From an uncultured Bacteroidota bacterium (lineage in GTDB: Bacteria; Bacteroidota; Bacteroidia; 2-12-FULL-35-15), in assembly GCA_903926385.1 (NCBI GenBank), contig CAIYIS010000072.1, positions 1 through 42,353 on the forward strand: a stretch of DNA of 42,353 bases. Reading direction: 5' to 3'. The notes beneath the pieces were generated by a model. The model had not been told where the DNA came from. It ran no database searches and saw only the letters and a list, made by a program, of their open reading frames with translations. Below are positions 1 to 42,353 of the stretch, piece after piece. A program made the translations under genes and the position numbers. How positions within the stretch are numbered: the first letter of the stretch is position 1; each line of letters begins with the position of its first letter.

Positions 1-139
1 AAATTATGTCTGCTATCGTAACTTTTTTGGGAGTATTAACAGGTGCTCAATTTGCTCCGAAATGGGGTGCTCAATTTGCTCCGAAATGCACTGCTCACTT
101 TAAACCGAAATACTATGCTCAATTTGACCGGAATCTCCA
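1..139. mobile_element. Putative end of an IS21-like insertion sequence (24-bp tandem terminal repeats)
   Basis: Four units of about 24 bp begin at positions 45, 69, 93 and 117. Each has the form GCTCAATTTGCTCCGAAAT, and the last two are more diverged. Arrays of this kind (GCTCAnTTTGnnCCGnAAT) are, from memory, typical of the multiple terminal repeats of IS21-family elements. The array ends near 139 in ...TCTCCA, which would fit a TG...CA terminus. If so, the element extends leftwards out of the window, and its transposase genes cannot be seen. The array overlaps the 3' end of the FmdE-domain gene. The alternative is an intergenic minisatellite with no transposon. Confidence 0.5.
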
Positions 140-761
140 ATATATCCGTCTTCATGAAGATGTTTTGAAGTGTAGGTTGCCAAGTGTAGTTTTTTATTTC
201 TTCTATTATAAATATTTCTTTGGGGTTTGATTTCAGGAGTTGTTGAGTGAAGTTGTTTTCTAATTGATGTAGTATATCTATTTTGCAGGCTTCTAATTTC
301 CCTTTGTTTGCTAATGCTCCTAAACTATCTATTGCGGGTGGTTTTACTCCTGCTTTTAGTTTTACTCCGTAGGTTTTATTGTTGTCGGTTCGTTGTACTA
401 TGAATGCGTATTTGATGCTGTCGGATACATAGAATGTGTTGAACTGGTAACGTGCTCCTGTAAGATATATTGCTATGTCGGTGAGGCAGGGTGATGATTT
501 GGAGATGATGCGTGTGTTGGTTCGGTCTGTGATTGTGTCGGGATATAATTTATATAATGCTTCTCTTAAACCTAAAAAACCTACCGCTAAACCATCGCAT
601 AAATGCCCGTGAAATTTAGCAACGTCTTGTAGTGTTATTGTTTGTTGGTTGGTTAGTCTTCCTTTTGAGAAATCGGTATCAAGTACTTTGATGGATGGGT
701 TTTGGGCAAAGGCGGGTAGTGATATTGAAACTATAAAGAGGATTAGGATTATATTTTTCAT
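36..761 (-). CDS. Periplasmic FmdE-domain protein, C-terminus replaced by repeat-encoded sequence
   Basis: The protein has 241 residues. Residues 1-19 form a signal peptide (hydrophobic core ending in AFA-Q), so it should act in the periplasm. Residues 45-200 match the FmdE family, named after a formylmethanofuran dehydrogenase subunit; the signature is FHGHLCDG at 50-57 with Cys55. The family binds metal, but its role outside methanogens is unclear. This is the last gene of the arsR-led operon, and its start codon overlaps the stop of the preceding permease (TAATG). After about residue 207 the reading frame enters the 24-bp repeat array at the window edge and ends in copies of FRSKLST. Those last ~33 residues are unlikely to be native, so the gene is probably truncated by an insertion. 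A link to arsenic or disulfide chemistry is inferred from context only. Confidence 0.75.
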   Translation of the reverse strand: MKNIILILFIVSISLPAFAQNPSIKVLDTDFSKGRLTNQQTITLQDVAKFHGHLCDGLAVGFLGLREALYKLYPDTITDRTNTRIISKSSPCLTDIAIYLTGARYQFNTFYVSDSIKYAFIVQRTDNNKTYGVKLKAGVKPPAIDSLGALANKGKLEACKIDILHQLENNFTQQLLKSNPKEIFIIEEIKNYTWQPTLQNIFMKTDILEIPVKLSIVFRFKVSSAFRSKLSTPFRSKLSTC

Positions 762-1468
762 TAAATTATTTTCATATAAATAAGTATGTAATATAAGCCT
801 GTGAGGACAAATAAAAATCCTGCAATTATGCGCATTACTTTTTCTATTTTAGTTATTGCATTAAAATATTTACCTACTTTTTGCATACTGAATGCAATTA
901 GGAATGTGAAAAATAAAACGAGAGAACCTGCGCCTATGGCGTAAAATATGGGTAAAGAAAAGCCTATTGTGCTTTTTATGCTCATCGGAATTAGTATTCC
1001 GAAATACATTGCTCCGCTGTAAGGACAGAATGCCATAGCGAATAAAGCACCTAACAGGAATGCTCCTAATAGTCCTTTGTCTTTGAATTTGTCTTGTAGT
1101 TTTTCGGTGAAATTTGTTTTGCCAAGGAAATTTAATTTGATAATGTTGAGCATTACTAATCCAATTAAAACCATTACTGGTCCTACAAATTTTTCGCCAT
1201 TGCCTTGAAAGAATTTTGCTACTTGAAATTTACTAGCACCAAAAATTATGGTCAATGCGATGGCGGTATAAGAGAGTGCTAACCCTAAAGTATAAAGGAT
1301 TCCGCTTAGTAAAACTTTTCGTTTTCCGGTTAATGTTTTTGAAATGTAGGCTGTGGCTGTGATGTTGGTGGCTAACGGGCAAGGGCTGATTGCGGTGAGT
1401 ATGCCCAGCAGCAATGCCGCGAGGATAGGCATATTTGCACTTTCAAAAAGTTGCTTAACGGTTTCCAT
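761..1468 (-). CDS. arsG: ArsG-like membrane permease (CcdA/DsbD-type fold)
   Basis: This is a 235-residue integral membrane protein with about six hydrophobic segments. It has paired cysteines in equivalent halves: ISPCPLAT (Cys30) and AFCPYSG (Cys148). This is the hallmark of the CcdA/DsbD transmembrane electron-carrier fold. Together with the neighbouring ArsF-type domain and CxxC thioredoxin, it fits the ArsG group, known from arsEFG loci tied to reduction and efflux of nitro-aromatic arsenicals. It would either export arsenicals or pass electrons from cytoplasmic thioredoxin to periplasmic partners. It lies 3 bp after the ArsF fusion gene and is clearly co-transcribed. A plain CcdA role in thiol transfer is the main alternative. 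Confidence 0.75.
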   Translation of the reverse strand: METVKQLFESANMPILAALLLGILTAISPCPLATNITATAYISKTLTGKRKVLLSGILYTLGLALSYTAIALTIIFGASKFQVAKFFQGNGEKFVGPVMVLIGLVMLNIIKLNFLGKTNFTEKLQDKFKDKGLLGAFLLGALFAMAFCPYSGAMYFGILIPMSIKSTIGFSLPIFYAIGAGSLVLFFTFLIAFSMQKVGKYFNAITKIEKVMRIIAGFLFVLTGLYYILIYMKII

Positions 1469-1471
1469 TAT

Positions 1472-2347
1472 TTATTTTAAAGCGATTTCAATTTTTGATT
1501 TTAATTGAGGAATAAATTTAGTAGGGTTGCTTGCGTTGTCAAAAGCAAAGTCGCTTAAATCGGTGATGTTGTCTTTGCCATTCACTACTTTGTTTATCAT
1601 TAAAGCAGTGCCTGTGGCTTGAAATTTCTCGGCTAATTTTGCATTTTTTTCATCATCCACATCAATGATTTGAAATATTATTTCGCCTGTTTTTACTTCG
1701 TTTGAAAAGTAATTATTAATGGTTGTTGTTGTGTTTGCTTTCATATCAATACAAGTGGTACATTGGCGTGTGCCGTGAAAAGCGAATACTTCTAAATGGT
1801 TTTTTGTTGATGTATTTGTTGCTGAAGGTTTGTTGTCCGTTTTATTATCGCTTACTTTTTTGTCGGCTGGTTGTTTGCAAGTGCCGTCAGGATTGCAGTC
1901 TTTGGAATTAGGGTTGGCACAACATGCCTTTTTTGTGGTTTCTCCTGCTTTGGTTGGAAAACCTGCTTCTGTCCAGGCTGTGATTCCGCCTTGCATATTT
2001 GATATGTTGGTAAATCCATTTTTCTTTAAAAGGTCAAGTGCTTTTTGGCTTCTTCCACCTGCTTTGCAGGCAACAATTACTTCTTTGTCTTTAGGGATAT
2101 CAGCTAAGTTGCTTTCTAAATCAGCCAAAGGGATGTTTACTACTTCTTTTACATCATAGGATTGTTCGGCTAACTCATCGGGGTTTCGGACATCAATAAG
2201 AAGAGCATTTGCTTTAAGTAATGCGTTTGCTTCGGTTACTGTTAAGTTTTCTTTTTCACCTTTTGAATTTGTACCAGTTGAATTAGAATTGCAAGAAATT
2301 AAAAAGAGGCTTGCAATGGCCGTGATTGTTAAGATTAATTTTTTCAT
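1472..2347 (-). CDS. Rhodanese-ArsF fusion lipoprotein
   Basis: This 291-residue protein has two domains. The N-terminus has a lipobox (LFLISC, Cys19), so it should be anchored to a membrane outside the cytoplasm. Residues 33-135 form a rhodanese domain with active-site loop CKAGGRS (Cys94) and the usual IDVR motif at 51-54. A low-complexity linker (~140-182) carries four more cysteines (CC at 142-143, C151, C157). Residues 184-291 match the ArsF family, with a CxxC motif (Cys196, Cys199) in a thioredoxin-like setting. ArsF is known from the arsEFG nitro-arsenical reduction locus. The fusion suggests persulfide or thiol transfer coupled to a surface reductase. The order here is permease, this gene, ArsG, FmdE. 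Domain calls are secure; the substrate is inferred. Confidence 0.8.
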   Translation of the reverse strand: MKKLILTITAIASLFLISCNSNSTGTNSKGEKENLTVTEANALLKANALLIDVRNPDELAEQSYDVKEVVNIPLADLESNLADIPKDKEVIVACKAGGRSQKALDLLKKNGFTNISNMQGGITAWTEAGFPTKAGETTKKACCANPNSKDCNPDGTCKQPADKKVSDNKTDNKPSATNTSTKNHLEVFAFHGTRQCTTCIDMKANTTTTINNYFSNEVKTGEIIFQIIDVDDEKNAKLAEKFQATGTALMINKVVNGKDNITDLSDFAFDNASNPTKFIPQLKSKIEIALK

Positions 2348-2374
2348 TTGTTTAATTGTTTGTTTTGATTTGTA

Positions 2375-3349
2375 CTATAAAATTATGTTGAATAAATATC
2401 CTGAAATAATCATAAAGAGAGCTGTTGTTCCGAAATAAATAGCAATCATTTTCCAATTCATTATTTTTTTGAGAAGCATTGCTTCGGGTAATGATAAGCC
2501 TATAACGCCCATCATAAAAGCGATTGCAGTGCCAAGTGGAACTCCTTTGGCAACTAAAACTTTTACAACAGGTATTACTCCTGCTGCATTGCTATACATT
2601 GGAACACCCATTAACACAGCTAAAGGAACCGCATACCATTGTCCTTTATTAATGTAATGTTCAAAAAAGCCTGTTGGTAAAAAGCCGTGCATTAAGCCAC
2701 CAATAGCGATACCTATAATAATATATAATGAAACACCTTTTACAATGTTGAATGCTTCTTTTAATATTAATGGCATTCGTTGTATTAATGTCAGTTTTTC
2801 TTCCTGTAGTTCTTCTTCTGTTTGTGCGTTGGTAATAATGTTTTGCACCCAAGGGGAAAGATGTTTTTCTAATTTTAATTTACCTAAAACAAAACCTCCG
2901 ATTATTCCTAATACTATGCCTGTGCCTACATACAAGGCGGTTACTTTAAAACCGAATGCTCCCGCAAAAATTGCTATTGCGACTTCGTTGACTAATGGAG
3001 CTGTGATTAAATATGTAAATGTGATTCCTAAAGGTATGCCACCTTTTACAAAGCCTATGAATAAAGGAACAGAGGAGCAGGAGCAAAACGGGGTGATAAC
3101 TCCAAATGAGGAAGCAAATAAATATTCCAAGCCATACATTTTGTTTCTGCTTAAAAAATTTCGGACTTTGTCAACAGGGAAATAAGAGTTGACAATACCC
3201 ATGATAACAGTGATTACAAATAATAAGATGGCAATTTTGATGGTGTCGAATACAAAAAAATTGAGCGCTTGCCCCCAATGATTTTGAGAAGACAAGCCAA
3301 TGATTGAATAAATGAGCCAATCGGCAAAATATTGTAACCAGTTGAACAT
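2375..3349 (-). CDS. ArsP-type permease (PF03773 family)
   Basis: This 324-residue membrane protein has about eight hydrophobic segments. It carries the family motif TPFCSCSSVP (residues 86-95, Cys89 and Cys91) and the repeated-half motif GVPMYSNAAGVIPV. The family (formerly DUF318) includes ArsP, an efflux permease for trivalent organoarsenicals, and related Cu/Zn-efflux proteins. A charged loop around residues 160-195 separates the two halves. It sits between the CxxC thioredoxin and the rhodanese-ArsF gene, downstream of an ArsR-type repressor. That context supports metalloid or organoarsenical export, with the paired cysteines as likely ligands. The spacing to the upstream thioredoxin gene (112 bp) is wider than elsewhere in the operon, with no clear terminator in it. 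Confidence 0.75.
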   Translation of the reverse strand: MFNWLQYFADWLIYSIIGLSSQNHWGQALNFFVFDTIKIAILLFVITVIMGIVNSYFPVDKVRNFLSRNKMYGLEYLFASSFGVITPFCSCSSVPLFIGFVKGGIPLGITFTYLITAPLVNEVAIAIFAGAFGFKVTALYVGTGIVLGIIGGFVLGKLKLEKHLSPWVQNIITNAQTEEELQEEKLTLIQRMPLILKEAFNIVKGVSLYIIIGIAIGGLMHGFLPTGFFEHYINKGQWYAVPLAVLMGVPMYSNAAGVIPVVKVLVAKGVPLGTAIAFMMGVIGLSLPEAMLLKKIMNWKMIAIYFGTTALFMIISGYLFNIIL

Positions 3350-3461
3350 CGTGATTTTTAAGTTAACAAAAACTTGTTGTCCTACAGAGGCAATTATTTT
3401 AGTTGATAGTAGTCGGGCTTACCCATTTTACAAATTACTGAATTTCCTTTGGAATGAAAAT

Positions 3462-3698
3462 TTACTGTTTCAATAAGTCTACAATTTCGTTAATATCCGC
3501 AACTCTTCCTTTTACTTTTATTACCTCGTCTATCATTAATACAGGCGTAGTAAGCACATTGTATTTCATCATTTCTTCAATGTCTTCGATTTTGATTACT
3601 TCGGCTTGAATGCCTAATTGTTTGACAGCTTCTAACACATTACTGTAGGTGGTTTTGCACTTAGCACAGCCAGGCCCTAATACTTTTATTTTTTTCAT
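3462..3698 (-). CDS. Small CxxC thioredoxin-fold protein (redox-active disulfide protein, ArsE-like position)
   Basis: This is a 78-residue cytoplasmic thioredoxin-fold protein beginning MKKIKVLGPGCAKC, with active-site Cys11 and Cys14 and the cis-proline strand TTPVLMIDE. It belongs to the short redox-active disulfide protein group. I chose the ATG at 3698 rather than upstream in-frame codons because homology starts there; the upstream extension overlaps arsR and an inverted repeat. In the arsEFG layout this gene occupies the place of ArsE, the small thiol partner. It may supply electrons to the ArsG membrane carrier. An ArsR-like operator copy lies just upstream (3735-3752), so it may be regulated together with, or separately from, arsR. 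Confidence 0.8.
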   Translation of the reverse strand: MKKIKVLGPGCAKCKTTYSNVLEAVKQLGIQAEVIKIEDIEEMMKYNVLTTPVLMIDEVIKVKGRVADINEIVDLLKQ

Positions 3699-3734
3699 TG
3701 TTGTATTTATTTGCAAAGTTACTTTATATTCACT

Positions 3735-3752
3735 ATTCGTAATGTGACGAAT
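3735..3752. promoter_or_regulatory. Second ArsR-type operator (inverted repeat)
   Basis: The sequence is ATTCGT-N6-ACGAAT, a perfect 6-bp inverted repeat with a 6-bp centre. It lies between the arsR stop and the thioredoxin start. It has the same arms (TTCGT/ACGAA) and the same spacing as the repeat upstream of arsR at 4084-4101. Two copies in one operon make an ArsR binding site likely. Binding has not been shown. Confidence 0.7.
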
Positions 3753-3769
3753 ATCACGGTGAGGTGATT

Positions 3770-4069
3770 TTAGTCGAAAAAACCGATTAGCAAACCTTTT
3801 GCTAAATTCCAATTTTCTTTGTTAATGCAATATTTTGTTTTGGGAGGGTTGATTTCTCCTTGTATTAGCCCAGCCTCTCTTAATACCTTTAAATGTTGTG
3901 AAAGTGTACTGTTTGCAATGGGTAACTCGTCTGACATGTCGCCATGATAACAACAACTTTGCTTATTTAATAATTCGATTATTGCTACTCTTACCGGATG
4001 ACCTAAAGCATTAGCAAACTTTGCAACAAGTTCTTGTTTGTCGGTGTATTTTTTTGATGTGATTGCCAT
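3770..4069 (-). CDS. arsR: ArsR-family winged-helix repressor
   Basis: The protein has 99 residues, the usual ArsR length. The helix-turn-helix is seen in LPIANSTLSQHLKVLREAGLI (about residues 49-69), followed by a wing region. Candidate metal(loid) ligands are the vicinal Cys39-Cys40 (KQSCCYHGD), just before the recognition helices, and Cys81. Family knowledge: such repressors leave DNA when As(III), Sb(III) or another thiophilic ion binds the cysteines. It heads the operon reading toward lower coordinates, and perfect inverted repeats lie on either side of it. The inferred role is autoregulation and control of the permease/thioredoxin genes. The inducer could be another thiophilic metal. 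Confidence 0.85.
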   Translation of the reverse strand: MAITSKKYTDKQELVAKFANALGHPVRVAIIELLNKQSCCYHGDMSDELPIANSTLSQHLKVLREAGLIQGEINPPKTKYCINKENWNLAKGLLIGFFD

Positions 4070-4083
4070 ATAGAATAAAAACA

Positions 4084-4101
4084 GTTCGTATTTATACGAA
4101 C
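4084..4101. promoter_or_regulatory. ArsR operator upstream of arsR (inverted repeat)
   Basis: The sequence is GTTCGTAT-TT-ATACGAAC, a perfect 8-bp inverted repeat centred 24 bp upstream of the arsR start. That is a normal place for an autoregulatory operator. It shares the TTCGT/ACGAA half-sites and 6-bp inner spacing with 3735-3752. Confidence 0.8.
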
Positions 4102-4180
4102 AAATGGCGTGCCAAATAATCTAAGTTGATAATTTGTCAGATTAAGAAGAATTATGACTACAGGATTATTATTTACCTTA

Positions 4181-4777
4181 CTATCTCTTTATCCCTACAA
4201 AACGAATAACCTCAGCATGGCCTTCATGAAATTTTCCTTCCTTTAATTCGGTAATGCACGTTTTCAATTCTCCTATTTCCAAATCTTTGAAATCATCGTG
4301 AAGTATGCTTTCCGTATACAGCAATGCAATATCCTTCGGACCTCCTGAATTCAAAGCCAGTTGTTTTGGATTAAATGCTTCTAATATAATTCTTCCACCT
4401 GGCTTTAGCCATGATATTGCTTTGTGATGAATTTTCTGACGAATTGTTGGAGTGAAATGAGCATAAATAAAAGCTACAACATCAACACTATTTTCAGTGT
4501 ACTCCACTTCGGTTGCATCCCCAATTTCATATTTTAACACAACATTTTTTGAATTCGCTAAACGCATAGCTTTGGTCTTTCCTGCATCACTCGAATCGAA
4601 TGACAATACTTCCCAACCACAAATTGCAGCATGTACACCATTTCTTCCCTCTCCATCACAAGGCAAAATAATTTTGCCAGGTATTAATGTGCTGAGTTGT
4701 TCTTTAAAAAATTCGTTCGGTTGTTCTCCATAAACAAATTCCTCCCTGTTATATCTTTCATTCCAAAAATTTTCCAT
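4181..4777 (-). CDS. Class I SAM-dependent methyltransferase
   Basis: This 198-residue protein is a single Rossmann-type methyltransferase domain. It starts MENFWNERYNREEFVYG, a pattern shared with TehB/thiopurine-methyltransferase-like small methyltransferases. Motif I is degenerate-looking (ILPCDGEGRNGVHAA, residues 37-51) but in the right place. The acidic position after strand 2 is FDSSD, and the later motif GGRIILEAF (127-135) is normal. Substrates of this group include tellurite, thiols and other small nucleophiles; the substrate here is unknown. It is transcribed away from the Crp-family gene and lies about 110 bp past the arsR operator on the other side. Its position beside two thiol/metalloid gene sets suggests a detoxification role, which is inference. 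Confidence 0.75.
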   Translation of the reverse strand: MENFWNERYNREEFVYGEQPNEFFKEQLSTLIPGKIILPCDGEGRNGVHAAICGWEVLSFDSSDAGKTKAMRLANSKNVVLKYEIGDATEVEYTENSVDVVAFIYAHFTPTIRQKIHHKAISWLKPGGRIILEAFNPKQLALNSGGPKDIALLYTESILHDDFKDLEIGELKTCITELKEGKFHEGHAEVIRFVGIKR

Positions 4778-4837
4778 TTCACTTTTCTTTTTTTATAAGG
4801 TTCAATAATTAATTAATGTTCTGATTTCTTAGGGTCA

Positions 4838-4858
4838 CAACATTAGTATTAAATGTTG
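4838..4858. promoter_or_regulatory. Inverted repeat between divergent methyltransferase and Crp-family genes
   Basis: CAACATT-N7-AATGTTG is a perfect 7-bp inverted repeat with a 7-bp centre. It lies in the 290-bp divergent intergenic region, 61 bp upstream of the methyltransferase start. It could be an operator for the Crp-family protein or an unknown regulator. No T-run follows, so it does not look like a terminator. Confidence 0.4.
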
Positions 4859-5067
4859 GTTCTTATGTTCACCATTTCGAGTGCAAAATTGAACAATTTA
4901 TTGTAAACGCAATGATACAAATGTTACAATCCATAATATACTTAAATATTTGAGTATTCTACATAAGAATAAATGTTCCTTAAAAGAGTGACAATTGAAA
5001 TTTTGTTACTTTCGCAATCCATTACTTATTGTTTTTTTGGAAACATCGAAGCGCACAATCACTTAAA

Positions 5068-5688
5068 ATGTCAAAAGCAAGTTCAATATTTAGCGACCCC
5101 AATCTTATAAAAGAGATAGAAACATCTGCAAAGATTAAAATGTTCAAGATGGGAGAGGTAATAATAAATGCAGGAGATGAAATTCTTTTTATTCCCCTAG
5201 TGATGAAAGGCAGTATTCGTATCATTCGTCAAAATTTGGATGGGGCTGAATCGTTTTTATATCATTTATATCCTGGCCAAACATGTGCAATGTCATTAAC
5301 TTGTTGTCAGGCCGGAAAAAAAAGCATGATAAAAGCTATTGCCGAAGTTAATTCCGAAATACTACAAATACCCGTTACTCAAACCGAAGATTGGTTCAAA
5401 TACCCTGAATGGAAAGCATATATCAGTAACAATTATAGCAACCGTTTTGCGGAATTAATTCAAGTAATCGACCTGATTTCGTTTAGTAATATGGACTTCC
5501 AATTACTGCACTATCTTGAAGAGCGTTCTAAGGCATTAAATACAAGAGTGCTTTATATCACTCATCAGGAAATAGCTGACGAACTTCATGTGCATCGCGA
5601 AACAATTAGCCGCTTGTTGCGTTTAATGGAACAAAAAAAGCTTGTTCTTTTGGGGCGCAACAATATTGAAGTATTGACTCAAAAATAA
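5068..5688 (+). CDS. Crp/Fnr-family transcriptional regulator
   Basis: The protein has 206 residues from the ATG at 5068; a TTG-started extension of 13 residues is not supported by family length. The N-terminal cyclic-nucleotide-binding fold spans about 10-125. It contains an unusual cysteine cluster, TCAMSLTCCQAG (about residues 73-84), in the loop where family members bind effectors. The C-terminal winged helix carries ITHQEIADELHVHRETISRLLR (about 161-182), the recognition helix. The cysteines suggest redox, nitric oxide, Fe-S or metalloid sensing instead of cAMP, which is inference. A promoter-like TTACTTTCG lies about 50 bp upstream. It heads a run of thiol genes on the same strand and is probably their regulator. 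Confidence 0.85.
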   Translation: MSKASSIFSDPNLIKEIETSAKIKMFKMGEVIINAGDEILFIPLVMKGSIRIIRQNLDGAESFLYHLYPGQTCAMSLTCCQAGKKSMIKAIAEVNSEILQIPVTQTEDWFKYPEWKAYISNNYSNRFAELIQVIDLISFSNMDFQLLHYLEERSKALNTRVLYITHQEIADELHVHRETISRLLRLMEQKKLVLLGRNNIEVLTQK

Positions 5689-5726
5689 ACAATTTCCTTC
5701 CTAATACCCATTTCCTTCAACATAAC

Positions 5727-5743
5727 ATCACAGGATTTGTGAT
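5727..5743. promoter_or_regulatory. Inverted repeat upstream of thioredoxin gene, possible regulator site
   Basis: ATCACA-GGATT-TGTGAT is a perfect 6-bp inverted repeat about 185 bp upstream of trxA and 40 bp after the Crp-family gene. TGTGA/TCACA are Crp/Fnr-type half-sites, although their order here is the reverse of the E. coli Crp site. It may be a site for the adjacent regulator. The remaining 5689-5928 gap shows no gene. Confidence 0.4.
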
Positions 5744-5928
5744 TATTATTTCATTCTGTTGATAAAGACGATTGCCTGTTTTTCAATAAATCGAATGATG
5801 GGTTCTCTCTTTATAAATCAAAATTAATTTTATAAAAATAAGGCTTATCCAACAAATGTTCCCAACCACTATTTTTTATTGCCGGACTTTTGTACCGAAA
5901 ATAATTAATAATAAAGTTTAAAAACAGT

Positions 5929-6225
5929 ATGGCAAATTTCAATGACATCATAAATTCAGAAAAACCTGTGTTGGTGGACTTCTCTGCCGAATGGTGTGGC
6001 CCATGCAAAATGATGTCGCCTATTTTGGAGCAGTTGAAAAAGATGATGGGCGAAACGGCAACAATAATAAAAGTGGATGTTGATAAAAACCCGAAAGCAG
6101 CTAGTATTTACCGAGTAAATAGTGTGCCTACTCTGATACTTTTTAAAAGGGGGGATGTAAAATGGCGACAGTCAGGGGTTGTACCAGCCGATCATTTAAA
6201 ATTAATAATAGACTTAAATAAATAA
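5929..6225 (+). CDS. trxA: Thioredoxin
   Basis: This is a 98-residue single thioredoxin domain without a signal peptide, so it is cytoplasmic. The active site is WCGPC (residues 22-26), the canonical form. Other family landmarks are VDFSAEW before it and the cis-Pro segment NSVPTLILF near residue 68. It is a general protein-disulfide reductant and could serve the OsmC proteins, the methyltransferase or the Cys-containing peptide encoded just downstream. The OsmC gene starts 4 bp after its stop, so the two are surely co-transcribed. A degraded second copy of this trx-osmC pair follows at 6734. The trxA symbol is by family; the housekeeping copy may be elsewhere in the genome. Confidence 0.92.
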
Positions 6226-6229
6226 AATT

Positions 6230-6673
6230 ATGAATACAGAACATTTTTATGAGGTGTCAGTAAATTGGCAAACAGACCGCAAAGGAATTGCGAGTTCACC
6301 GGTATTAAATTCAACTATTGAGGTGGTAACTCCCCCCGAATTCCCCAAAGGAATTGCAGGGTATTGGTCACCCGAACATTTATTTGTTGCCGCTGTCAAC
6401 AGTTGTTTAATGACAACATTTTTATCAATCGCAGAAAATTCAAAAGTTGAATTTACAAGTTTTGAATCAAAAGCTATCGGTAAGTTAGAAATGGTGGATG
6501 GCAAATATATGATTAGCGAAGTTACTTTAAGCCCCATACTTATTATAAAGGATGCAAATCAAAAGGAACGAGCAGAACGCGTCTTATTAAAATCAGAAGC
6601 CAATTGTTTAATTTCAAACTCAGTCAAATCAAAGATAACCTTCAATCCTCAGGTGATGGTTGAAAATCAGTAA
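6230..6673 (+). CDS. OsmC/Ohr-family protein
   Basis: This 147-residue protein belongs to the OsmC superfamily, which reduces organic hydroperoxides with a pair of cysteines. The first is in AAVNSCLMTTFL (Cys59) and the second in SEANCLISNS (Cys126); both conserved positions are present. The WSPEHLFVAA segment before Cys59 is also typical. It is cytoplasmic. It follows trxA by 4 bp and probably uses thioredoxin or a dithiol as reductant. A paralogue about 60% similar by eye lies immediately downstream, fused to a thioredoxin stump. An alternative role is handling of other oxidised thiols or of electrophiles. Confidence 0.85.
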   Translation: MNTEHFYEVSVNWQTDRKGIASSPVLNSTIEVVTPPEFPKGIAGYWSPEHLFVAAVNSCLMTTFLSIAENSKVEFTSFESKAIGKLEMVDGKYMISEVTLSPILIIKDANQKERAERVLLKSEANCLISNSVKSKITFNPQVMVENQ

Positions 6674-6733
6674 TCTGAAAAATATTAATCCTTTAATATC
6701 ACGAATAAAAGTTAATCACTTAATATAGATCGT

Positions 6734-7252
6734 ATGACATTTTCAGAAAATACACATTTAAACAAATCTCCAATGGTTGATTTTTCTTCAGAGTGGTGTT
6801 TACCTTGTATGAATAACACAGAGCATTTTTATGAAGTGTCTTTAAACTGGCAATCCGGCAGAATAGGAATGTTGCACTCTCCAGAATTGAGTAAATCCGT
6901 CCAAGTGGTTACTCCTCCTGAATTTCCTAATGGTATTCAAGGCATCTGGTCACCCGAACACTTACTTTTAGCAGCAGTTAATAGTTGCTTAATGACAACC
7001 TTTCTCTCTGTTTCTGAAAATGCAGAATTAGAGTTCATCAATTTCGAATCAAAAGCAATTGGTAAATTGGAAATGGTTAACGGAAAATACATGATTAGTG
7101 AAATAACATTAACTCCAGTTCTCTCCATTTCAGATAAGCAAAATAGTAATAGAGCAACACTCTTGCTTCAAAAGTCCGAAGACAATTGTTTAATTGCAAA
7201 TTCCACCAAGTCAAAAATTATCTTTAAACCGGAAATAAAAATTATAAATTAA
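6734..7252 (+). CDS. Thioredoxin stump fused to OsmC-family domain
   Basis: The 172-residue protein starts with about 25 residues that align with trxA up to its active site (VDFSSEWCLPC, Cys22 and Cys25). It then passes directly into a full OsmC domain (MNNTEHFYEVSLNW...), with both OsmC cysteines kept (AAVNSCLMTT and SEDNCLIANS). It looks like a duplicate of the upstream trx-osmC pair in which the rest of the thioredoxin was deleted in frame. An internal ATG at 6809 sits exactly where the ancestral OsmC start would be, so a 147-residue form may also be made. If the longer form is translated, the OsmC domain carries an extra CxxC tail. The next gene starts 6 bp downstream. Confidence 0.8.
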   Translation: MTFSENTHLNKSPMVDFSSEWCLPCMNNTEHFYEVSLNWQSGRIGMLHSPELSKSVQVVTPPEFPNGIQGIWSPEHLLLAAVNSCLMTTFLSVSENAELEFINFESKAIGKLEMVNGKYMISEITLTPVLSISDKQNSNRATLLLQKSEDNCLIANSTKSKIIFKPEIKIIN

Positions 7253-7258
7253 TCTATT

Positions 7259-7933
7259 ATGAAAAACGAAAATTTAACTAAAGAAAGTTCAATTGAAATA
7301 AACAAACGATATACCGACTTAGCTTCATCAGATTGTTGCCTTTCGTGCGGTGGGGCTGTTAATTATGCCGAAGCAAAACCATATGAGGTTTGTGTTGACT
7401 TAGGTAGTGGTAGAGGCACAGACGCTTTGCGTCTTGCCGAGTCAGTTGGCATCAATGGTCATGTGTATGGTATCGACATGTCCGATGGCATGATTGACAA
7501 AGCGATTAAAACAGCTGAGCGAATGGAAGTCAAAAATGTGAGTTTTATAAAAAGCGAATTAGAACACATCGATTTGAAAAGTAACATAGCCGACCTTATC
7601 ATTTCCAACTGTACCATTAACCATTCTTCCAACAAACAAGCGGTTTGGAATGAAGTCTATCGAATTTTAAATGAAGGAGGAAGATTTGTTGTCAGCGATA
7701 TTTATTCATTATCACCCATCCCCGATGAATACAAAAACGACCCTGTTGCTATTGCCGAATGCTGGGCAGGTTCTGTTACAAGAGAAGAATATTTGAATCA
7801 GCTCGAAAAAGCTGGTTTTTCATCAGTAAACATTATTGAGGAATCTTCACCCTACTCAAAAGGGAAGGTGATGGTTTCGAGCTGGACAATTGCGGCTGTT
7901 AAAAAATCACAGAGCTGTGGTTGTTGCGGATAA
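7259..7933 (+). CDS. ArsM-like SAM methyltransferase with Cys-rich tail
   Basis: This is a 224-residue Rossmann methyltransferase. Motif I is VDLGSGRGTDAL (46-57), the acidic SAM-ribose contact is GIDMSDGM (71-78), and SDIYS is at 146-150. Two cysteines sit where arsenite methyltransferases (ArsM) have their As(III) ligands: SNCTINHSS (Cys118) and AECWAGSVTREEYL (Cys168). A further set (DCCLSC, Cys26, 27, 30; Cys45) precedes motif I, and the protein ends in CGCCG. It is shorter than typical ArsM proteins (over 260 residues) and lacks their C-terminal extension. As(III) S-adenosylmethionine methylation is therefore likely but not certain. It lies in the trx-osmC operon, just before the small Cys peptide, and could also modify that peptide. 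Confidence 0.7.
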   Translation: MKNENLTKESSIEINKRYTDLASSDCCLSCGGAVNYAEAKPYEVCVDLGSGRGTDALRLAESVGINGHVYGIDMSDGMIDKAIKTAERMEVKNVSFIKSELEHIDLKSNIADLIISNCTINHSSNKQAVWNEVYRILNEGGRFVVSDIYSLSPIPDEYKNDPVAIAECWAGSVTREEYLNQLEKAGFSSVNIIEESSPYSKGKVMVSSWTIAAVKKSQSCGCCG

Positions 7934-7986
7934 TGCGAGTAAAGAGTACCAATAAATAATTATTAATTTTTTAAACAAGCTTTCTT

Positions 7987-8085
7987 ATGAAAAGTTTAAT
8001 CAAAAAAAAAGAAGTTGAGTCTACTGCCAAAGTTGCTCAATGCTGTGCCAAAATTTCTAAAACCGTTGCAGGTTGCCACGATTAA
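7987..8085 (+). CDS. Candidate RiPP precursor peptide (32 aa)
   Basis: This short open frame encodes 32 residues: a Lys/Glu-rich leader-like half starting MKSLIKKKEVE, then a core-like half CCAKISKTVAGCHD with three cysteines. It fits the pattern of a ribosomally made, post-translationally modified peptide: tiny, charged N-terminus, residue-biased C-terminus, 53 bp after a methyltransferase gene and 72 bp before a radical SAM/SPASM maturase. A strong terminator hairpin follows at once, a common way to make much more precursor than enzyme. The vicinal Cys-Cys plus a third Cys could take thioether bonds or bind a thiophilic metal(loid). I do not recognise the family. A chance open frame cannot be excluded, but the context argues against it. 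Confidence 0.7.
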   Translation: MKSLIKKKEVESTAKVAQCCAKISKTVAGCHD

Positions 8086-8103
8086 GAAACTATGCTCATT
8101 CAA

Positions 8104-8133
8104 AAGAGTGCTGATAAATCAGCACTCTTTTTT
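8104..8133 (+). terminator. Intrinsic terminator/attenuator between peptide and maturase genes
   Basis: The stem AAGAGTGCTGA / TCAGCACTCTT (11 bp, perfect) has a TAAA loop and is followed by a run of T. It lies 18 bp after the peptide stop and 24 bp before the maturase start. Partial read-through would set a high peptide-to-enzyme ratio. Confidence 0.85.
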
Positions 8134-8157
8134 AAGTAACATTTTAATTCCTCAAAA

Positions 8158-9495
8158 ATGCATTATTCCAAACATAATATTTTTTCGAAAATAAAAGATT
8201 CTGAAAATTACTTTATCGTAAACCTGCTTACAGGCAATGCTGATATTGTAAGCCCTGATTTCGCCCAACTGATTAATCAGGTACGAAACAACAATGAAAT
8301 TGAAGATGTCAATTTCAAAAACGAACTCATTGATAAAGGCTATTTAGCAGATAAAACAGCAGAAGACAAACTTTACCGAAGTAAATACCTCGATTTTATC
8401 GATACGCGTGATGAAGATGAAATTCAGCTTTTTTTCGTTCCTAATTACACTTGCAACTTTGCCTGTTCTTACTGTTATCAAGATCAATATGCTCCTGCAA
8501 CAGGAGTGTTAACCACAGAAATTATTGATGCCTTCTTTGTCTATATTCAAAAAGAATTTGCGGGCAAACATAAATATATAACCATATTTGGTGGTGAACC
8601 TTTATTGAATACCCCCAAACAAAAAGAGCTAATCAAGTATTTTATTAATCAAGCAAATAATTCAGAAATCGACATCTGTTTTGTTACCAATGGATATACA
8701 CTCATCGACTATATCGACATTTTAAAGCAAGGTCGTATTCGTGAAATTCAAATTACCCTTGACGGTACTTCCGAATTTCATAATACCCGCAGATTCTTAA
8801 AAGGTGGTGGACCTACTTTCGAAAAAATTGTTCAAGGCATTGACGCATGTATTGCCAACCAACTTACTGTAAATTTAAGAATGGTGATTGACAAAGAGAA
8901 CATCACCAATCTTCCTGATCTTGCCCAATTAGCTATCGATAAAGGATGGACATCAAGCTTGTTCTTCAAAACACAAATTGGCCGTAACTACGAATTACAT
9001 CACTGTCAATCGGCAGGTGGCAAGCTTTTTAGTCGTGTATCATTGTACGAAAATCTATATACCCTTATTCAACAATATCCTCATATCCTCAAATTTTATA
9101 AACCCGCTTATTCAGTCTCCAAATTTCTTTCCGAAAATGGAGAGTTGCCTAGTCCATTGTTCGACTCTTGCCCCGCTTGTAAAACCGAATGGGCTTTCGA
9201 TTACACCGGAACAATCTACCCTTGCACAGCCACAGTTGGTAAAGCCAATGAAGCTCTGGGAACTTTCTATCCCGAAATAAAAATGGAAACGAAATTAGCC
9301 GAAGAATGGGAGAGAAGAGATGTGGTTTCAATTCCTCAATGTAAAAACTGCAATCTTCAATTAGCTTGTGGAGGCGGATGCGGTTCGGTTGCTAAAAATA
9401 ATAACGGCTCCGTTTGCTCCCCTGATTGCCGACCTGTCTCTGAATTACTGGAAATTGGCTTCGCTGCTTATTTTGGTTCCGAAGTCGCTAATTAG
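8158..9495 (+). CDS. Radical SAM/SPASM peptide maturase
   Basis: The 445-residue enzyme has three parts. Residues 1-82 resemble the precursor-recognition (RRE-like) N-terminus of peptide maturases (NYFIVNLLTG...LIDKGYL). The radical SAM core has CNFACSYC (Cys99, 103, 106) for the 4Fe-4S cluster and FGGEPLL (144-150) for SAM binding. The C-terminal SPASM domain carries Cys338, 341, 356, 395, 398, 404, 408, 420 and 424, including CKNCNLQLACGGGC, enough for two auxiliary clusters. Such enzymes cross-link or otherwise modify short peptides, often making Cys thioethers. The obvious substrate is the 32-residue peptide encoded just upstream. The following thioredoxin-reductase fusion may supply reducing power. 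The exact chemistry is unknown. Confidence 0.88.
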   Translation: MHYSKHNIFSKIKDSENYFIVNLLTGNADIVSPDFAQLINQVRNNNEIEDVNFKNELIDKGYLADKTAEDKLYRSKYLDFIDTRDEDEIQLFFVPNYTCNFACSYCYQDQYAPATGVLTTEIIDAFFVYIQKEFAGKHKYITIFGGEPLLNTPKQKELIKYFINQANNSEIDICFVTNGYTLIDYIDILKQGRIREIQITLDGTSEFHNTRRFLKGGGPTFEKIVQGIDACIANQLTVNLRMVIDKENITNLPDLAQLAIDKGWTSSLFFKTQIGRNYELHHCQSAGGKLFSRVSLYENLYTLIQQYPHILKFYKPAYSVSKFLSENGELPSPLFDSCPACKTEWAFDYTGTIYPCTATVGKANEALGTFYPEIKMETKLAEEWERRDVVSIPQCKNCNLQLACGGGCGSVAKNNNGSVCSPDCRPVSELLEIGFAAYFGSEVAN

Positions 9496-9553
9496 TAAAC
9501 CTTGTTCAAATAATAGTACAATACATTAGTAAATAACTTTTAATATTAAAATT

Positions 9554-10822
9554 ATGAAAACCATATCTACAGCCGAATTCGAAAAAGTAGTTCTCAACGG
9601 TGGCAAAGTTGTTGTCGATTTCTATTCCACTGAATGTGCTCCTTGTGAAGCACTCGCTCCTAAATTTGACAGTTGTGCCGAATTTTATGGAAACGATATC
9701 TCGTTTGTAAAAATATTTCGTCAGGAAAATCGTGAACTGGCAACTCAACTCGATGTTAAAAGTTCTCCAACCGTTTTATTTTTCGACAACGGAAAGCAAG
9801 TTGGCCCTTCTCTTACAGGAGGCATCAAACGTTCTGAACTAACATCAAATCTCGACTCCTTAATCTCTCCACAACAAGTAGCTCTGATAAAATCTAAAAT
9901 CAAAAAAACAGAATTTTATTACGATACAGTTATTCTTGGAGGTGGTCCTGCCGGTTTGGCTGCCGCCATCTATCTCGGACAAGCTAAGGTTAACACCGTA
10001 TTAATCGACCGTGCTTTGCCCGGTGGTCAGGTCTCCACCACTCATCAGGTTTCTAATTATCCCGGATTTGTTGAGCCCGTTAATGGCTACATGCTTTCTC
10101 ATTACATGTCCGAACAAGCCAAAAAAGCAGGTGTTCAATACAAATCTGCAGTCGATATCACCTCAGTTAACCTGGAAAATAAGTCCATAATTATTGACGA
10201 AATCGAAACAATCCACTTCAAATACTTAATCTTGGCTACTGGTGCTTCTCCTCGTCCCTTAAACATACCGGGCGAAAAAGAATTTAAAGGTCATGGCATT
10301 TCTTATTGCGCCACTTGCGATGCAAAGTACTTTCAGGACAAAGAAGTCATCATAATTGGCGGGGGAAATTCTGCTATCGAAGAAGCCGACTTTATTTCTA
10401 AATTCGCTTCAAAAATCACTATTGTTCATCAATTCGATAAACTACAAGCCAACAAGGAAGCACAGGAAAAAGCTTTTGCAAACCCCAAAATCAATTTCCT
10501 CTTCCATACCGAACCTCTCGCATTTATTCAAGAAGGTGATAAGATGATTGTAAATATTGAAAACATTATTTCCAAAACTACAACCACCATTTCTGCTGAC
10601 GGTATTTTTGTTTTTGTCGGAATGCAACCTAACCTTGATATGTTCACTAATCAATTTGCACAGGACGATTGGGGATACCTCAAAGTTTCTGACGAAATGG
10701 AAACTTCCTTACCGGATATTTATTCTGTTGGCGATATTAACAGCAAAAAATTTCGTCAAATAACAACCGCTGTTGCCGATGGCACCATTGCAGCTATTGC
10801 CATTTCCAGAAAATTAAACTAA
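9554..10822 (+). CDS. Thioredoxin-thioredoxin reductase fusion
   Basis: This 422-residue protein joins an N-terminal thioredoxin domain (1-105) to a thioredoxin reductase (about 122-422). The thioredoxin active site is ECAPC (Cys28, Cys31), with Glu where Trp is usual. The reductase has the FAD motif GGGPAGLAAA (129-138), redox pair CATC (252-255), NADPH motif GGGNSA (269-274) and the C-terminal FAD motif YSVGDI. In known mycobacterial fusions thioredoxin is at the C-terminus; here it is at the N-terminus. The fused domain may be a dedicated electron outlet to a partner such as the rSAM product, the OsmC proteins or the methyltransferase. It is 58 bp after the maturase gene, same strand. Confidence 0.9.
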   Translation: MKTISTAEFEKVVLNGGKVVVDFYSTECAPCEALAPKFDSCAEFYGNDISFVKIFRQENRELATQLDVKSSPTVLFFDNGKQVGPSLTGGIKRSELTSNLDSLISPQQVALIKSKIKKTEFYYDTVILGGGPAGLAAAIYLGQAKVNTVLIDRALPGGQVSTTHQVSNYPGFVEPVNGYMLSHYMSEQAKKAGVQYKSAVDITSVNLENKSIIIDEIETIHFKYLILATGASPRPLNIPGEKEFKGHGISYCATCDAKYFQDKEVIIIGGGNSAIEEADFISKFASKITIVHQFDKLQANKEAQEKAFANPKINFLFHTEPLAFIQEGDKMIVNIENIISKTTTTISADGIFVFVGMQPNLDMFTNQFAQDDWGYLKVSDEMETSLPDIYSVGDINSKKFRQITTAVADGTIAAIAISRKLN

Positions 10823-10852
10823 ATCGATACTACACCTTATTATAACTAGAAA

Positions 10853-11479
10853 ATGAAAAGGCGGAACGAACTTACCTTAGAACAACGAATGAATAGAGTT
10901 CGCAAAATTCGGGAAAAACAAATATTAGAAGAACAAAAAGAAATTTCGCAAAACCACGGCTCTTTTATTTACAAACTTGCTATCATTAGCAGTATTATTA
11001 CCTGATCTCTTTCACTTTTTGTTGGCATCGACTGGCTATTGCCCAATCGTACTGCATCAAACAAAATAACAGTTGGCTACACAAGCAAAACAAAACCTGC
11101 ATCCGATTTCCGAAGCAAGGAAGAGCAAACTTTAGTCATCACTCTTGCTAATCTCTCAGAAAAGGTTGGATTAAAAGTAAAAGCAGAGCAACTCCTCCCT
11201 CAGGCAAACGATAGTGTGCTTGTTTCAAAATCACTTATTCTTAACGAAACAAAAATCATCAAGGATATAACAAACAAAGAAACCTACTCAGCCAACACCA
11301 TTACTTACTACCTCTTATCCGTTTTCATTGCCCTTTCTATACTTGCATTACTTTTCTTTATTTACAGAAACATGCCAGTCAAAGCATTTTATTATATAAT
11401 TTTTGGTGTAAACTTCCTATCATTAATTGGTCTGGTTATCGCAACCTATATCTTTAGCCGTGGCCCTATGATTTACTGA
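10853..11479 (+). pseudogene. Membrane protein gene interrupted by an in-frame TGA
   Basis: An ATG at 10853 opens a frame with a basic coiled-coil-like N-terminus (MKRRNELTLEQRMNRVRK) and the start of a membrane segment. At 11003-11005 a TGA stops it after 50 codons. The same frame continues without further stops to a TGA at 11477. The continuation completes the membrane helix (SLSLFVGIDWLLPN), then gives an extra-membrane domain and two more helices. A single G-to-A change of a Trp codon would explain the break. Full length would be 208 codons. It follows the thioredoxin-reductase fusion by 30 bp. It is either a recent nonsense mutation, a sequence error, or two separate products. Selenocysteine is unlikely. 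Confidence 0.7.
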
Positions 11480-11525
11480 TGCTATGCATCAATCAAAGTA
11501 ATCTATTCTGATATAAAAATAAAAA

Positions 11526-11545
11526 GCCTCATATTACTATGAGGC
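11526..11545. terminator. Bidirectional terminator between convergent genes
   Basis: The perfect 8-bp stem GCCTCATA/TATGAGGC has a TTAC loop. The A-run on its left (about 11515-11525) gives a T-run for transcripts arriving from the minus-strand Cys-rich gene, where it is the stronger terminator. On the plus strand only CTTTC follows. Confidence 0.75.
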
Positions 11546-11605
11546 CTTTCATACTACAAACACAATTCATCCAATCAAAACAAAAATTGGAAACAACACC
11601 TTGAA

Positions 11606-11866
11606 CTATTTTCCAGGCGTACCTTTGTTTGCTTTCTTTTCGCCATTCATTTGGCAGTTTTTTTCACACTTCGCATCATGTTTGTCACATTTCATGTCCG
11701 AAGTACATTTTTTCTCACCGTTATTTTTCATGCAATTTTCCTTAGTAGCACATGCTTTCATGTCGCCCTTATTATCGCATTTTTTTTGACATTTACTTCC
11801 ATCTTGTGCAATTGAGCTCATAGCTACAAACAAAACGGTTACTGTTGTTAAAATTAATTTTTTCAT
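11606..11866 (-). CDS. Small secreted protein with eight cysteines
   Basis: The 86-residue protein has a clear signal peptide (MKKLILTTVTVLFVAMSSIAQ). The mature part of about 65 residues is rich in Lys, Asp, Asn and Met, with eight cysteines in loose KCQKKC, CATKENC and CDKHDAKC patterns. There is no recognisable fold. It may bind thiophilic metals or metalloids outside the cytoplasm, or act as a small redox buffer. It is transcribed away from a two-component system whose sensor is also Cys-rich, with four phased repeats in between, so it is a likely target of that system. A TACCTTTG promoter box lies 26 bp upstream of the start. Function unknown. Confidence 0.75.
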   Translation of the reverse strand: MKKLILTTVTVLFVAMSSIAQDGSKCQKKCDNKGDMKACATKENCMKNNGEKKCTSDMKCDKHDAKCEKNCQMNGEKKANKGTPGK

Positions 11867-11892
11867 TGTATTATTTTTTAAAATTTATACTA

Positions 11893-11900
11893 CAAAGGTA
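11893..11900 (-). promoter_or_regulatory. -7 box of the Cys-rich protein gene
   Basis: TACCTTTG on the minus strand matches the Bacteroidota -7 consensus TAnnTTTG. It lies 26 bp upstream of the start at 11866. The 11-bp-phased repeats begin about 22 bp further upstream, a normal activator position. Confidence 0.6.
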
Positions 11901-11922
11901 AATTCAAAATCCATGCAATGTT

Positions 11923-11966
11923 GTTATTGACTAGTTATTGAGATGTTAACGACTTGTTAATGTCTC
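11923..11966. promoter_or_regulatory. Four 11-bp-phased direct repeats, candidate OmpR-type regulator box
   Basis: GTTA-type units start at 11923, 11934, 11945 and 11956, exactly 11 bp apart: GTTATTGACTA, GTTATTGAGAT, GTTAACGACTT and GTTAATGTCTC. Spacing of 11 bp is the signature of OmpR/PhoB-type response regulators, and one is encoded in this cluster (13263-13970). The array lies between the divergent Cys-rich gene and histidine kinase gene and could control both. Confidence 0.75.
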
Positions 11967-11987
11967 GCTCAAATCTCGAAATTTAAC

Positions 11988-11995
11988 TACTTTTG
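11988..11995 (+). promoter_or_regulatory. -7 box of the histidine kinase operon
   Basis: TACTTTTG matches TAnnTTTG and ends 12 bp before the kinase ATG at 12008. This leaves a very short leader. Confidence 0.5.
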
Positions 11996-12007
11996 AATCC
12001 GTAACAA

Positions 12008-13276
12008 ATGAAAATTAACAAGTCATACATAACAATAATCATTTCTTCCATAGCACTTGTATTAGTACTAATCATTCATTTCAATTGGATTGTACAGTCA
12101 GCAAAAGTCAAAGAAGAGTTGTTTAATGAAAAAGCAAACATGGTGCTTTCGCTTACCACTCAAGCCCTTTGCTCTGACAAACAAACTTGCACCAGCATGG
12201 GCACTTGTTGTTTGATGCACAGTTCTTCCGAATGCAAATTAAAATTAAGCGAATTAGAAATTCATAAAATTGATTCCCTACTCACTCATTTTATGAATCT
12301 CTACAATTTTCACATTCCCTACTCATTCGAAGTTATCAAGCCTAACTCAGAGGCCGCTCTCATAAAAAACTATCAACCGTCCAACAATGTTTTCAAAAAA
12401 CGATTGGAAGAAATGGCCAACAACAATGGATTGGAATTAAAACTCATTTTCCCGGACAAAAAACAATTCATCCTTGCAGAGATGGGAATCTTGTTTATTT
12501 CCTCGGTCATCCTTATTCTTATTGTTCTTTTTATGTTTTGGAGAACCATTGCTTCTTTAATAAAAGAAAAGAAAATAGCAGAGAACACCACCGATTTCTT
12601 AAACAACATTACTCACGAGTTTAAGACACCTCTCACTAATATTGCTCTTGCAGGGCGTATGATGGTCAAAGATTCCAATATCAATTCTGAAAATAAAATC
12701 AAACATTATACTGCTGTTATATTAGAAGAAAACGAAAAATTGAGAATTCAAGTGGAGCAAGTACTAAGTATATCCGCTCTCGAAAGAGGCGAAAACAATA
12801 GTGTAAAATCAAATATCGATTTTCATCAAACAATTATATTAGCCGCGAAGTCCATCAATATTCAAATTGAAAACAAGAATGGCTCCCTTAATTTAAACCT
12901 GAATGCTAGTCAATACCATGTTTTTGGAAACGCCAGTCAACTTAGCAATGCGCTCAGCAATTTAATCGACAATGCCGTAAAATATTCAAACGAAAAACCT
13001 GACATAACAATCTCCACATCCTCTTCTGAACATCACTTGGTAGTCACCATATCCGATAAAGGAATTGGAATTGAAAAGCAGTACCTCGAAAATATTTTTG
13101 GCAAGTATTTTCGAGTTCCCACTGGAAATCTGCATGATGTGAAAGGTTTTGGACTTGGTCTTACTTACGTCAAAAATATTATTGAAATTCACCAAGGAAC
13201 AATTCACGTCATCAGTGAAATTGGCAAAGGAACTTCTTTTAAAATCACTTTACCGCTCTTTCATGGTCAATCATAA
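12008..13276 (+). CDS. Sensor histidine kinase with Cys-rich periplasmic sensor
   Basis: The 422-residue membrane kinase has transmembrane segments at about 8-28 and 157-178, bracketing a ~128-residue periplasmic domain. Early in that domain are five cysteines in a short stretch (Cys55, 61, 67, 68, 76; LCSDKQTC and MGTCCLMH). The dimerisation helix has the phospho-acceptor in NITHEFKTPLTN (His203). The ATPase domain shows LSNLIDNAVKYS (N box), DKGIGIE (G1) and GFGLGL (G2). The cysteines suggest sensing of redox state or of thiophilic metal(loid)s. The regulator gene overlaps its end by 14 bp. The divergent neighbour encodes a secreted Cys-rich protein, probably its output. Confidence 0.9.
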   Translation: MKINKSYITIIISSIALVLVLIIHFNWIVQSAKVKEELFNEKANMVLSLTTQALCSDKQTCTSMGTCCLMHSSSECKLKLSELEIHKIDSLLTHFMNLYNFHIPYSFEVIKPNSEAALIKNYQPSNNVFKKRLEEMANNNGLELKLIFPDKKQFILAEMGILFISSVILILIVLFMFWRTIASLIKEKKIAENTTDFLNNITHEFKTPLTNIALAGRMMVKDSNINSENKIKHYTAVILEENEKLRIQVEQVLSISALERGENNSVKSNIDFHQTIILAAKSINIQIENKNGSLNLNLNASQYHVFGNASQLSNALSNLIDNAVKYSNEKPDITISTSSSEHHLVVTISDKGIGIEKQYLENIFGKYFRVPTGNLHDVKGFGLGLTYVKNIIEIHQGTIHVISEIGKGTSFKITLPLFHGQS

Positions 13277-13970
13277 ATTCTCTATTTTACTTGCCGAAGA
13301 CGATCTTAATTTAGGAATGCTTCTTCTCGAATATTTAGAATCAGAAGGTTTCCTTGTTAAGCTTTGCAAAGACGGTGAAATCGCCTTGAAATCCTTCCAC
13401 CAAAATCATTTTGACTTATGCCTTCTCGATGTCATGATGCCCAAAAAAGATGGGTTCAGCTTAGCAAAAGAAATAAGAACTTTAAATAATAACATCCCGA
13501 TAATTTTTATCACGGCCAAATCTTTAAAGGAAGATAAATTCCAAGGATACACGCTCGGTGCCGATGATTACATCACCAAACCCTTCGATGAACAAGAACT
13601 TCTTTGGAAAATTAAAGCCATCACGCGAAGAGTTTCTCTCGAAAACAATTCATCCCAAAATTCTATTTTTTCGATTGGTATCTTTCTTTTCGATTTCAAA
13701 AACCAATCCCTCACTGCCAATGGAAAAACCAAACGAATTACTCAAAAAGAAAGCGAAATCATTCATTATTTTTTTAAAAATCAAAACCGACTCATCAAGC
13801 GTGAAGAAATGCTGAAGGATTTATGGGGAGAAAACGATTATTTTTTGGGGCGTAGCCTCGATGTGTTTATTTCTAAAATCAGAAAACTCTTTAAAGATGA
13901 CCCTTCCATTAACATCGAAAACATTTTCAGTGTAGGTTTTATTTTCAATACGCAGTCTAAAAAAGATTAG
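13263..13970 (+). CDS. OmpR-family response regulator
   Basis: This 235-residue regulator starts at the ATG at 13263, overlapping the kinase gene by 14 bp; the longer upstream frame lacks homology. The receiver domain (7-120) has the acidic pocket AEDD (11-14), phospho-acceptor Asp56 (LLDVMMP) and Lys106 (ITKPF). The C-terminal winged helix (about 138-235) includes KRITQKESEIIHYF and RSLDVFISKIRKLF, typical of OmpR/PhoB proteins. It forms a pair with the Cys-rich sensor kinase. The 11-bp-phased direct repeats at 11923-11966 are its probable DNA target. Confidence 0.92.
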   Translation: MVNHKFSILLAEDDLNLGMLLLEYLESEGFLVKLCKDGEIALKSFHQNHFDLCLLDVMMPKKDGFSLAKEIRTLNNNIPIIFITAKSLKEDKFQGYTLGADDYITKPFDEQELLWKIKAITRRVSLENNSSQNSIFSIGIFLFDFKNQSLTANGKTKRITQKESEIIHYFFKNQNRLIKREEMLKDLWGENDYFLGRSLDVFISKIRKLFKDDPSINIENIFSVGFIFNTQSKKD

Positions 13971-14104
13971 AATCAAAATATTTCGGAGTCTGATTTTTAA
14001 TCTTCCGGCTTCTTCTCTGCTTTACCTATCAAAACTTTAGATTTACATTATCTTCTTTTTTGTTCAAAATAGTTGCTTTCTAATAATGCACTTGAGTTAT
14101 TATC

Positions 14105-15565
14105 TCACTCAAACCATTTTAATACTTCCATTTTAACACGTTCCAATTCTTTACCATTCTGAAATTCATTTACCTTTTTATTATATACATAATCTCCGCC
14201 CCAATCCTTGTAGTTAGCTATAATCTCTCCAAGTGCCTTTGCAAAATATATTATTTCCTCATTCGTTAATGTTGGGTGCATCGACATTCTCACCCATCCT
14301 GGTTTTTGCGATAAGTCTCCGGTTCCTATTTTATCCGTTATTTCCAACGATTGCTCATAACTCACCTCTAACAAATAATGCCCGTAAGTGCCGGCACACG
14401 CACACCCTCCCCTAACTTGAATTCCATATCGGTCGCTCAATAATTTTACAATTAAATTATAATGAATATCTGTATGATAAAAAGAAATAACACCTAACCT
14501 GTCACGGTGTTTGTTCGCTAATATTTTCACACCATCCAGCTTATCCAATTCTTTAAACGCAATATTCAATAATTCTTTTTCTCTTGCCAAAATTCGTTCT
14601 GCACCCATCCTCTCTTTTAATTTTATACACAAAGCAGTACGTATAGCCTGCATAAAACCTGGCGTTCCTCCATCTTCTCTCCCCTCAATATCATCAATGT
14701 ATTTATATTTTCCCCATGGGTCCGACCAGTCTAATGTCCCTCCTCCCGAGTCATCAGGCACATCATTTTTGTACAACTTCGAGTCAAATACCAACACTCC
14801 CGATGAGCCGGGACCTCCCAAAAATTTATGTGGCGAAAAATAAATTGCATCCAATTTTTCCAATCCATCTTTTGGGTTCATGTTTATATCCACATAAGGA
14901 GCCGATGCAGCAAAGTCCACAAAACAAATTCCTCCATGTTCATGCATTATTCGAGCCATTTCATGATATGGTGTTACAATACCCGTAACATTCGAACAAG
15001 CCGTAAAAGCTCCAATTTTATGCTTTCTGCTTTTGTGTTTTTTTAATTCATTTCTCAATTCATTCAAATCTATCAACAAGTCGGCACTTGGTTTCAAAAC
15101 CACTACATCTGCATTCGATTCGTACCAGCTTGTTTGATTCGAATGGTGTTCCATATGAGTCAAAAAAACAATCGGCTTATCATTTTCCGATATCTCACTG
15201 TCCAGCAATCCTCCTTTTTTCAATCCAAGAATTCGTTGCAACTTATTTACAACCGATGTCATTCCAAATCCCGATGTAATAAGAATATCATCTCTACCTG
15301 CATTTACATGTTTTTTTATTATGTCTCGCGCATGATGATAAGCCATCGTCATTCGTGTTCCACTCTCACTTGTTTGAGTATGCGTGTTCGCCACAAATGG
15401 ACCTATCTCATCACTTAAAATCTTTTCAATTGGTTTATAAAGCCTTCCGCTTGCAATCCAATCCAGATAAATCATATGCTGAACTCCATACGGTGTCACA
15501 TACTCAACATCATTTCCAGTTATGTTATCCCGTATTTGTTTAAAGTAATCTTCTAAATCTTTCAT
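14105..15565 (-). CDS. Class V PLP-dependent aminotransferase (cysteine desulfurase/selenocysteine lyase-like)
   Basis: The 486-residue fold-type I PLP enzyme has its Schiff-base lysine in YFSPHKFLGGPGSSG (Lys247). The PLP-stacking region HMEHHSN is at 137-143 and VDFAASAPY at 216-224. A catalytic-type cysteine pair lies in RGGCACAGTYGH (about residues 389-400). The group is related to NifS/CsdA enzymes that remove sulfur or selenium from cysteine or selenocysteine. It is longer than NifS (about 400), with an extra C-terminal part. It is monocistronic and convergent with the two-component genes. The thiol theme next door hints at sulfur supply, but other class V reactions are possible. Confidence 0.8.
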   Translation of the reverse strand: MKDLEDYFKQIRDNITGNDVEYVTPYGVQHMIYLDWIASGRLYKPIEKILSDEIGPFVANTHTQTSESGTRMTMAYHHARDIIKKHVNAGRDDILITSGFGMTSVVNKLQRILGLKKGGLLDSEISENDKPIVFLTHMEHHSNQTSWYESNADVVVLKPSADLLIDLNELRNELKKHKSRKHKIGAFTACSNVTGIVTPYHEMARIMHEHGGICFVDFAASAPYVDINMNPKDGLEKLDAIYFSPHKFLGGPGSSGVLVFDSKLYKNDVPDDSGGGTLDWSDPWGKYKYIDDIEGREDGGTPGFMQAIRTALCIKLKERMGAERILAREKELLNIAFKELDKLDGVKILANKHRDRLGVISFYHTDIHYNLIVKLLSDRYGIQVRGGCACAGTYGHYLLEVSYEQSLEITDKIGTGDLSQKPGWVRMSMHPTLTNEEIIYFAKALGEIIANYKDWGGDYVYNKKVNEFQNGKELERVKMEVLKWFE

Positions 15566-16362
15566 TACTTAATTTTTTTGCCAGAGTTTGTTTTCTTTAA
15601 AAATTGAAGAATCGGGCTTTTGCTTGAGATTTTCAACCTTGAACGAAACTCGATTAAATCCCCACAAATATACAACTAATATCCACCAATAGGATATTAC
15701 AAAATTTTAATTTTAGAAGTTTTTACCAAAAGATTAGTGACCTAAATATCGAGCGAAAAAAATGAAACACAACTAGAACGAAAGTATATCAATACTGCTT
15801 CTCAACAATACGTTTCTGAATAAATTTATAATACTTTTCTCGAATATAAAATCAAACTTCCATCTTGAAAAAACTCCACCTTTCCCCTACCTCTTAATTC
15901 TTGCCAAGTGATCTTCGAACTATAAGTAGAATCATTTTCGCTTTTCCAAGAGTAATACAGTCACTTTGTTCCTCTTTAACTTTTGAATTATGCACTTCAT
16001 GAATCGAATATTTAATCAAATTTCAAGTTTTAGTTCTTCAAAAACTGAAATTTCTATTACAATTACATCCATGTAACAAATATAAATAATAAAATTTGTC
16101 TTTAATTAAATTTCAAATTAGATTCCGAAAGCATAAAATAAAAAAAAATCAAATTATCGAAATGAAGATTCGAAAGTGTCAAATTTGCAATACTCAAACA
16201 AATCATTTCATTGATTTATTCTTACTTCCTCCTTTTGATTCTTCAACTAAGCATAAATCAAACTTGCTCTATCTACAATAACTTCTACAATTTCAACCAT
16301 TTCAAGTATATCAAGTTGCATCATTCCAATAGATTTGTCTCTTTTAAAATGTTTGCATTTTA
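15566..16362. other. Non-coding gap (about 800 bp)
   Basis: I see no convincing gene here. A+T content is high and short frames are all under about 40 codons from an ATG. One of them (ATG at 16161, 39 codons, starting MKIRKCQICN) has a CxxC resembling the zinc-binding start of some methyltransferases, but it is too short to call. No terminator with a T-run stands out. Confidence 0.5.
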
Positions 16363-16363
16363 C

Positions 16364-16458
16364 TACCCCCGAACGGGATTAAATTGGACCATATTCAAAT
16401 AATTATACCCGTTCGGTATTTTAATTTATTAATTTGTTATATTTGCACCCGAAAGGGT
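16364..16458. promoter_or_regulatory. hip promoter with three related operators
   Basis: Three copies of a site near ACCCGAACGGGTAT occur. Copy 1 is ACCCCCGAACGGGATT (16365-16380). Copy 2 is ATACCCGTTCGGTAT (16405-16419), in the opposite orientation. Copy 3 is ACCCGAAAGGGTAT (16447-16460). A TATATTTG -7 box lies at 16438-16445 between copies 2 and 3. Copy 2 therefore covers the -33 region and copy 3 the start site. This is a typical layout for autorepression by a HipB-like protein. Confidence 0.75.
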
Positions 16459-16469
16459 ATAATAATATT

Positions 16470-16901
16470 ATGGGTCACATTGCATCATTTGTAAAATATC
16501 ATAGAAAGAAATTGGGATTGACCCAAGAAGAACTTGCTTCAAAAGCGGGAGTAGGTCTTCGTTTCGTCCGTGAAATGGAGCAAGGGAAAGAGACACTTCA
16601 ATTGGATAAAGTAAATCAGGTTTTAGCGTTGCTTGGTTTTAGTTTAAATGCATCGAGGCACCAGGTTGATGCGTACGATATATTTTGGAACTACTTTAAT
16701 AAAGCAATAAAAATAACACTTACCAATAGAATAATTAAATACGGGATTATTATAAAAGAGATAATAGATAAAAAGGATAACAAGATAAATGCTTGGAAAT
16801 TTGTCTCAAATAATAATGCAATAAAATATCAGCAAAAGCCAGAGGACAAACTCACTGAAATTATTTTAAACACTGACATTCAAGCCATCGAAGAGCAATA
16901 A
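16470..16901 (+). CDS. hipB: HipB-like XRE-family antitoxin/regulator
   Basis: The protein has 143 residues from the ATG at 16470, which directly follows the third operator copy. The helix-turn-helix is in residues 5-60: KKLGLTQEELASKAGVGLRF and REMEQGKETLQLDKVNQVLALLG, close to HipB proteins. The C-terminal ~80 residues, rich in Lys, Ile and Asn, are longer than in E. coli HipB and have no fold I can name. It should bind the repeated operators and repress the hip genes, with or without the kinase. The next gene starts 8 bp downstream. Confidence 0.85.
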   Translation: MGHIASFVKYHRKKLGLTQEELASKAGVGLRFVREMEQGKETLQLDKVNQVLALLGFSLNASRHQVDAYDIFWNYFNKAIKITLTNRIIKYGIIIKEIIDKKDNKINAWKFVSNNNAIKYQQKPEDKLTEIILNTDIQAIEEQ

Positions 16902-16909
16902 AACAGAAA

Positions 16910-17227
16910 ATGAAAAGGGGATTAGTTTATAAAAAAGATAAGCTCGCAGGCACAGTATGGGAAGATGAAAATGGCTATTCCTTTCAATATAATGAAGAAT
17001 ATTTAAGGAGTCCAATATATGGGGTAGTAAGTAGAACGTTCCCACTAAGATCTGAAACATTTAACGATAAAAACATGTTGCCGTTTTTTGATGGATTAAT
17101 CCCTGAAGGATGGTTACTGGAAATCGCATTGGACAACTGGAAATTAGATAAGAGAGACAGAATGAATTTGCTTTTGACACTTTGCGAAGATTGTATCGGT
17201 GATATTAGTATAAAGAAGAAAAAATAA
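16910..17227 (+). CDS. HipS-like protein (HipA N-terminal domain)
   Basis: This 105-residue protein matches the N-terminal domain of HipA kinases, including VVSRTFPLRSE and the signature LPFFDGLIPEGWLLE (about 57-71). In two-part HipA proteins this domain is the first third of the kinase; here it is a separate gene, as in HipBST modules. In the described E. coli O127 HipBST system, HipS, and not HipB, is the main antitoxin of the kinase. Its stop codon directly abuts the next start (TAAATG), indicating translational coupling. It ends in a run of lysines. Confidence 0.85.
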   Translation: MKRGLVYKKDKLAGTVWEDENGYSFQYNEEYLRSPIYGVVSRTFPLRSETFNDKNMLPFFDGLIPEGWLLEIALDNWKLDKRDRMNLLLTLCEDCIGDISIKKKK

Positions 17228-18160
17228 ATGAACTGTTTACTTTGTTATAAACCACTCTCTAAATCTGAAAAAGACTATCATACAAAGTGTGTAATAAGCA
17301 CTTTTGGATTGAAAGAAATACCGTCAATTGATTTTGATGAAAGTAAACTCAAAGCTTATGCAAAGGAATTATTAGGAGCGCACAATGCCATTACTGGTGT
17401 TCAGCCAAAGCTGAGTATATGGTTGGAAGAAAAAAAGAAAAGTGTTCGTTTTACTGTAATGGATGGTAAGTGTAATTACATAATCAAGCCACAGAGTGAA
17501 GTATTCAAAGCGTTGCCAGAGAATGAAGATTTGTGTATGCATCTAGCCGCAGAGTTTGGAATTCAAACAGCTGTTCATGGATTGATTAGGTTACCAAGTA
17601 ATTCTTTAGCCTATATTACACAAAGGTTTGAACGAAATGGAGAATTGAAGTTAGCATGTGAAGATTTATGTCAACTATCGGAAACCCTTACAGAACACAA
17701 GTACAGGGGAAGTTATGAAAATACTGGCAAAATTATTAAGCTGTATTCTACCCATTCGGGATTAGATTCATTACACTTTTTTGAATTGGTTGTTTTTAGT
17801 TTTATAATAGGGAATGCAGATATGCACTTAAAGAATTTCTCGATGCTTGAAAAAGAGGATGGGACTTTTTCATTAAGTCCAGCGTATGATTTGGTAAGTA
17901 CAACTCTGTTAATAAAGAATGAATCAGAGCAAATGAGCTTAACAATAAATGGAAGAAAAAATAAACTTACTAAAAACGATTTCATTGCTCTTGGAAAAAG
18001 TTTGTCGCTTACAGAAAAACAACAACAAACTATTTTTCAACATTTTTTTAGCAAAATAGATAATGCAAACTGGTGGATTGAAAATAGTTTTCTACCCACT
18101 GAGCATAAAGAACAATTAAAGCAAACTTTAACATTAAGAATAAATTTATTAAGAATATAA
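17228..18160 (+). CDS. HipT-like Ser/Thr kinase toxin
   Basis: The 310-residue HipA-type kinase lacks the HipA N-terminal domain, which is encoded separately just upstream. It begins with a small CxxC...H..C zinc-finger-like segment (CLLCYKPLSKSEKDYHTKC, 3-21). The Gly-rich loop is AITGVQPK (54-61), with Thr where other HipT proteins have an autophosphorylated Ser. ATP-binding Lys87 is in YIIKPQ, the catalytic loop is GNADMHLKN (195-203, Asp198) and the Mg-binding Asp is in AYDLVST (Asp221). Known relatives phosphorylate tRNA synthetases (GltX or TrpS) and halt growth. All catalytic residues are present, so it should be active. Confidence 0.87.
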   Translation: MNCLLCYKPLSKSEKDYHTKCVISTFGLKEIPSIDFDESKLKAYAKELLGAHNAITGVQPKLSIWLEEKKKSVRFTVMDGKCNYIIKPQSEVFKALPENEDLCMHLAAEFGIQTAVHGLIRLPSNSLAYITQRFERNGELKLACEDLCQLSETLTEHKYRGSYENTGKIIKLYSTHSGLDSLHFFELVVFSFIIGNADMHLKNFSMLEKEDGTFSLSPAYDLVSTTLLIKNESEQMSLTINGRKNKLTKNDFIALGKSLSLTEKQQQTIFQHFFSKIDNANWWIENSFLPTEHKEQLKQTLTLRINLLRI

Positions 18161-18439
18161 TAAGTTTATTAATTGAGGAATAAATAAAATTCTTGACATT
18201 TAAAAACATTCAAAAATGATAGCATTTATTTTTAATAATAATATCGAAGAAGCGACTTTCGAAAGAGCAAAAAAAGGTCCAATTATTAGTGGTTTTTTGG
18301 GCAAAAAAAATCGAGCTAAATTTTGGTTGAAAATTGGAGTAGGATTTGGAGTAGGATTTTGGTCTGTTTTTTGTCAAATTTTGACATTTAGACCCTCCGA
18401 AAGCATTGATTTTGCTGCATTCTTGTTTTTTGGAAAGGT

Positions 18440-18481
18440 TTCATAACCCTGAGGTCAGGGGTTCAACTCCCCTTTTCGCTA
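18440..18481 (+). tRNA. 3' fragment of a tRNA-Met (CAT) gene, probable attachment-site scar
   Basis: From the anticodon loop (TTCATAA) the sequence reads as a normal tRNA 3' half: anticodon-stem strand CCCTG, variable loop, T-arm AGGGG-TTCAACT-CCCCT, acceptor strand TTTCGCT and discriminator A. The 5' half is missing: there is no AGCGAAA acceptor strand or D-arm upstream, and the 5' anticodon-stem strand does not pair. A terminator follows directly. Loss of homology exactly at the anticodon loop is typical of integrase crossover sites, so this looks like an att duplication left by an integrated element. Confidence 0.7.
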
Positions 18482-18484
18482 CAC

Positions 18485-18510
18485 AAAAAGCCCCTTTAAG
18501 GGGCTTTTTT
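18485..18510. terminator. Intrinsic terminator after the tRNA fragment
   Basis: AAAAAGCCCCTT-T-AAGGGGC is followed by a run of six T. It is symmetrical enough to work in both directions. Confidence 0.85.
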
Positions 18511-18660
18511 TATGGAACAAACTTACTAAACTATTACTATTTTCTTTAGAATTAAGGTGGTGGAAAACAGGCCTAATCTAACTTTCAACTCAAATTAATA
18601 TACTGATAATTAATCACATTATTCATTTTTCCGGTTTCCTTTTCCTCATTTTTCGCTTGT

Positions 18661-18873
18661 TTATCCAAAGGGATACCACCAGCAGCCCCGCGAATGCTTA
18701 ACGCATCTGCCCGAATACTGATAGCATTCGGGCGAATAATCTGTTTCGACACTAAAAACTCCCTTTTTTACCCCCTGCGGATGCCTATGTTTCATACAAA
18801 TTAGCAGTATTCGGGCGAATACTGAAAGCATCTGCCCGAATGCGCCCGGCATTCGGGCGGATAAAGTTGCCAT
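18661..18873. repeat. Cluster of short inverted and direct repeats (GCATTCGGGCG type)
   Basis: The motif ATTCGGGCGAATA occurs at about 18726 and 18809, and GCATCTGCCCGAAT at about 18703 and 18828, with further partial copies at 18849-18861. They can pair with each other on the same strand, so strong hairpins are possible. They are more G+C-rich than the surroundings. The minus strand has an open frame of 70 codons here that merely reads through the repeats and is not called. The flanks 18511-18660 and 18874-19040 hold nothing I recognise. Confidence 0.65.
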
Positions 18874-19040
18874 TTCAACTAATTCAGATTTATTTGAATG
18901 AAAAACTTCGAATATCCGTTCGAATGTTTGAATTATTTGTCTCAGGCAGTTTGTTCACTAACGAGTATCGGTATCATCACACCTTATTTATTTAGAATAT
19001 AGAAATCGAAGCGAATGCAAGGGTTCATTCATTCTTGTTT

Positions 19041-19712
19041 TTAATGTCCCAACACCGTCTTCCTTATTTTAAAAGCAAGAAAATAGCTAAGCCAGGCCAT
19101 AAAAGGGGCTACAATGATATCTACAGTGTAATGAACATGCTGAAGTAAGAGAAAACAAGCTACAAGGAGAGTGGCAGCCATAAAACAATACTTGAGGGGG
19201 CGATAAGGCATAATTAAACTCAGCAAAAACATGGTGGAGACATGGCCGGAGAAAAACAAATCTTTAGAAATTGGAGTGCCTTGATAAATGAGATTTCCTA
19301 TAATAGGGTCTTGAAGGAAGATGATGGATTTTTCGGGGTCGAGGGGAAGGAGATACATACAAACGATTCGAAATGTCATAAGAAGGCAATAGGCTTGTAT
19401 GCTTTTCACTAAAACTACAGGCCAGCAAATTACATTGATTATCGAAAGTAAAATAACGAAGTAAATAAGCAGAAAAATGGACAGGGACATGTCGCGGGGA
19501 GGGAGCATGTTTAAGACAAAATCGTTGAGGATTATTCCTGGTCGGGCTTGAACAAAATTAAAAAAAGGGGGCACAAAAGCGATGATGGCGATGAGATAAA
19601 CCAAGGTAAGAAGCAAGTGAATTCTGAACTTTTTGTGCTTCCATTCTTTTTGCCAGTTGGCAGAACATTCGGAAAAATTGGCAGGAAAGAAAAAGGAAAC
19701 GATTGGCTTCAT
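19041..19712 (-). CDS. Sphingomyelin-synthase-like (PAP2_C) membrane protein
   Basis: The 223-residue protein has about six membrane segments. It contains the two motifs of the sphingomyelin synthase/PAP2-related family: KDLFFSGHVSTMF (His157 in SGH, 155-157) and QHVHYTVDIIVAPF (His194, Asp198). These form the expected His-His-Asp triad that transfers a phospho-headgroup to ceramide. It is the last gene of the ceramide operon, 21 bp after the epimerase-type reductase. It probably attaches a phospho-headgroup (ethanolamine, inositol or other) to ceramide, or removes a phosphate from a lipid. The headgroup cannot be told from sequence. Confidence 0.7.
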   Translation of the reverse strand: MKPIVSFFFPANFSECSANWQKEWKHKKFRIHLLLTLVYLIAIIAFVPPFFNFVQARPGIILNDFVLNMLPPRDMSLSIFLLIYFVILLSIINVICWPVVLVKSIQAYCLLMTFRIVCMYLLPLDPEKSIIFLQDPIIGNLIYQGTPISKDLFFSGHVSTMFLLSLIMPYRPLKYCFMAATLLVACFLLLQHVHYTVDIIVAPFMAWLSYFLAFKIRKTVLGH

Positions 19713-19733
19713 AAGGAGGAATGAACGGATGAA

Positions 19734-20726
19734 TTACAACCAGCCGGATTTTTTGTACCAGAGGGTGGTTTCGGTTATACCTTTTTTTAAATCGTAGTCG
19801 GGCATAAAATGCACATCGTCTCTCAAGGGTTGAAAATCGCATTTCCAATTAACCGCTTCGAGTTCGTTTATTTTATCGAGATTGAGGACAGGCTGTTTGC
19901 CTGTAAAGTATTTGCTCAGTTCGGTCAGAGATGCCACACAACGGGCTATGAATGCAGGAATCTTTATTCGAATTGTTTTTTTGCCCAGCTCTGTTTTTAT
20001 CAAACTTCCAAACATGGAAGCATTGTAGACGTTGCCATCGGTAACAAAATATCCTTTGTTTTGAACGGGCGATTCCATGCTCATAAAAATGGCTTTCACC
20101 AAATCTCTGACGTAAATAAAAGTGAGGTATTGTTTTTTTAATCCTACAAAAAGCTCTGTGTTATTATTAATCATTTTAAACACTGTAAGCAGGTCTTTCT
20201 CTCTGGGGCCGTAAACAGCAGTGGGCCGAATGAGGATATAAGGAAAATCGGTAAGCGATAAAAAGTATTGCTCGGCCTTTAGTTTACTCTCTCCATAAGC
20301 CGTTACCGGACGAGGAATATCGGTAGCCTTAACGGGAGAAAGCGATGATGCATCGCCCGGGCCATAAGCAGCCAGACTACTGATGTAAATAAATTTTCGG
20401 GGAACTTTATGTTGAGTAATGAGAGCTTCCACAAAGTTTCGGGTGTATAGATAATTGGCAGTAAAATAATCGCTGCGCCTGGCAGCCTTAGTTACTCCTG
20501 CATTGTGAATGATGTAATCGAAAGCCGGAGTTTCGGCAATCAGTTTATTAAGAGAGGCCGTATCCGAAAAATCGAATTCGATAAATTTAATACGCTGGTC
20601 TTGGAGAAAGGCTTTGGAACTTGATTTCCGAATGCCTGCAAACACTTCATAATTTCGGTTCAATGCTTCTTCTACCAAAAAACTACCGATAAATCCGCTC
20701 GAACCTGTTATAAGTATTCTTTTCAT
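19734..20726 (-). CDS. NAD-dependent epimerase-type reductase, CerR-like
   Basis: This 330-residue extended short-chain dehydrogenase has GSSGFIGSF (8-16) for NAD(P) binding, the catalytic dyad in AYGESKLKAEQ (Tyr144, Lys148) and Ser116-Ser117 in YISSLAAYG. It lies in one operon with serine palmitoyltransferase and a GNAT-type acyltransferase. That is the gene set described in Caulobacter for bacterial ceramide synthesis, where CerR, an epimerase-family enzyme, reduces the 3-keto group. On that basis I infer 3-oxo-ceramide reduction. Spacing to the acyltransferase gene is 1 bp. A sugar-nucleotide enzyme is the alternative. Confidence 0.75.
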   Translation of the reverse strand: MKRILITGSSGFIGSFLVEEALNRNYEVFAGIRKSSSKAFLQDQRIKFIEFDFSDTASLNKLIAETPAFDYIIHNAGVTKAARRSDYFTANYLYTRNFVEALITQHKVPRKFIYISSLAAYGPGDASSLSPVKATDIPRPVTAYGESKLKAEQYFLSLTDFPYILIRPTAVYGPREKDLLTVFKMINNNTELFVGLKKQYLTFIYVRDLVKAIFMSMESPVQNKGYFVTDGNVYNASMFGSLIKTELGKKTIRIKIPAFIARCVASLTELSKYFTGKQPVLNLDKINELEAVNWKCDFQPLRDDVHFMPDYDLKKGITETTLWYKKSGWL

Positions 20727-20727
20727 T

Positions 20728-21849
20728 CTACAAGTCTATTTCATACATTCTGTATTTTTTATAAGGCCTAGCATTAATATTAATCATGGCTCTGTTCATC
20801 ATTTCGTTTGTTTCCAGAATCCACGAAGCCTCGGCTGTAGTAATGTGTTTTTGTTTGGTAGTAATCAGGTTTCGGGCATAAAAGCACGACTCAATACCCA
20901 TTTTACGATACTCTTCAATAACACCCAGAGTAATGATTCGAATTTTATTTATTTTCTTTTTACCAAAAAGTATTTTGAACAAACCGGTTGGCAAAAGTCT
21001 TCCTTTTTTAACTTTAATAAACACCTGATTCATGTCGGGAATGGAGAGAGAGAAACCAACTGCTTTACCATTATGCTCGGCTATGTAACAAAAATCAGGG
21101 TCAAGAATCATCTTCATGTCTTTTGCCATAAAGTTAAATTCGTCATCTGTCATAGGTACAAACCCCCAGTTTTTCTCCCAGGCTGTGTTATAAATCTCTT
21201 TTATTTTTTCTATCTCCGATTTAAAATTTTTCATGTTGGCCGTACGGATGGTAATGCCTTTTGATTTCAAACGCACTTCGAGTTTGCCCATCATTTCTAC
21301 TGTTCGTTGCGAAAGTTCAGTATCGATAAGATTGTAGGCTATCAAATCCATTTTTTTTCTGAAGCCATATTTATCCATAAACTTAGGCGTGTACTCCTGA
21401 TTATAGGTCATCATTACCACCGGAGGAGTATCAAATCCTTCAATCAGCATTCCGCACGTTTCGTTAGTAGAAAAATTAACAGGCCCTATAATGGCTTTCA
21501 GACCTTCTGCTTTTACCCATTCTTTAACTGTGTCGAGCAGTTTTTCGGCTACCTTGTAATCGTTAATCACATCAAAGAAACCAAAAAAACCATCGTTCGA
21601 TTCGGTATATGAAATATGATTATTGTTACGAATAGCCGCAATACGACCCACCACCTTACCATCTTTTTTTGCCAAAAACATATCCAATTTAGAATGCTTA
21701 AAGAAAGGATGCTTTTTAGGGTCTAACAAATCGTTTTGTGCTATGTAAAGCTCCGGAACATAATTGGGGTCGTTCTTATAAAGCTCGTGAGGAAAATCGA
21801 TAAATTCGTGTTTATCTTTTTTGGAAGTAACCTTGCTTATTGTAATCAT
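20728..21849 (-). CDS. GNAT-fold N-acyltransferase, bacterial ceramide synthase candidate
   Basis: The 373-residue protein has two GNAT-like halves. The first includes FLAKKDGKVVGRIAAIRNN (58-76) and FFDVINDYKVAEKLL. The second includes CYIAEHNGKAVGFSLSIPDM (about 253-272) and the acyl-CoA-loop-like region ITLGVIEEYRKMGIES. No signal peptide is seen, so it acts in the cytoplasm or on the inner face of the membrane. It sits between serine palmitoyltransferase and the CerR-like reductase. The bacterial ceramide synthase described in Caulobacter is a GNAT-related protein, unlike the eukaryotic enzyme. N-acylation of 3-ketosphinganine or sphinganine is therefore the best guess. Confidence 0.72.
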   Translation of the reverse strand: MITISKVTSKKDKHEFIDFPHELYKNDPNYVPELYIAQNDLLDPKKHPFFKHSKLDMFLAKKDGKVVGRIAAIRNNNHISYTESNDGFFGFFDVINDYKVAEKLLDTVKEWVKAEGLKAIIGPVNFSTNETCGMLIEGFDTPPVVMMTYNQEYTPKFMDKYGFRKKMDLIAYNLIDTELSQRTVEMMGKLEVRLKSKGITIRTANMKNFKSEIEKIKEIYNTAWEKNWGFVPMTDDEFNFMAKDMKMILDPDFCYIAEHNGKAVGFSLSIPDMNQVFIKVKKGRLLPTGLFKILFGKKKINKIRIITLGVIEEYRKMGIESCFYARNLITTKQKHITTAEASWILETNEMMNRAMININARPYKKYRMYEIDL

Positions 21850-21852
21850 GGG

Positions 21853-23061
<1,209 letters not shown>

Positions 23062-23259
23062 TTAAAATAATTAATTGCTTTAACAGAATACTTAATAAAA
23101 AAAACGAAAATATAACTATATGATAAAGGCATAATTGACCAAAATCATATTTAGTATAACTTAAAATACTTTCAGGCTATTGACCTGGCAAAAAATTAAA
23201 GAACTTACTTTATTCAACTAAAACGGAATCGGAAATATCCGCAAATAAATACGAACTGA

Positions 23260-23961
23260 TTATAGAAATTTAACCACAAGTCCGAGACCAGCATTAATCC
23301 CGCTGGCCGAAAGATTATATTTCAAATCGCCAGAATCGGCATTCAAACTCGAATTAGAACTGTCGGAAAACTTCATGTCAGGATATTTAAACCCGGTATA
23401 ACCCAGATTAAAAAACATACCGATGTGTTCGCCAAAATAAATACGAGGAACCAGAGCAAATCCATACGTAAGCCCCCCTCCTTTTGCCATACTTGCCTTC
23501 ACATCATTACTCCTATATTTTAAATTAGAGTATCCAACCGTAAGTTGAAGAGGCATATCAAAATGTTTGGTTTTTACAAAATGTAAATTAACCAGCAACT
23601 GTTCGTCTAATCCGGAAACAGTAGGTTTAATGTTCTTGTTTGTTGAATCTGCATTGGCAATGTATTTCGAAAAGCCAAGTCGAGCGCCAACTCCCAGCCA
23701 ATTGGTCAATCCAAATTCAACTGTAAGCGGAAATACACCCGCTCCAGCCCCACCTGTGGTGTCTTTCACCACACGTTCGGTATGCAAAGTTCCTCCTGAA
23801 TAAACGGTTTGGTTTTGCTCGTGATGAGTTTTGGTTCCGTATATCCCTAATCCTGCTCCTATGCTGATGGTAATTTTACCACGTTTAAAAGCTTTGTCTT
23901 GGGCAAATGATGAATGAGAAAAGATGAGAATTGCAGAAAGTAGGAACACAATTTTTTTCAT
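23260..23961 (-). CDS. Outer-membrane beta-barrel protein
   Basis: This 233-residue protein has a signal peptide (MKKIVFLLSAILIFSHSSFAQ). Alternating hydrophobic strands separated by turns follow, for example ITISIGAGLGIYGTKT and LGVGARLGFSKYI. The C-terminal strand GINAGLGLVVKFL ends in an aromatic-hydrophobic pair, as in barrel proteins recognised by Bam. It is the kind of small porin-like or OmpA-barrel protein common in Bacteroidota; no specific substrate can be named. It is on the same strand as the ceramide operon but 200 bp upstream, so probably separate. Confidence 0.75.
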   Translation of the reverse strand: MKKIVFLLSAILIFSHSSFAQDKAFKRGKITISIGAGLGIYGTKTHHEQNQTVYSGGTLHTERVVKDTTGGAGAGVFPLTVEFGLTNWLGVGARLGFSKYIANADSTNKNIKPTVSGLDEQLLVNLHFVKTKHFDMPLQLTVGYSNLKYRSNDVKASMAKGGGLTYGFALVPRIYFGEHIGMFFNLGYTGFKYPDMKFSDSSNSSLNADSGDLKYNLSASGINAGLGLVVKFL

Positions 23962-24161
23962 AACCGATTAAATAATTAAAATAGTTAGTTGGTTTAGTAA
24001 TTAAAATTAGTGGGATAAAAGTATAACATAATTCCATATCAAACTGAGTAATGAATTATTTTTATGAAATATTCACAAATAGAATTTGTGAGTAAAATAA
24101 AAATCGATGCTGTAACTTTTATTTATAGTTTTACCCTCCGATACTAATTGAATAAACCGTT

Positions 24162-25136
24162 ATGAAAATAATATTTATGGGAACCCCCGATTTTGCGGTG
24201 GAGTCGCTCGATATACTTATAAAAAACAATTACGATATAGTAGCTGTGGTTACAGTTCCCGATAAGCCTGCTGGCCGAGGACAACAGGTACAACAATCGG
24301 CAGTAAAAAAATATGCAGTAGAAAAAGGGCTTACCATATTGCAACCGGACAAATTAAAAGACGAAACTTTTTTAAACGAACTCCGTCAATTAAAAGCCGA
24401 TTTACAGATAGTGGTTGCGTTTCGTATGTTGCCCGAAGTGGTTTGGAACATGCCCCCAATGGGTACTATTAATCTTCATGGTTCGTTATTGCCTCAGTAT
24501 CGAGGTGCAGCACCCATCAACCGCGCTATCATGAATGGAGAAAAAGAAACAGGTGTTTCAACATTCTTTTTGCAACACGAAATAGATACCGGAAAAATAA
24601 TTTTACAGAAAAAAACTCCGATTGAAGAAAACGACAATGCAGGCACTGTTCACGATAAATTGATGCACAATGGAGCCTCACTTATTTTAAAGACCGTAAA
24701 AGCCATAGAAAGCCACTCCTACCCCCAGATAGACCAGAACACATTAATAGGTAAGGATGCAAAAATAAATTCCGCTCCTAAGATATTTAAAGAAGATTGT
24801 ATCATCCCATGGCACCAAACCACAAAACAAGTGTATAATTTTATCAGAGGATTGAGCCCCTACCCTGCTGCTTACACTATATTGTGTTCGCCAAAAGAAA
24901 TAAACACCTCCCTGAAGGTTTTTATGTGCGAAAAGCAAAATACCGCTCATTCGGCTCTGCCGGGCAGTGTACACACCGATTCGAAGACATTTTTGAAAAT
25001 AGCCTGTGCTGATGGGTATATTTCTCTGCTCGATATTCAACTGGCCGGAAAGAAAAGAATGCCTGTAACCGACTTTCTGCGCGGGTTTCCGATGGACAAC
25101 ACCTGGAAAACAAGCTCAGAAATTGCACCCAAATAA
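24162..25136 (+). CDS. fmt: Methionyl-tRNA formyltransferase
   Basis: The 324-residue enzyme formylates Met-tRNAfMet with 10-formyl-THF to allow translation initiation. The N-terminal domain opens with IIFMGTPDFAV (3-13). The formyl-THF site NLHGSLLPQYRGAAPI (104-119) includes the catalytic Asn104 and His106, and the later Asp lies in HEIDTGKII. The C-terminal OB-like tRNA-binding domain spans about 210-324. Length is normal. It is read alone on the plus strand, divergent from the outer-membrane protein gene. Confidence 0.95.
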   Translation: MKIIFMGTPDFAVESLDILIKNNYDIVAVVTVPDKPAGRGQQVQQSAVKKYAVEKGLTILQPDKLKDETFLNELRQLKADLQIVVAFRMLPEVVWNMPPMGTINLHGSLLPQYRGAAPINRAIMNGEKETGVSTFFLQHEIDTGKIILQKKTPIEENDNAGTVHDKLMHNGASLILKTVKAIESHSYPQIDQNTLIGKDAKINSAPKIFKEDCIIPWHQTTKQVYNFIRGLSPYPAAYTILCSPKEINTSLKVFMCEKQNTAHSALPGSVHTDSKTFLKIACADGYISLLDIQLAGKKRMPVTDFLRGFPMDNTWKTSSEIAPK

Positions 25137-25382
25137 CATAATTTAAAATCGGTCTATACTGCACCTTTCGGAGCATTTTTTTGCTGTAGTTATACCTCAG
25201 AACACCGTTCGGAACTATTTTTTACTGTAACCTAACTATAAGTGCCATTACAGGACGAGTTATTAACAAAAATGCGACTTATCAACAATTTTGAACTTTT
25301 TTCGCCCCGAACGTACTATTGTATATGAAAAACATTTATTTTTGCATCACAAATAATTATTAACCTTTTAAAAAAACAAAAA

Positions 25383-25658
25383 ATGAACAAATCAGAATTA
25401 GTTGAATCAATCGCTTCAGAAGCGAAAATGTCAAAAGCTGATGCTACAAGAGCATTAGAAGCATTCGTTAACGCTACAACAAAAGCTCTTAAAAAAGGAG
25501 ACAGAGTTGCGCTAGTTGGTTTTGGTTCTTTCTCTATCTCTAAAAGAGCTGCGAGAACAGGCCGTAACCCTCAAACTGGTAAAGCTATTAAAATTGCAGC
25601 TAAAAAAGTTGCTAAATTTAAAGCTGGTGCTGACTTAGCAAAAACTGTTAACAAATAG
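25383..25658 (+). CDS. HU-family DNA-binding protein
   Basis: This 91-residue HU protein starts [20 protein letters not shown]. It has the core [20 protein letters not shown] and the DNA-gripping arm with the conserved RNPQTG (about 61-66), ending in a Lys/Ala-rich tail. It bends and compacts DNA as a dimer. The codons are strongly biased to common ones (many GCT and AAA), as in highly expressed genes. An upstream TTATTTTTGCATC region about 40 bp before the start fits a promoter box, and a strong terminator follows. Confidence 0.95.
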
Positions 25659-25680
25659 TATTATTCTGTTATCAGAAAAA

Positions 25681-25709
25681 AAAGTCCCGCAGTAATGCGG
25701 GACTTTTTT
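25681..25709 (+). terminator. Intrinsic terminator of the HU gene
   Basis: AAAGTCCCGCA-GTAA-TGCGGGACTTT is a perfect 11-bp stem followed by more T, 22 bp after the HU stop. Confidence 0.92.
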
Positions 25710-25716
25710 ATTTTAG

Positions 25717-25724
25717 TACTTTCG
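25717..25724 (+). promoter_or_regulatory. -7 box of the arginase-family gene
   Basis: TACTTTCG is a variant of TAnnTTTG, placed directly after the HU terminator and 25 bp before the ATG at 25750. Confidence 0.45.
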
Positions 25725-25749
25725 CAACTCAATTTTTAAAAACACTGTT

Positions 25750-26811
25750 ATGTCAAAACAAGATAAAATAAATAATTTCGACCCGAATGGTTTGGGTGAT
25801 GAAAACAATAATATATACGGCTTACCGTTTACTACTGACGAAGCCGAAGTGGTAGTAATTCCCGTTCCATGGGAAGTTACTGTATCATACAGCGGAGGAA
25901 CAGCACTAGGACCTCAGTCTATTTACAATGCATCTTATCAAGTTGATTTGTTCGACCCTACTATTAAGGATGCCTGGAAAATTGGTATTGCTATGGATAC
26001 TCCATCAAATAATATAGAAAGCAAAAGCGAAAGTCTGAGAAGAAAAGCCGAAACCTATATCGGTTTGCTCGAAGAAGGAGATACGCCCGAAACCAATGAT
26101 GAGATGGAAAAAACACTAAAGCTCATCAATGCCGAATGTGTGGAAATGAATAACGAAGTAAAGGCAACTTGTCTTTCGTTTTTAAATAAAAATAAAATCA
26201 TTGCTTTGCTTGGTGGCGACCACAGCACACCACTTGGATTGATACAAGCATTGTCCGAAAAAAATAATTCGTTTGCCATTTTACAGATAGATGCACATGC
26301 CGATTTGCGCGATGCTTACGAAGGATTCGAATTTTCGCATGCTTCTATTATGTTCAATGCACTTAAAATTCCTCAGGTTTCTAAACTGGTGCAAGTAGGT
26401 ATTCGCGATTATTGCGAAACCGAATACAATTTAATTCAAAATTCGAACGGACGAATTGTTACTTTTTTCGACCGCGACATCAAACACAAAAAATATAACG
26501 GCAACAGTTGGATAAGCATTTGCAGCGAAATCATTTCAGTTTTGCCTGAAGATGTGTATTTAAGTTTTGATATAGATGGCCTCGACCCTAAACTATGCCC
26601 GAGCACCGGAACTCCTGTGGCCGGAGGTTTTGAGTTCGAACAGATATTAATGCTTATCGAGATGATTGTCGAATCGGGTAAACGCATCATTGCTTTTGAC
26701 ATTAACGAAGTGGCTCCGGGAGGAGACGAATGGGATGCCAATGTAGGTGCCCGTTTGTTGTACCGCATCGCTAATCAAGTTGCCAAATCGAACGGTAGAG
26801 CCGGAGAATAA
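25750..26811 (+). CDS. Arginase/agmatinase/formimidoylglutamase-family hydrolase
   Basis: The 353-residue ureohydrolase carries a two-metal (Mn) active site: GGDHS (155-159, His158), DAHADLRD (181-188, Asp181, His183, Asp185) and SFDIDGLDP (about 275-283). The next motif PSTGTPVAGG is also typical. The family hydrolyses guanidino compounds (agmatine, arginine, formiminoglutamate, guanidinobutyrate). The ~50-residue insertion between 85 and 140 is longer than in classical arginase and common in Bacteroidota agmatinase-like proteins. It appears monocistronic. The substrate cannot be fixed from sequence. Confidence 0.88.
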   Translation: MSKQDKINNFDPNGLGDENNNIYGLPFTTDEAEVVVIPVPWEVTVSYSGGTALGPQSIYNASYQVDLFDPTIKDAWKIGIAMDTPSNNIESKSESLRRKAETYIGLLEEGDTPETNDEMEKTLKLINAECVEMNNEVKATCLSFLNKNKIIALLGGDHSTPLGLIQALSEKNNSFAILQIDAHADLRDAYEGFEFSHASIMFNALKIPQVSKLVQVGIRDYCETEYNLIQNSNGRIVTFFDRDIKHKKYNGNSWISICSEIISVLPEDVYLSFDIDGLDPKLCPSTGTPVAGGFEFEQILMLIEMIVESGKRIIAFDINEVAPGGDEWDANVGARLLYRIANQVAKSNGRAGE

Positions 26812-27058
26812 TTAATTAATTTTTGTTTAATTATTCAACTAGACATTTTCTGAACAATTCAATATAAAAACTGAAGACTAATGAACTTATCAAACTGTAT
26901 CCTTTCTGACTTTGCCGGAATGGCTGCAGTTTGATTTTAACTTAACTTGAATAAAATTTAACTTATAACAGATATTTCATAACAAGAAAACATTTTCTAT
27001 TCTATTGACAGTTTTTTAACCAACAAAGGAGTTAACCAACCTTAAACAAAAACTCATC

Positions 27059-28879
27059 ATGCAAAAACCAACCCTACTCATCCTTACGTTTAGTATTTTT
27101 CAATTATTTTCTTTTTCTCAAAGTTCAAAAATTGACAGCCTCGAGGCTCAGCTTAAAAATCATCCTGATGATGTAAGTACAGAATTTGAGATTGGTGTTT
27201 ATCACTACAAAAAAGGTGACTATGACCAGTCCTTAAAAGCATTGAACGATGTTGCAGAAAAAGCAGCACAGAAAAAAAATAATCCCCTTCTTTCAAAAGC
27301 ATATACTAATATAGGCAATGTGTTTGCTGATAAGGGAGAAAACACCAAAGCGCTGGAGTTTTACCAAAAAGCCTTGAAAATTGCCGAATCTTCGTCAGAT
27401 AAAAAAAACACTGCATCACTTCTTAAAAACATTGGAATACTTTATGTAACCTGGAAGAAATTTCCCGAAGCACTTGACTTTTACAAAAAAGCCGAAACGA
27501 TTGCCTTAGAGATAAAAGATAGTAGTTTGCTTGCCGATTGTTTCAACAGCAACGGAGTAGTATTTGAGCAACAACAAAAATATGATGAAGCTCTATCAGC
27601 CTACAATGCCGCTTTGAGCTTTTACCTAAAAAACAATCCCGATAATGTGGCAATGGAATACACCAATATGGCTATTGTTTACAAGCTCAAAAAGGATTAT
27701 GCATCATCCGTTGATTACAATTTAAAAGCAATTGATATTGCTACTAAAAGTGGAAATAAATGGTTCGCTTCAGCTGTATTTAATAATATAGGAAACCTGT
27801 ATGTAGAATTAGGCGACACGAAAAAAGCTATCGATTATTGTACTAAAAGTTTGACTATTGCGAAGGAAATAAAGGCAGCTGAAATACTGATTAATGTTTA
27901 CGAAACATTAGCGGATGCTTATGCAAAAAAAGGTGATTATAATACTGCATTGAGTTACCAAAAACAACTCGCAGCTGAAAAGGATAAGTTTATCAGTGCT
28001 GAAAGTACAAGGCAGCTAAACGAAATGCAGGTTAAGTATGAAACGGTAAAAAAAGATAACGAGATAACTAAACTGCAAAACGAAAAGGCAATAAACACCT
28101 TAAAACTAAACGAGCAGAACCTATTGATACAAAAACGAAATTATTTATTGTTTGTTGTATTTCTTTTGTTAACGCTTCTTACAGGCGGAACACTGCTGTG
28201 GAGAAGTCGTATGAAATTAAAAAACAAGATAGCCAACGATAAAGCTATAAAGGATACCGAAGAAACCGAGCGATTGAGAATAGCCAAGGATATACATGAT
28301 GATTTGGGTTCGGGATTATCAAAAATAAATTTCTTGAGCGAAATAATTTATTCTAAATCTGAAAACCTGCCTGAAATACGCAACAGCAGCGAATCGGTTA
28401 AAGAAACCGCTAAAAAGATGATAGAAAATATGCGCGATTTAATTTGGGCATTAAATCCGGATAACAACACCTTGCCAAACTTAGTGGCCCGAATGAGAGA
28501 ATATACCACCGATTATCTCGAAGGTTTACCTATTGAAGTAAAATATCACTTGCAGGAAAATATTCCAAATGTAGCTATTAACAAAGATTACCACCGGGAG
28601 CTATTTATGGTTGTTAAAGAATCGTTGAATAATATTTCCAAACATGCTCACGCCAGCTTAATTACTTTTACTGTCGAAGTAGAAGATAATCTTTTTGAAA
28701 TAACCATACAAGATAACGGAAAAGGATTTAACGAGAATACCGTAAAAAAAGGAAATGGGTTGAGAAATATGCAAAACAGAATAGTGAATCTTGGAGGTAC
28801 TTTTGATATTGTAAGCGAAATAAATAAGTATACCGAGATAAAAGTAACTGTGCCTTTACTAAAATTAGTAAAAAAATAA
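27059..28879 (+). CDS. TPR-containing sensor histidine kinase (NarL-pathway type)
   Basis: The 606-residue protein has a signal sequence (1-20) and then about seven tetratricopeptide repeats (40-310) in the periplasm. A coiled coil (315-358) and one membrane helix (362-381) follow. The cytoplasmic part has a HisKA_3-type dimerisation helix with DIHDDLGSGLSKINFLSE (His413) and a HATPase domain ending with the G2-like KKGNGLRNMQNR. This layout is common in Bacteroidota, where the TPR part senses proteins or peptides. The partner regulator is encoded 100 bp downstream. The ligand is unknown. Confidence 0.9.
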   Translation: MQKPTLLILTFSIFQLFSFSQSSKIDSLEAQLKNHPDDVSTEFEIGVYHYKKGDYDQSLKALNDVAEKAAQKKNNPLLSKAYTNIGNVFADKGENTKALEFYQKALKIAESSSDKKNTASLLKNIGILYVTWKKFPEALDFYKKAETIALEIKDSSLLADCFNSNGVVFEQQQKYDEALSAYNAALSFYLKNNPDNVAMEYTNMAIVYKLKKDYASSVDYNLKAIDIATKSGNKWFASAVFNNIGNLYVELGDTKKAIDYCTKSLTIAKEIKAAEILINVYETLADAYAKKGDYNTALSYQKQLAAEKDKFISAESTRQLNEMQVKYETVKKDNEITKLQNEKAINTLKLNEQNLLIQKRNYLLFVVFLLLTLLTGGTLLWRSRMKLKNKIANDKAIKDTEETERLRIAKDIHDDLGSGLSKINFLSEIIYSKSENLPEIRNSSESVKETAKKMIENMRDLIWALNPDNNTLPNLVARMREYTTDYLEGLPIEVKYHLQENIPNVAINKDYHRELFMVVKESLNNISKHAHASLITFTVEVEDNLFEITIQDNGKGFNENTVKKGNGLRNMQNRIVNLGGTFDIVSEINKYTEIKVTVPLLKLVKK

Positions 28880-28967
28880 CGATTGATTCATTATAAACCT
28901 TATCGAATTTCACAGTAAAAATTTCTCGATACTACTAAAGTAGTAACCCTGTTTCTAAATTCAAATT

Positions 28968-28975
28968 TACCTTTG
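28968..28975 (+). promoter_or_regulatory. -7 box immediately before the NarL-type regulator start
   Basis: TACCTTTG matches TAnnTTTG and ends 5 bp before the ATG at 28981. A transcript from here would be nearly or fully leaderless. Confidence 0.5.
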
Positions 28976-28980
28976 TACCC

Positions 28981-29607
28981 ATGGATATTAAAGTAGGCAT
29001 AGTAGAAGACGAATACCAGATTAGAGAAAGTCTGCTCATTCTTATTAACGGAAGCGAAGGCTTTAGTTGTATAAATGGTTTCGAAAGTGCAGAAGACGCT
29101 ATTAAAGCAATTCCCTCCCTCGAACTGGATGTGGTATTGATGGATATTCACCTGCCCGGTAAAAACGGAATTGAATGTATTGCTGAGTTAAAACCTCTTT
29201 GTCCCAACACACAATTTGTAATGTGTACCGCTTTTGAAGATACCGATTCAGTTTTTAATGCACTAAAAGCAGGAGCATCGGGTTATTTAACAAAAACCAC
29301 ACAGCCCTCCAAAATACTGGACTCTATAGTGGACGTTTACAAAGGAGGATCGCCTATGAGTAGCAATATAGCCAGGAAAATAGTTGCCTCGTTTCAACAA
29401 AACAACACTCAGAATACAGAACTCAAAAAACTATCCGAACGCGAACAACAAATACTGGAATTGCTCTCAAAAGGGCTGCGTTATAAGGAAATTGCCGATA
29501 AATTATTTTTAAGCACCGAAACTGTGCGTACTCATATACGCAACATCTACGAAAAACTTCAAGTTAATTCGCGCACCGAAGCGTTGAATAAAGTTTTTCC
29601 TAAATAA
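28981..29607 (+). CDS. NarL/LuxR-family response regulator
   Basis: The 208-residue protein has a receiver domain (1-120), with acidic residues VEDE (8-11), phospho-acceptor Asp55 (LMDIHLPG) and the Lys of YLTKTTQP. The C-terminal LuxR helix-turn-helix spans about 143-205: LSEREQQILELLSKGLRYKE and STETVRTHIRNIYEKL. It pairs with the upstream TPR histidine kinase. The two secreted-protein genes downstream are plausible targets, but no operator can be shown. A strong TACCTTTG box suggests its own promoter, besides read-through from the kinase gene. Confidence 0.92.
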   Translation: MDIKVGIVEDEYQIRESLLILINGSEGFSCINGFESAEDAIKAIPSLELDVVLMDIHLPGKNGIECIAELKPLCPNTQFVMCTAFEDTDSVFNALKAGASGYLTKTTQPSKILDSIVDVYKGGSPMSSNIARKIVASFQQNNTQNTELKKLSEREQQILELLSKGLRYKEIADKLFLSTETVRTHIRNIYEKLQVNSRTEALNKVFPK

Positions 29608-29732
29608 ATAGTCACCCACTTTTTTTTCATTTCATCAATTACTACTTTTTTGGTATTGCCGCTCTTTGGGGCCTGCTCTACTTTTGTCCCATCAATTTAA
29701 ACCATTATTTAAAAACCAAAAAATTAAAAAAA

Positions 29733-30980
29733 ATGAAATCAAAAAATCTATTAGTTGCAGCAATGTTATTCGTATTAACAACTGCTAAAATGAGTGCTGC
29801 CGATTTATGTGTAGCCGAAAACGGAACAGGAGGATGTTACTCCACCATTACTGATGCTATTAATGCTGCCGCCAATGGCGACCGTATTATTATTAATCCA
29901 AAAGCCGGAAATGCTCCGTATGCCGAAAACCTTACCATTACCAAAACACTACAATTTCTATGCAATGTAGAAGGTAGTCAGTATGCGGTATCAGGTAATA
30001 TTACCATCACTCCAGCAGCCAACCGTGTTATAGTTTTTATCGGAATGAATAATCTAACGGGCAATTTAACCGTAACAGGAAATAGCCCGGCTGGTGCACG
30101 TTGCAAAATAAGTGTAATGAATTGTAATTTCGGAAATGGAACAGTAAGTCTCGATTTCGACAATCTAGATGTAACAGTTGCTTCGTGTGTATTTTCGAAT
30201 GGAAGTATTGCATTTCGTTATGGAAAAGCAATAGGAAATGATGTAACCACTATTTCTAATCCTTCTTATGGTGTAGGACAGACGGGTAGTATAGTAGTAA
30301 ACAACGATGCAACAGCTACTAATGACAGTGTATTAATTGTTGGAAACAAAATAATTCTAACCAGCGGAGTCTATCCAACAGGAATTATTTTTAATAGTTC
30401 TAACCAATATTTTTACATTTCAAACAATGTGGTTACAGCGCCCGCTTCTCTTTATTGCGGAATTGGAACATATTCTGCTAAAAACACTAATTTAGGGAGA
30501 AATACAATTCTTAATAATACAATCGCACCGTCCACTACTATTTCTTACGGAATAATGGTTACCACGGTTACAAATTCACTTCATGATATAATCAATAACC
30601 TTATTGTTGCAACAGGTGGATCGAACGGTGTATATATTACTGGTGGCGGACCTGTTCAAACCAGCTATAATTATATGAGCAATCCTTTAACTCTATATGG
30701 AATCATTGATGACGGCACAAATAACCTGAGCAGCAACACCACCCTTGATGCTAACTACCGTCCTAACTCAGGTACAGATGCCATTAACGGAGGTTCGCCA
30801 GATGAAGCATATTATGATATTAACTTAACGCGCAACGATGCCGGAGCATTTGGAGGTTCGTTTACACAAGATAATTTTTATCCTGTTACCGGAGCTGCAC
30901 GTGTGTATCTGGTTCGTGCTCCTCGCAAAATTACCCTTGGTAGCACACTTAATGTTAAAGGAGATTCATTTGATAGATAG
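29733..30980 (+). CDS. Secreted beta-helix-like protein
   Basis: The 415-residue protein has a signal peptide (MKSKNLLVAAMLFVLTTAKMSAA). The body is rich in Asn, Thr, Gly and short beta strands, with patterns such as NNLTGNLTVTGNS and NNVVTAPASLYCG. This is the look of a right-handed parallel beta-helix (as in pectate-lyase-like and polymorphic-outer-membrane proteins). No catalytic motif is recognised. It does not end in a T9SS sorting domain; the last residues (APRKITLGSTLNVKGDSFDR) look incomplete, as if a C-terminal part is missing. It precedes a T9SS surface protein on the same strand. It may be a cell-surface or polysaccharide-binding protein. Confidence 0.65.
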   Translation: MKSKNLLVAAMLFVLTTAKMSAADLCVAENGTGGCYSTITDAINAAANGDRIIINPKAGNAPYAENLTITKTLQFLCNVEGSQYAVSGNITITPAANRVIVFIGMNNLTGNLTVTGNSPAGARCKISVMNCNFGNGTVSLDFDNLDVTVASCVFSNGSIAFRYGKAIGNDVTTISNPSYGVGQTGSIVVNNDATATNDSVLIVGNKIILTSGVYPTGIIFNSSNQYFYISNNVVTAPASLYCGIGTYSAKNTNLGRNTILNNTIAPSTTISYGIMVTTVTNSLHDIINNLIVATGGSNGVYITGGGPVQTSYNYMSNPLTLYGIIDDGTNNLSSNTTLDANYRPNSGTDAINGGSPDEAYYDINLTRNDAGAFGGSFTQDNFYPVTGAARVYLVRAPRKITLGSTLNVKGDSFDR

Positions 30981-31093
30981 TAATCTTATCGGGAATTTTT
31001 AAATAATAAAGATGTAAGATGAATTCTGTTCGTTCTCAAACATCCTATTATAAATAACCATTTACCAACTATCAATCTTCTAAAACAATTAAG

Positions 31094-33694
31094 ATGAAAA
31101 AACTATTAGTATTAACCTTTGTATTCGTTTGCTGTTGTTTCGCGCTCCAGGCGCAGGTTACACAAGCCGAATATTTTATCGACACCGACCCCGGCCCGGG
31201 CAGTGCCACTTCAATGACAGCCGCTGACGGCTCTTTTGATGGCATTCTGGAAACTGCTGTGCAAAACAGTATTTCCATTTCCGGTGTGGGCTTTCACTCT
31301 ATTAACATACGTGTTAAAGATGTGAATGGCAACTGGGGACCGGTGTTCAAAACCATTGTTCATGTGGACAACGTGGTTTCTGTACGTGCCGTAAAAATTA
31401 CACAAGCAGAATTATTTTTTGATTCCGACCCGGGACAAGGAAACGGAACCGCGATGGTTGCCTTCGATGGTAACTATTCGGATGCTGTCGAATCTGTTTT
31501 AAATAACTCTACAAGCGCGCCTGCAAGCGGAATGCATAAATTAAGTGTTCGCGTAAAAGATGTGGCCGGCAACTGGGGACCTGTTTTCTCCACCGCATTT
31601 AAAGTAGACAATTTACTTACCACTCGAACCATAAAAGTGGCTGCTGCTGAACTATTCTGGGATACAGACCCTGGACAAGGCAACGGTACAGCCTTGTTAG
31701 CTTTCGATGGAAACTACTCAGATGCAGTAGAAAGTTTATTGAACAATACGCTAACCACTCCTTCACTTGGACTTCACAAACTAAGTGTAAGAGTTAAAGA
31801 TGTGGCCAACACATGGGGGCCGGTGTTTTCGAGAGTTGTTCATGTTGAAAATACATTTACTGCACGTAGTTTAAAAATTTCTTCTGCCGAGTTATTCTGG
31901 GATACCGACCCCGGACAAGGCAGCGGTACTGCTATGTTGGCATTTGATGGTAACTATTCGGATGCTGTAGAAAGTGTATTAAACAATACCCTCGCCACTC
32001 CTTCGCTTGGTTTGCATAAATTAAATGTACGAGTTAAAGACCTTGCCAACACATGGGGGCCGGTATTTTCCACAGTGGTTCATATCGAAAATGCATACAC
32101 ATTGCGCAGCATAAAAATTATAAGCGGTGAAATGTTTTTCGATACCGACCCCGGACAAGGCGCAGGCATTGCTATGGTAGCTTTTGACGGAAATTATAAT
32201 GATGCCATCGAAACAGTTTCTCAAAACTGGTCTTATCTTCCTAACCCGGGTTATCACTCATTAAGTGTTCGGGTAAAAGATGTGGCTGGTGCATGGAGTC
32301 CTGTGTTTACGGTTGCCATTCATTTTCTGCCTTGCACCTCTCAACCTACTCCTGTTATCACATCAGCCGGTAATATTAATAATATATGTCCCGGAGATAG
32401 TGTGTTGCTAACAGCATCGGGAACTTACAGCAGTTACACCTGGTTTAAAGGAAACATACTGGTAGGTACAGGAGCATCGTATTATGCGCACGCATCGGGC
32501 TTTTATCAGGTATATGTAACAGATGGAACCGGATGTCCGGGATATTCGTCATTCTTTCAGATTACCGAAACGCCTTTGCTGGCAAGCATTACACCTTCGG
32601 GTGCTACCACTTTCTGTCAGGGAGGCAGTGTGCTGTTGAATGCCGGCACCGGATATGCATCGTATAACTGGTCAGGTGGACAATCTTCATCAAGTATTAC
32701 TGTTACTGCTTCAGGAGTATTTACTGTTACCGTATCCAACGGCAGTTGCTCTGTAACTTCCGACCCTGTTACGGTTACTGTTAATCCTTCACAAACTGTG
32801 CCTACTGTAACGACTAACGGACCTACAGCTTTTTGTATGGGGCAATCGGTTACTCTTACCTCTTCTGTGGCCAACTCCTATTACTGGAGCACAGGGGCAG
32901 TATCTCAGAGTATAACTGTTAATCAGTCGGGAAACTATACAGTAACGGCTTATAACATGTATAACTGTTCGGCTGTTTCTACTGTACAAACCATAACGGT
33001 CGACAATCCTGTTGCTAACATCACCCCAAGCGGACCTACTACTTTTTGTCAGGGCGACTCGGTAACACTTACTGTTAATGCGAACAACAGCTATCTTTGG
33101 AATACTTCAGCTTCCTCTCAAAGCATTTTGGTAAATCAATCGGGAACATACTCGGTGGTTATTACAGATGCTCTGGGTTGTACCGACTCTGCACTATCCG
33201 TGGTTACTGTTAATCCCAATCCCCCTACTCCAACCATTACCGTTAATTCGGGCAACTTTGTTTCTTCGGCCATTACCGGAAATCAATGGTATCTCAATGG
33301 TGTGTTGATAGCAGGCGCTACAGGCCAAACCTACACCTTTACTCAAAATGGTGTGTACACTGTGGTAGTTACCAATGGCAACGGATGCTCGGTATCATCA
33401 GCTTCGTTTAATATGACCTCCATAGGGCTTGCAGAAGTGCAGACCAATGGCCAGGTAAGTATTTATCCCAATCCTTTTTCGGCCTTAACCAACATCCAAT
33501 TTAATGATGTTCAAAAAAACACAGTCATTAAAATTACAGATGTAACAGGCAGAGAAATAAAAAATCTGGAACAGGAAATACAGAATGTAAACACCACTGT
33601 TATTGACATGACAGGATATGCTAAAGGTGTATATTTTGTAAACATCATAAACGACAAGCGAGAAATTAAAAACATAAAATTAGTTCTCAATTAA
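31094..33694 (+). CDS. Large surface protein with five 80-residue repeats and T9SS sorting domain
   Basis: The 866-residue protein starts with a signal peptide (1-20, ending in LQA). Residues 22-421 are five tandem repeats of about 80 residues, each containing a DTDPGQG-type motif, FDGNYSDAVE and a closing VRVKDVAGNWGPVF. Repeats 3 and 4 are nearly identical. Residues about 425-770 are Ig/PKD-like domains with FCQGDSVTLT and SQSITVNQSGTY motifs. The last ~80 residues are a type A T9SS sorting domain (IYPNPF...GREI...GVYFVNI...KLVLN), so the protein is exported and attached to the cell surface. It is probably an adhesin. The repeats allow length change by recombination. Confidence 0.88.
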   Translation: MKKLLVLTFVFVCCCFALQAQVTQAEYFIDTDPGPGSATSMTAADGSFDGILETAVQNSISISGVGFHSINIRVKDVNGNWGPVFKTIVHVDNVVSVRAVKITQAELFFDSDPGQGNGTAMVAFDGNYSDAVESVLNNSTSAPASGMHKLSVRVKDVAGNWGPVFSTAFKVDNLLTTRTIKVAAAELFWDTDPGQGNGTALLAFDGNYSDAVESLLNNTLTTPSLGLHKLSVRVKDVANTWGPVFSRVVHVENTFTARSLKISSAELFWDTDPGQGSGTAMLAFDGNYSDAVESVLNNTLATPSLGLHKLNVRVKDLANTWGPVFSTVVHIENAYTLRSIKIISGEMFFDTDPGQGAGIAMVAFDGNYNDAIETVSQNWSYLPNPGYHSLSVRVKDVAGAWSPVFTVAIHFLPCTSQPTPVITSAGNINNICPGDSVLLTASGTYSSYTWFKGNILVGTGASYYAHASGFYQVYVTDGTGCPGYSSFFQITETPLLASITPSGATTFCQGGSVLLNAGTGYASYNWSGGQSSSSITVTASGVFTVTVSNGSCSVTSDPVTVTVNPSQTVPTVTTNGPTAFCMGQSVTLTSSVANSYYWSTGAVSQSITVNQSGNYTVTAYNMYNCSAVSTVQTITVDNPVANITPSGPTTFCQGDSVTLTVNANNSYLWNTSASSQSILVNQSGTYSVVITDALGCTDSALSVVTVNPNPPTPTITVNSGNFVSSAITGNQWYLNGVLIAGATGQTYTFTQNGVYTVVVTNGNGCSVSSASFNMTSIGLAEVQTNGQVSIYPNPFSALTNIQFNDVQKNTVIKITDVTGREIKNLEQEIQNVNTTVIDMTGYAKGVYFVNIINDKREIKNIKLVLN

Positions 33695-33714
33695 AACCAA
33701 TAAAAAGGTAATTC

Positions 33715-33753
33715 AAAAAAACTCCTTGCAAGTAAATGCAGGGAGTTTTTTTT
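33715..33753 (+). terminator. Intrinsic terminator after the T9SS protein gene
   Basis: ACTCCTTGCA / TGCAGGGAGT (10 bp with one T-G pair) with a 6-base loop and an eight-T run, about 26 bp after the stop. Confidence 0.88.
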
Positions 33754-33754
33754 G

Positions 33755-34286
33755 CTTCAAATAATCATTAGACAATTGAGCAATTGAGCAATTTGGCAGT
33801 AGGCAATAGAGATGGGAGATATGAGATGGGAGATGTGAGATTTCAAATTTCAGATTTCAAATTTTAGAATTTTGGAATGAAAAAGTTTTTTTACCGCAAA
33901 GGTCGCAAAGAGGTTTTACGCAAAGTTCGCAAAGAGGCTATTTAGCCAACCGCCAATAATCATTAATTTTTCTTCCATTCATAATTTATAATTTATAATT
34001 CCCCTCCCCTTCCCCTCCCCTGCTTCATAAATTTTCGATTTCAAATTTTGTTTTCTCAAAAATATTTCCGTATTTTTGCCGTAGATTTAGCTAAAGCAAT
34101 TAATACAAACAATCAAAAATAAAAACTGCTAATGGAAATTACTACCCTGTAATTTTATATTTTTCTATCGTTGAATCATCATAATTATTACTGCTGATGC
34201 TTTGCGTGTATGCGCGAAACGTCTGAATTGTTTAACCTTCTGCCGTGTTTTAAATTGCTGCATGTGCAGAGCAAAAAGTAATTGGT
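33755..34286. other. Repeat-rich non-coding gap
   Basis: It contains GAGCAATTGAGCAATT, GGGAGATATGAGAT and related GAGAT-type simple repeats, a TTTCAAATTTCAGATTTCAAAT block that recurs near 35960, and two copies of CGCAAAG(G/T)TCGCAAAGAGG about 27 bp apart near 33900-33940. These are common intergenic sequences in Bacteroidota. A TATTTTTG box at about 34071-34078 may start the LytTR transcript. No gene seen. Confidence 0.6.
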
Positions 34287-34661
34287 ATGAACACAGAATT
34301 TAATTTGTACAATGTGCACCAGCTCGAAAAGATAGCTGTGCCAAACGAAAATGGCTGCGAATTTGTAGTCATTGCCATGATTAATTATTGCGAAGGATGC
34401 GGTAATTACACCACTATTTATTTGCTCGATGGCCGCAAAATTGTTGTCATCAAGTTGCTTCACGAGGTGTACGAATTGCTTCCTGCTGCTACATTTTTCC
34501 AAACACATCATAAATATGTAGTCAACTTAAATCAATGTAAGCAATACTTAAAAGATGAAGAAATGGTGGAACTCGAAAATGGCAGTAAGGTAAAAGTATC
34601 GCAGCGCAGAATTCAGGATTTCAAAAAAACTTTCCTAAATCTTGGACCTCGAGTGCGGTAA
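34287..34661 (+). CDS. Stand-alone LytTR DNA-binding protein
   Basis: The 124-residue protein is almost entirely a LytTR domain (about 25-120): CEGCGNYTTIYLLDGRKIVV, the helix FFQTHHKYVVNLNQCKQY and ENGSKVKVSQRRIQDFKK. There is no receiver domain, so it is not a normal response regulator. Such single-domain LytTR proteins can be controlled by expression level or by a membrane partner, none of which is visible here. It stands between repeat-rich gaps. A protein of unknown function follows 175 bp downstream and may be its target. Confidence 0.82.
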   Translation: MNTEFNLYNVHQLEKIAVPNENGCEFVVIAMINYCEGCGNYTTIYLLDGRKIVVIKLLHEVYELLPAATFFQTHHKYVVNLNQCKQYLKDEEMVELENGSKVKVSQRRIQDFKKTFLNLGPRVR

Positions 34662-34836
34662 TTTGTGCTTTTTTAAATTTCGGTGGTTGCGCCCATTGCC
34701 TTATTTTAATCGCGCACCGCCAAAAAACGGCACTTATACAATTTTCATTTCGCGCATTGCCCTGTTTCCGACCTTTGCAGCAGGAAACACGCTGAGAAGG
34801 TTTCCATAATTATTAATCAAAAAAAAACAAGAAGTC

Positions 34837-35505
34837 ATGAAAAAGACAATTGTTCAAGTGCTCATAGCACTTCACTTCGCGGAGATGAAAGTAACCGAGT
34901 TACTGCCATTTGCCAGAAGTATTCACGACAATGCAGGGGCCGATCCGGATGTTACCATCCCTTTGCCCACTGTAACGCTGCTTGACGGACAGATAACTGA
35001 TTTATCTGATACCGTTACTCTGCGCCTCACTAACAAGTCGAAGGCGCTTACCACTCAGGAGGGACGACAAGCTACAGCTGTTATCCTTACGCTAACCAAA
35101 ATTGCTAACACTGTTGAAGAACAGGCTAACGAGATTAACCCGGGAGATGTTGCTCGGGCCACTCTCGCTATTCAGCGAATTGGTTTTTCTATCAAACGAC
35201 CTGCTTTCTTGCCCGGCCGCACTTTCGAAATTTATAAAGTAGAAATAGGCGGGGCTAAAGTAAGGGTAAAACGAGACGTAAACGTGTATTTACACCACTG
35301 GAGGTATTCCCCTGACGGGGTTACATGGGTAAGATTGCCCGATACCAAAATGGTGAGCATTTACTTGTTTGGTCTGCCTTTGGGCAAGGATGCTTATTTT
35401 CAGCATGCCTTTACCCTAAAGGCCGACAGCGCTCCTAATTTCGATCTTAATAACCTGGAGCTCGAATGGTCTGATTCTATATCAGTAACCATTCCTAGGC
35501 ATTAA
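34837..35505 (+). CDS. Hypothetical protein with Fn3-like C-terminus
   Basis: The 222-residue protein is not recognised. It has no signal peptide. The N-terminal half (1-125) is helical, with repeated Thr/Leu segments (VTLRLTNKSKALTTQEGRQA). The C-terminal half has strands resembling a fibronectin type III domain (WRYSPDGVTWVRLPD, ending LEWSDSISVTIP). Similar layouts occur in Bacteroidota proteins of unknown role. It starts with a clear ATG at 34837 after an A-rich leader and ends 28 bp before a strong terminator. It lies 175 bp after the LytTR gene, with an intervening gap that holds no gene. Confidence 0.6.
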   Translation: MKKTIVQVLIALHFAEMKVTELLPFARSIHDNAGADPDVTIPLPTVTLLDGQITDLSDTVTLRLTNKSKALTTQEGRQATAVILTLTKIANTVEEQANEINPGDVARATLAIQRIGFSIKRPAFLPGRTFEIYKVEIGGAKVRVKRDVNVYLHHWRYSPDGVTWVRLPDTKMVSIYLFGLPLGKDAYFQHAFTLKADSAPNFDLNNLELEWSDSISVTIPRH

Positions 35506-35532
35506 GCCATCGAATTAAAGGTTAATTAAACC

Positions 35533-35573
35533 ATCCCGGTAAGAATAGCATCGTTCTTGCCGGGATTTTTTTT
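35533..35573 (+). terminator. Intrinsic terminator after the hypothetical gene
   Basis: ATCCCGGTAAGAA / TTCTTGCCGGGAT (13 bp, one G-T pair) with an eight-base loop and an eight-T run. Confidence 0.9.
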
Positions 35574-35626
35574 GCTCTCCTTTTTCGTAATATACTGAAC
35601 TCCTTTCTGTTTACTGCAAAACCAAA

Positions 35627-35936
35627 GTTGGCGCAACTCGGACAAGAGTTGGCGCAACTCGGACAAGAGTTGGAGCAACTCGGATAAGAGTTAGCGCAAC
35701 TCGGATAAGAGTTGGCGCAACTCGGACAAGAGTTGGAGCAACTCGGATAAGAGTTGGAGCAACTCGGATACGGTTGGCGCAACTCGGACAAGAGTTGGTG
35801 CAACTCGAACAAGAGTTGGCGCAACTCGGACAAGAGTTGGAGCAACTCGGACAAGAGTTGGAGCAACTCGGACAAGAGTTGGAGCAAACCGGACAAGAGT
35901 TGGAGCAAACCGGACAAGAGTTGGCGCAACTTTTAT
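35627..35936. repeat. 21-bp tandem repeat array, 15 copies
   Basis: Fifteen copies of GAGTTGGCGCAACTCGGACAA-type units begin at 35627 and end with a diverged copy at 35920. Thirteen intervals are 21 bp and one (copy 7 to 8) is 20 bp. Variants differ at single sites (GGCGC, GGAGC, GGTGC; CTCGG, ACCGG). Each unit contains a small palindrome, AGTTG-NNN-CAACT. Because 21 is a multiple of 3, all frames stay open, so minus-strand frames with Ser-Cys-Pro or Leu-rich repeats appear here; I do not call them genes. It is a minisatellite directly after a terminator. Confidence 0.92.
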
Positions 35937-35980
35937 AAGGTAGGTAATGGAGGGGAGATTTCAAATTTCAGATTTCAAAT

Positions 35981-36240
35981 AAGGGAATAGCGAATAGGCA
36001 ATAAACAATAATAAATATTATTCTCCTATCAACATTCGCCAATCGCCAATCAAAGAGATTCCTCACTGTGTTCGGAAAGACAAGCATACTGTGGTGGATA
36101 AAATGAGGAAAAGTTGGCAAAGCCGACTTTTCCTCCTTCTCTATTATAAGGCTACTCTGTCATTCAGAGCGAAGCGAAGAAACTTAAATAGGCAATAAAC
36201 AATAATCAATAAACAATAATCAATATTCTATAATTTCTCC
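35981..36240. repeat. Dispersed repeat, copy A
   Basis: This is about 260 bp similar to 37284-37616. It holds AGGGAATAGCGAATAGGCAAT, the GAGATTCCTCACTG segment, a hairpin (GAGGAAAAGTTGGC / GCCGACTTTTCCTC, 36105-36135), then CATTCAGAGCGAAGCGAAG and several CAATAATCAATA units. Fragments of this type are common between genes in Bacteroidota. No gene seen. The short rest of the gap (36241-36346) only leads to the next start. Confidence 0.85.
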
Positions 36241-36346
36241 TCTTTTCTTAGCTTCTTAATGCACCAAATAATTATCACTGTTTATTTTTGTTTTAAAAAA
36301 TAATTTAAATTTGTGGGCCAAACTATAATTCATATTTAATTCAACT

Positions 36347-37246
36347 ATGGAAAACGACACTCAACTCATGGGAGCCGATACCGGCTCACTAAATATTCAC
36401 TTTGCATGGCTTAAGGAACAAGGCTTTGTTTCGTCTTATAAAGAAACAAAAATTGCTTTCGATTATGATGTGGACAAAATGGATGATCAAACTTGGGAAA
36501 TACATACCGATACTTCTATGGTGCTGGATAATGTATTTGAATATGACTTGCGCTGCTCCATGATGGTAGTAGGAACGGAAGAAAAAATTTACACCCACCA
36601 ATGGTTGTTATGGTTCTTAAAAGGAAATATGATGCAAATGCGTGTTGGCTTTGAAGACCAGATGACACAAGCCAACAAACACATTAACGTGGACGAACTG
36701 TTTCAAATAGAAAAAGAACTCGAACCCTTTGCCGACAGCATTTGGGAAAGCGGCAAATGGAAACCCCTGGGCGATGAGGCAAAAAATATTTTCGAAAAAT
36801 CATACACTCTCCGTTTTTATCAAGATACCCACTTAGCATCCATAATGGTGAGTAATGTGATGAATGATATTTTTTATTGGAACCCTCACTTCGACAGGCT
36901 GGGTAATCAGGACAGACTGAAAAACTATATACATGCTCCAGCATTTTATACATTAAATACTCAGCTCATAAAATTTTGCGAAAACCAGCAACCCTTCGAA
37001 GTGAAATGGAAATACTATATTATTTTTCTGCTATCTGTAGATTGTGTTTGCCATTTAATGCTCAGCGACCATGCTCCCTATTTAGAACCTCGATTAAAAA
37101 AAATGGGTGTTACCAAAGAAATGGTGAAACAGTTTTTGAAATGGGCCCAAATGTATATGAGCCGAATTAAACAAAACATGAAGGAAACCAAAGTAAATAT
37201 TGAAGTATTAAACATGCCCATCGAATGGGAAAAACTAGTGTGGTAA
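36347..37246 (+). CDS. Hypothetical protein, 299 aa
   Basis: I do not recognise this protein. It is soluble, acidic overall, without signal peptide or long membrane segment. It has a compact run of aromatic residues (THQWLLWFLKGNMMQMRVGF, 85-104), an SVDCVCHLML segment near 230 and many Met residues. A promoter-like TTAAATTTGTGG lies about 45 bp upstream. It is a single gene between two large near-direct repeats, unrelated to its neighbours. It may be an accessory gene brought in or mobilised by recombination between the repeats. Confidence 0.65.
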   Translation: MENDTQLMGADTGSLNIHFAWLKEQGFVSSYKETKIAFDYDVDKMDDQTWEIHTDTSMVLDNVFEYDLRCSMMVVGTEEKIYTHQWLLWFLKGNMMQMRVGFEDQMTQANKHINVDELFQIEKELEPFADSIWESGKWKPLGDEAKNIFEKSYTLRFYQDTHLASIMVSNVMNDIFYWNPHFDRLGNQDRLKNYIHAPAFYTLNTQLIKFCENQQPFEVKWKYYIIFLLSVDCVCHLMLSDHAPYLEPRLKKMGVTKEMVKQFLKWAQMYMSRIKQNMKETKVNIEVLNMPIEWEKLVW

Positions 37247-37283
37247 GTAGAGATGTGAGATATGAGATGTGAGATGTGAGATG

Positions 37284-37616
37284 AGGGAATAGCGAATAGG
37301 CAATAGGGAATAAACAATATTCAATAATAAATATTATTCTCCAATCAACATTCGCCAATCGCCAATCAACGAGATTCCTCACTGCATTCGGAAAGACAAG
37401 CATACTGTGGGAGATAAAAGGAGGAAAAGTCGGCAAAGCCGACTTTTCCTCCTTCTCTATTATAAGGCTACTCCGTCATTCAGAGCGAAGCGAAGAATCT
37501 CAAATAGGCAATAGGGAGTATATGTGAGATATGAGATATGAAATAAGGGAATAGCGAAGAGGCAATAAACAATAAACACTAAACAATAATCAATAATCAA
37601 TATTCTATAATTTCTC
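37284..37616. repeat. Dispersed repeat, copy B
   Basis: This is similar to copy A at 35981-36240 and in the same orientation, but about 70 bp longer, with added GAGATATGAGAT simple repeats near 37520. It carries a perfect hairpin, GGAGGAAAAGTCGGC-AAA-GCCGACTTTTCCTCC (37420-37452). Together with copy A it brackets the 299-residue hypothetical gene. Confidence 0.85.
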
Positions 37617-38013
37617 TCCCTCTTCCATTTTTCAAACCATTTTATTGCGTTTCAGCCTATGGGTGATTTCCCCATTTTTTGCTCCATTTTGCCTCTGTAA
37701 GGCCCGTAAAAAGGGAAATGAATTTTTGAAAAAAATTATGCTGTTGCAATTGTGAAAAATTATATCTTACTTCGCCAAGTTAATTACTGGGTCGGAGAGT
37801 GATGGTTTTTGCTGGGTGGGGGGAAGTCATAAATGTGAAGGGTGCGAAGTATTTCTAGGACAAAGTGTTTATTATGAGTATTCGTTAATTTGATTTAAAT
37901 ATTTTTCCTATGATACTTTTAAATGATACGAATTAGAGTAAATTAGGGGAGTACTTGTTGATTATGAAGATTATTAAAACTACTTTTACCTCAAAAAAAA
38001 TGTTGATGAAATA
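37617..38013. other. Non-coding gap before the methyltransferase cassette
   Basis: Mostly A+T-rich, with a G-rich stretch near 37816-37830 (GGGTGGGGGGAAG). No reading frame of note. It should hold the promoter of the cassette, but I cannot pick a clear TAnnTTTG box. It also marks the change from ordinary composition to the A+T-rich cassette. Confidence 0.5.
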
Positions 38014-38880
38014 ATGAAAAGAGAAATTACAATAACAAGTATTGCCAAATTATTTGGAATCCTGAATGATATAAAGCCACAACCTAAAGTAATAAATGGC
38101 AACCATTTTCTGTTTTCTGGGGATTGTCTCAAAGTTCTTAAAAAAATACCTTCTCAATCTATAACATTAGTTATTACCGACCCTCCATATAATATTAATC
38201 TAAATTATAATTTATTTAAGGATAACAAAGATTGGAAAACATATTATGAAGATTTAGGAGCAATGATAATAGAGATAGAACGGATTTTAAAACCAAATGG
38301 GAGCTTTTATTTAATTAATTATCCAGAAATGAATGCGAGAACTTTACCATTTTTTGATAATACAAAACTCCTTTTCAAAAGGTGGTTGACATGGCACTAT
38401 CCAACGAATATAGGACATACAAAGAATAATTTCACAAGAAGTCAACGATCAATTTTATATTATACAAAGACTAATAAAGCTATCTTTAATCGGAATCAAA
38501 TACTTCAACCCTACAAAAATCCAAATGATAGAAGGGTTCGTGAACTAATAAAAAATGGAACAAAGGGAAGAACTCCTTATGATACTTTAGCAGTAGCGGA
38601 TATTTTTGAAATGCAAATAGTAAATGATCCTGATGTTCTAAATATAAATTTACTTAAAAATGTAAGTAAGGACCGGACTGAAAATCATCCTTGTCAACTT
38701 CCTCTTGATTTGATTAAATCATTAATTAAAGTAAGTAGCAATGAAGGAGATGTTGTGTTAGATTGTTATGCAGGTACCTTTACTACAGCCTTTGCAGCAA
38801 AATCATTAGGCAGAAAATCTATCGGAATTGAGATAGACCCAAAATATGTAAAAATGGGTTTTAATCGACTTTCAAAGTAA
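38014..38880 (+). CDS. DNA methyltransferase, beta class (N4-cytosine/N6-adenine)
   Basis: The 288-residue enzyme shows motif IV TDPPYNIN (55-62) before motif I. Motif I is VVLDCYAGTFTTAFAAKSLG (247-266), the order of beta-class enzymes. The loop is AGTFTT, where FxGSGTT is usual, so the SAM site is slightly atypical. The target-recognition region (~100-215) includes HYPTNIGHTKNNFTRSQRSI. It is the first gene of a three-gene, A+T-rich cassette. It could be the modification arm of a restriction or other anti-phage system, or an orphan methyltransferase. The target sequence is unknown. Confidence 0.88.
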   Translation: MKREITITSIAKLFGILNDIKPQPKVINGNHFLFSGDCLKVLKKIPSQSITLVITDPPYNINLNYNLFKDNKDWKTYYEDLGAMIIEIERILKPNGSFYLINYPEMNARTLPFFDNTKLLFKRWLTWHYPTNIGHTKNNFTRSQRSILYYTKTNKAIFNRNQILQPYKNPNDRRVRELIKNGTKGRTPYDTLAVADIFEMQIVNDPDVLNINLLKNVSKDRTENHPCQLPLDLIKSLIKVSSNEGDVVLDCYAGTFTTAFAAKSLGRKSIGIEIDPKYVKMGFNRLSK

Positions 38881-38905
38881 TTCCAGTAACTTAAAACTAA
38901 CTTTT

Positions 38906-40651
38906 ATGGAAACTAAAATAAAAAAGAAACGTAGAAAAAAACTACCAAAAAAGCTTACAGAACAGGAAAAGAAAAAAAAGAAACTTCATACAACTATTCT
39001 TGATATTTTCAGATATATGGGGTTTCAATATATCAGATCGGACGGTAAAGATGTAACCATAGGAAGGCAGACAAGTGACTGTGATAATATATTTCTTTTT
39101 GAAAACATTATTTTAATTTGCGAAGAAACTATAAGTGAAAATGATCATGATCATTTAAGAAAGAAAAATGGTTTCTTTGAAGAGATAGAAGGAAATAAGG
39201 GGGAGTTTATAAAATGGGTAAAAAAAATTGGAGAAGAAAAATTTAGTAAATTTTCTTCTTATACTGAAGCAAGATATAAAATCTTTTATATATATGTTTC
39301 TGATGCTGCAATTGAGGCTGATAAAAAAGAACGATTTCCAAAACTAAAATATTTAGATCAAAGGTCATTACGTTATTTGTTAAAAATTGCAGATTGTGTA
39401 AGATTTTCTGCAAGAAATGAACTTTATAAATTTTTAGGTTTAGATTTCAAAGATATAGGACCTATAAAATCTAGTCAAAATCAATCAGTCAATAGTGCAG
39501 TTCTTTTTCCTGAAGACGTAAGTGGAATGCCTCCAGGGATACATATAGTTTCTTTTGTTATGACAGCGAAAGAATTACTTGATTGCGCATATGTATTTAG
39601 AAAAGAAAATTGGGAGGAAGAGTCTGGTTACTATTATCAAAGATTAATTGATAAGAAAAAGATAGGTAATATTAGAAAGTTTCTGGTTAAACATCAACGA
39701 ACTTTTATTGACAGTATTATTGTTAGTCTTCCAAAAGACTCAACTTTCCATATTTTAGATAAAAACGGAGATATTGATAAACCGATTGCTCTAAAGGAGA
39801 TTAGTTCTGTTACATATAATACGGCAATAGCTATACCGTATAAGATAAATTCAATTGGAATTATTGATGGGCAACACAGAGTATTTGGTCATTTCGAAGG
39901 GCCAGAAAATAAAGAAGAGAAAATTATCTTAGGACTAAGAGAAAAAAGGCATCTATTTGTTACCGGACTGTATTATGAAAAAGGAAAATATAAAGAATCA
40001 GATAAACGAAAATTTGAAAGTAAATTGTTTCTCGAAATCAATAGTACTCAGAAAAAAGTAGGTGCTCAAATTTTACAACATATAGAATCTCTGCAAGAGC
40101 CGTTATCTCCAATAGGGTTAGCAATGAGTATTATTCAAAAAATGAATGCAAAATCTCCATTTTTAAATTGCTTTATTCTTTCAGAAATTGATACTAAGAA
40201 AAATGGTATAAGGACACCTTCAATTGTGAGATATGGATTACAACAACTGGTTGAAATAAATATATCAAAAAACGGCTTATATAAATATTGGACCGATGGT
40301 AAAAAAGAAGTACTTATTAATGAGCCGGAATCTGATGAAGCTGAAGAGATAAGAAAAAAATATGTTGCATTTTGCGCTGATTCTATATGTCTCTTCTTCT
40401 CCGCTGTTAAAGACACACAAAAGATATATTGGACTTTTGAGGATAATAGCAAATTGTTAACAGTTACAAGTATAGTAGCCTTTATTAAAAGTTTTGAAGA
40501 TGCAATAGAGAAGTATAATGGTGTGAAAGACTTCGAATTTTATAAAAGTAAATTAAAAACATTAAAAATTAATTTTAAAGAAAAGGGATCTCCTTATGTG
40601 TCAAGTCAGTGGTCAAAACTAACCACAAAGATTAATGAATGCTGGATTTAG
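38906..40651 (+). CDS. DGQHR-domain protein with possible N-terminal nuclease-like region
   Basis: This 581-residue protein has a very basic N-terminus (KKKRRKKLPKK, 5-15). The N-terminal ~180 residues contain DCDNIFLFENIILICEET (58-75), which could be a PD-(D/E)xK nuclease-like core; this is tentative. The DGQHR motif is at 321-325 (SIGIIDGQHRVFGHF), the mark of the DndB/DGQHR family, which controls DNA phosphorothioation or resembles ParB-type proteins. FLEINSTQKKVGAQILQHI (about 375-393) is a second family signature. It follows the DNA methyltransferase by 25 bp and precedes a P-loop ATPase gene. Its role in the cassette is probably DNA targeting or cleavage, which is inference. Confidence 0.75.
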   Translation: METKIKKKRRKKLPKKLTEQEKKKKKLHTTILDIFRYMGFQYIRSDGKDVTIGRQTSDCDNIFLFENIILICEETISENDHDHLRKKNGFFEEIEGNKGEFIKWVKKIGEEKFSKFSSYTEARYKIFYIYVSDAAIEADKKERFPKLKYLDQRSLRYLLKIADCVRFSARNELYKFLGLDFKDIGPIKSSQNQSVNSAVLFPEDVSGMPPGIHIVSFVMTAKELLDCAYVFRKENWEEESGYYYQRLIDKKKIGNIRKFLVKHQRTFIDSIIVSLPKDSTFHILDKNGDIDKPIALKEISSVTYNTAIAIPYKINSIGIIDGQHRVFGHFEGPENKEEKIILGLREKRHLFVTGLYYEKGKYKESDKRKFESKLFLEINSTQKKVGAQILQHIESLQEPLSPIGLAMSIIQKMNAKSPFLNCFILSEIDTKKNGIRTPSIVRYGLQQLVEINISKNGLYKYWTDGKKEVLINEPESDEAEEIRKKYVAFCADSICLFFSAVKDTQKIYWTFEDNSKLLTVTSIVAFIKSFEDAIEKYNGVKDFEFYKSKLKTLKINFKEKGSPYVSSQWSKLTTKINECWI

Positions 40652-40751
40652 CTGTAGCTAAGAAGTAAGATATTTTCATACATGACTAAAACCGCAAACA
40701 TTTGATTACAGATATTATTCAAATATATGTATAAATAAAAAAAAATAGAAT

Positions 40752-42206
40752 ATGAATAAAATAGAAATATTAAAAAACACTTACATTGGTTCTAGAGTTG
40801 CAGAACAAGAACTAGAGGGGTTAAAAAATTATTTTCTTAAAACATATTTATGGGAGCAATTAATAAACGACCAAGTCGATATAGTATTCGGCTGTAAAGG
40901 TTCAGGTAAAAGTGCTATATATAATTATTTATCCACTTATGAATATGACCTAATTTCAAAATATGTTTATTTGACACTTGCTGAAAATCCTAGAGGAACA
41001 GTCGCCTTTAAAGATTTGAATACAAGTCCTCCTACGGATGAATTTGAATTTAAATGCATCTGGAAATTATATTTCGTATTAATAATTTCGCAAAAATTAA
41101 GTGAAGAAAATTTTAAAGACGAAGATTTTAAAACGGTTATTGAAAAACTGCAACAGTCTGATTTAATAGCAAGACGAGCCACTTTTACTTCAACAGTAAA
41201 AATGGTAAGAGATTATATTAGAAGAATAAATCCCGTTATTGAACCAAATGTATCCTTAAACGAGAATTCTGGATTAATTGAAAAAATTGGAGTTAAAATA
41301 TCGTTACTTGAACCGTCAAATAAAAGTTCCGATAAAGGCATCGTTTCAGTTGATAACCTCTTTGAATTATTGAACAAATCTTTAAAAAACAACTCCGCAA
41401 AGATTTGGTTAGCAATAGATAGATTAGATGCAGTGTTTCAGGAAGATTTTGAATTAGAGGCCACAGCTTTAAGAACTTTATTTCAAGTATATAACGATTT
41501 GCAAACCTTCTCCAATATTAGATTAATTATTTTTCTTCGAGATGATATATGGAGCAGAATTATTGAGAATGGATTTAGAGAAACTAGTCATATAACGAAA
41601 ACTGAATCTATAAAGTGGGATCATCGTTCATTATATGATTTACTTATGACAAGAATTGAAAAAAATACTGAAATGTTGCATTATTTGAAAATTGACACAA
41701 GTCTTATTCCTAGTAATCGAGATGAGTTATTTAGGTGCATGTTTCCAAAAAAACAAGCAAACAAGACAGATTTTACCTTCGAATGGATAATTTCAAAAAT
41801 TGAAGACGGAAACGAAAATGCTTCCCCTCGAGAATTAATCCAACTGGTGAGTTCAGCAATAAAAAATGAGATAAAGCTTATAAGTGAAGGAATATCTAGC
41901 CTTGACTTCATAAGTTTCGAATCATTATTGGTTGGTTTTAAAGATGTCTCAAAAACAAAAATCGAAACTTTTGTTGCAGAGTATCCTAAGCTGAAAACAT
42001 TTATATTTCGTTTAAAAGGGCAGAAAAAAGTCAGATTCAAATTAGACGAATTGAAAGAAATCTGGGAGTGTAGCAAAAAGGATACGATTATAATAAGTAA
42101 TAACTTGATTAAACTTGGTTTTTTTAAAAACGAGTCTAATGTCGAGAGTACACCAATTTTATTCATCCCTCTGGTTTTTCGACCTTCATTAAACCTTCAA
42201 TATTGA
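40752..42206 (+). CDS. P-loop ATPase (Sll1717-like)
   Basis: The 484-residue protein has Walker A GCKGSGKSAIYNYL (47-60), Walker B-like IWLAIDRLD (218-226) and a later arginine-rich region (LIIFLRDDIWSRI). Its overall layout matches the P-loop ATPase Sll1717 family, which often appears in defence or mobile gene sets. The C-terminal third has a helical, winged-helix-like part (RFKLDELKEIWECSKKDTII). It is encoded 100 bp after the DGQHR gene, same strand and composition, so it probably completes that cassette. It could be the motor or sensor of an anti-phage system. Confidence 0.78.
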   Translation: MNKIEILKNTYIGSRVAEQELEGLKNYFLKTYLWEQLINDQVDIVFGCKGSGKSAIYNYLSTYEYDLISKYVYLTLAENPRGTVAFKDLNTSPPTDEFEFKCIWKLYFVLIISQKLSEENFKDEDFKTVIEKLQQSDLIARRATFTSTVKMVRDYIRRINPVIEPNVSLNENSGLIEKIGVKISLLEPSNKSSDKGIVSVDNLFELLNKSLKNNSAKIWLAIDRLDAVFQEDFELEATALRTLFQVYNDLQTFSNIRLIIFLRDDIWSRIIENGFRETSHITKTESIKWDHRSLYDLLMTRIEKNTEMLHYLKIDTSLIPSNRDELFRCMFPKKQANKTDFTFEWIISKIEDGNENASPRELIQLVSSAIKNEIKLISEGISSLDFISFESLLVGFKDVSKTKIETFVAEYPKLKTFIFRLKGQKKVRFKLDELKEIWECSKKDTIIISNNLIKLGFFKNESNVESTPILFIPLVFRPSLNLQY

Positions 42207-42353
42207 CCCCCAGCAGGCGCGAGGTACTGTCTTAAAAAACAAATAAAACCTCATTTATTTTTTTCCTATATTTGCATCAACCGAAAGAAGGCATACAGCG
42301 ATATTTCGATGGATGTTTATCTTGTTTAGTCCCAGACATTGTTTGGGACTATT
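42207..42353. other. Window-end intergenic sequence
   Basis: It includes a promoter-like TATATTTG at 42267-42274 (plus strand) and a hairpin AGTCCCA-N9-TGGGACT at 42328-42350. No T-run is visible because the window ends. No gene start is visible. Confidence 0.4.

Follow-up and report, generated by a model that had tools for sequence, protein, structure and literature searches.

A three-cysteine peptide encoded beside a radical SAM/SPASM maturase in uncultured Bacteroidota may serve thiol or metalloid chemistry inside the cell

Many uncultured Bacteroidota and related bacteria may make an undescribed modified peptide that does thiol or metalloid work inside the cell. The locus from which we started lies on a 42,353-nt contig (CAIYIS010000072.1, assembly GCA_903926385.1) of an uncultured Bacteroidota bacterium (2-12-FULL-35-15), the whole of which we call the window, and the region of interest spans positions 7987-9495 of its forward strand (Table 1). 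There, and in related loci, a short gene encoding a three-cysteine peptide is conserved, strictly paired with a gene encoding a radical SAM/SPASM maturase, and accompanied by near-constant partners. Our best reading is a new family of peptides that are matured by a radical SAM enzyme and retained in the cell, where they would serve thiols or metalloids; both the modification and the link to arsenic are what we infer. A literal literature search with the peptide motif gave no match, and no description of the peptide or operon appeared among the literature matches listed, whose coverage is partial, such that an earlier description is possible.

Table 1. Features of the peptide locus in the window
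Feature	Positions	Strand	Basis
Thioredoxin, a frequent but inconstant neighbour	5929..6225	+	PF00085
OsmC-like protein of a type seen in the window alone	6230..6673	+	PF02566; 1/82 loci
Second OsmC-like protein, with N-terminal thioredoxin fragment	6734..7252	+	PF02566
ArsM-type SAM methyltransferase, short operon-specific subfamily (by sequence), 224 aa	7259..7933	+	Structure matches, cysteines
32-residue precursor-like peptide, core AQCCAKISKTVAGCHD	7987..8085	+	Conservation, profile matches
Terminator-like hairpin between peptide and maturase	8102..8133	+	13-bp stem, 4-nt loop, T tail
Radical SAM/SPASM maturase, RRE-like N-terminal domain (residues ~1-84, predicted)	8158..9495	+	PF04055, seven-Cys SPASM, model, CteB likeness
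Thioredoxin domain (ECAPC) fused to thioredoxin reductase (CATC)	9554..10822	+	One tblastn segment across both domains in relatives

The peptide gene and its maturase

The maturase has 269 relatives, of which the best 80 were taken as loci; the 82-locus set that we compared leaves out copies of the window and of locus L005 (L001 and L003, respectively) and a weak, unrelated radical SAM match (L002), and at least two assemblies contribute two loci apiece to it (L016/L019 and L023/L067). The peptide gene lies directly upstream of the radical SAM gene in 77 of the 82 loci. Two of the remaining five are on contigs that start inside the radical SAM gene, and the other three are from genomes that carry the peptide elsewhere, after the ArsM-type gene; in one of these (G418), the radical SAM gene is on the same contig, ~10 kb from the other two.

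The 32-codon frame of the window translates as MKSLIKKKEVESTAKVAQCCAKISKTVAGCHD, which matched nothing in NCBIfam, Pfam, PHROG or PADLOC and has no signal peptide visible by eye. Complete relatives are 31-39 residues long, with the initiator methionine of some being our choice among in-frame ATG codons. Among 80 aligned peptides (77 from the 82-locus set plus L086, L087 and L089; the start of the L005 peptide is lost at a contig end), which were selected by a pattern with CCAK and GCHD fixed, the core AQCCAK-x-S-xxxx-GCHD is nearly constant while synonymous sites are near saturation, its third codon positions vary where its residues do not, and its pN/pS is 0.14. A looser pattern, CC-x(7-12)-C alone within 700 nt, recovered the same peptides. 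The start of the leader is conserved as well (pN/pS = 0.155), reading exactly MKSL[IV]KK in 44 of the 80, and the core is almost unchanged in other classes of the phylum. A profile built from the peptides matched four genomes whose own peptides lay outside it (G541, G618, G756 and G457) at E values of 7.6e-12 to 4.1e-15. Conservation, codon pattern and co-occurrence with the maturase together rule out a chance frame, and the frame that the original prediction had singled out is thus a real gene.

Genome samples gave the same picture of strict pairing. Strong peptide and strong maturase matches fell in the same six of 395 genomes sampled across the phylum, with neither in the other 389; locus L075 is apparently genome G544 of this sample, so that G544 and G000 lie inside the profiles used there. 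In a sample of 395 genomes from the class, strong peptide and maturase matches fell in the same two. Weak peptide matches (E 0.0017-0.0094, at four genomes or places in the class sample and two in the phylum sample) were partial matches in frames with other lengths or stops and were set aside as noise, as was a match at E 0.38. All five genomes found outside the class by the peptide profile have the gene order ArsM-peptide-radical SAM. We also considered whether the maturase might have another precursor, and the remaining CC-x(7-12)-C frames in the 700 nt upstream were scattered and formed no recurring peptide family. The loci hold one hallmark of a RiPP of the radical SAM class, a conserved precursor gene linked to a maturase, and the proposed pairing, which would have been undermined by maturase homologues with no conserved peptide beside them or with a different precursor, stands.

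The maturase frame has 445 codons. Its radical SAM cluster motif, CX3CX2C, is formed by C99, C103 and C106, and seven SPASM cysteines follow at 338, 356, 395, 398, 404, 408 and 424; all are invariant across 82 aligned rows, apart from one unread X at 424. A radical SAM enzyme with a seven-cysteine SPASM domain is characteristic of ranthipeptides. The four NCBIfam profiles that match best all describe peptide maturases, with names that refer to Cys-rich, Clo7bot or ranthipeptide precursors, and no cut-off was reached among the best 25 models listed. Radical SAM proteins outside the family score at most 247 bits, are 27-29% identical and have different gene surroundings.

A structural model of the maturase (pLDDT 79, with weak blocks at residues 281-290, 321-340 and 381-445, where block pLDDT is 39-65) places residues 1-84 in a strand-strand-strand-helix-helix-helix order. 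TigE, which makes cyclopropane rings and not thioethers, aligns to the model over its full length (Z 19.4). The nearest structure is CteB (5wgg; Z 23.9 over 396 residues), which aligns from residue 4, and chains of anSME and ChlB equal CteB in Z but lack the N-terminal domain. CteB has an N-terminal RRE, according to PMC8326336, and the order of strands and helices together with the CteB alignment predicts an RRE fold for the N terminus here, in line with the RRE-like start and many SPASM cysteines proposed originally. We found no indication of phage or plasmid carriage: none of 45 pattern matches in viral_contigs was a relative, and plasmid matches were at most 28.3% identical among the five of six records listed. 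A defence system was also rejected, the sole matches being viperin-like (radical SAM enzyme) and Mad2 (methyltransferase).

In the window, peptide and maturase are 72 nt apart, and between them lies a hairpin with a 13-bp stem and a T tail (MFE -19.1 kcal/mol, z -5.2); a similar hairpin is legible in the closest relative; a general scan of positions 5600-11000 listed four sites, this hairpin not among them. The terminator-like hairpin is present in the window but not universal. Of 77 peptide-maturase gaps, 29 are shorter than 30 nt. Folding beats that of shuffled sequences by 2 sd (z below -2) in 27 of the 47 gaps that measure 45-260 nt, and 8 of the 48 that measure at least 45 nt satisfy a strict terminator pattern. 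Given these counts, we regard the terminator as an optional part of the operon and not a defining one.

Methyltransferase, reductase and other neighbours

The solved structures nearest to the methyltransferase are arsenite methyltransferases (4fr0: Z 24.3, 190 residues, 2.2 A). C30, C118 and C168 occur in every one of 65 aligned subfamily members, a set from which short or broken frames were excluded, and in all 25 conventional ArsMs. CmArsM binds arsenic via Cys72, Cys174 and Cys224, as stated in PMC3877260, and by our reading of the alignments these are the probable counterparts of C30, C118 and C168. The enzyme scores 188.8 bits against the NCBIfam arsenite methyltransferase model NF008823, below the cut-off of 263. 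In genomes with the peptide, the ArsM-type enzyme is 56-64% identical to that of the window (at least 285 bits), and all other ArsMs in 330 genomes score at most 138.5 bits; four of five genomes with the operon-type enzyme list another ArsM as well. An ArsM-type gene is near the operon in 73 of 82 loci by tblastn, including four in which greedy ORF picking had overlooked it and a later scan found it. Six of the other nine have less than 0.9 kb of upstream sequence and three carry ArsM and peptide elsewhere, and across 60 loci the ArsM and radical SAM distances show a correlation of 0.915. Judged by sequence, the enzyme is an operon-specific subfamily.

Such an enzyme could instead be a tailoring methyltransferase that acts on the modified peptide, at a cysteine sulfur or a radical-derived carbon, with no involvement of arsenic. 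This explanation accounts for the adjacency of the ArsM-type gene and the peptide in all three genomes in which the radical SAM gene is not next to them, and for a distinct short subfamily set apart from the other ArsMs of the 330 genomes, yet the cysteines that correspond to those of the As(III) site by our reading are fully conserved and the fold is nearest to arsenite methyltransferases, both of which argue against it, and we consider it unlikely.

The Trx-TrxR fusion is the other near-constant partner. A single tblastn segment covers both domains in 79 of 82 loci; the fusion is absent from two loci whose contigs end just after the radical SAM gene (L030 and L035), broken in L036, and just 43% identical in L055. 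Its thioredoxin motif, ECAPC in the window, is ECPPC in most relatives. Because an ordinary reductase is encoded elsewhere in the window's genome, the fusion represents an extra one. Other neighbours are less regular. Thioredoxin-like proteins are best matches in 35 of 82 loci. The two OsmC-like proteins of the window (65.5% identical to each other) belong to a type that tblastn found in 1 of 82 loci, the window itself, and 5 loci have a different OsmC-family gene, such that OsmC, found near 6 of 82 loci only, was rejected as a partner. Few loci have arsenic-specific genes nearby, with ArsP and ArsR in 2 of 82 and Acr3 in none. The window's genome has a separate cluster that encodes Acr3, a conventional ArsM and a low-molecular-weight phosphatase that looks ArsC-type by eye, and the peptide operon is therefore not its main arsenic defence. 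The thiol/metalloid operon originally proposed is thus retained in its methyltransferase and its reductase fusion, but not in OsmC or in arsenic-specific genes.

DUF302 (38 of 82 loci), DUF6132 (37), DUF1847 (18) and a flavoprotein (12) recur, and these point equally to sulfur or redox chemistry. The peptide might accordingly be a thiol or redox cofactor used against reactive sulfur or peroxide stress, which the Trx-TrxR fusion would regenerate while methylation by the ArsM-type enzyme formed a side branch. The fusion's presence in addition to an ordinary reductase is consistent with this possibility, as is the recurrence nearby of thioredoxins, the three DUF families, a flavoprotein disulfide oxidoreductase, rhodanese, TauE and OsmC; none of these neighbours, however, is as constant as the near-complete ArsM, and we give this explanation the same low probability as peptide tailoring.

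No peptide transporter or protease was found among 29 neighbour clusters that each occur in at least 4 of 82 loci (27 named by Pfam, 2 nameless). The lack of export and leader-cleaving genes, noticed at first in the window, thus holds across the family for the 27 Pfam-named clusters. A secreted signal or bacteriocin of the ordinary RiPP type is very improbable: a title cited in PMC8326336 links SCIFF ranthipeptides with quorum sensing, but the wide spread of SCIFF is taken in PMC8326336 to argue against an antimicrobial role, no transporter or protease family recurs here, and the core is almost invariant across classes, unlike that of diversifying toxins. Just as improbable is a metallothionein-like peptide that acts unmodified while the maturase serves another substrate, since three Cys, a His and an Asp might well suffice to bind metal, yet peptide and maturase strictly co-occur, the leader start is conserved and the enzyme carries a predicted RRE-like domain.

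A proposed mechanism

We propose that the operon yields a ribosomal peptide that is modified by its dedicated radical SAM/SPASM enzyme. Through its RRE-like domain, the maturase would bind the leader, MKSL[IV]KK or a near variant followed by a variable K-rich stretch, and it would alter the AQCCAK-x-S-xxxx-GCHD core. That the peptide is modified at all is very probable. The likeliest change would be a single Cys-derived thioether, a kind of modification that we favour by a narrow margin over all others. The anSME and ChlB ties and the TigE alignment weigh against the scheme. PapB, according to PMC9413430, forms Cys-to-Asp thioethers and tolerates one to five intervening residues, and the C-H-D of the peptide has one; our first guess would be a bond that joins C30 and D32 within the C-terminal GCHD, which is invariant, improbable as that particular bond is. 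A Cys-to-Thr bond of the CteA kind at residue -10 is unlikely because Thr is inconstant there (54 of 80 peptides) and has changed repeatedly on the tree, and the presence of I, Q, V and S at this position rules out Thr as a fixed acceptor.

The vicinal pair C19-C20 would be left as free thiols, and the product would remain in the cytoplasm, where it probably acts. Together with H31, and C30 if free, the vicinal dithiol would hold a thiophilic metalloid, of which As(III) is the most plausible, or would cycle between redox states; the operon's ArsM-type enzyme would act on the cargo, and the Trx-TrxR fusion would reduce both peptide and enzyme. Taken as a whole, the scheme of a modified cytoplasmic peptide with a metalloid or redox dithiol, an ArsM-type partner and Trx-TrxR reduction falls slightly short of an even chance, and metalloid handling by the peptide is an element of it that is less likely than not. 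Somewhat more doubtful is the most specific version, in which the peptide, hardened by the radical SAM enzyme, would be a dedicated carrier of As(III) or a similar metalloid and a co-substrate of its own methyltransferase, kept reduced by the fusion. If this were true, the peptide would be a ribosomal counterpart of glutathione or phytochelatin complexes and an example of a RiPP as an intracellular enzyme partner. The system is small and sharply bounded, and therefore directly testable.

Comparison with known systems

The peptide and its maturase resemble SCIFF (CteA/CteB) in the radical SAM/SPASM enzyme with the same overall fold and N-terminal RRE (here predicted), and in a short Cys-bearing precursor that is widely conserved within its lineage. 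They differ in that the SCIFF precursor has six Cys in ~45 residues and the peptide three in 32 (31-39), in that the maturase scores 80.2 bits against TIGR03974, far under its cut-off of 425, and in the ArsM-type and Trx-TrxR partners of the operon. Full or nearly full-length profile matches to CefB (NF038107; 150.5 of 600 bits), the TIGR04463 maturase (128.6 of 525) and the Clo7bot maturase (120.8 of 600) all fell far short of their cut-offs, as did a match to PapB (NF047865; 119.7 of 340 bits) limited to residues 98-421. Plasmid genes that carry TIGR04463 and Clo7bot maturase annotations share 27-28% identity with the maturase among the matches listed. The methyltransferase shares its fold and three cysteines with CmArsM, CrArsM and AS3MT, but its subfamily is short (mostly 214 aa) and has CCLSCGG, an extra invariant C45, NCT-x-NH and ECWAG, and its identity to the phylum's other ArsMs is 30-42% among the matches listed. 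The idea of a Cys peptide that counters metal stress is shared with the MNIO-modified, copper-binding bufferins, as presented in PMC12452194. Here, in contrast, the enzyme is a radical SAM protein, no MNIO family is named among the 29 recurrent neighbour clusters, and the peptide has no signal sequence recognizable by eye.

Peptides modified by radical SAM enzymes are known mostly as secreted antimicrobials or signals, and in a few cases, such as PQQ and mycofactocin, as cofactors. An almost fixed core in several classes, a methyltransferase subfamily exclusive to the operon among 330 genomes, a Trx-TrxR fusion and the lack of recurrent export genes are traits that, taken together, resemble those of such cofactors more than those of weapons. 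Were the product to bind arsenic or a similar metalloid, it would represent a ribosomal thiol ligand for metalloid metabolism.

A short peptide gene kept beside its probable maturase

The window comprises the whole of contig C72 from genome G000. The original prediction tentatively took the 32-codon frame between the ArsM-type (short arsenite methyltransferase-like) gene and the radical SAM (rSAM)/SPASM gene for a peptide gene belonging with that maturase, and its distribution bears this out. The peptide matched none of the family models searched. In the closest relative, a member of the same genus with a 76-77% identical rSAM, its last 26 residues lie at a contig start, with an unchanged core (AQCCAK-x-S-xxxx-GCHD) and a similar hairpin; in G202, a genome from another family of the same class (rSAM 57% identical), MKSLVKKIKKNGKKVAQCCAKISKNVMGCHD sits between ArsM and rSAM. 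Across 84,980 species genomes there were 269 rSAM relatives, the best 80 of which (58-77% identical) were retrieved and combined with the window and G202 into a set of 82 loci. When nothing more than the loose motif CC-x(7-12)-C was required in the 700 nt preceding rSAM, the same peptide turned up in 77 of the 82. Two of the five others (L046 and L074) are on contigs that start within rSAM, and in L008, L009 and L013 the peptide lies elsewhere in the genome, immediately 3' of an ArsM-type gene. Among 395 genomes sampled from the phylum, strong peptide-profile matches (E < 1e-11) occurred in the window's genome (G000), G457, G541, G544, G618 and G756. The rSAM profile singled out the same six genomes at 660-814 bits, against 247 bits for the next-best rSAM. 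Both genes were confined to G000 and G202 in a class sample of 395 genomes, and the rSAM was present in 2 of 36 genomes of the genus. ArsM, peptide and rSAM are consecutive, with a thioredoxin reductase (TrxR) match on the same stretch, in 5/5 out-of-class genomes recovered by the peptide profile.

Counting from the C-terminus (D = -1), A-16, C-14, C-13, A-12, K-11, S-9, G-4, C-3, H-2 and D-1 are invariant in 80 peptides, which were picked with CCAK and GCHD fixed, a looser search without these giving the same peptides; Q-15 changes once. Third bases vary in the codons of the fixed core residues. For the last 17 codons pN/pS is 0.145, with synonymous differences close to saturation (pS 0.80), and for the first seven it is 0.155; the exact start MKSL[IV]KK occurs in 44 of the 80, with a near variant in most of the remainder. 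The middle varies in both length and sequence. The low pN/pS, near-saturated synonymous sites and residue conservation together indicate that the start and core are constrained at the protein level.

Coordinates of the operon and of other features noted
Feature	Location	Positions	Strand
Thioredoxin	window	5929-6225	+
First OsmC-like gene	window	between thioredoxin and ArsM-type gene	+
Second OsmC-like gene	window	6734-7252	+
ArsM-type methyltransferase	window	7259-7933	+
32-codon peptide frame	window	7987-8085	+
Hairpin, 13 bp, with T tail	window	between peptide and rSAM	
Radical SAM gene	window	8158-9495	+
Thioredoxin-thioredoxin reductase fusion	window	9554-10822	+
ArsP-type permease (PF03773) and two small genes	window	2375-4069	-
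86-aa Cys-/Lys-rich protein	window	11606-11866	-
Tandem repeat, 21 bp x 14.6 copies	window	35626-35931	
Arsenic cluster: ArsM, low-molecular-weight phosphatase (PF01451, ArsC-type by eye), Acr3	G000, contig C48 (L157)	37184-39355	
Two tandem 73-aa frames	L119	2844-3355	-
52-aa frame	L118	1245-1403	-
Frame with rSAM end	L121, second contig of G457	1084-1806	

Some other frames were noted, those of L119 and L118 at rSAMs outside the family. In L119, two near-identical tandem frames, each with CECC, adjoin such an rSAM (27% identical) and are a candidate precursor pair, and the L118 frame, with three Cys, is a candidate precursor downstream of another outside-family rSAM. In the L121 frame, a beginning that looks heavy-metal-associated (by eye) is followed by roughly the final 98 residues of the present rSAM family; the frame may be a real fusion, a fragment or an assembly fault.

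Partner genes of the operon

By tblastn, the ArsM-type gene lies upstream of the peptide in 73/82 loci. Among the nine loci where it does not, the available upstream sequence is shorter than 0.9 kb in six, and in three ArsM accompanies the peptide elsewhere. An ArsM of some sort occurs in 153 of 330 phylum genomes (E 1e-25 or better), and matches of at least 285 bits are found only in the five peptide genomes of that sample, all others scoring 138.5 or less, so that the operon's enzyme forms a subfamily of its own; another ArsM is also listed in four of these five. C30, C118 and C168 are kept in 65/65 members and, by alignment, correspond to the residues that form the As(III) site in known ArsMs; additional cysteines are C26, C27 (64/65) and C45 (65/65). 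Among solved structures, the As(III) methyltransferase 4fr0 is the nearest to its model.

A thioredoxin (Trx)-TrxR fusion is present in 79/82 loci and in each of these follows the rSAM start; of the remaining three, two lie on contigs that stop just after rSAM and one carries a broken frame. In two of the five out-of-class phylum genomes (G756 and G457) the TrxR gene precedes ArsM. The Trx motif EC[PA]PC occurs in 72 of the 79 fusion frames, the other seven having no CxxC in their first 70 residues; the reductase part carries CATC in 77 frames. The window's genome has a second, ordinary reductase on contig C7 (33% identical). Evolutionary distances for rSAM, ArsM-type and TrxR correlate at 0.84-0.92 across 60 loci (0/999 permutations as high), of which some would be expected from shared genome ancestry alone.

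The remaining neighbours, surveyed within 5 kb of the operon at the 82 loci by a Pfam scan of representatives, are less constant than these two partners: DUF302 (38), DUF6132 (37), a thioredoxin cluster (32), DUF1847 (18), an IS1595-type zinc-ribbon protein (17), a Crp-type regulator (14), a YgaP-like membrane protein and a flavoprotein (12 each), and OsmC, rhodanese, TauE and others (4-8 each). Twenty-nine clusters recur in at least four loci, and the 27 with Pfam names (two have none) include no peptide transporter or protease, in agreement with the original prediction, which saw no export or leader-cleaving gene here. ArsP and ArsR lie close to the operon at just two loci, the window and L025, and Acr3 at none of the 82.

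Several further features were noted. The zinc-ribbon protein (~150 aa, stand-alone, its ribbon of the IS1595 transposase type) is encoded divergently on the minus strand ~1.8 kb upstream of rSAM, occurs also at L092 and L107, and is possibly a domesticated regulator. The second OsmC-like gene resembles a tandem copy of the thioredoxin-OsmC unit with its thioredoxin mostly lost: residues 3-25, which contain a CLPC site, align with thioredoxin (E 2e-6), and the remainder is 65.5% identical to the first OsmC. The small genes beside the permease, divergent from the operon, encode by eye a small thioredoxin-like protein and an ArsR-like regulator, and the same trio occurs in L025. The 86-aa protein begins, by eye, like a signal sequence and matches nothing in Pfam, and minus-strand frames in the tandem repeat are Cys-rich or Leu-rich.

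Predicted maturase fold and a proposed role for the peptide

Besides CX3CX2C and the seven SPASM cysteines, in which one residue is unread, all 82 rSAMs share a further cysteine, C283. Of 77 NCBIfam models matching the rSAM, none of the best 25 attains its cut-off, the top match being CefB (150.5 of 600 bits). An AlphaFold2 model (52-row alignment, mean pLDDT 79; weak at 281-290, 321-340 and 381-445, block pLDDT 39-65) begins with three strands and three helices. Its top structure match is CteB (5wgg; Z 23.9, 396 residues, 3.9 A, model residues 4-442; Foldseek E 1.5e-16), tied with anSME and ChlB chains (Z 22.5-23.7), which align only from about residue 82-88 onward; TigE (Z 19.4) aligns across residues 1-442.

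The analysis shows the gene, its conservation, its pairing with rSAM and its partner genes, and the folds by prediction; we infer the modification, bond, ligand and role of the peptide as follows. The RRE-like domain of the maturase would bind the peptide leader, and the radical SAM domain would take a hydrogen from a core residue, which a Cys sulfur would then attack. The maturase's nearest relatives are makers of Cys thioethers. PapB forms a Cys-Asp link in CX3D and tolerates one to five intervening residues (PMC9413430), and the invariant C-terminal C-H-D would suit a PapB-like linkage with one-residue spacing; the frequent Thr residues at -10 and -7 are not constant, which makes these positions less likely as acceptors. 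A thioether at C-H-D would leave C19-C20 as a vicinal dithiol. As many as three thiols can bind As(III), and complexes of As with glutathione have been put forward as substrates for methyltransferases (PMC3877260). The peptide, as a dithiol or trithiol, could thus deliver As(III) to the ArsM-type enzyme, the Trx-TrxR fusion serving as reductant. Support for this arsenic reading comes mainly from the ArsM-type partner, and the presence of a conventional arsenic cluster elsewhere in the window's genome means that the operon's task is more special, or different. A close rival makes the peptide itself the substrate of the methyltransferase, consistent with the two genes remaining together in the three genomes where rSAM is apart.

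Among the matches listed in the literature searched there was no description of the peptide or operon, and the literal peptide motif appeared in no paper searched; neither 'arsen' nor 'thioredoxin' occurs in the main text of a survey of Bacteroidales RiPPs (PMC10352776). The peptide is best read as a new family of rSAM-matured peptide. CteB has a leader-binding N-terminal RRE and a SPASM domain (PMC8326336), and the predicted rSAM structure aligns with it from residue 4, N-terminal domain included; what makes the new family distinctive is its unusually constant partner genes and unusually fixed core.
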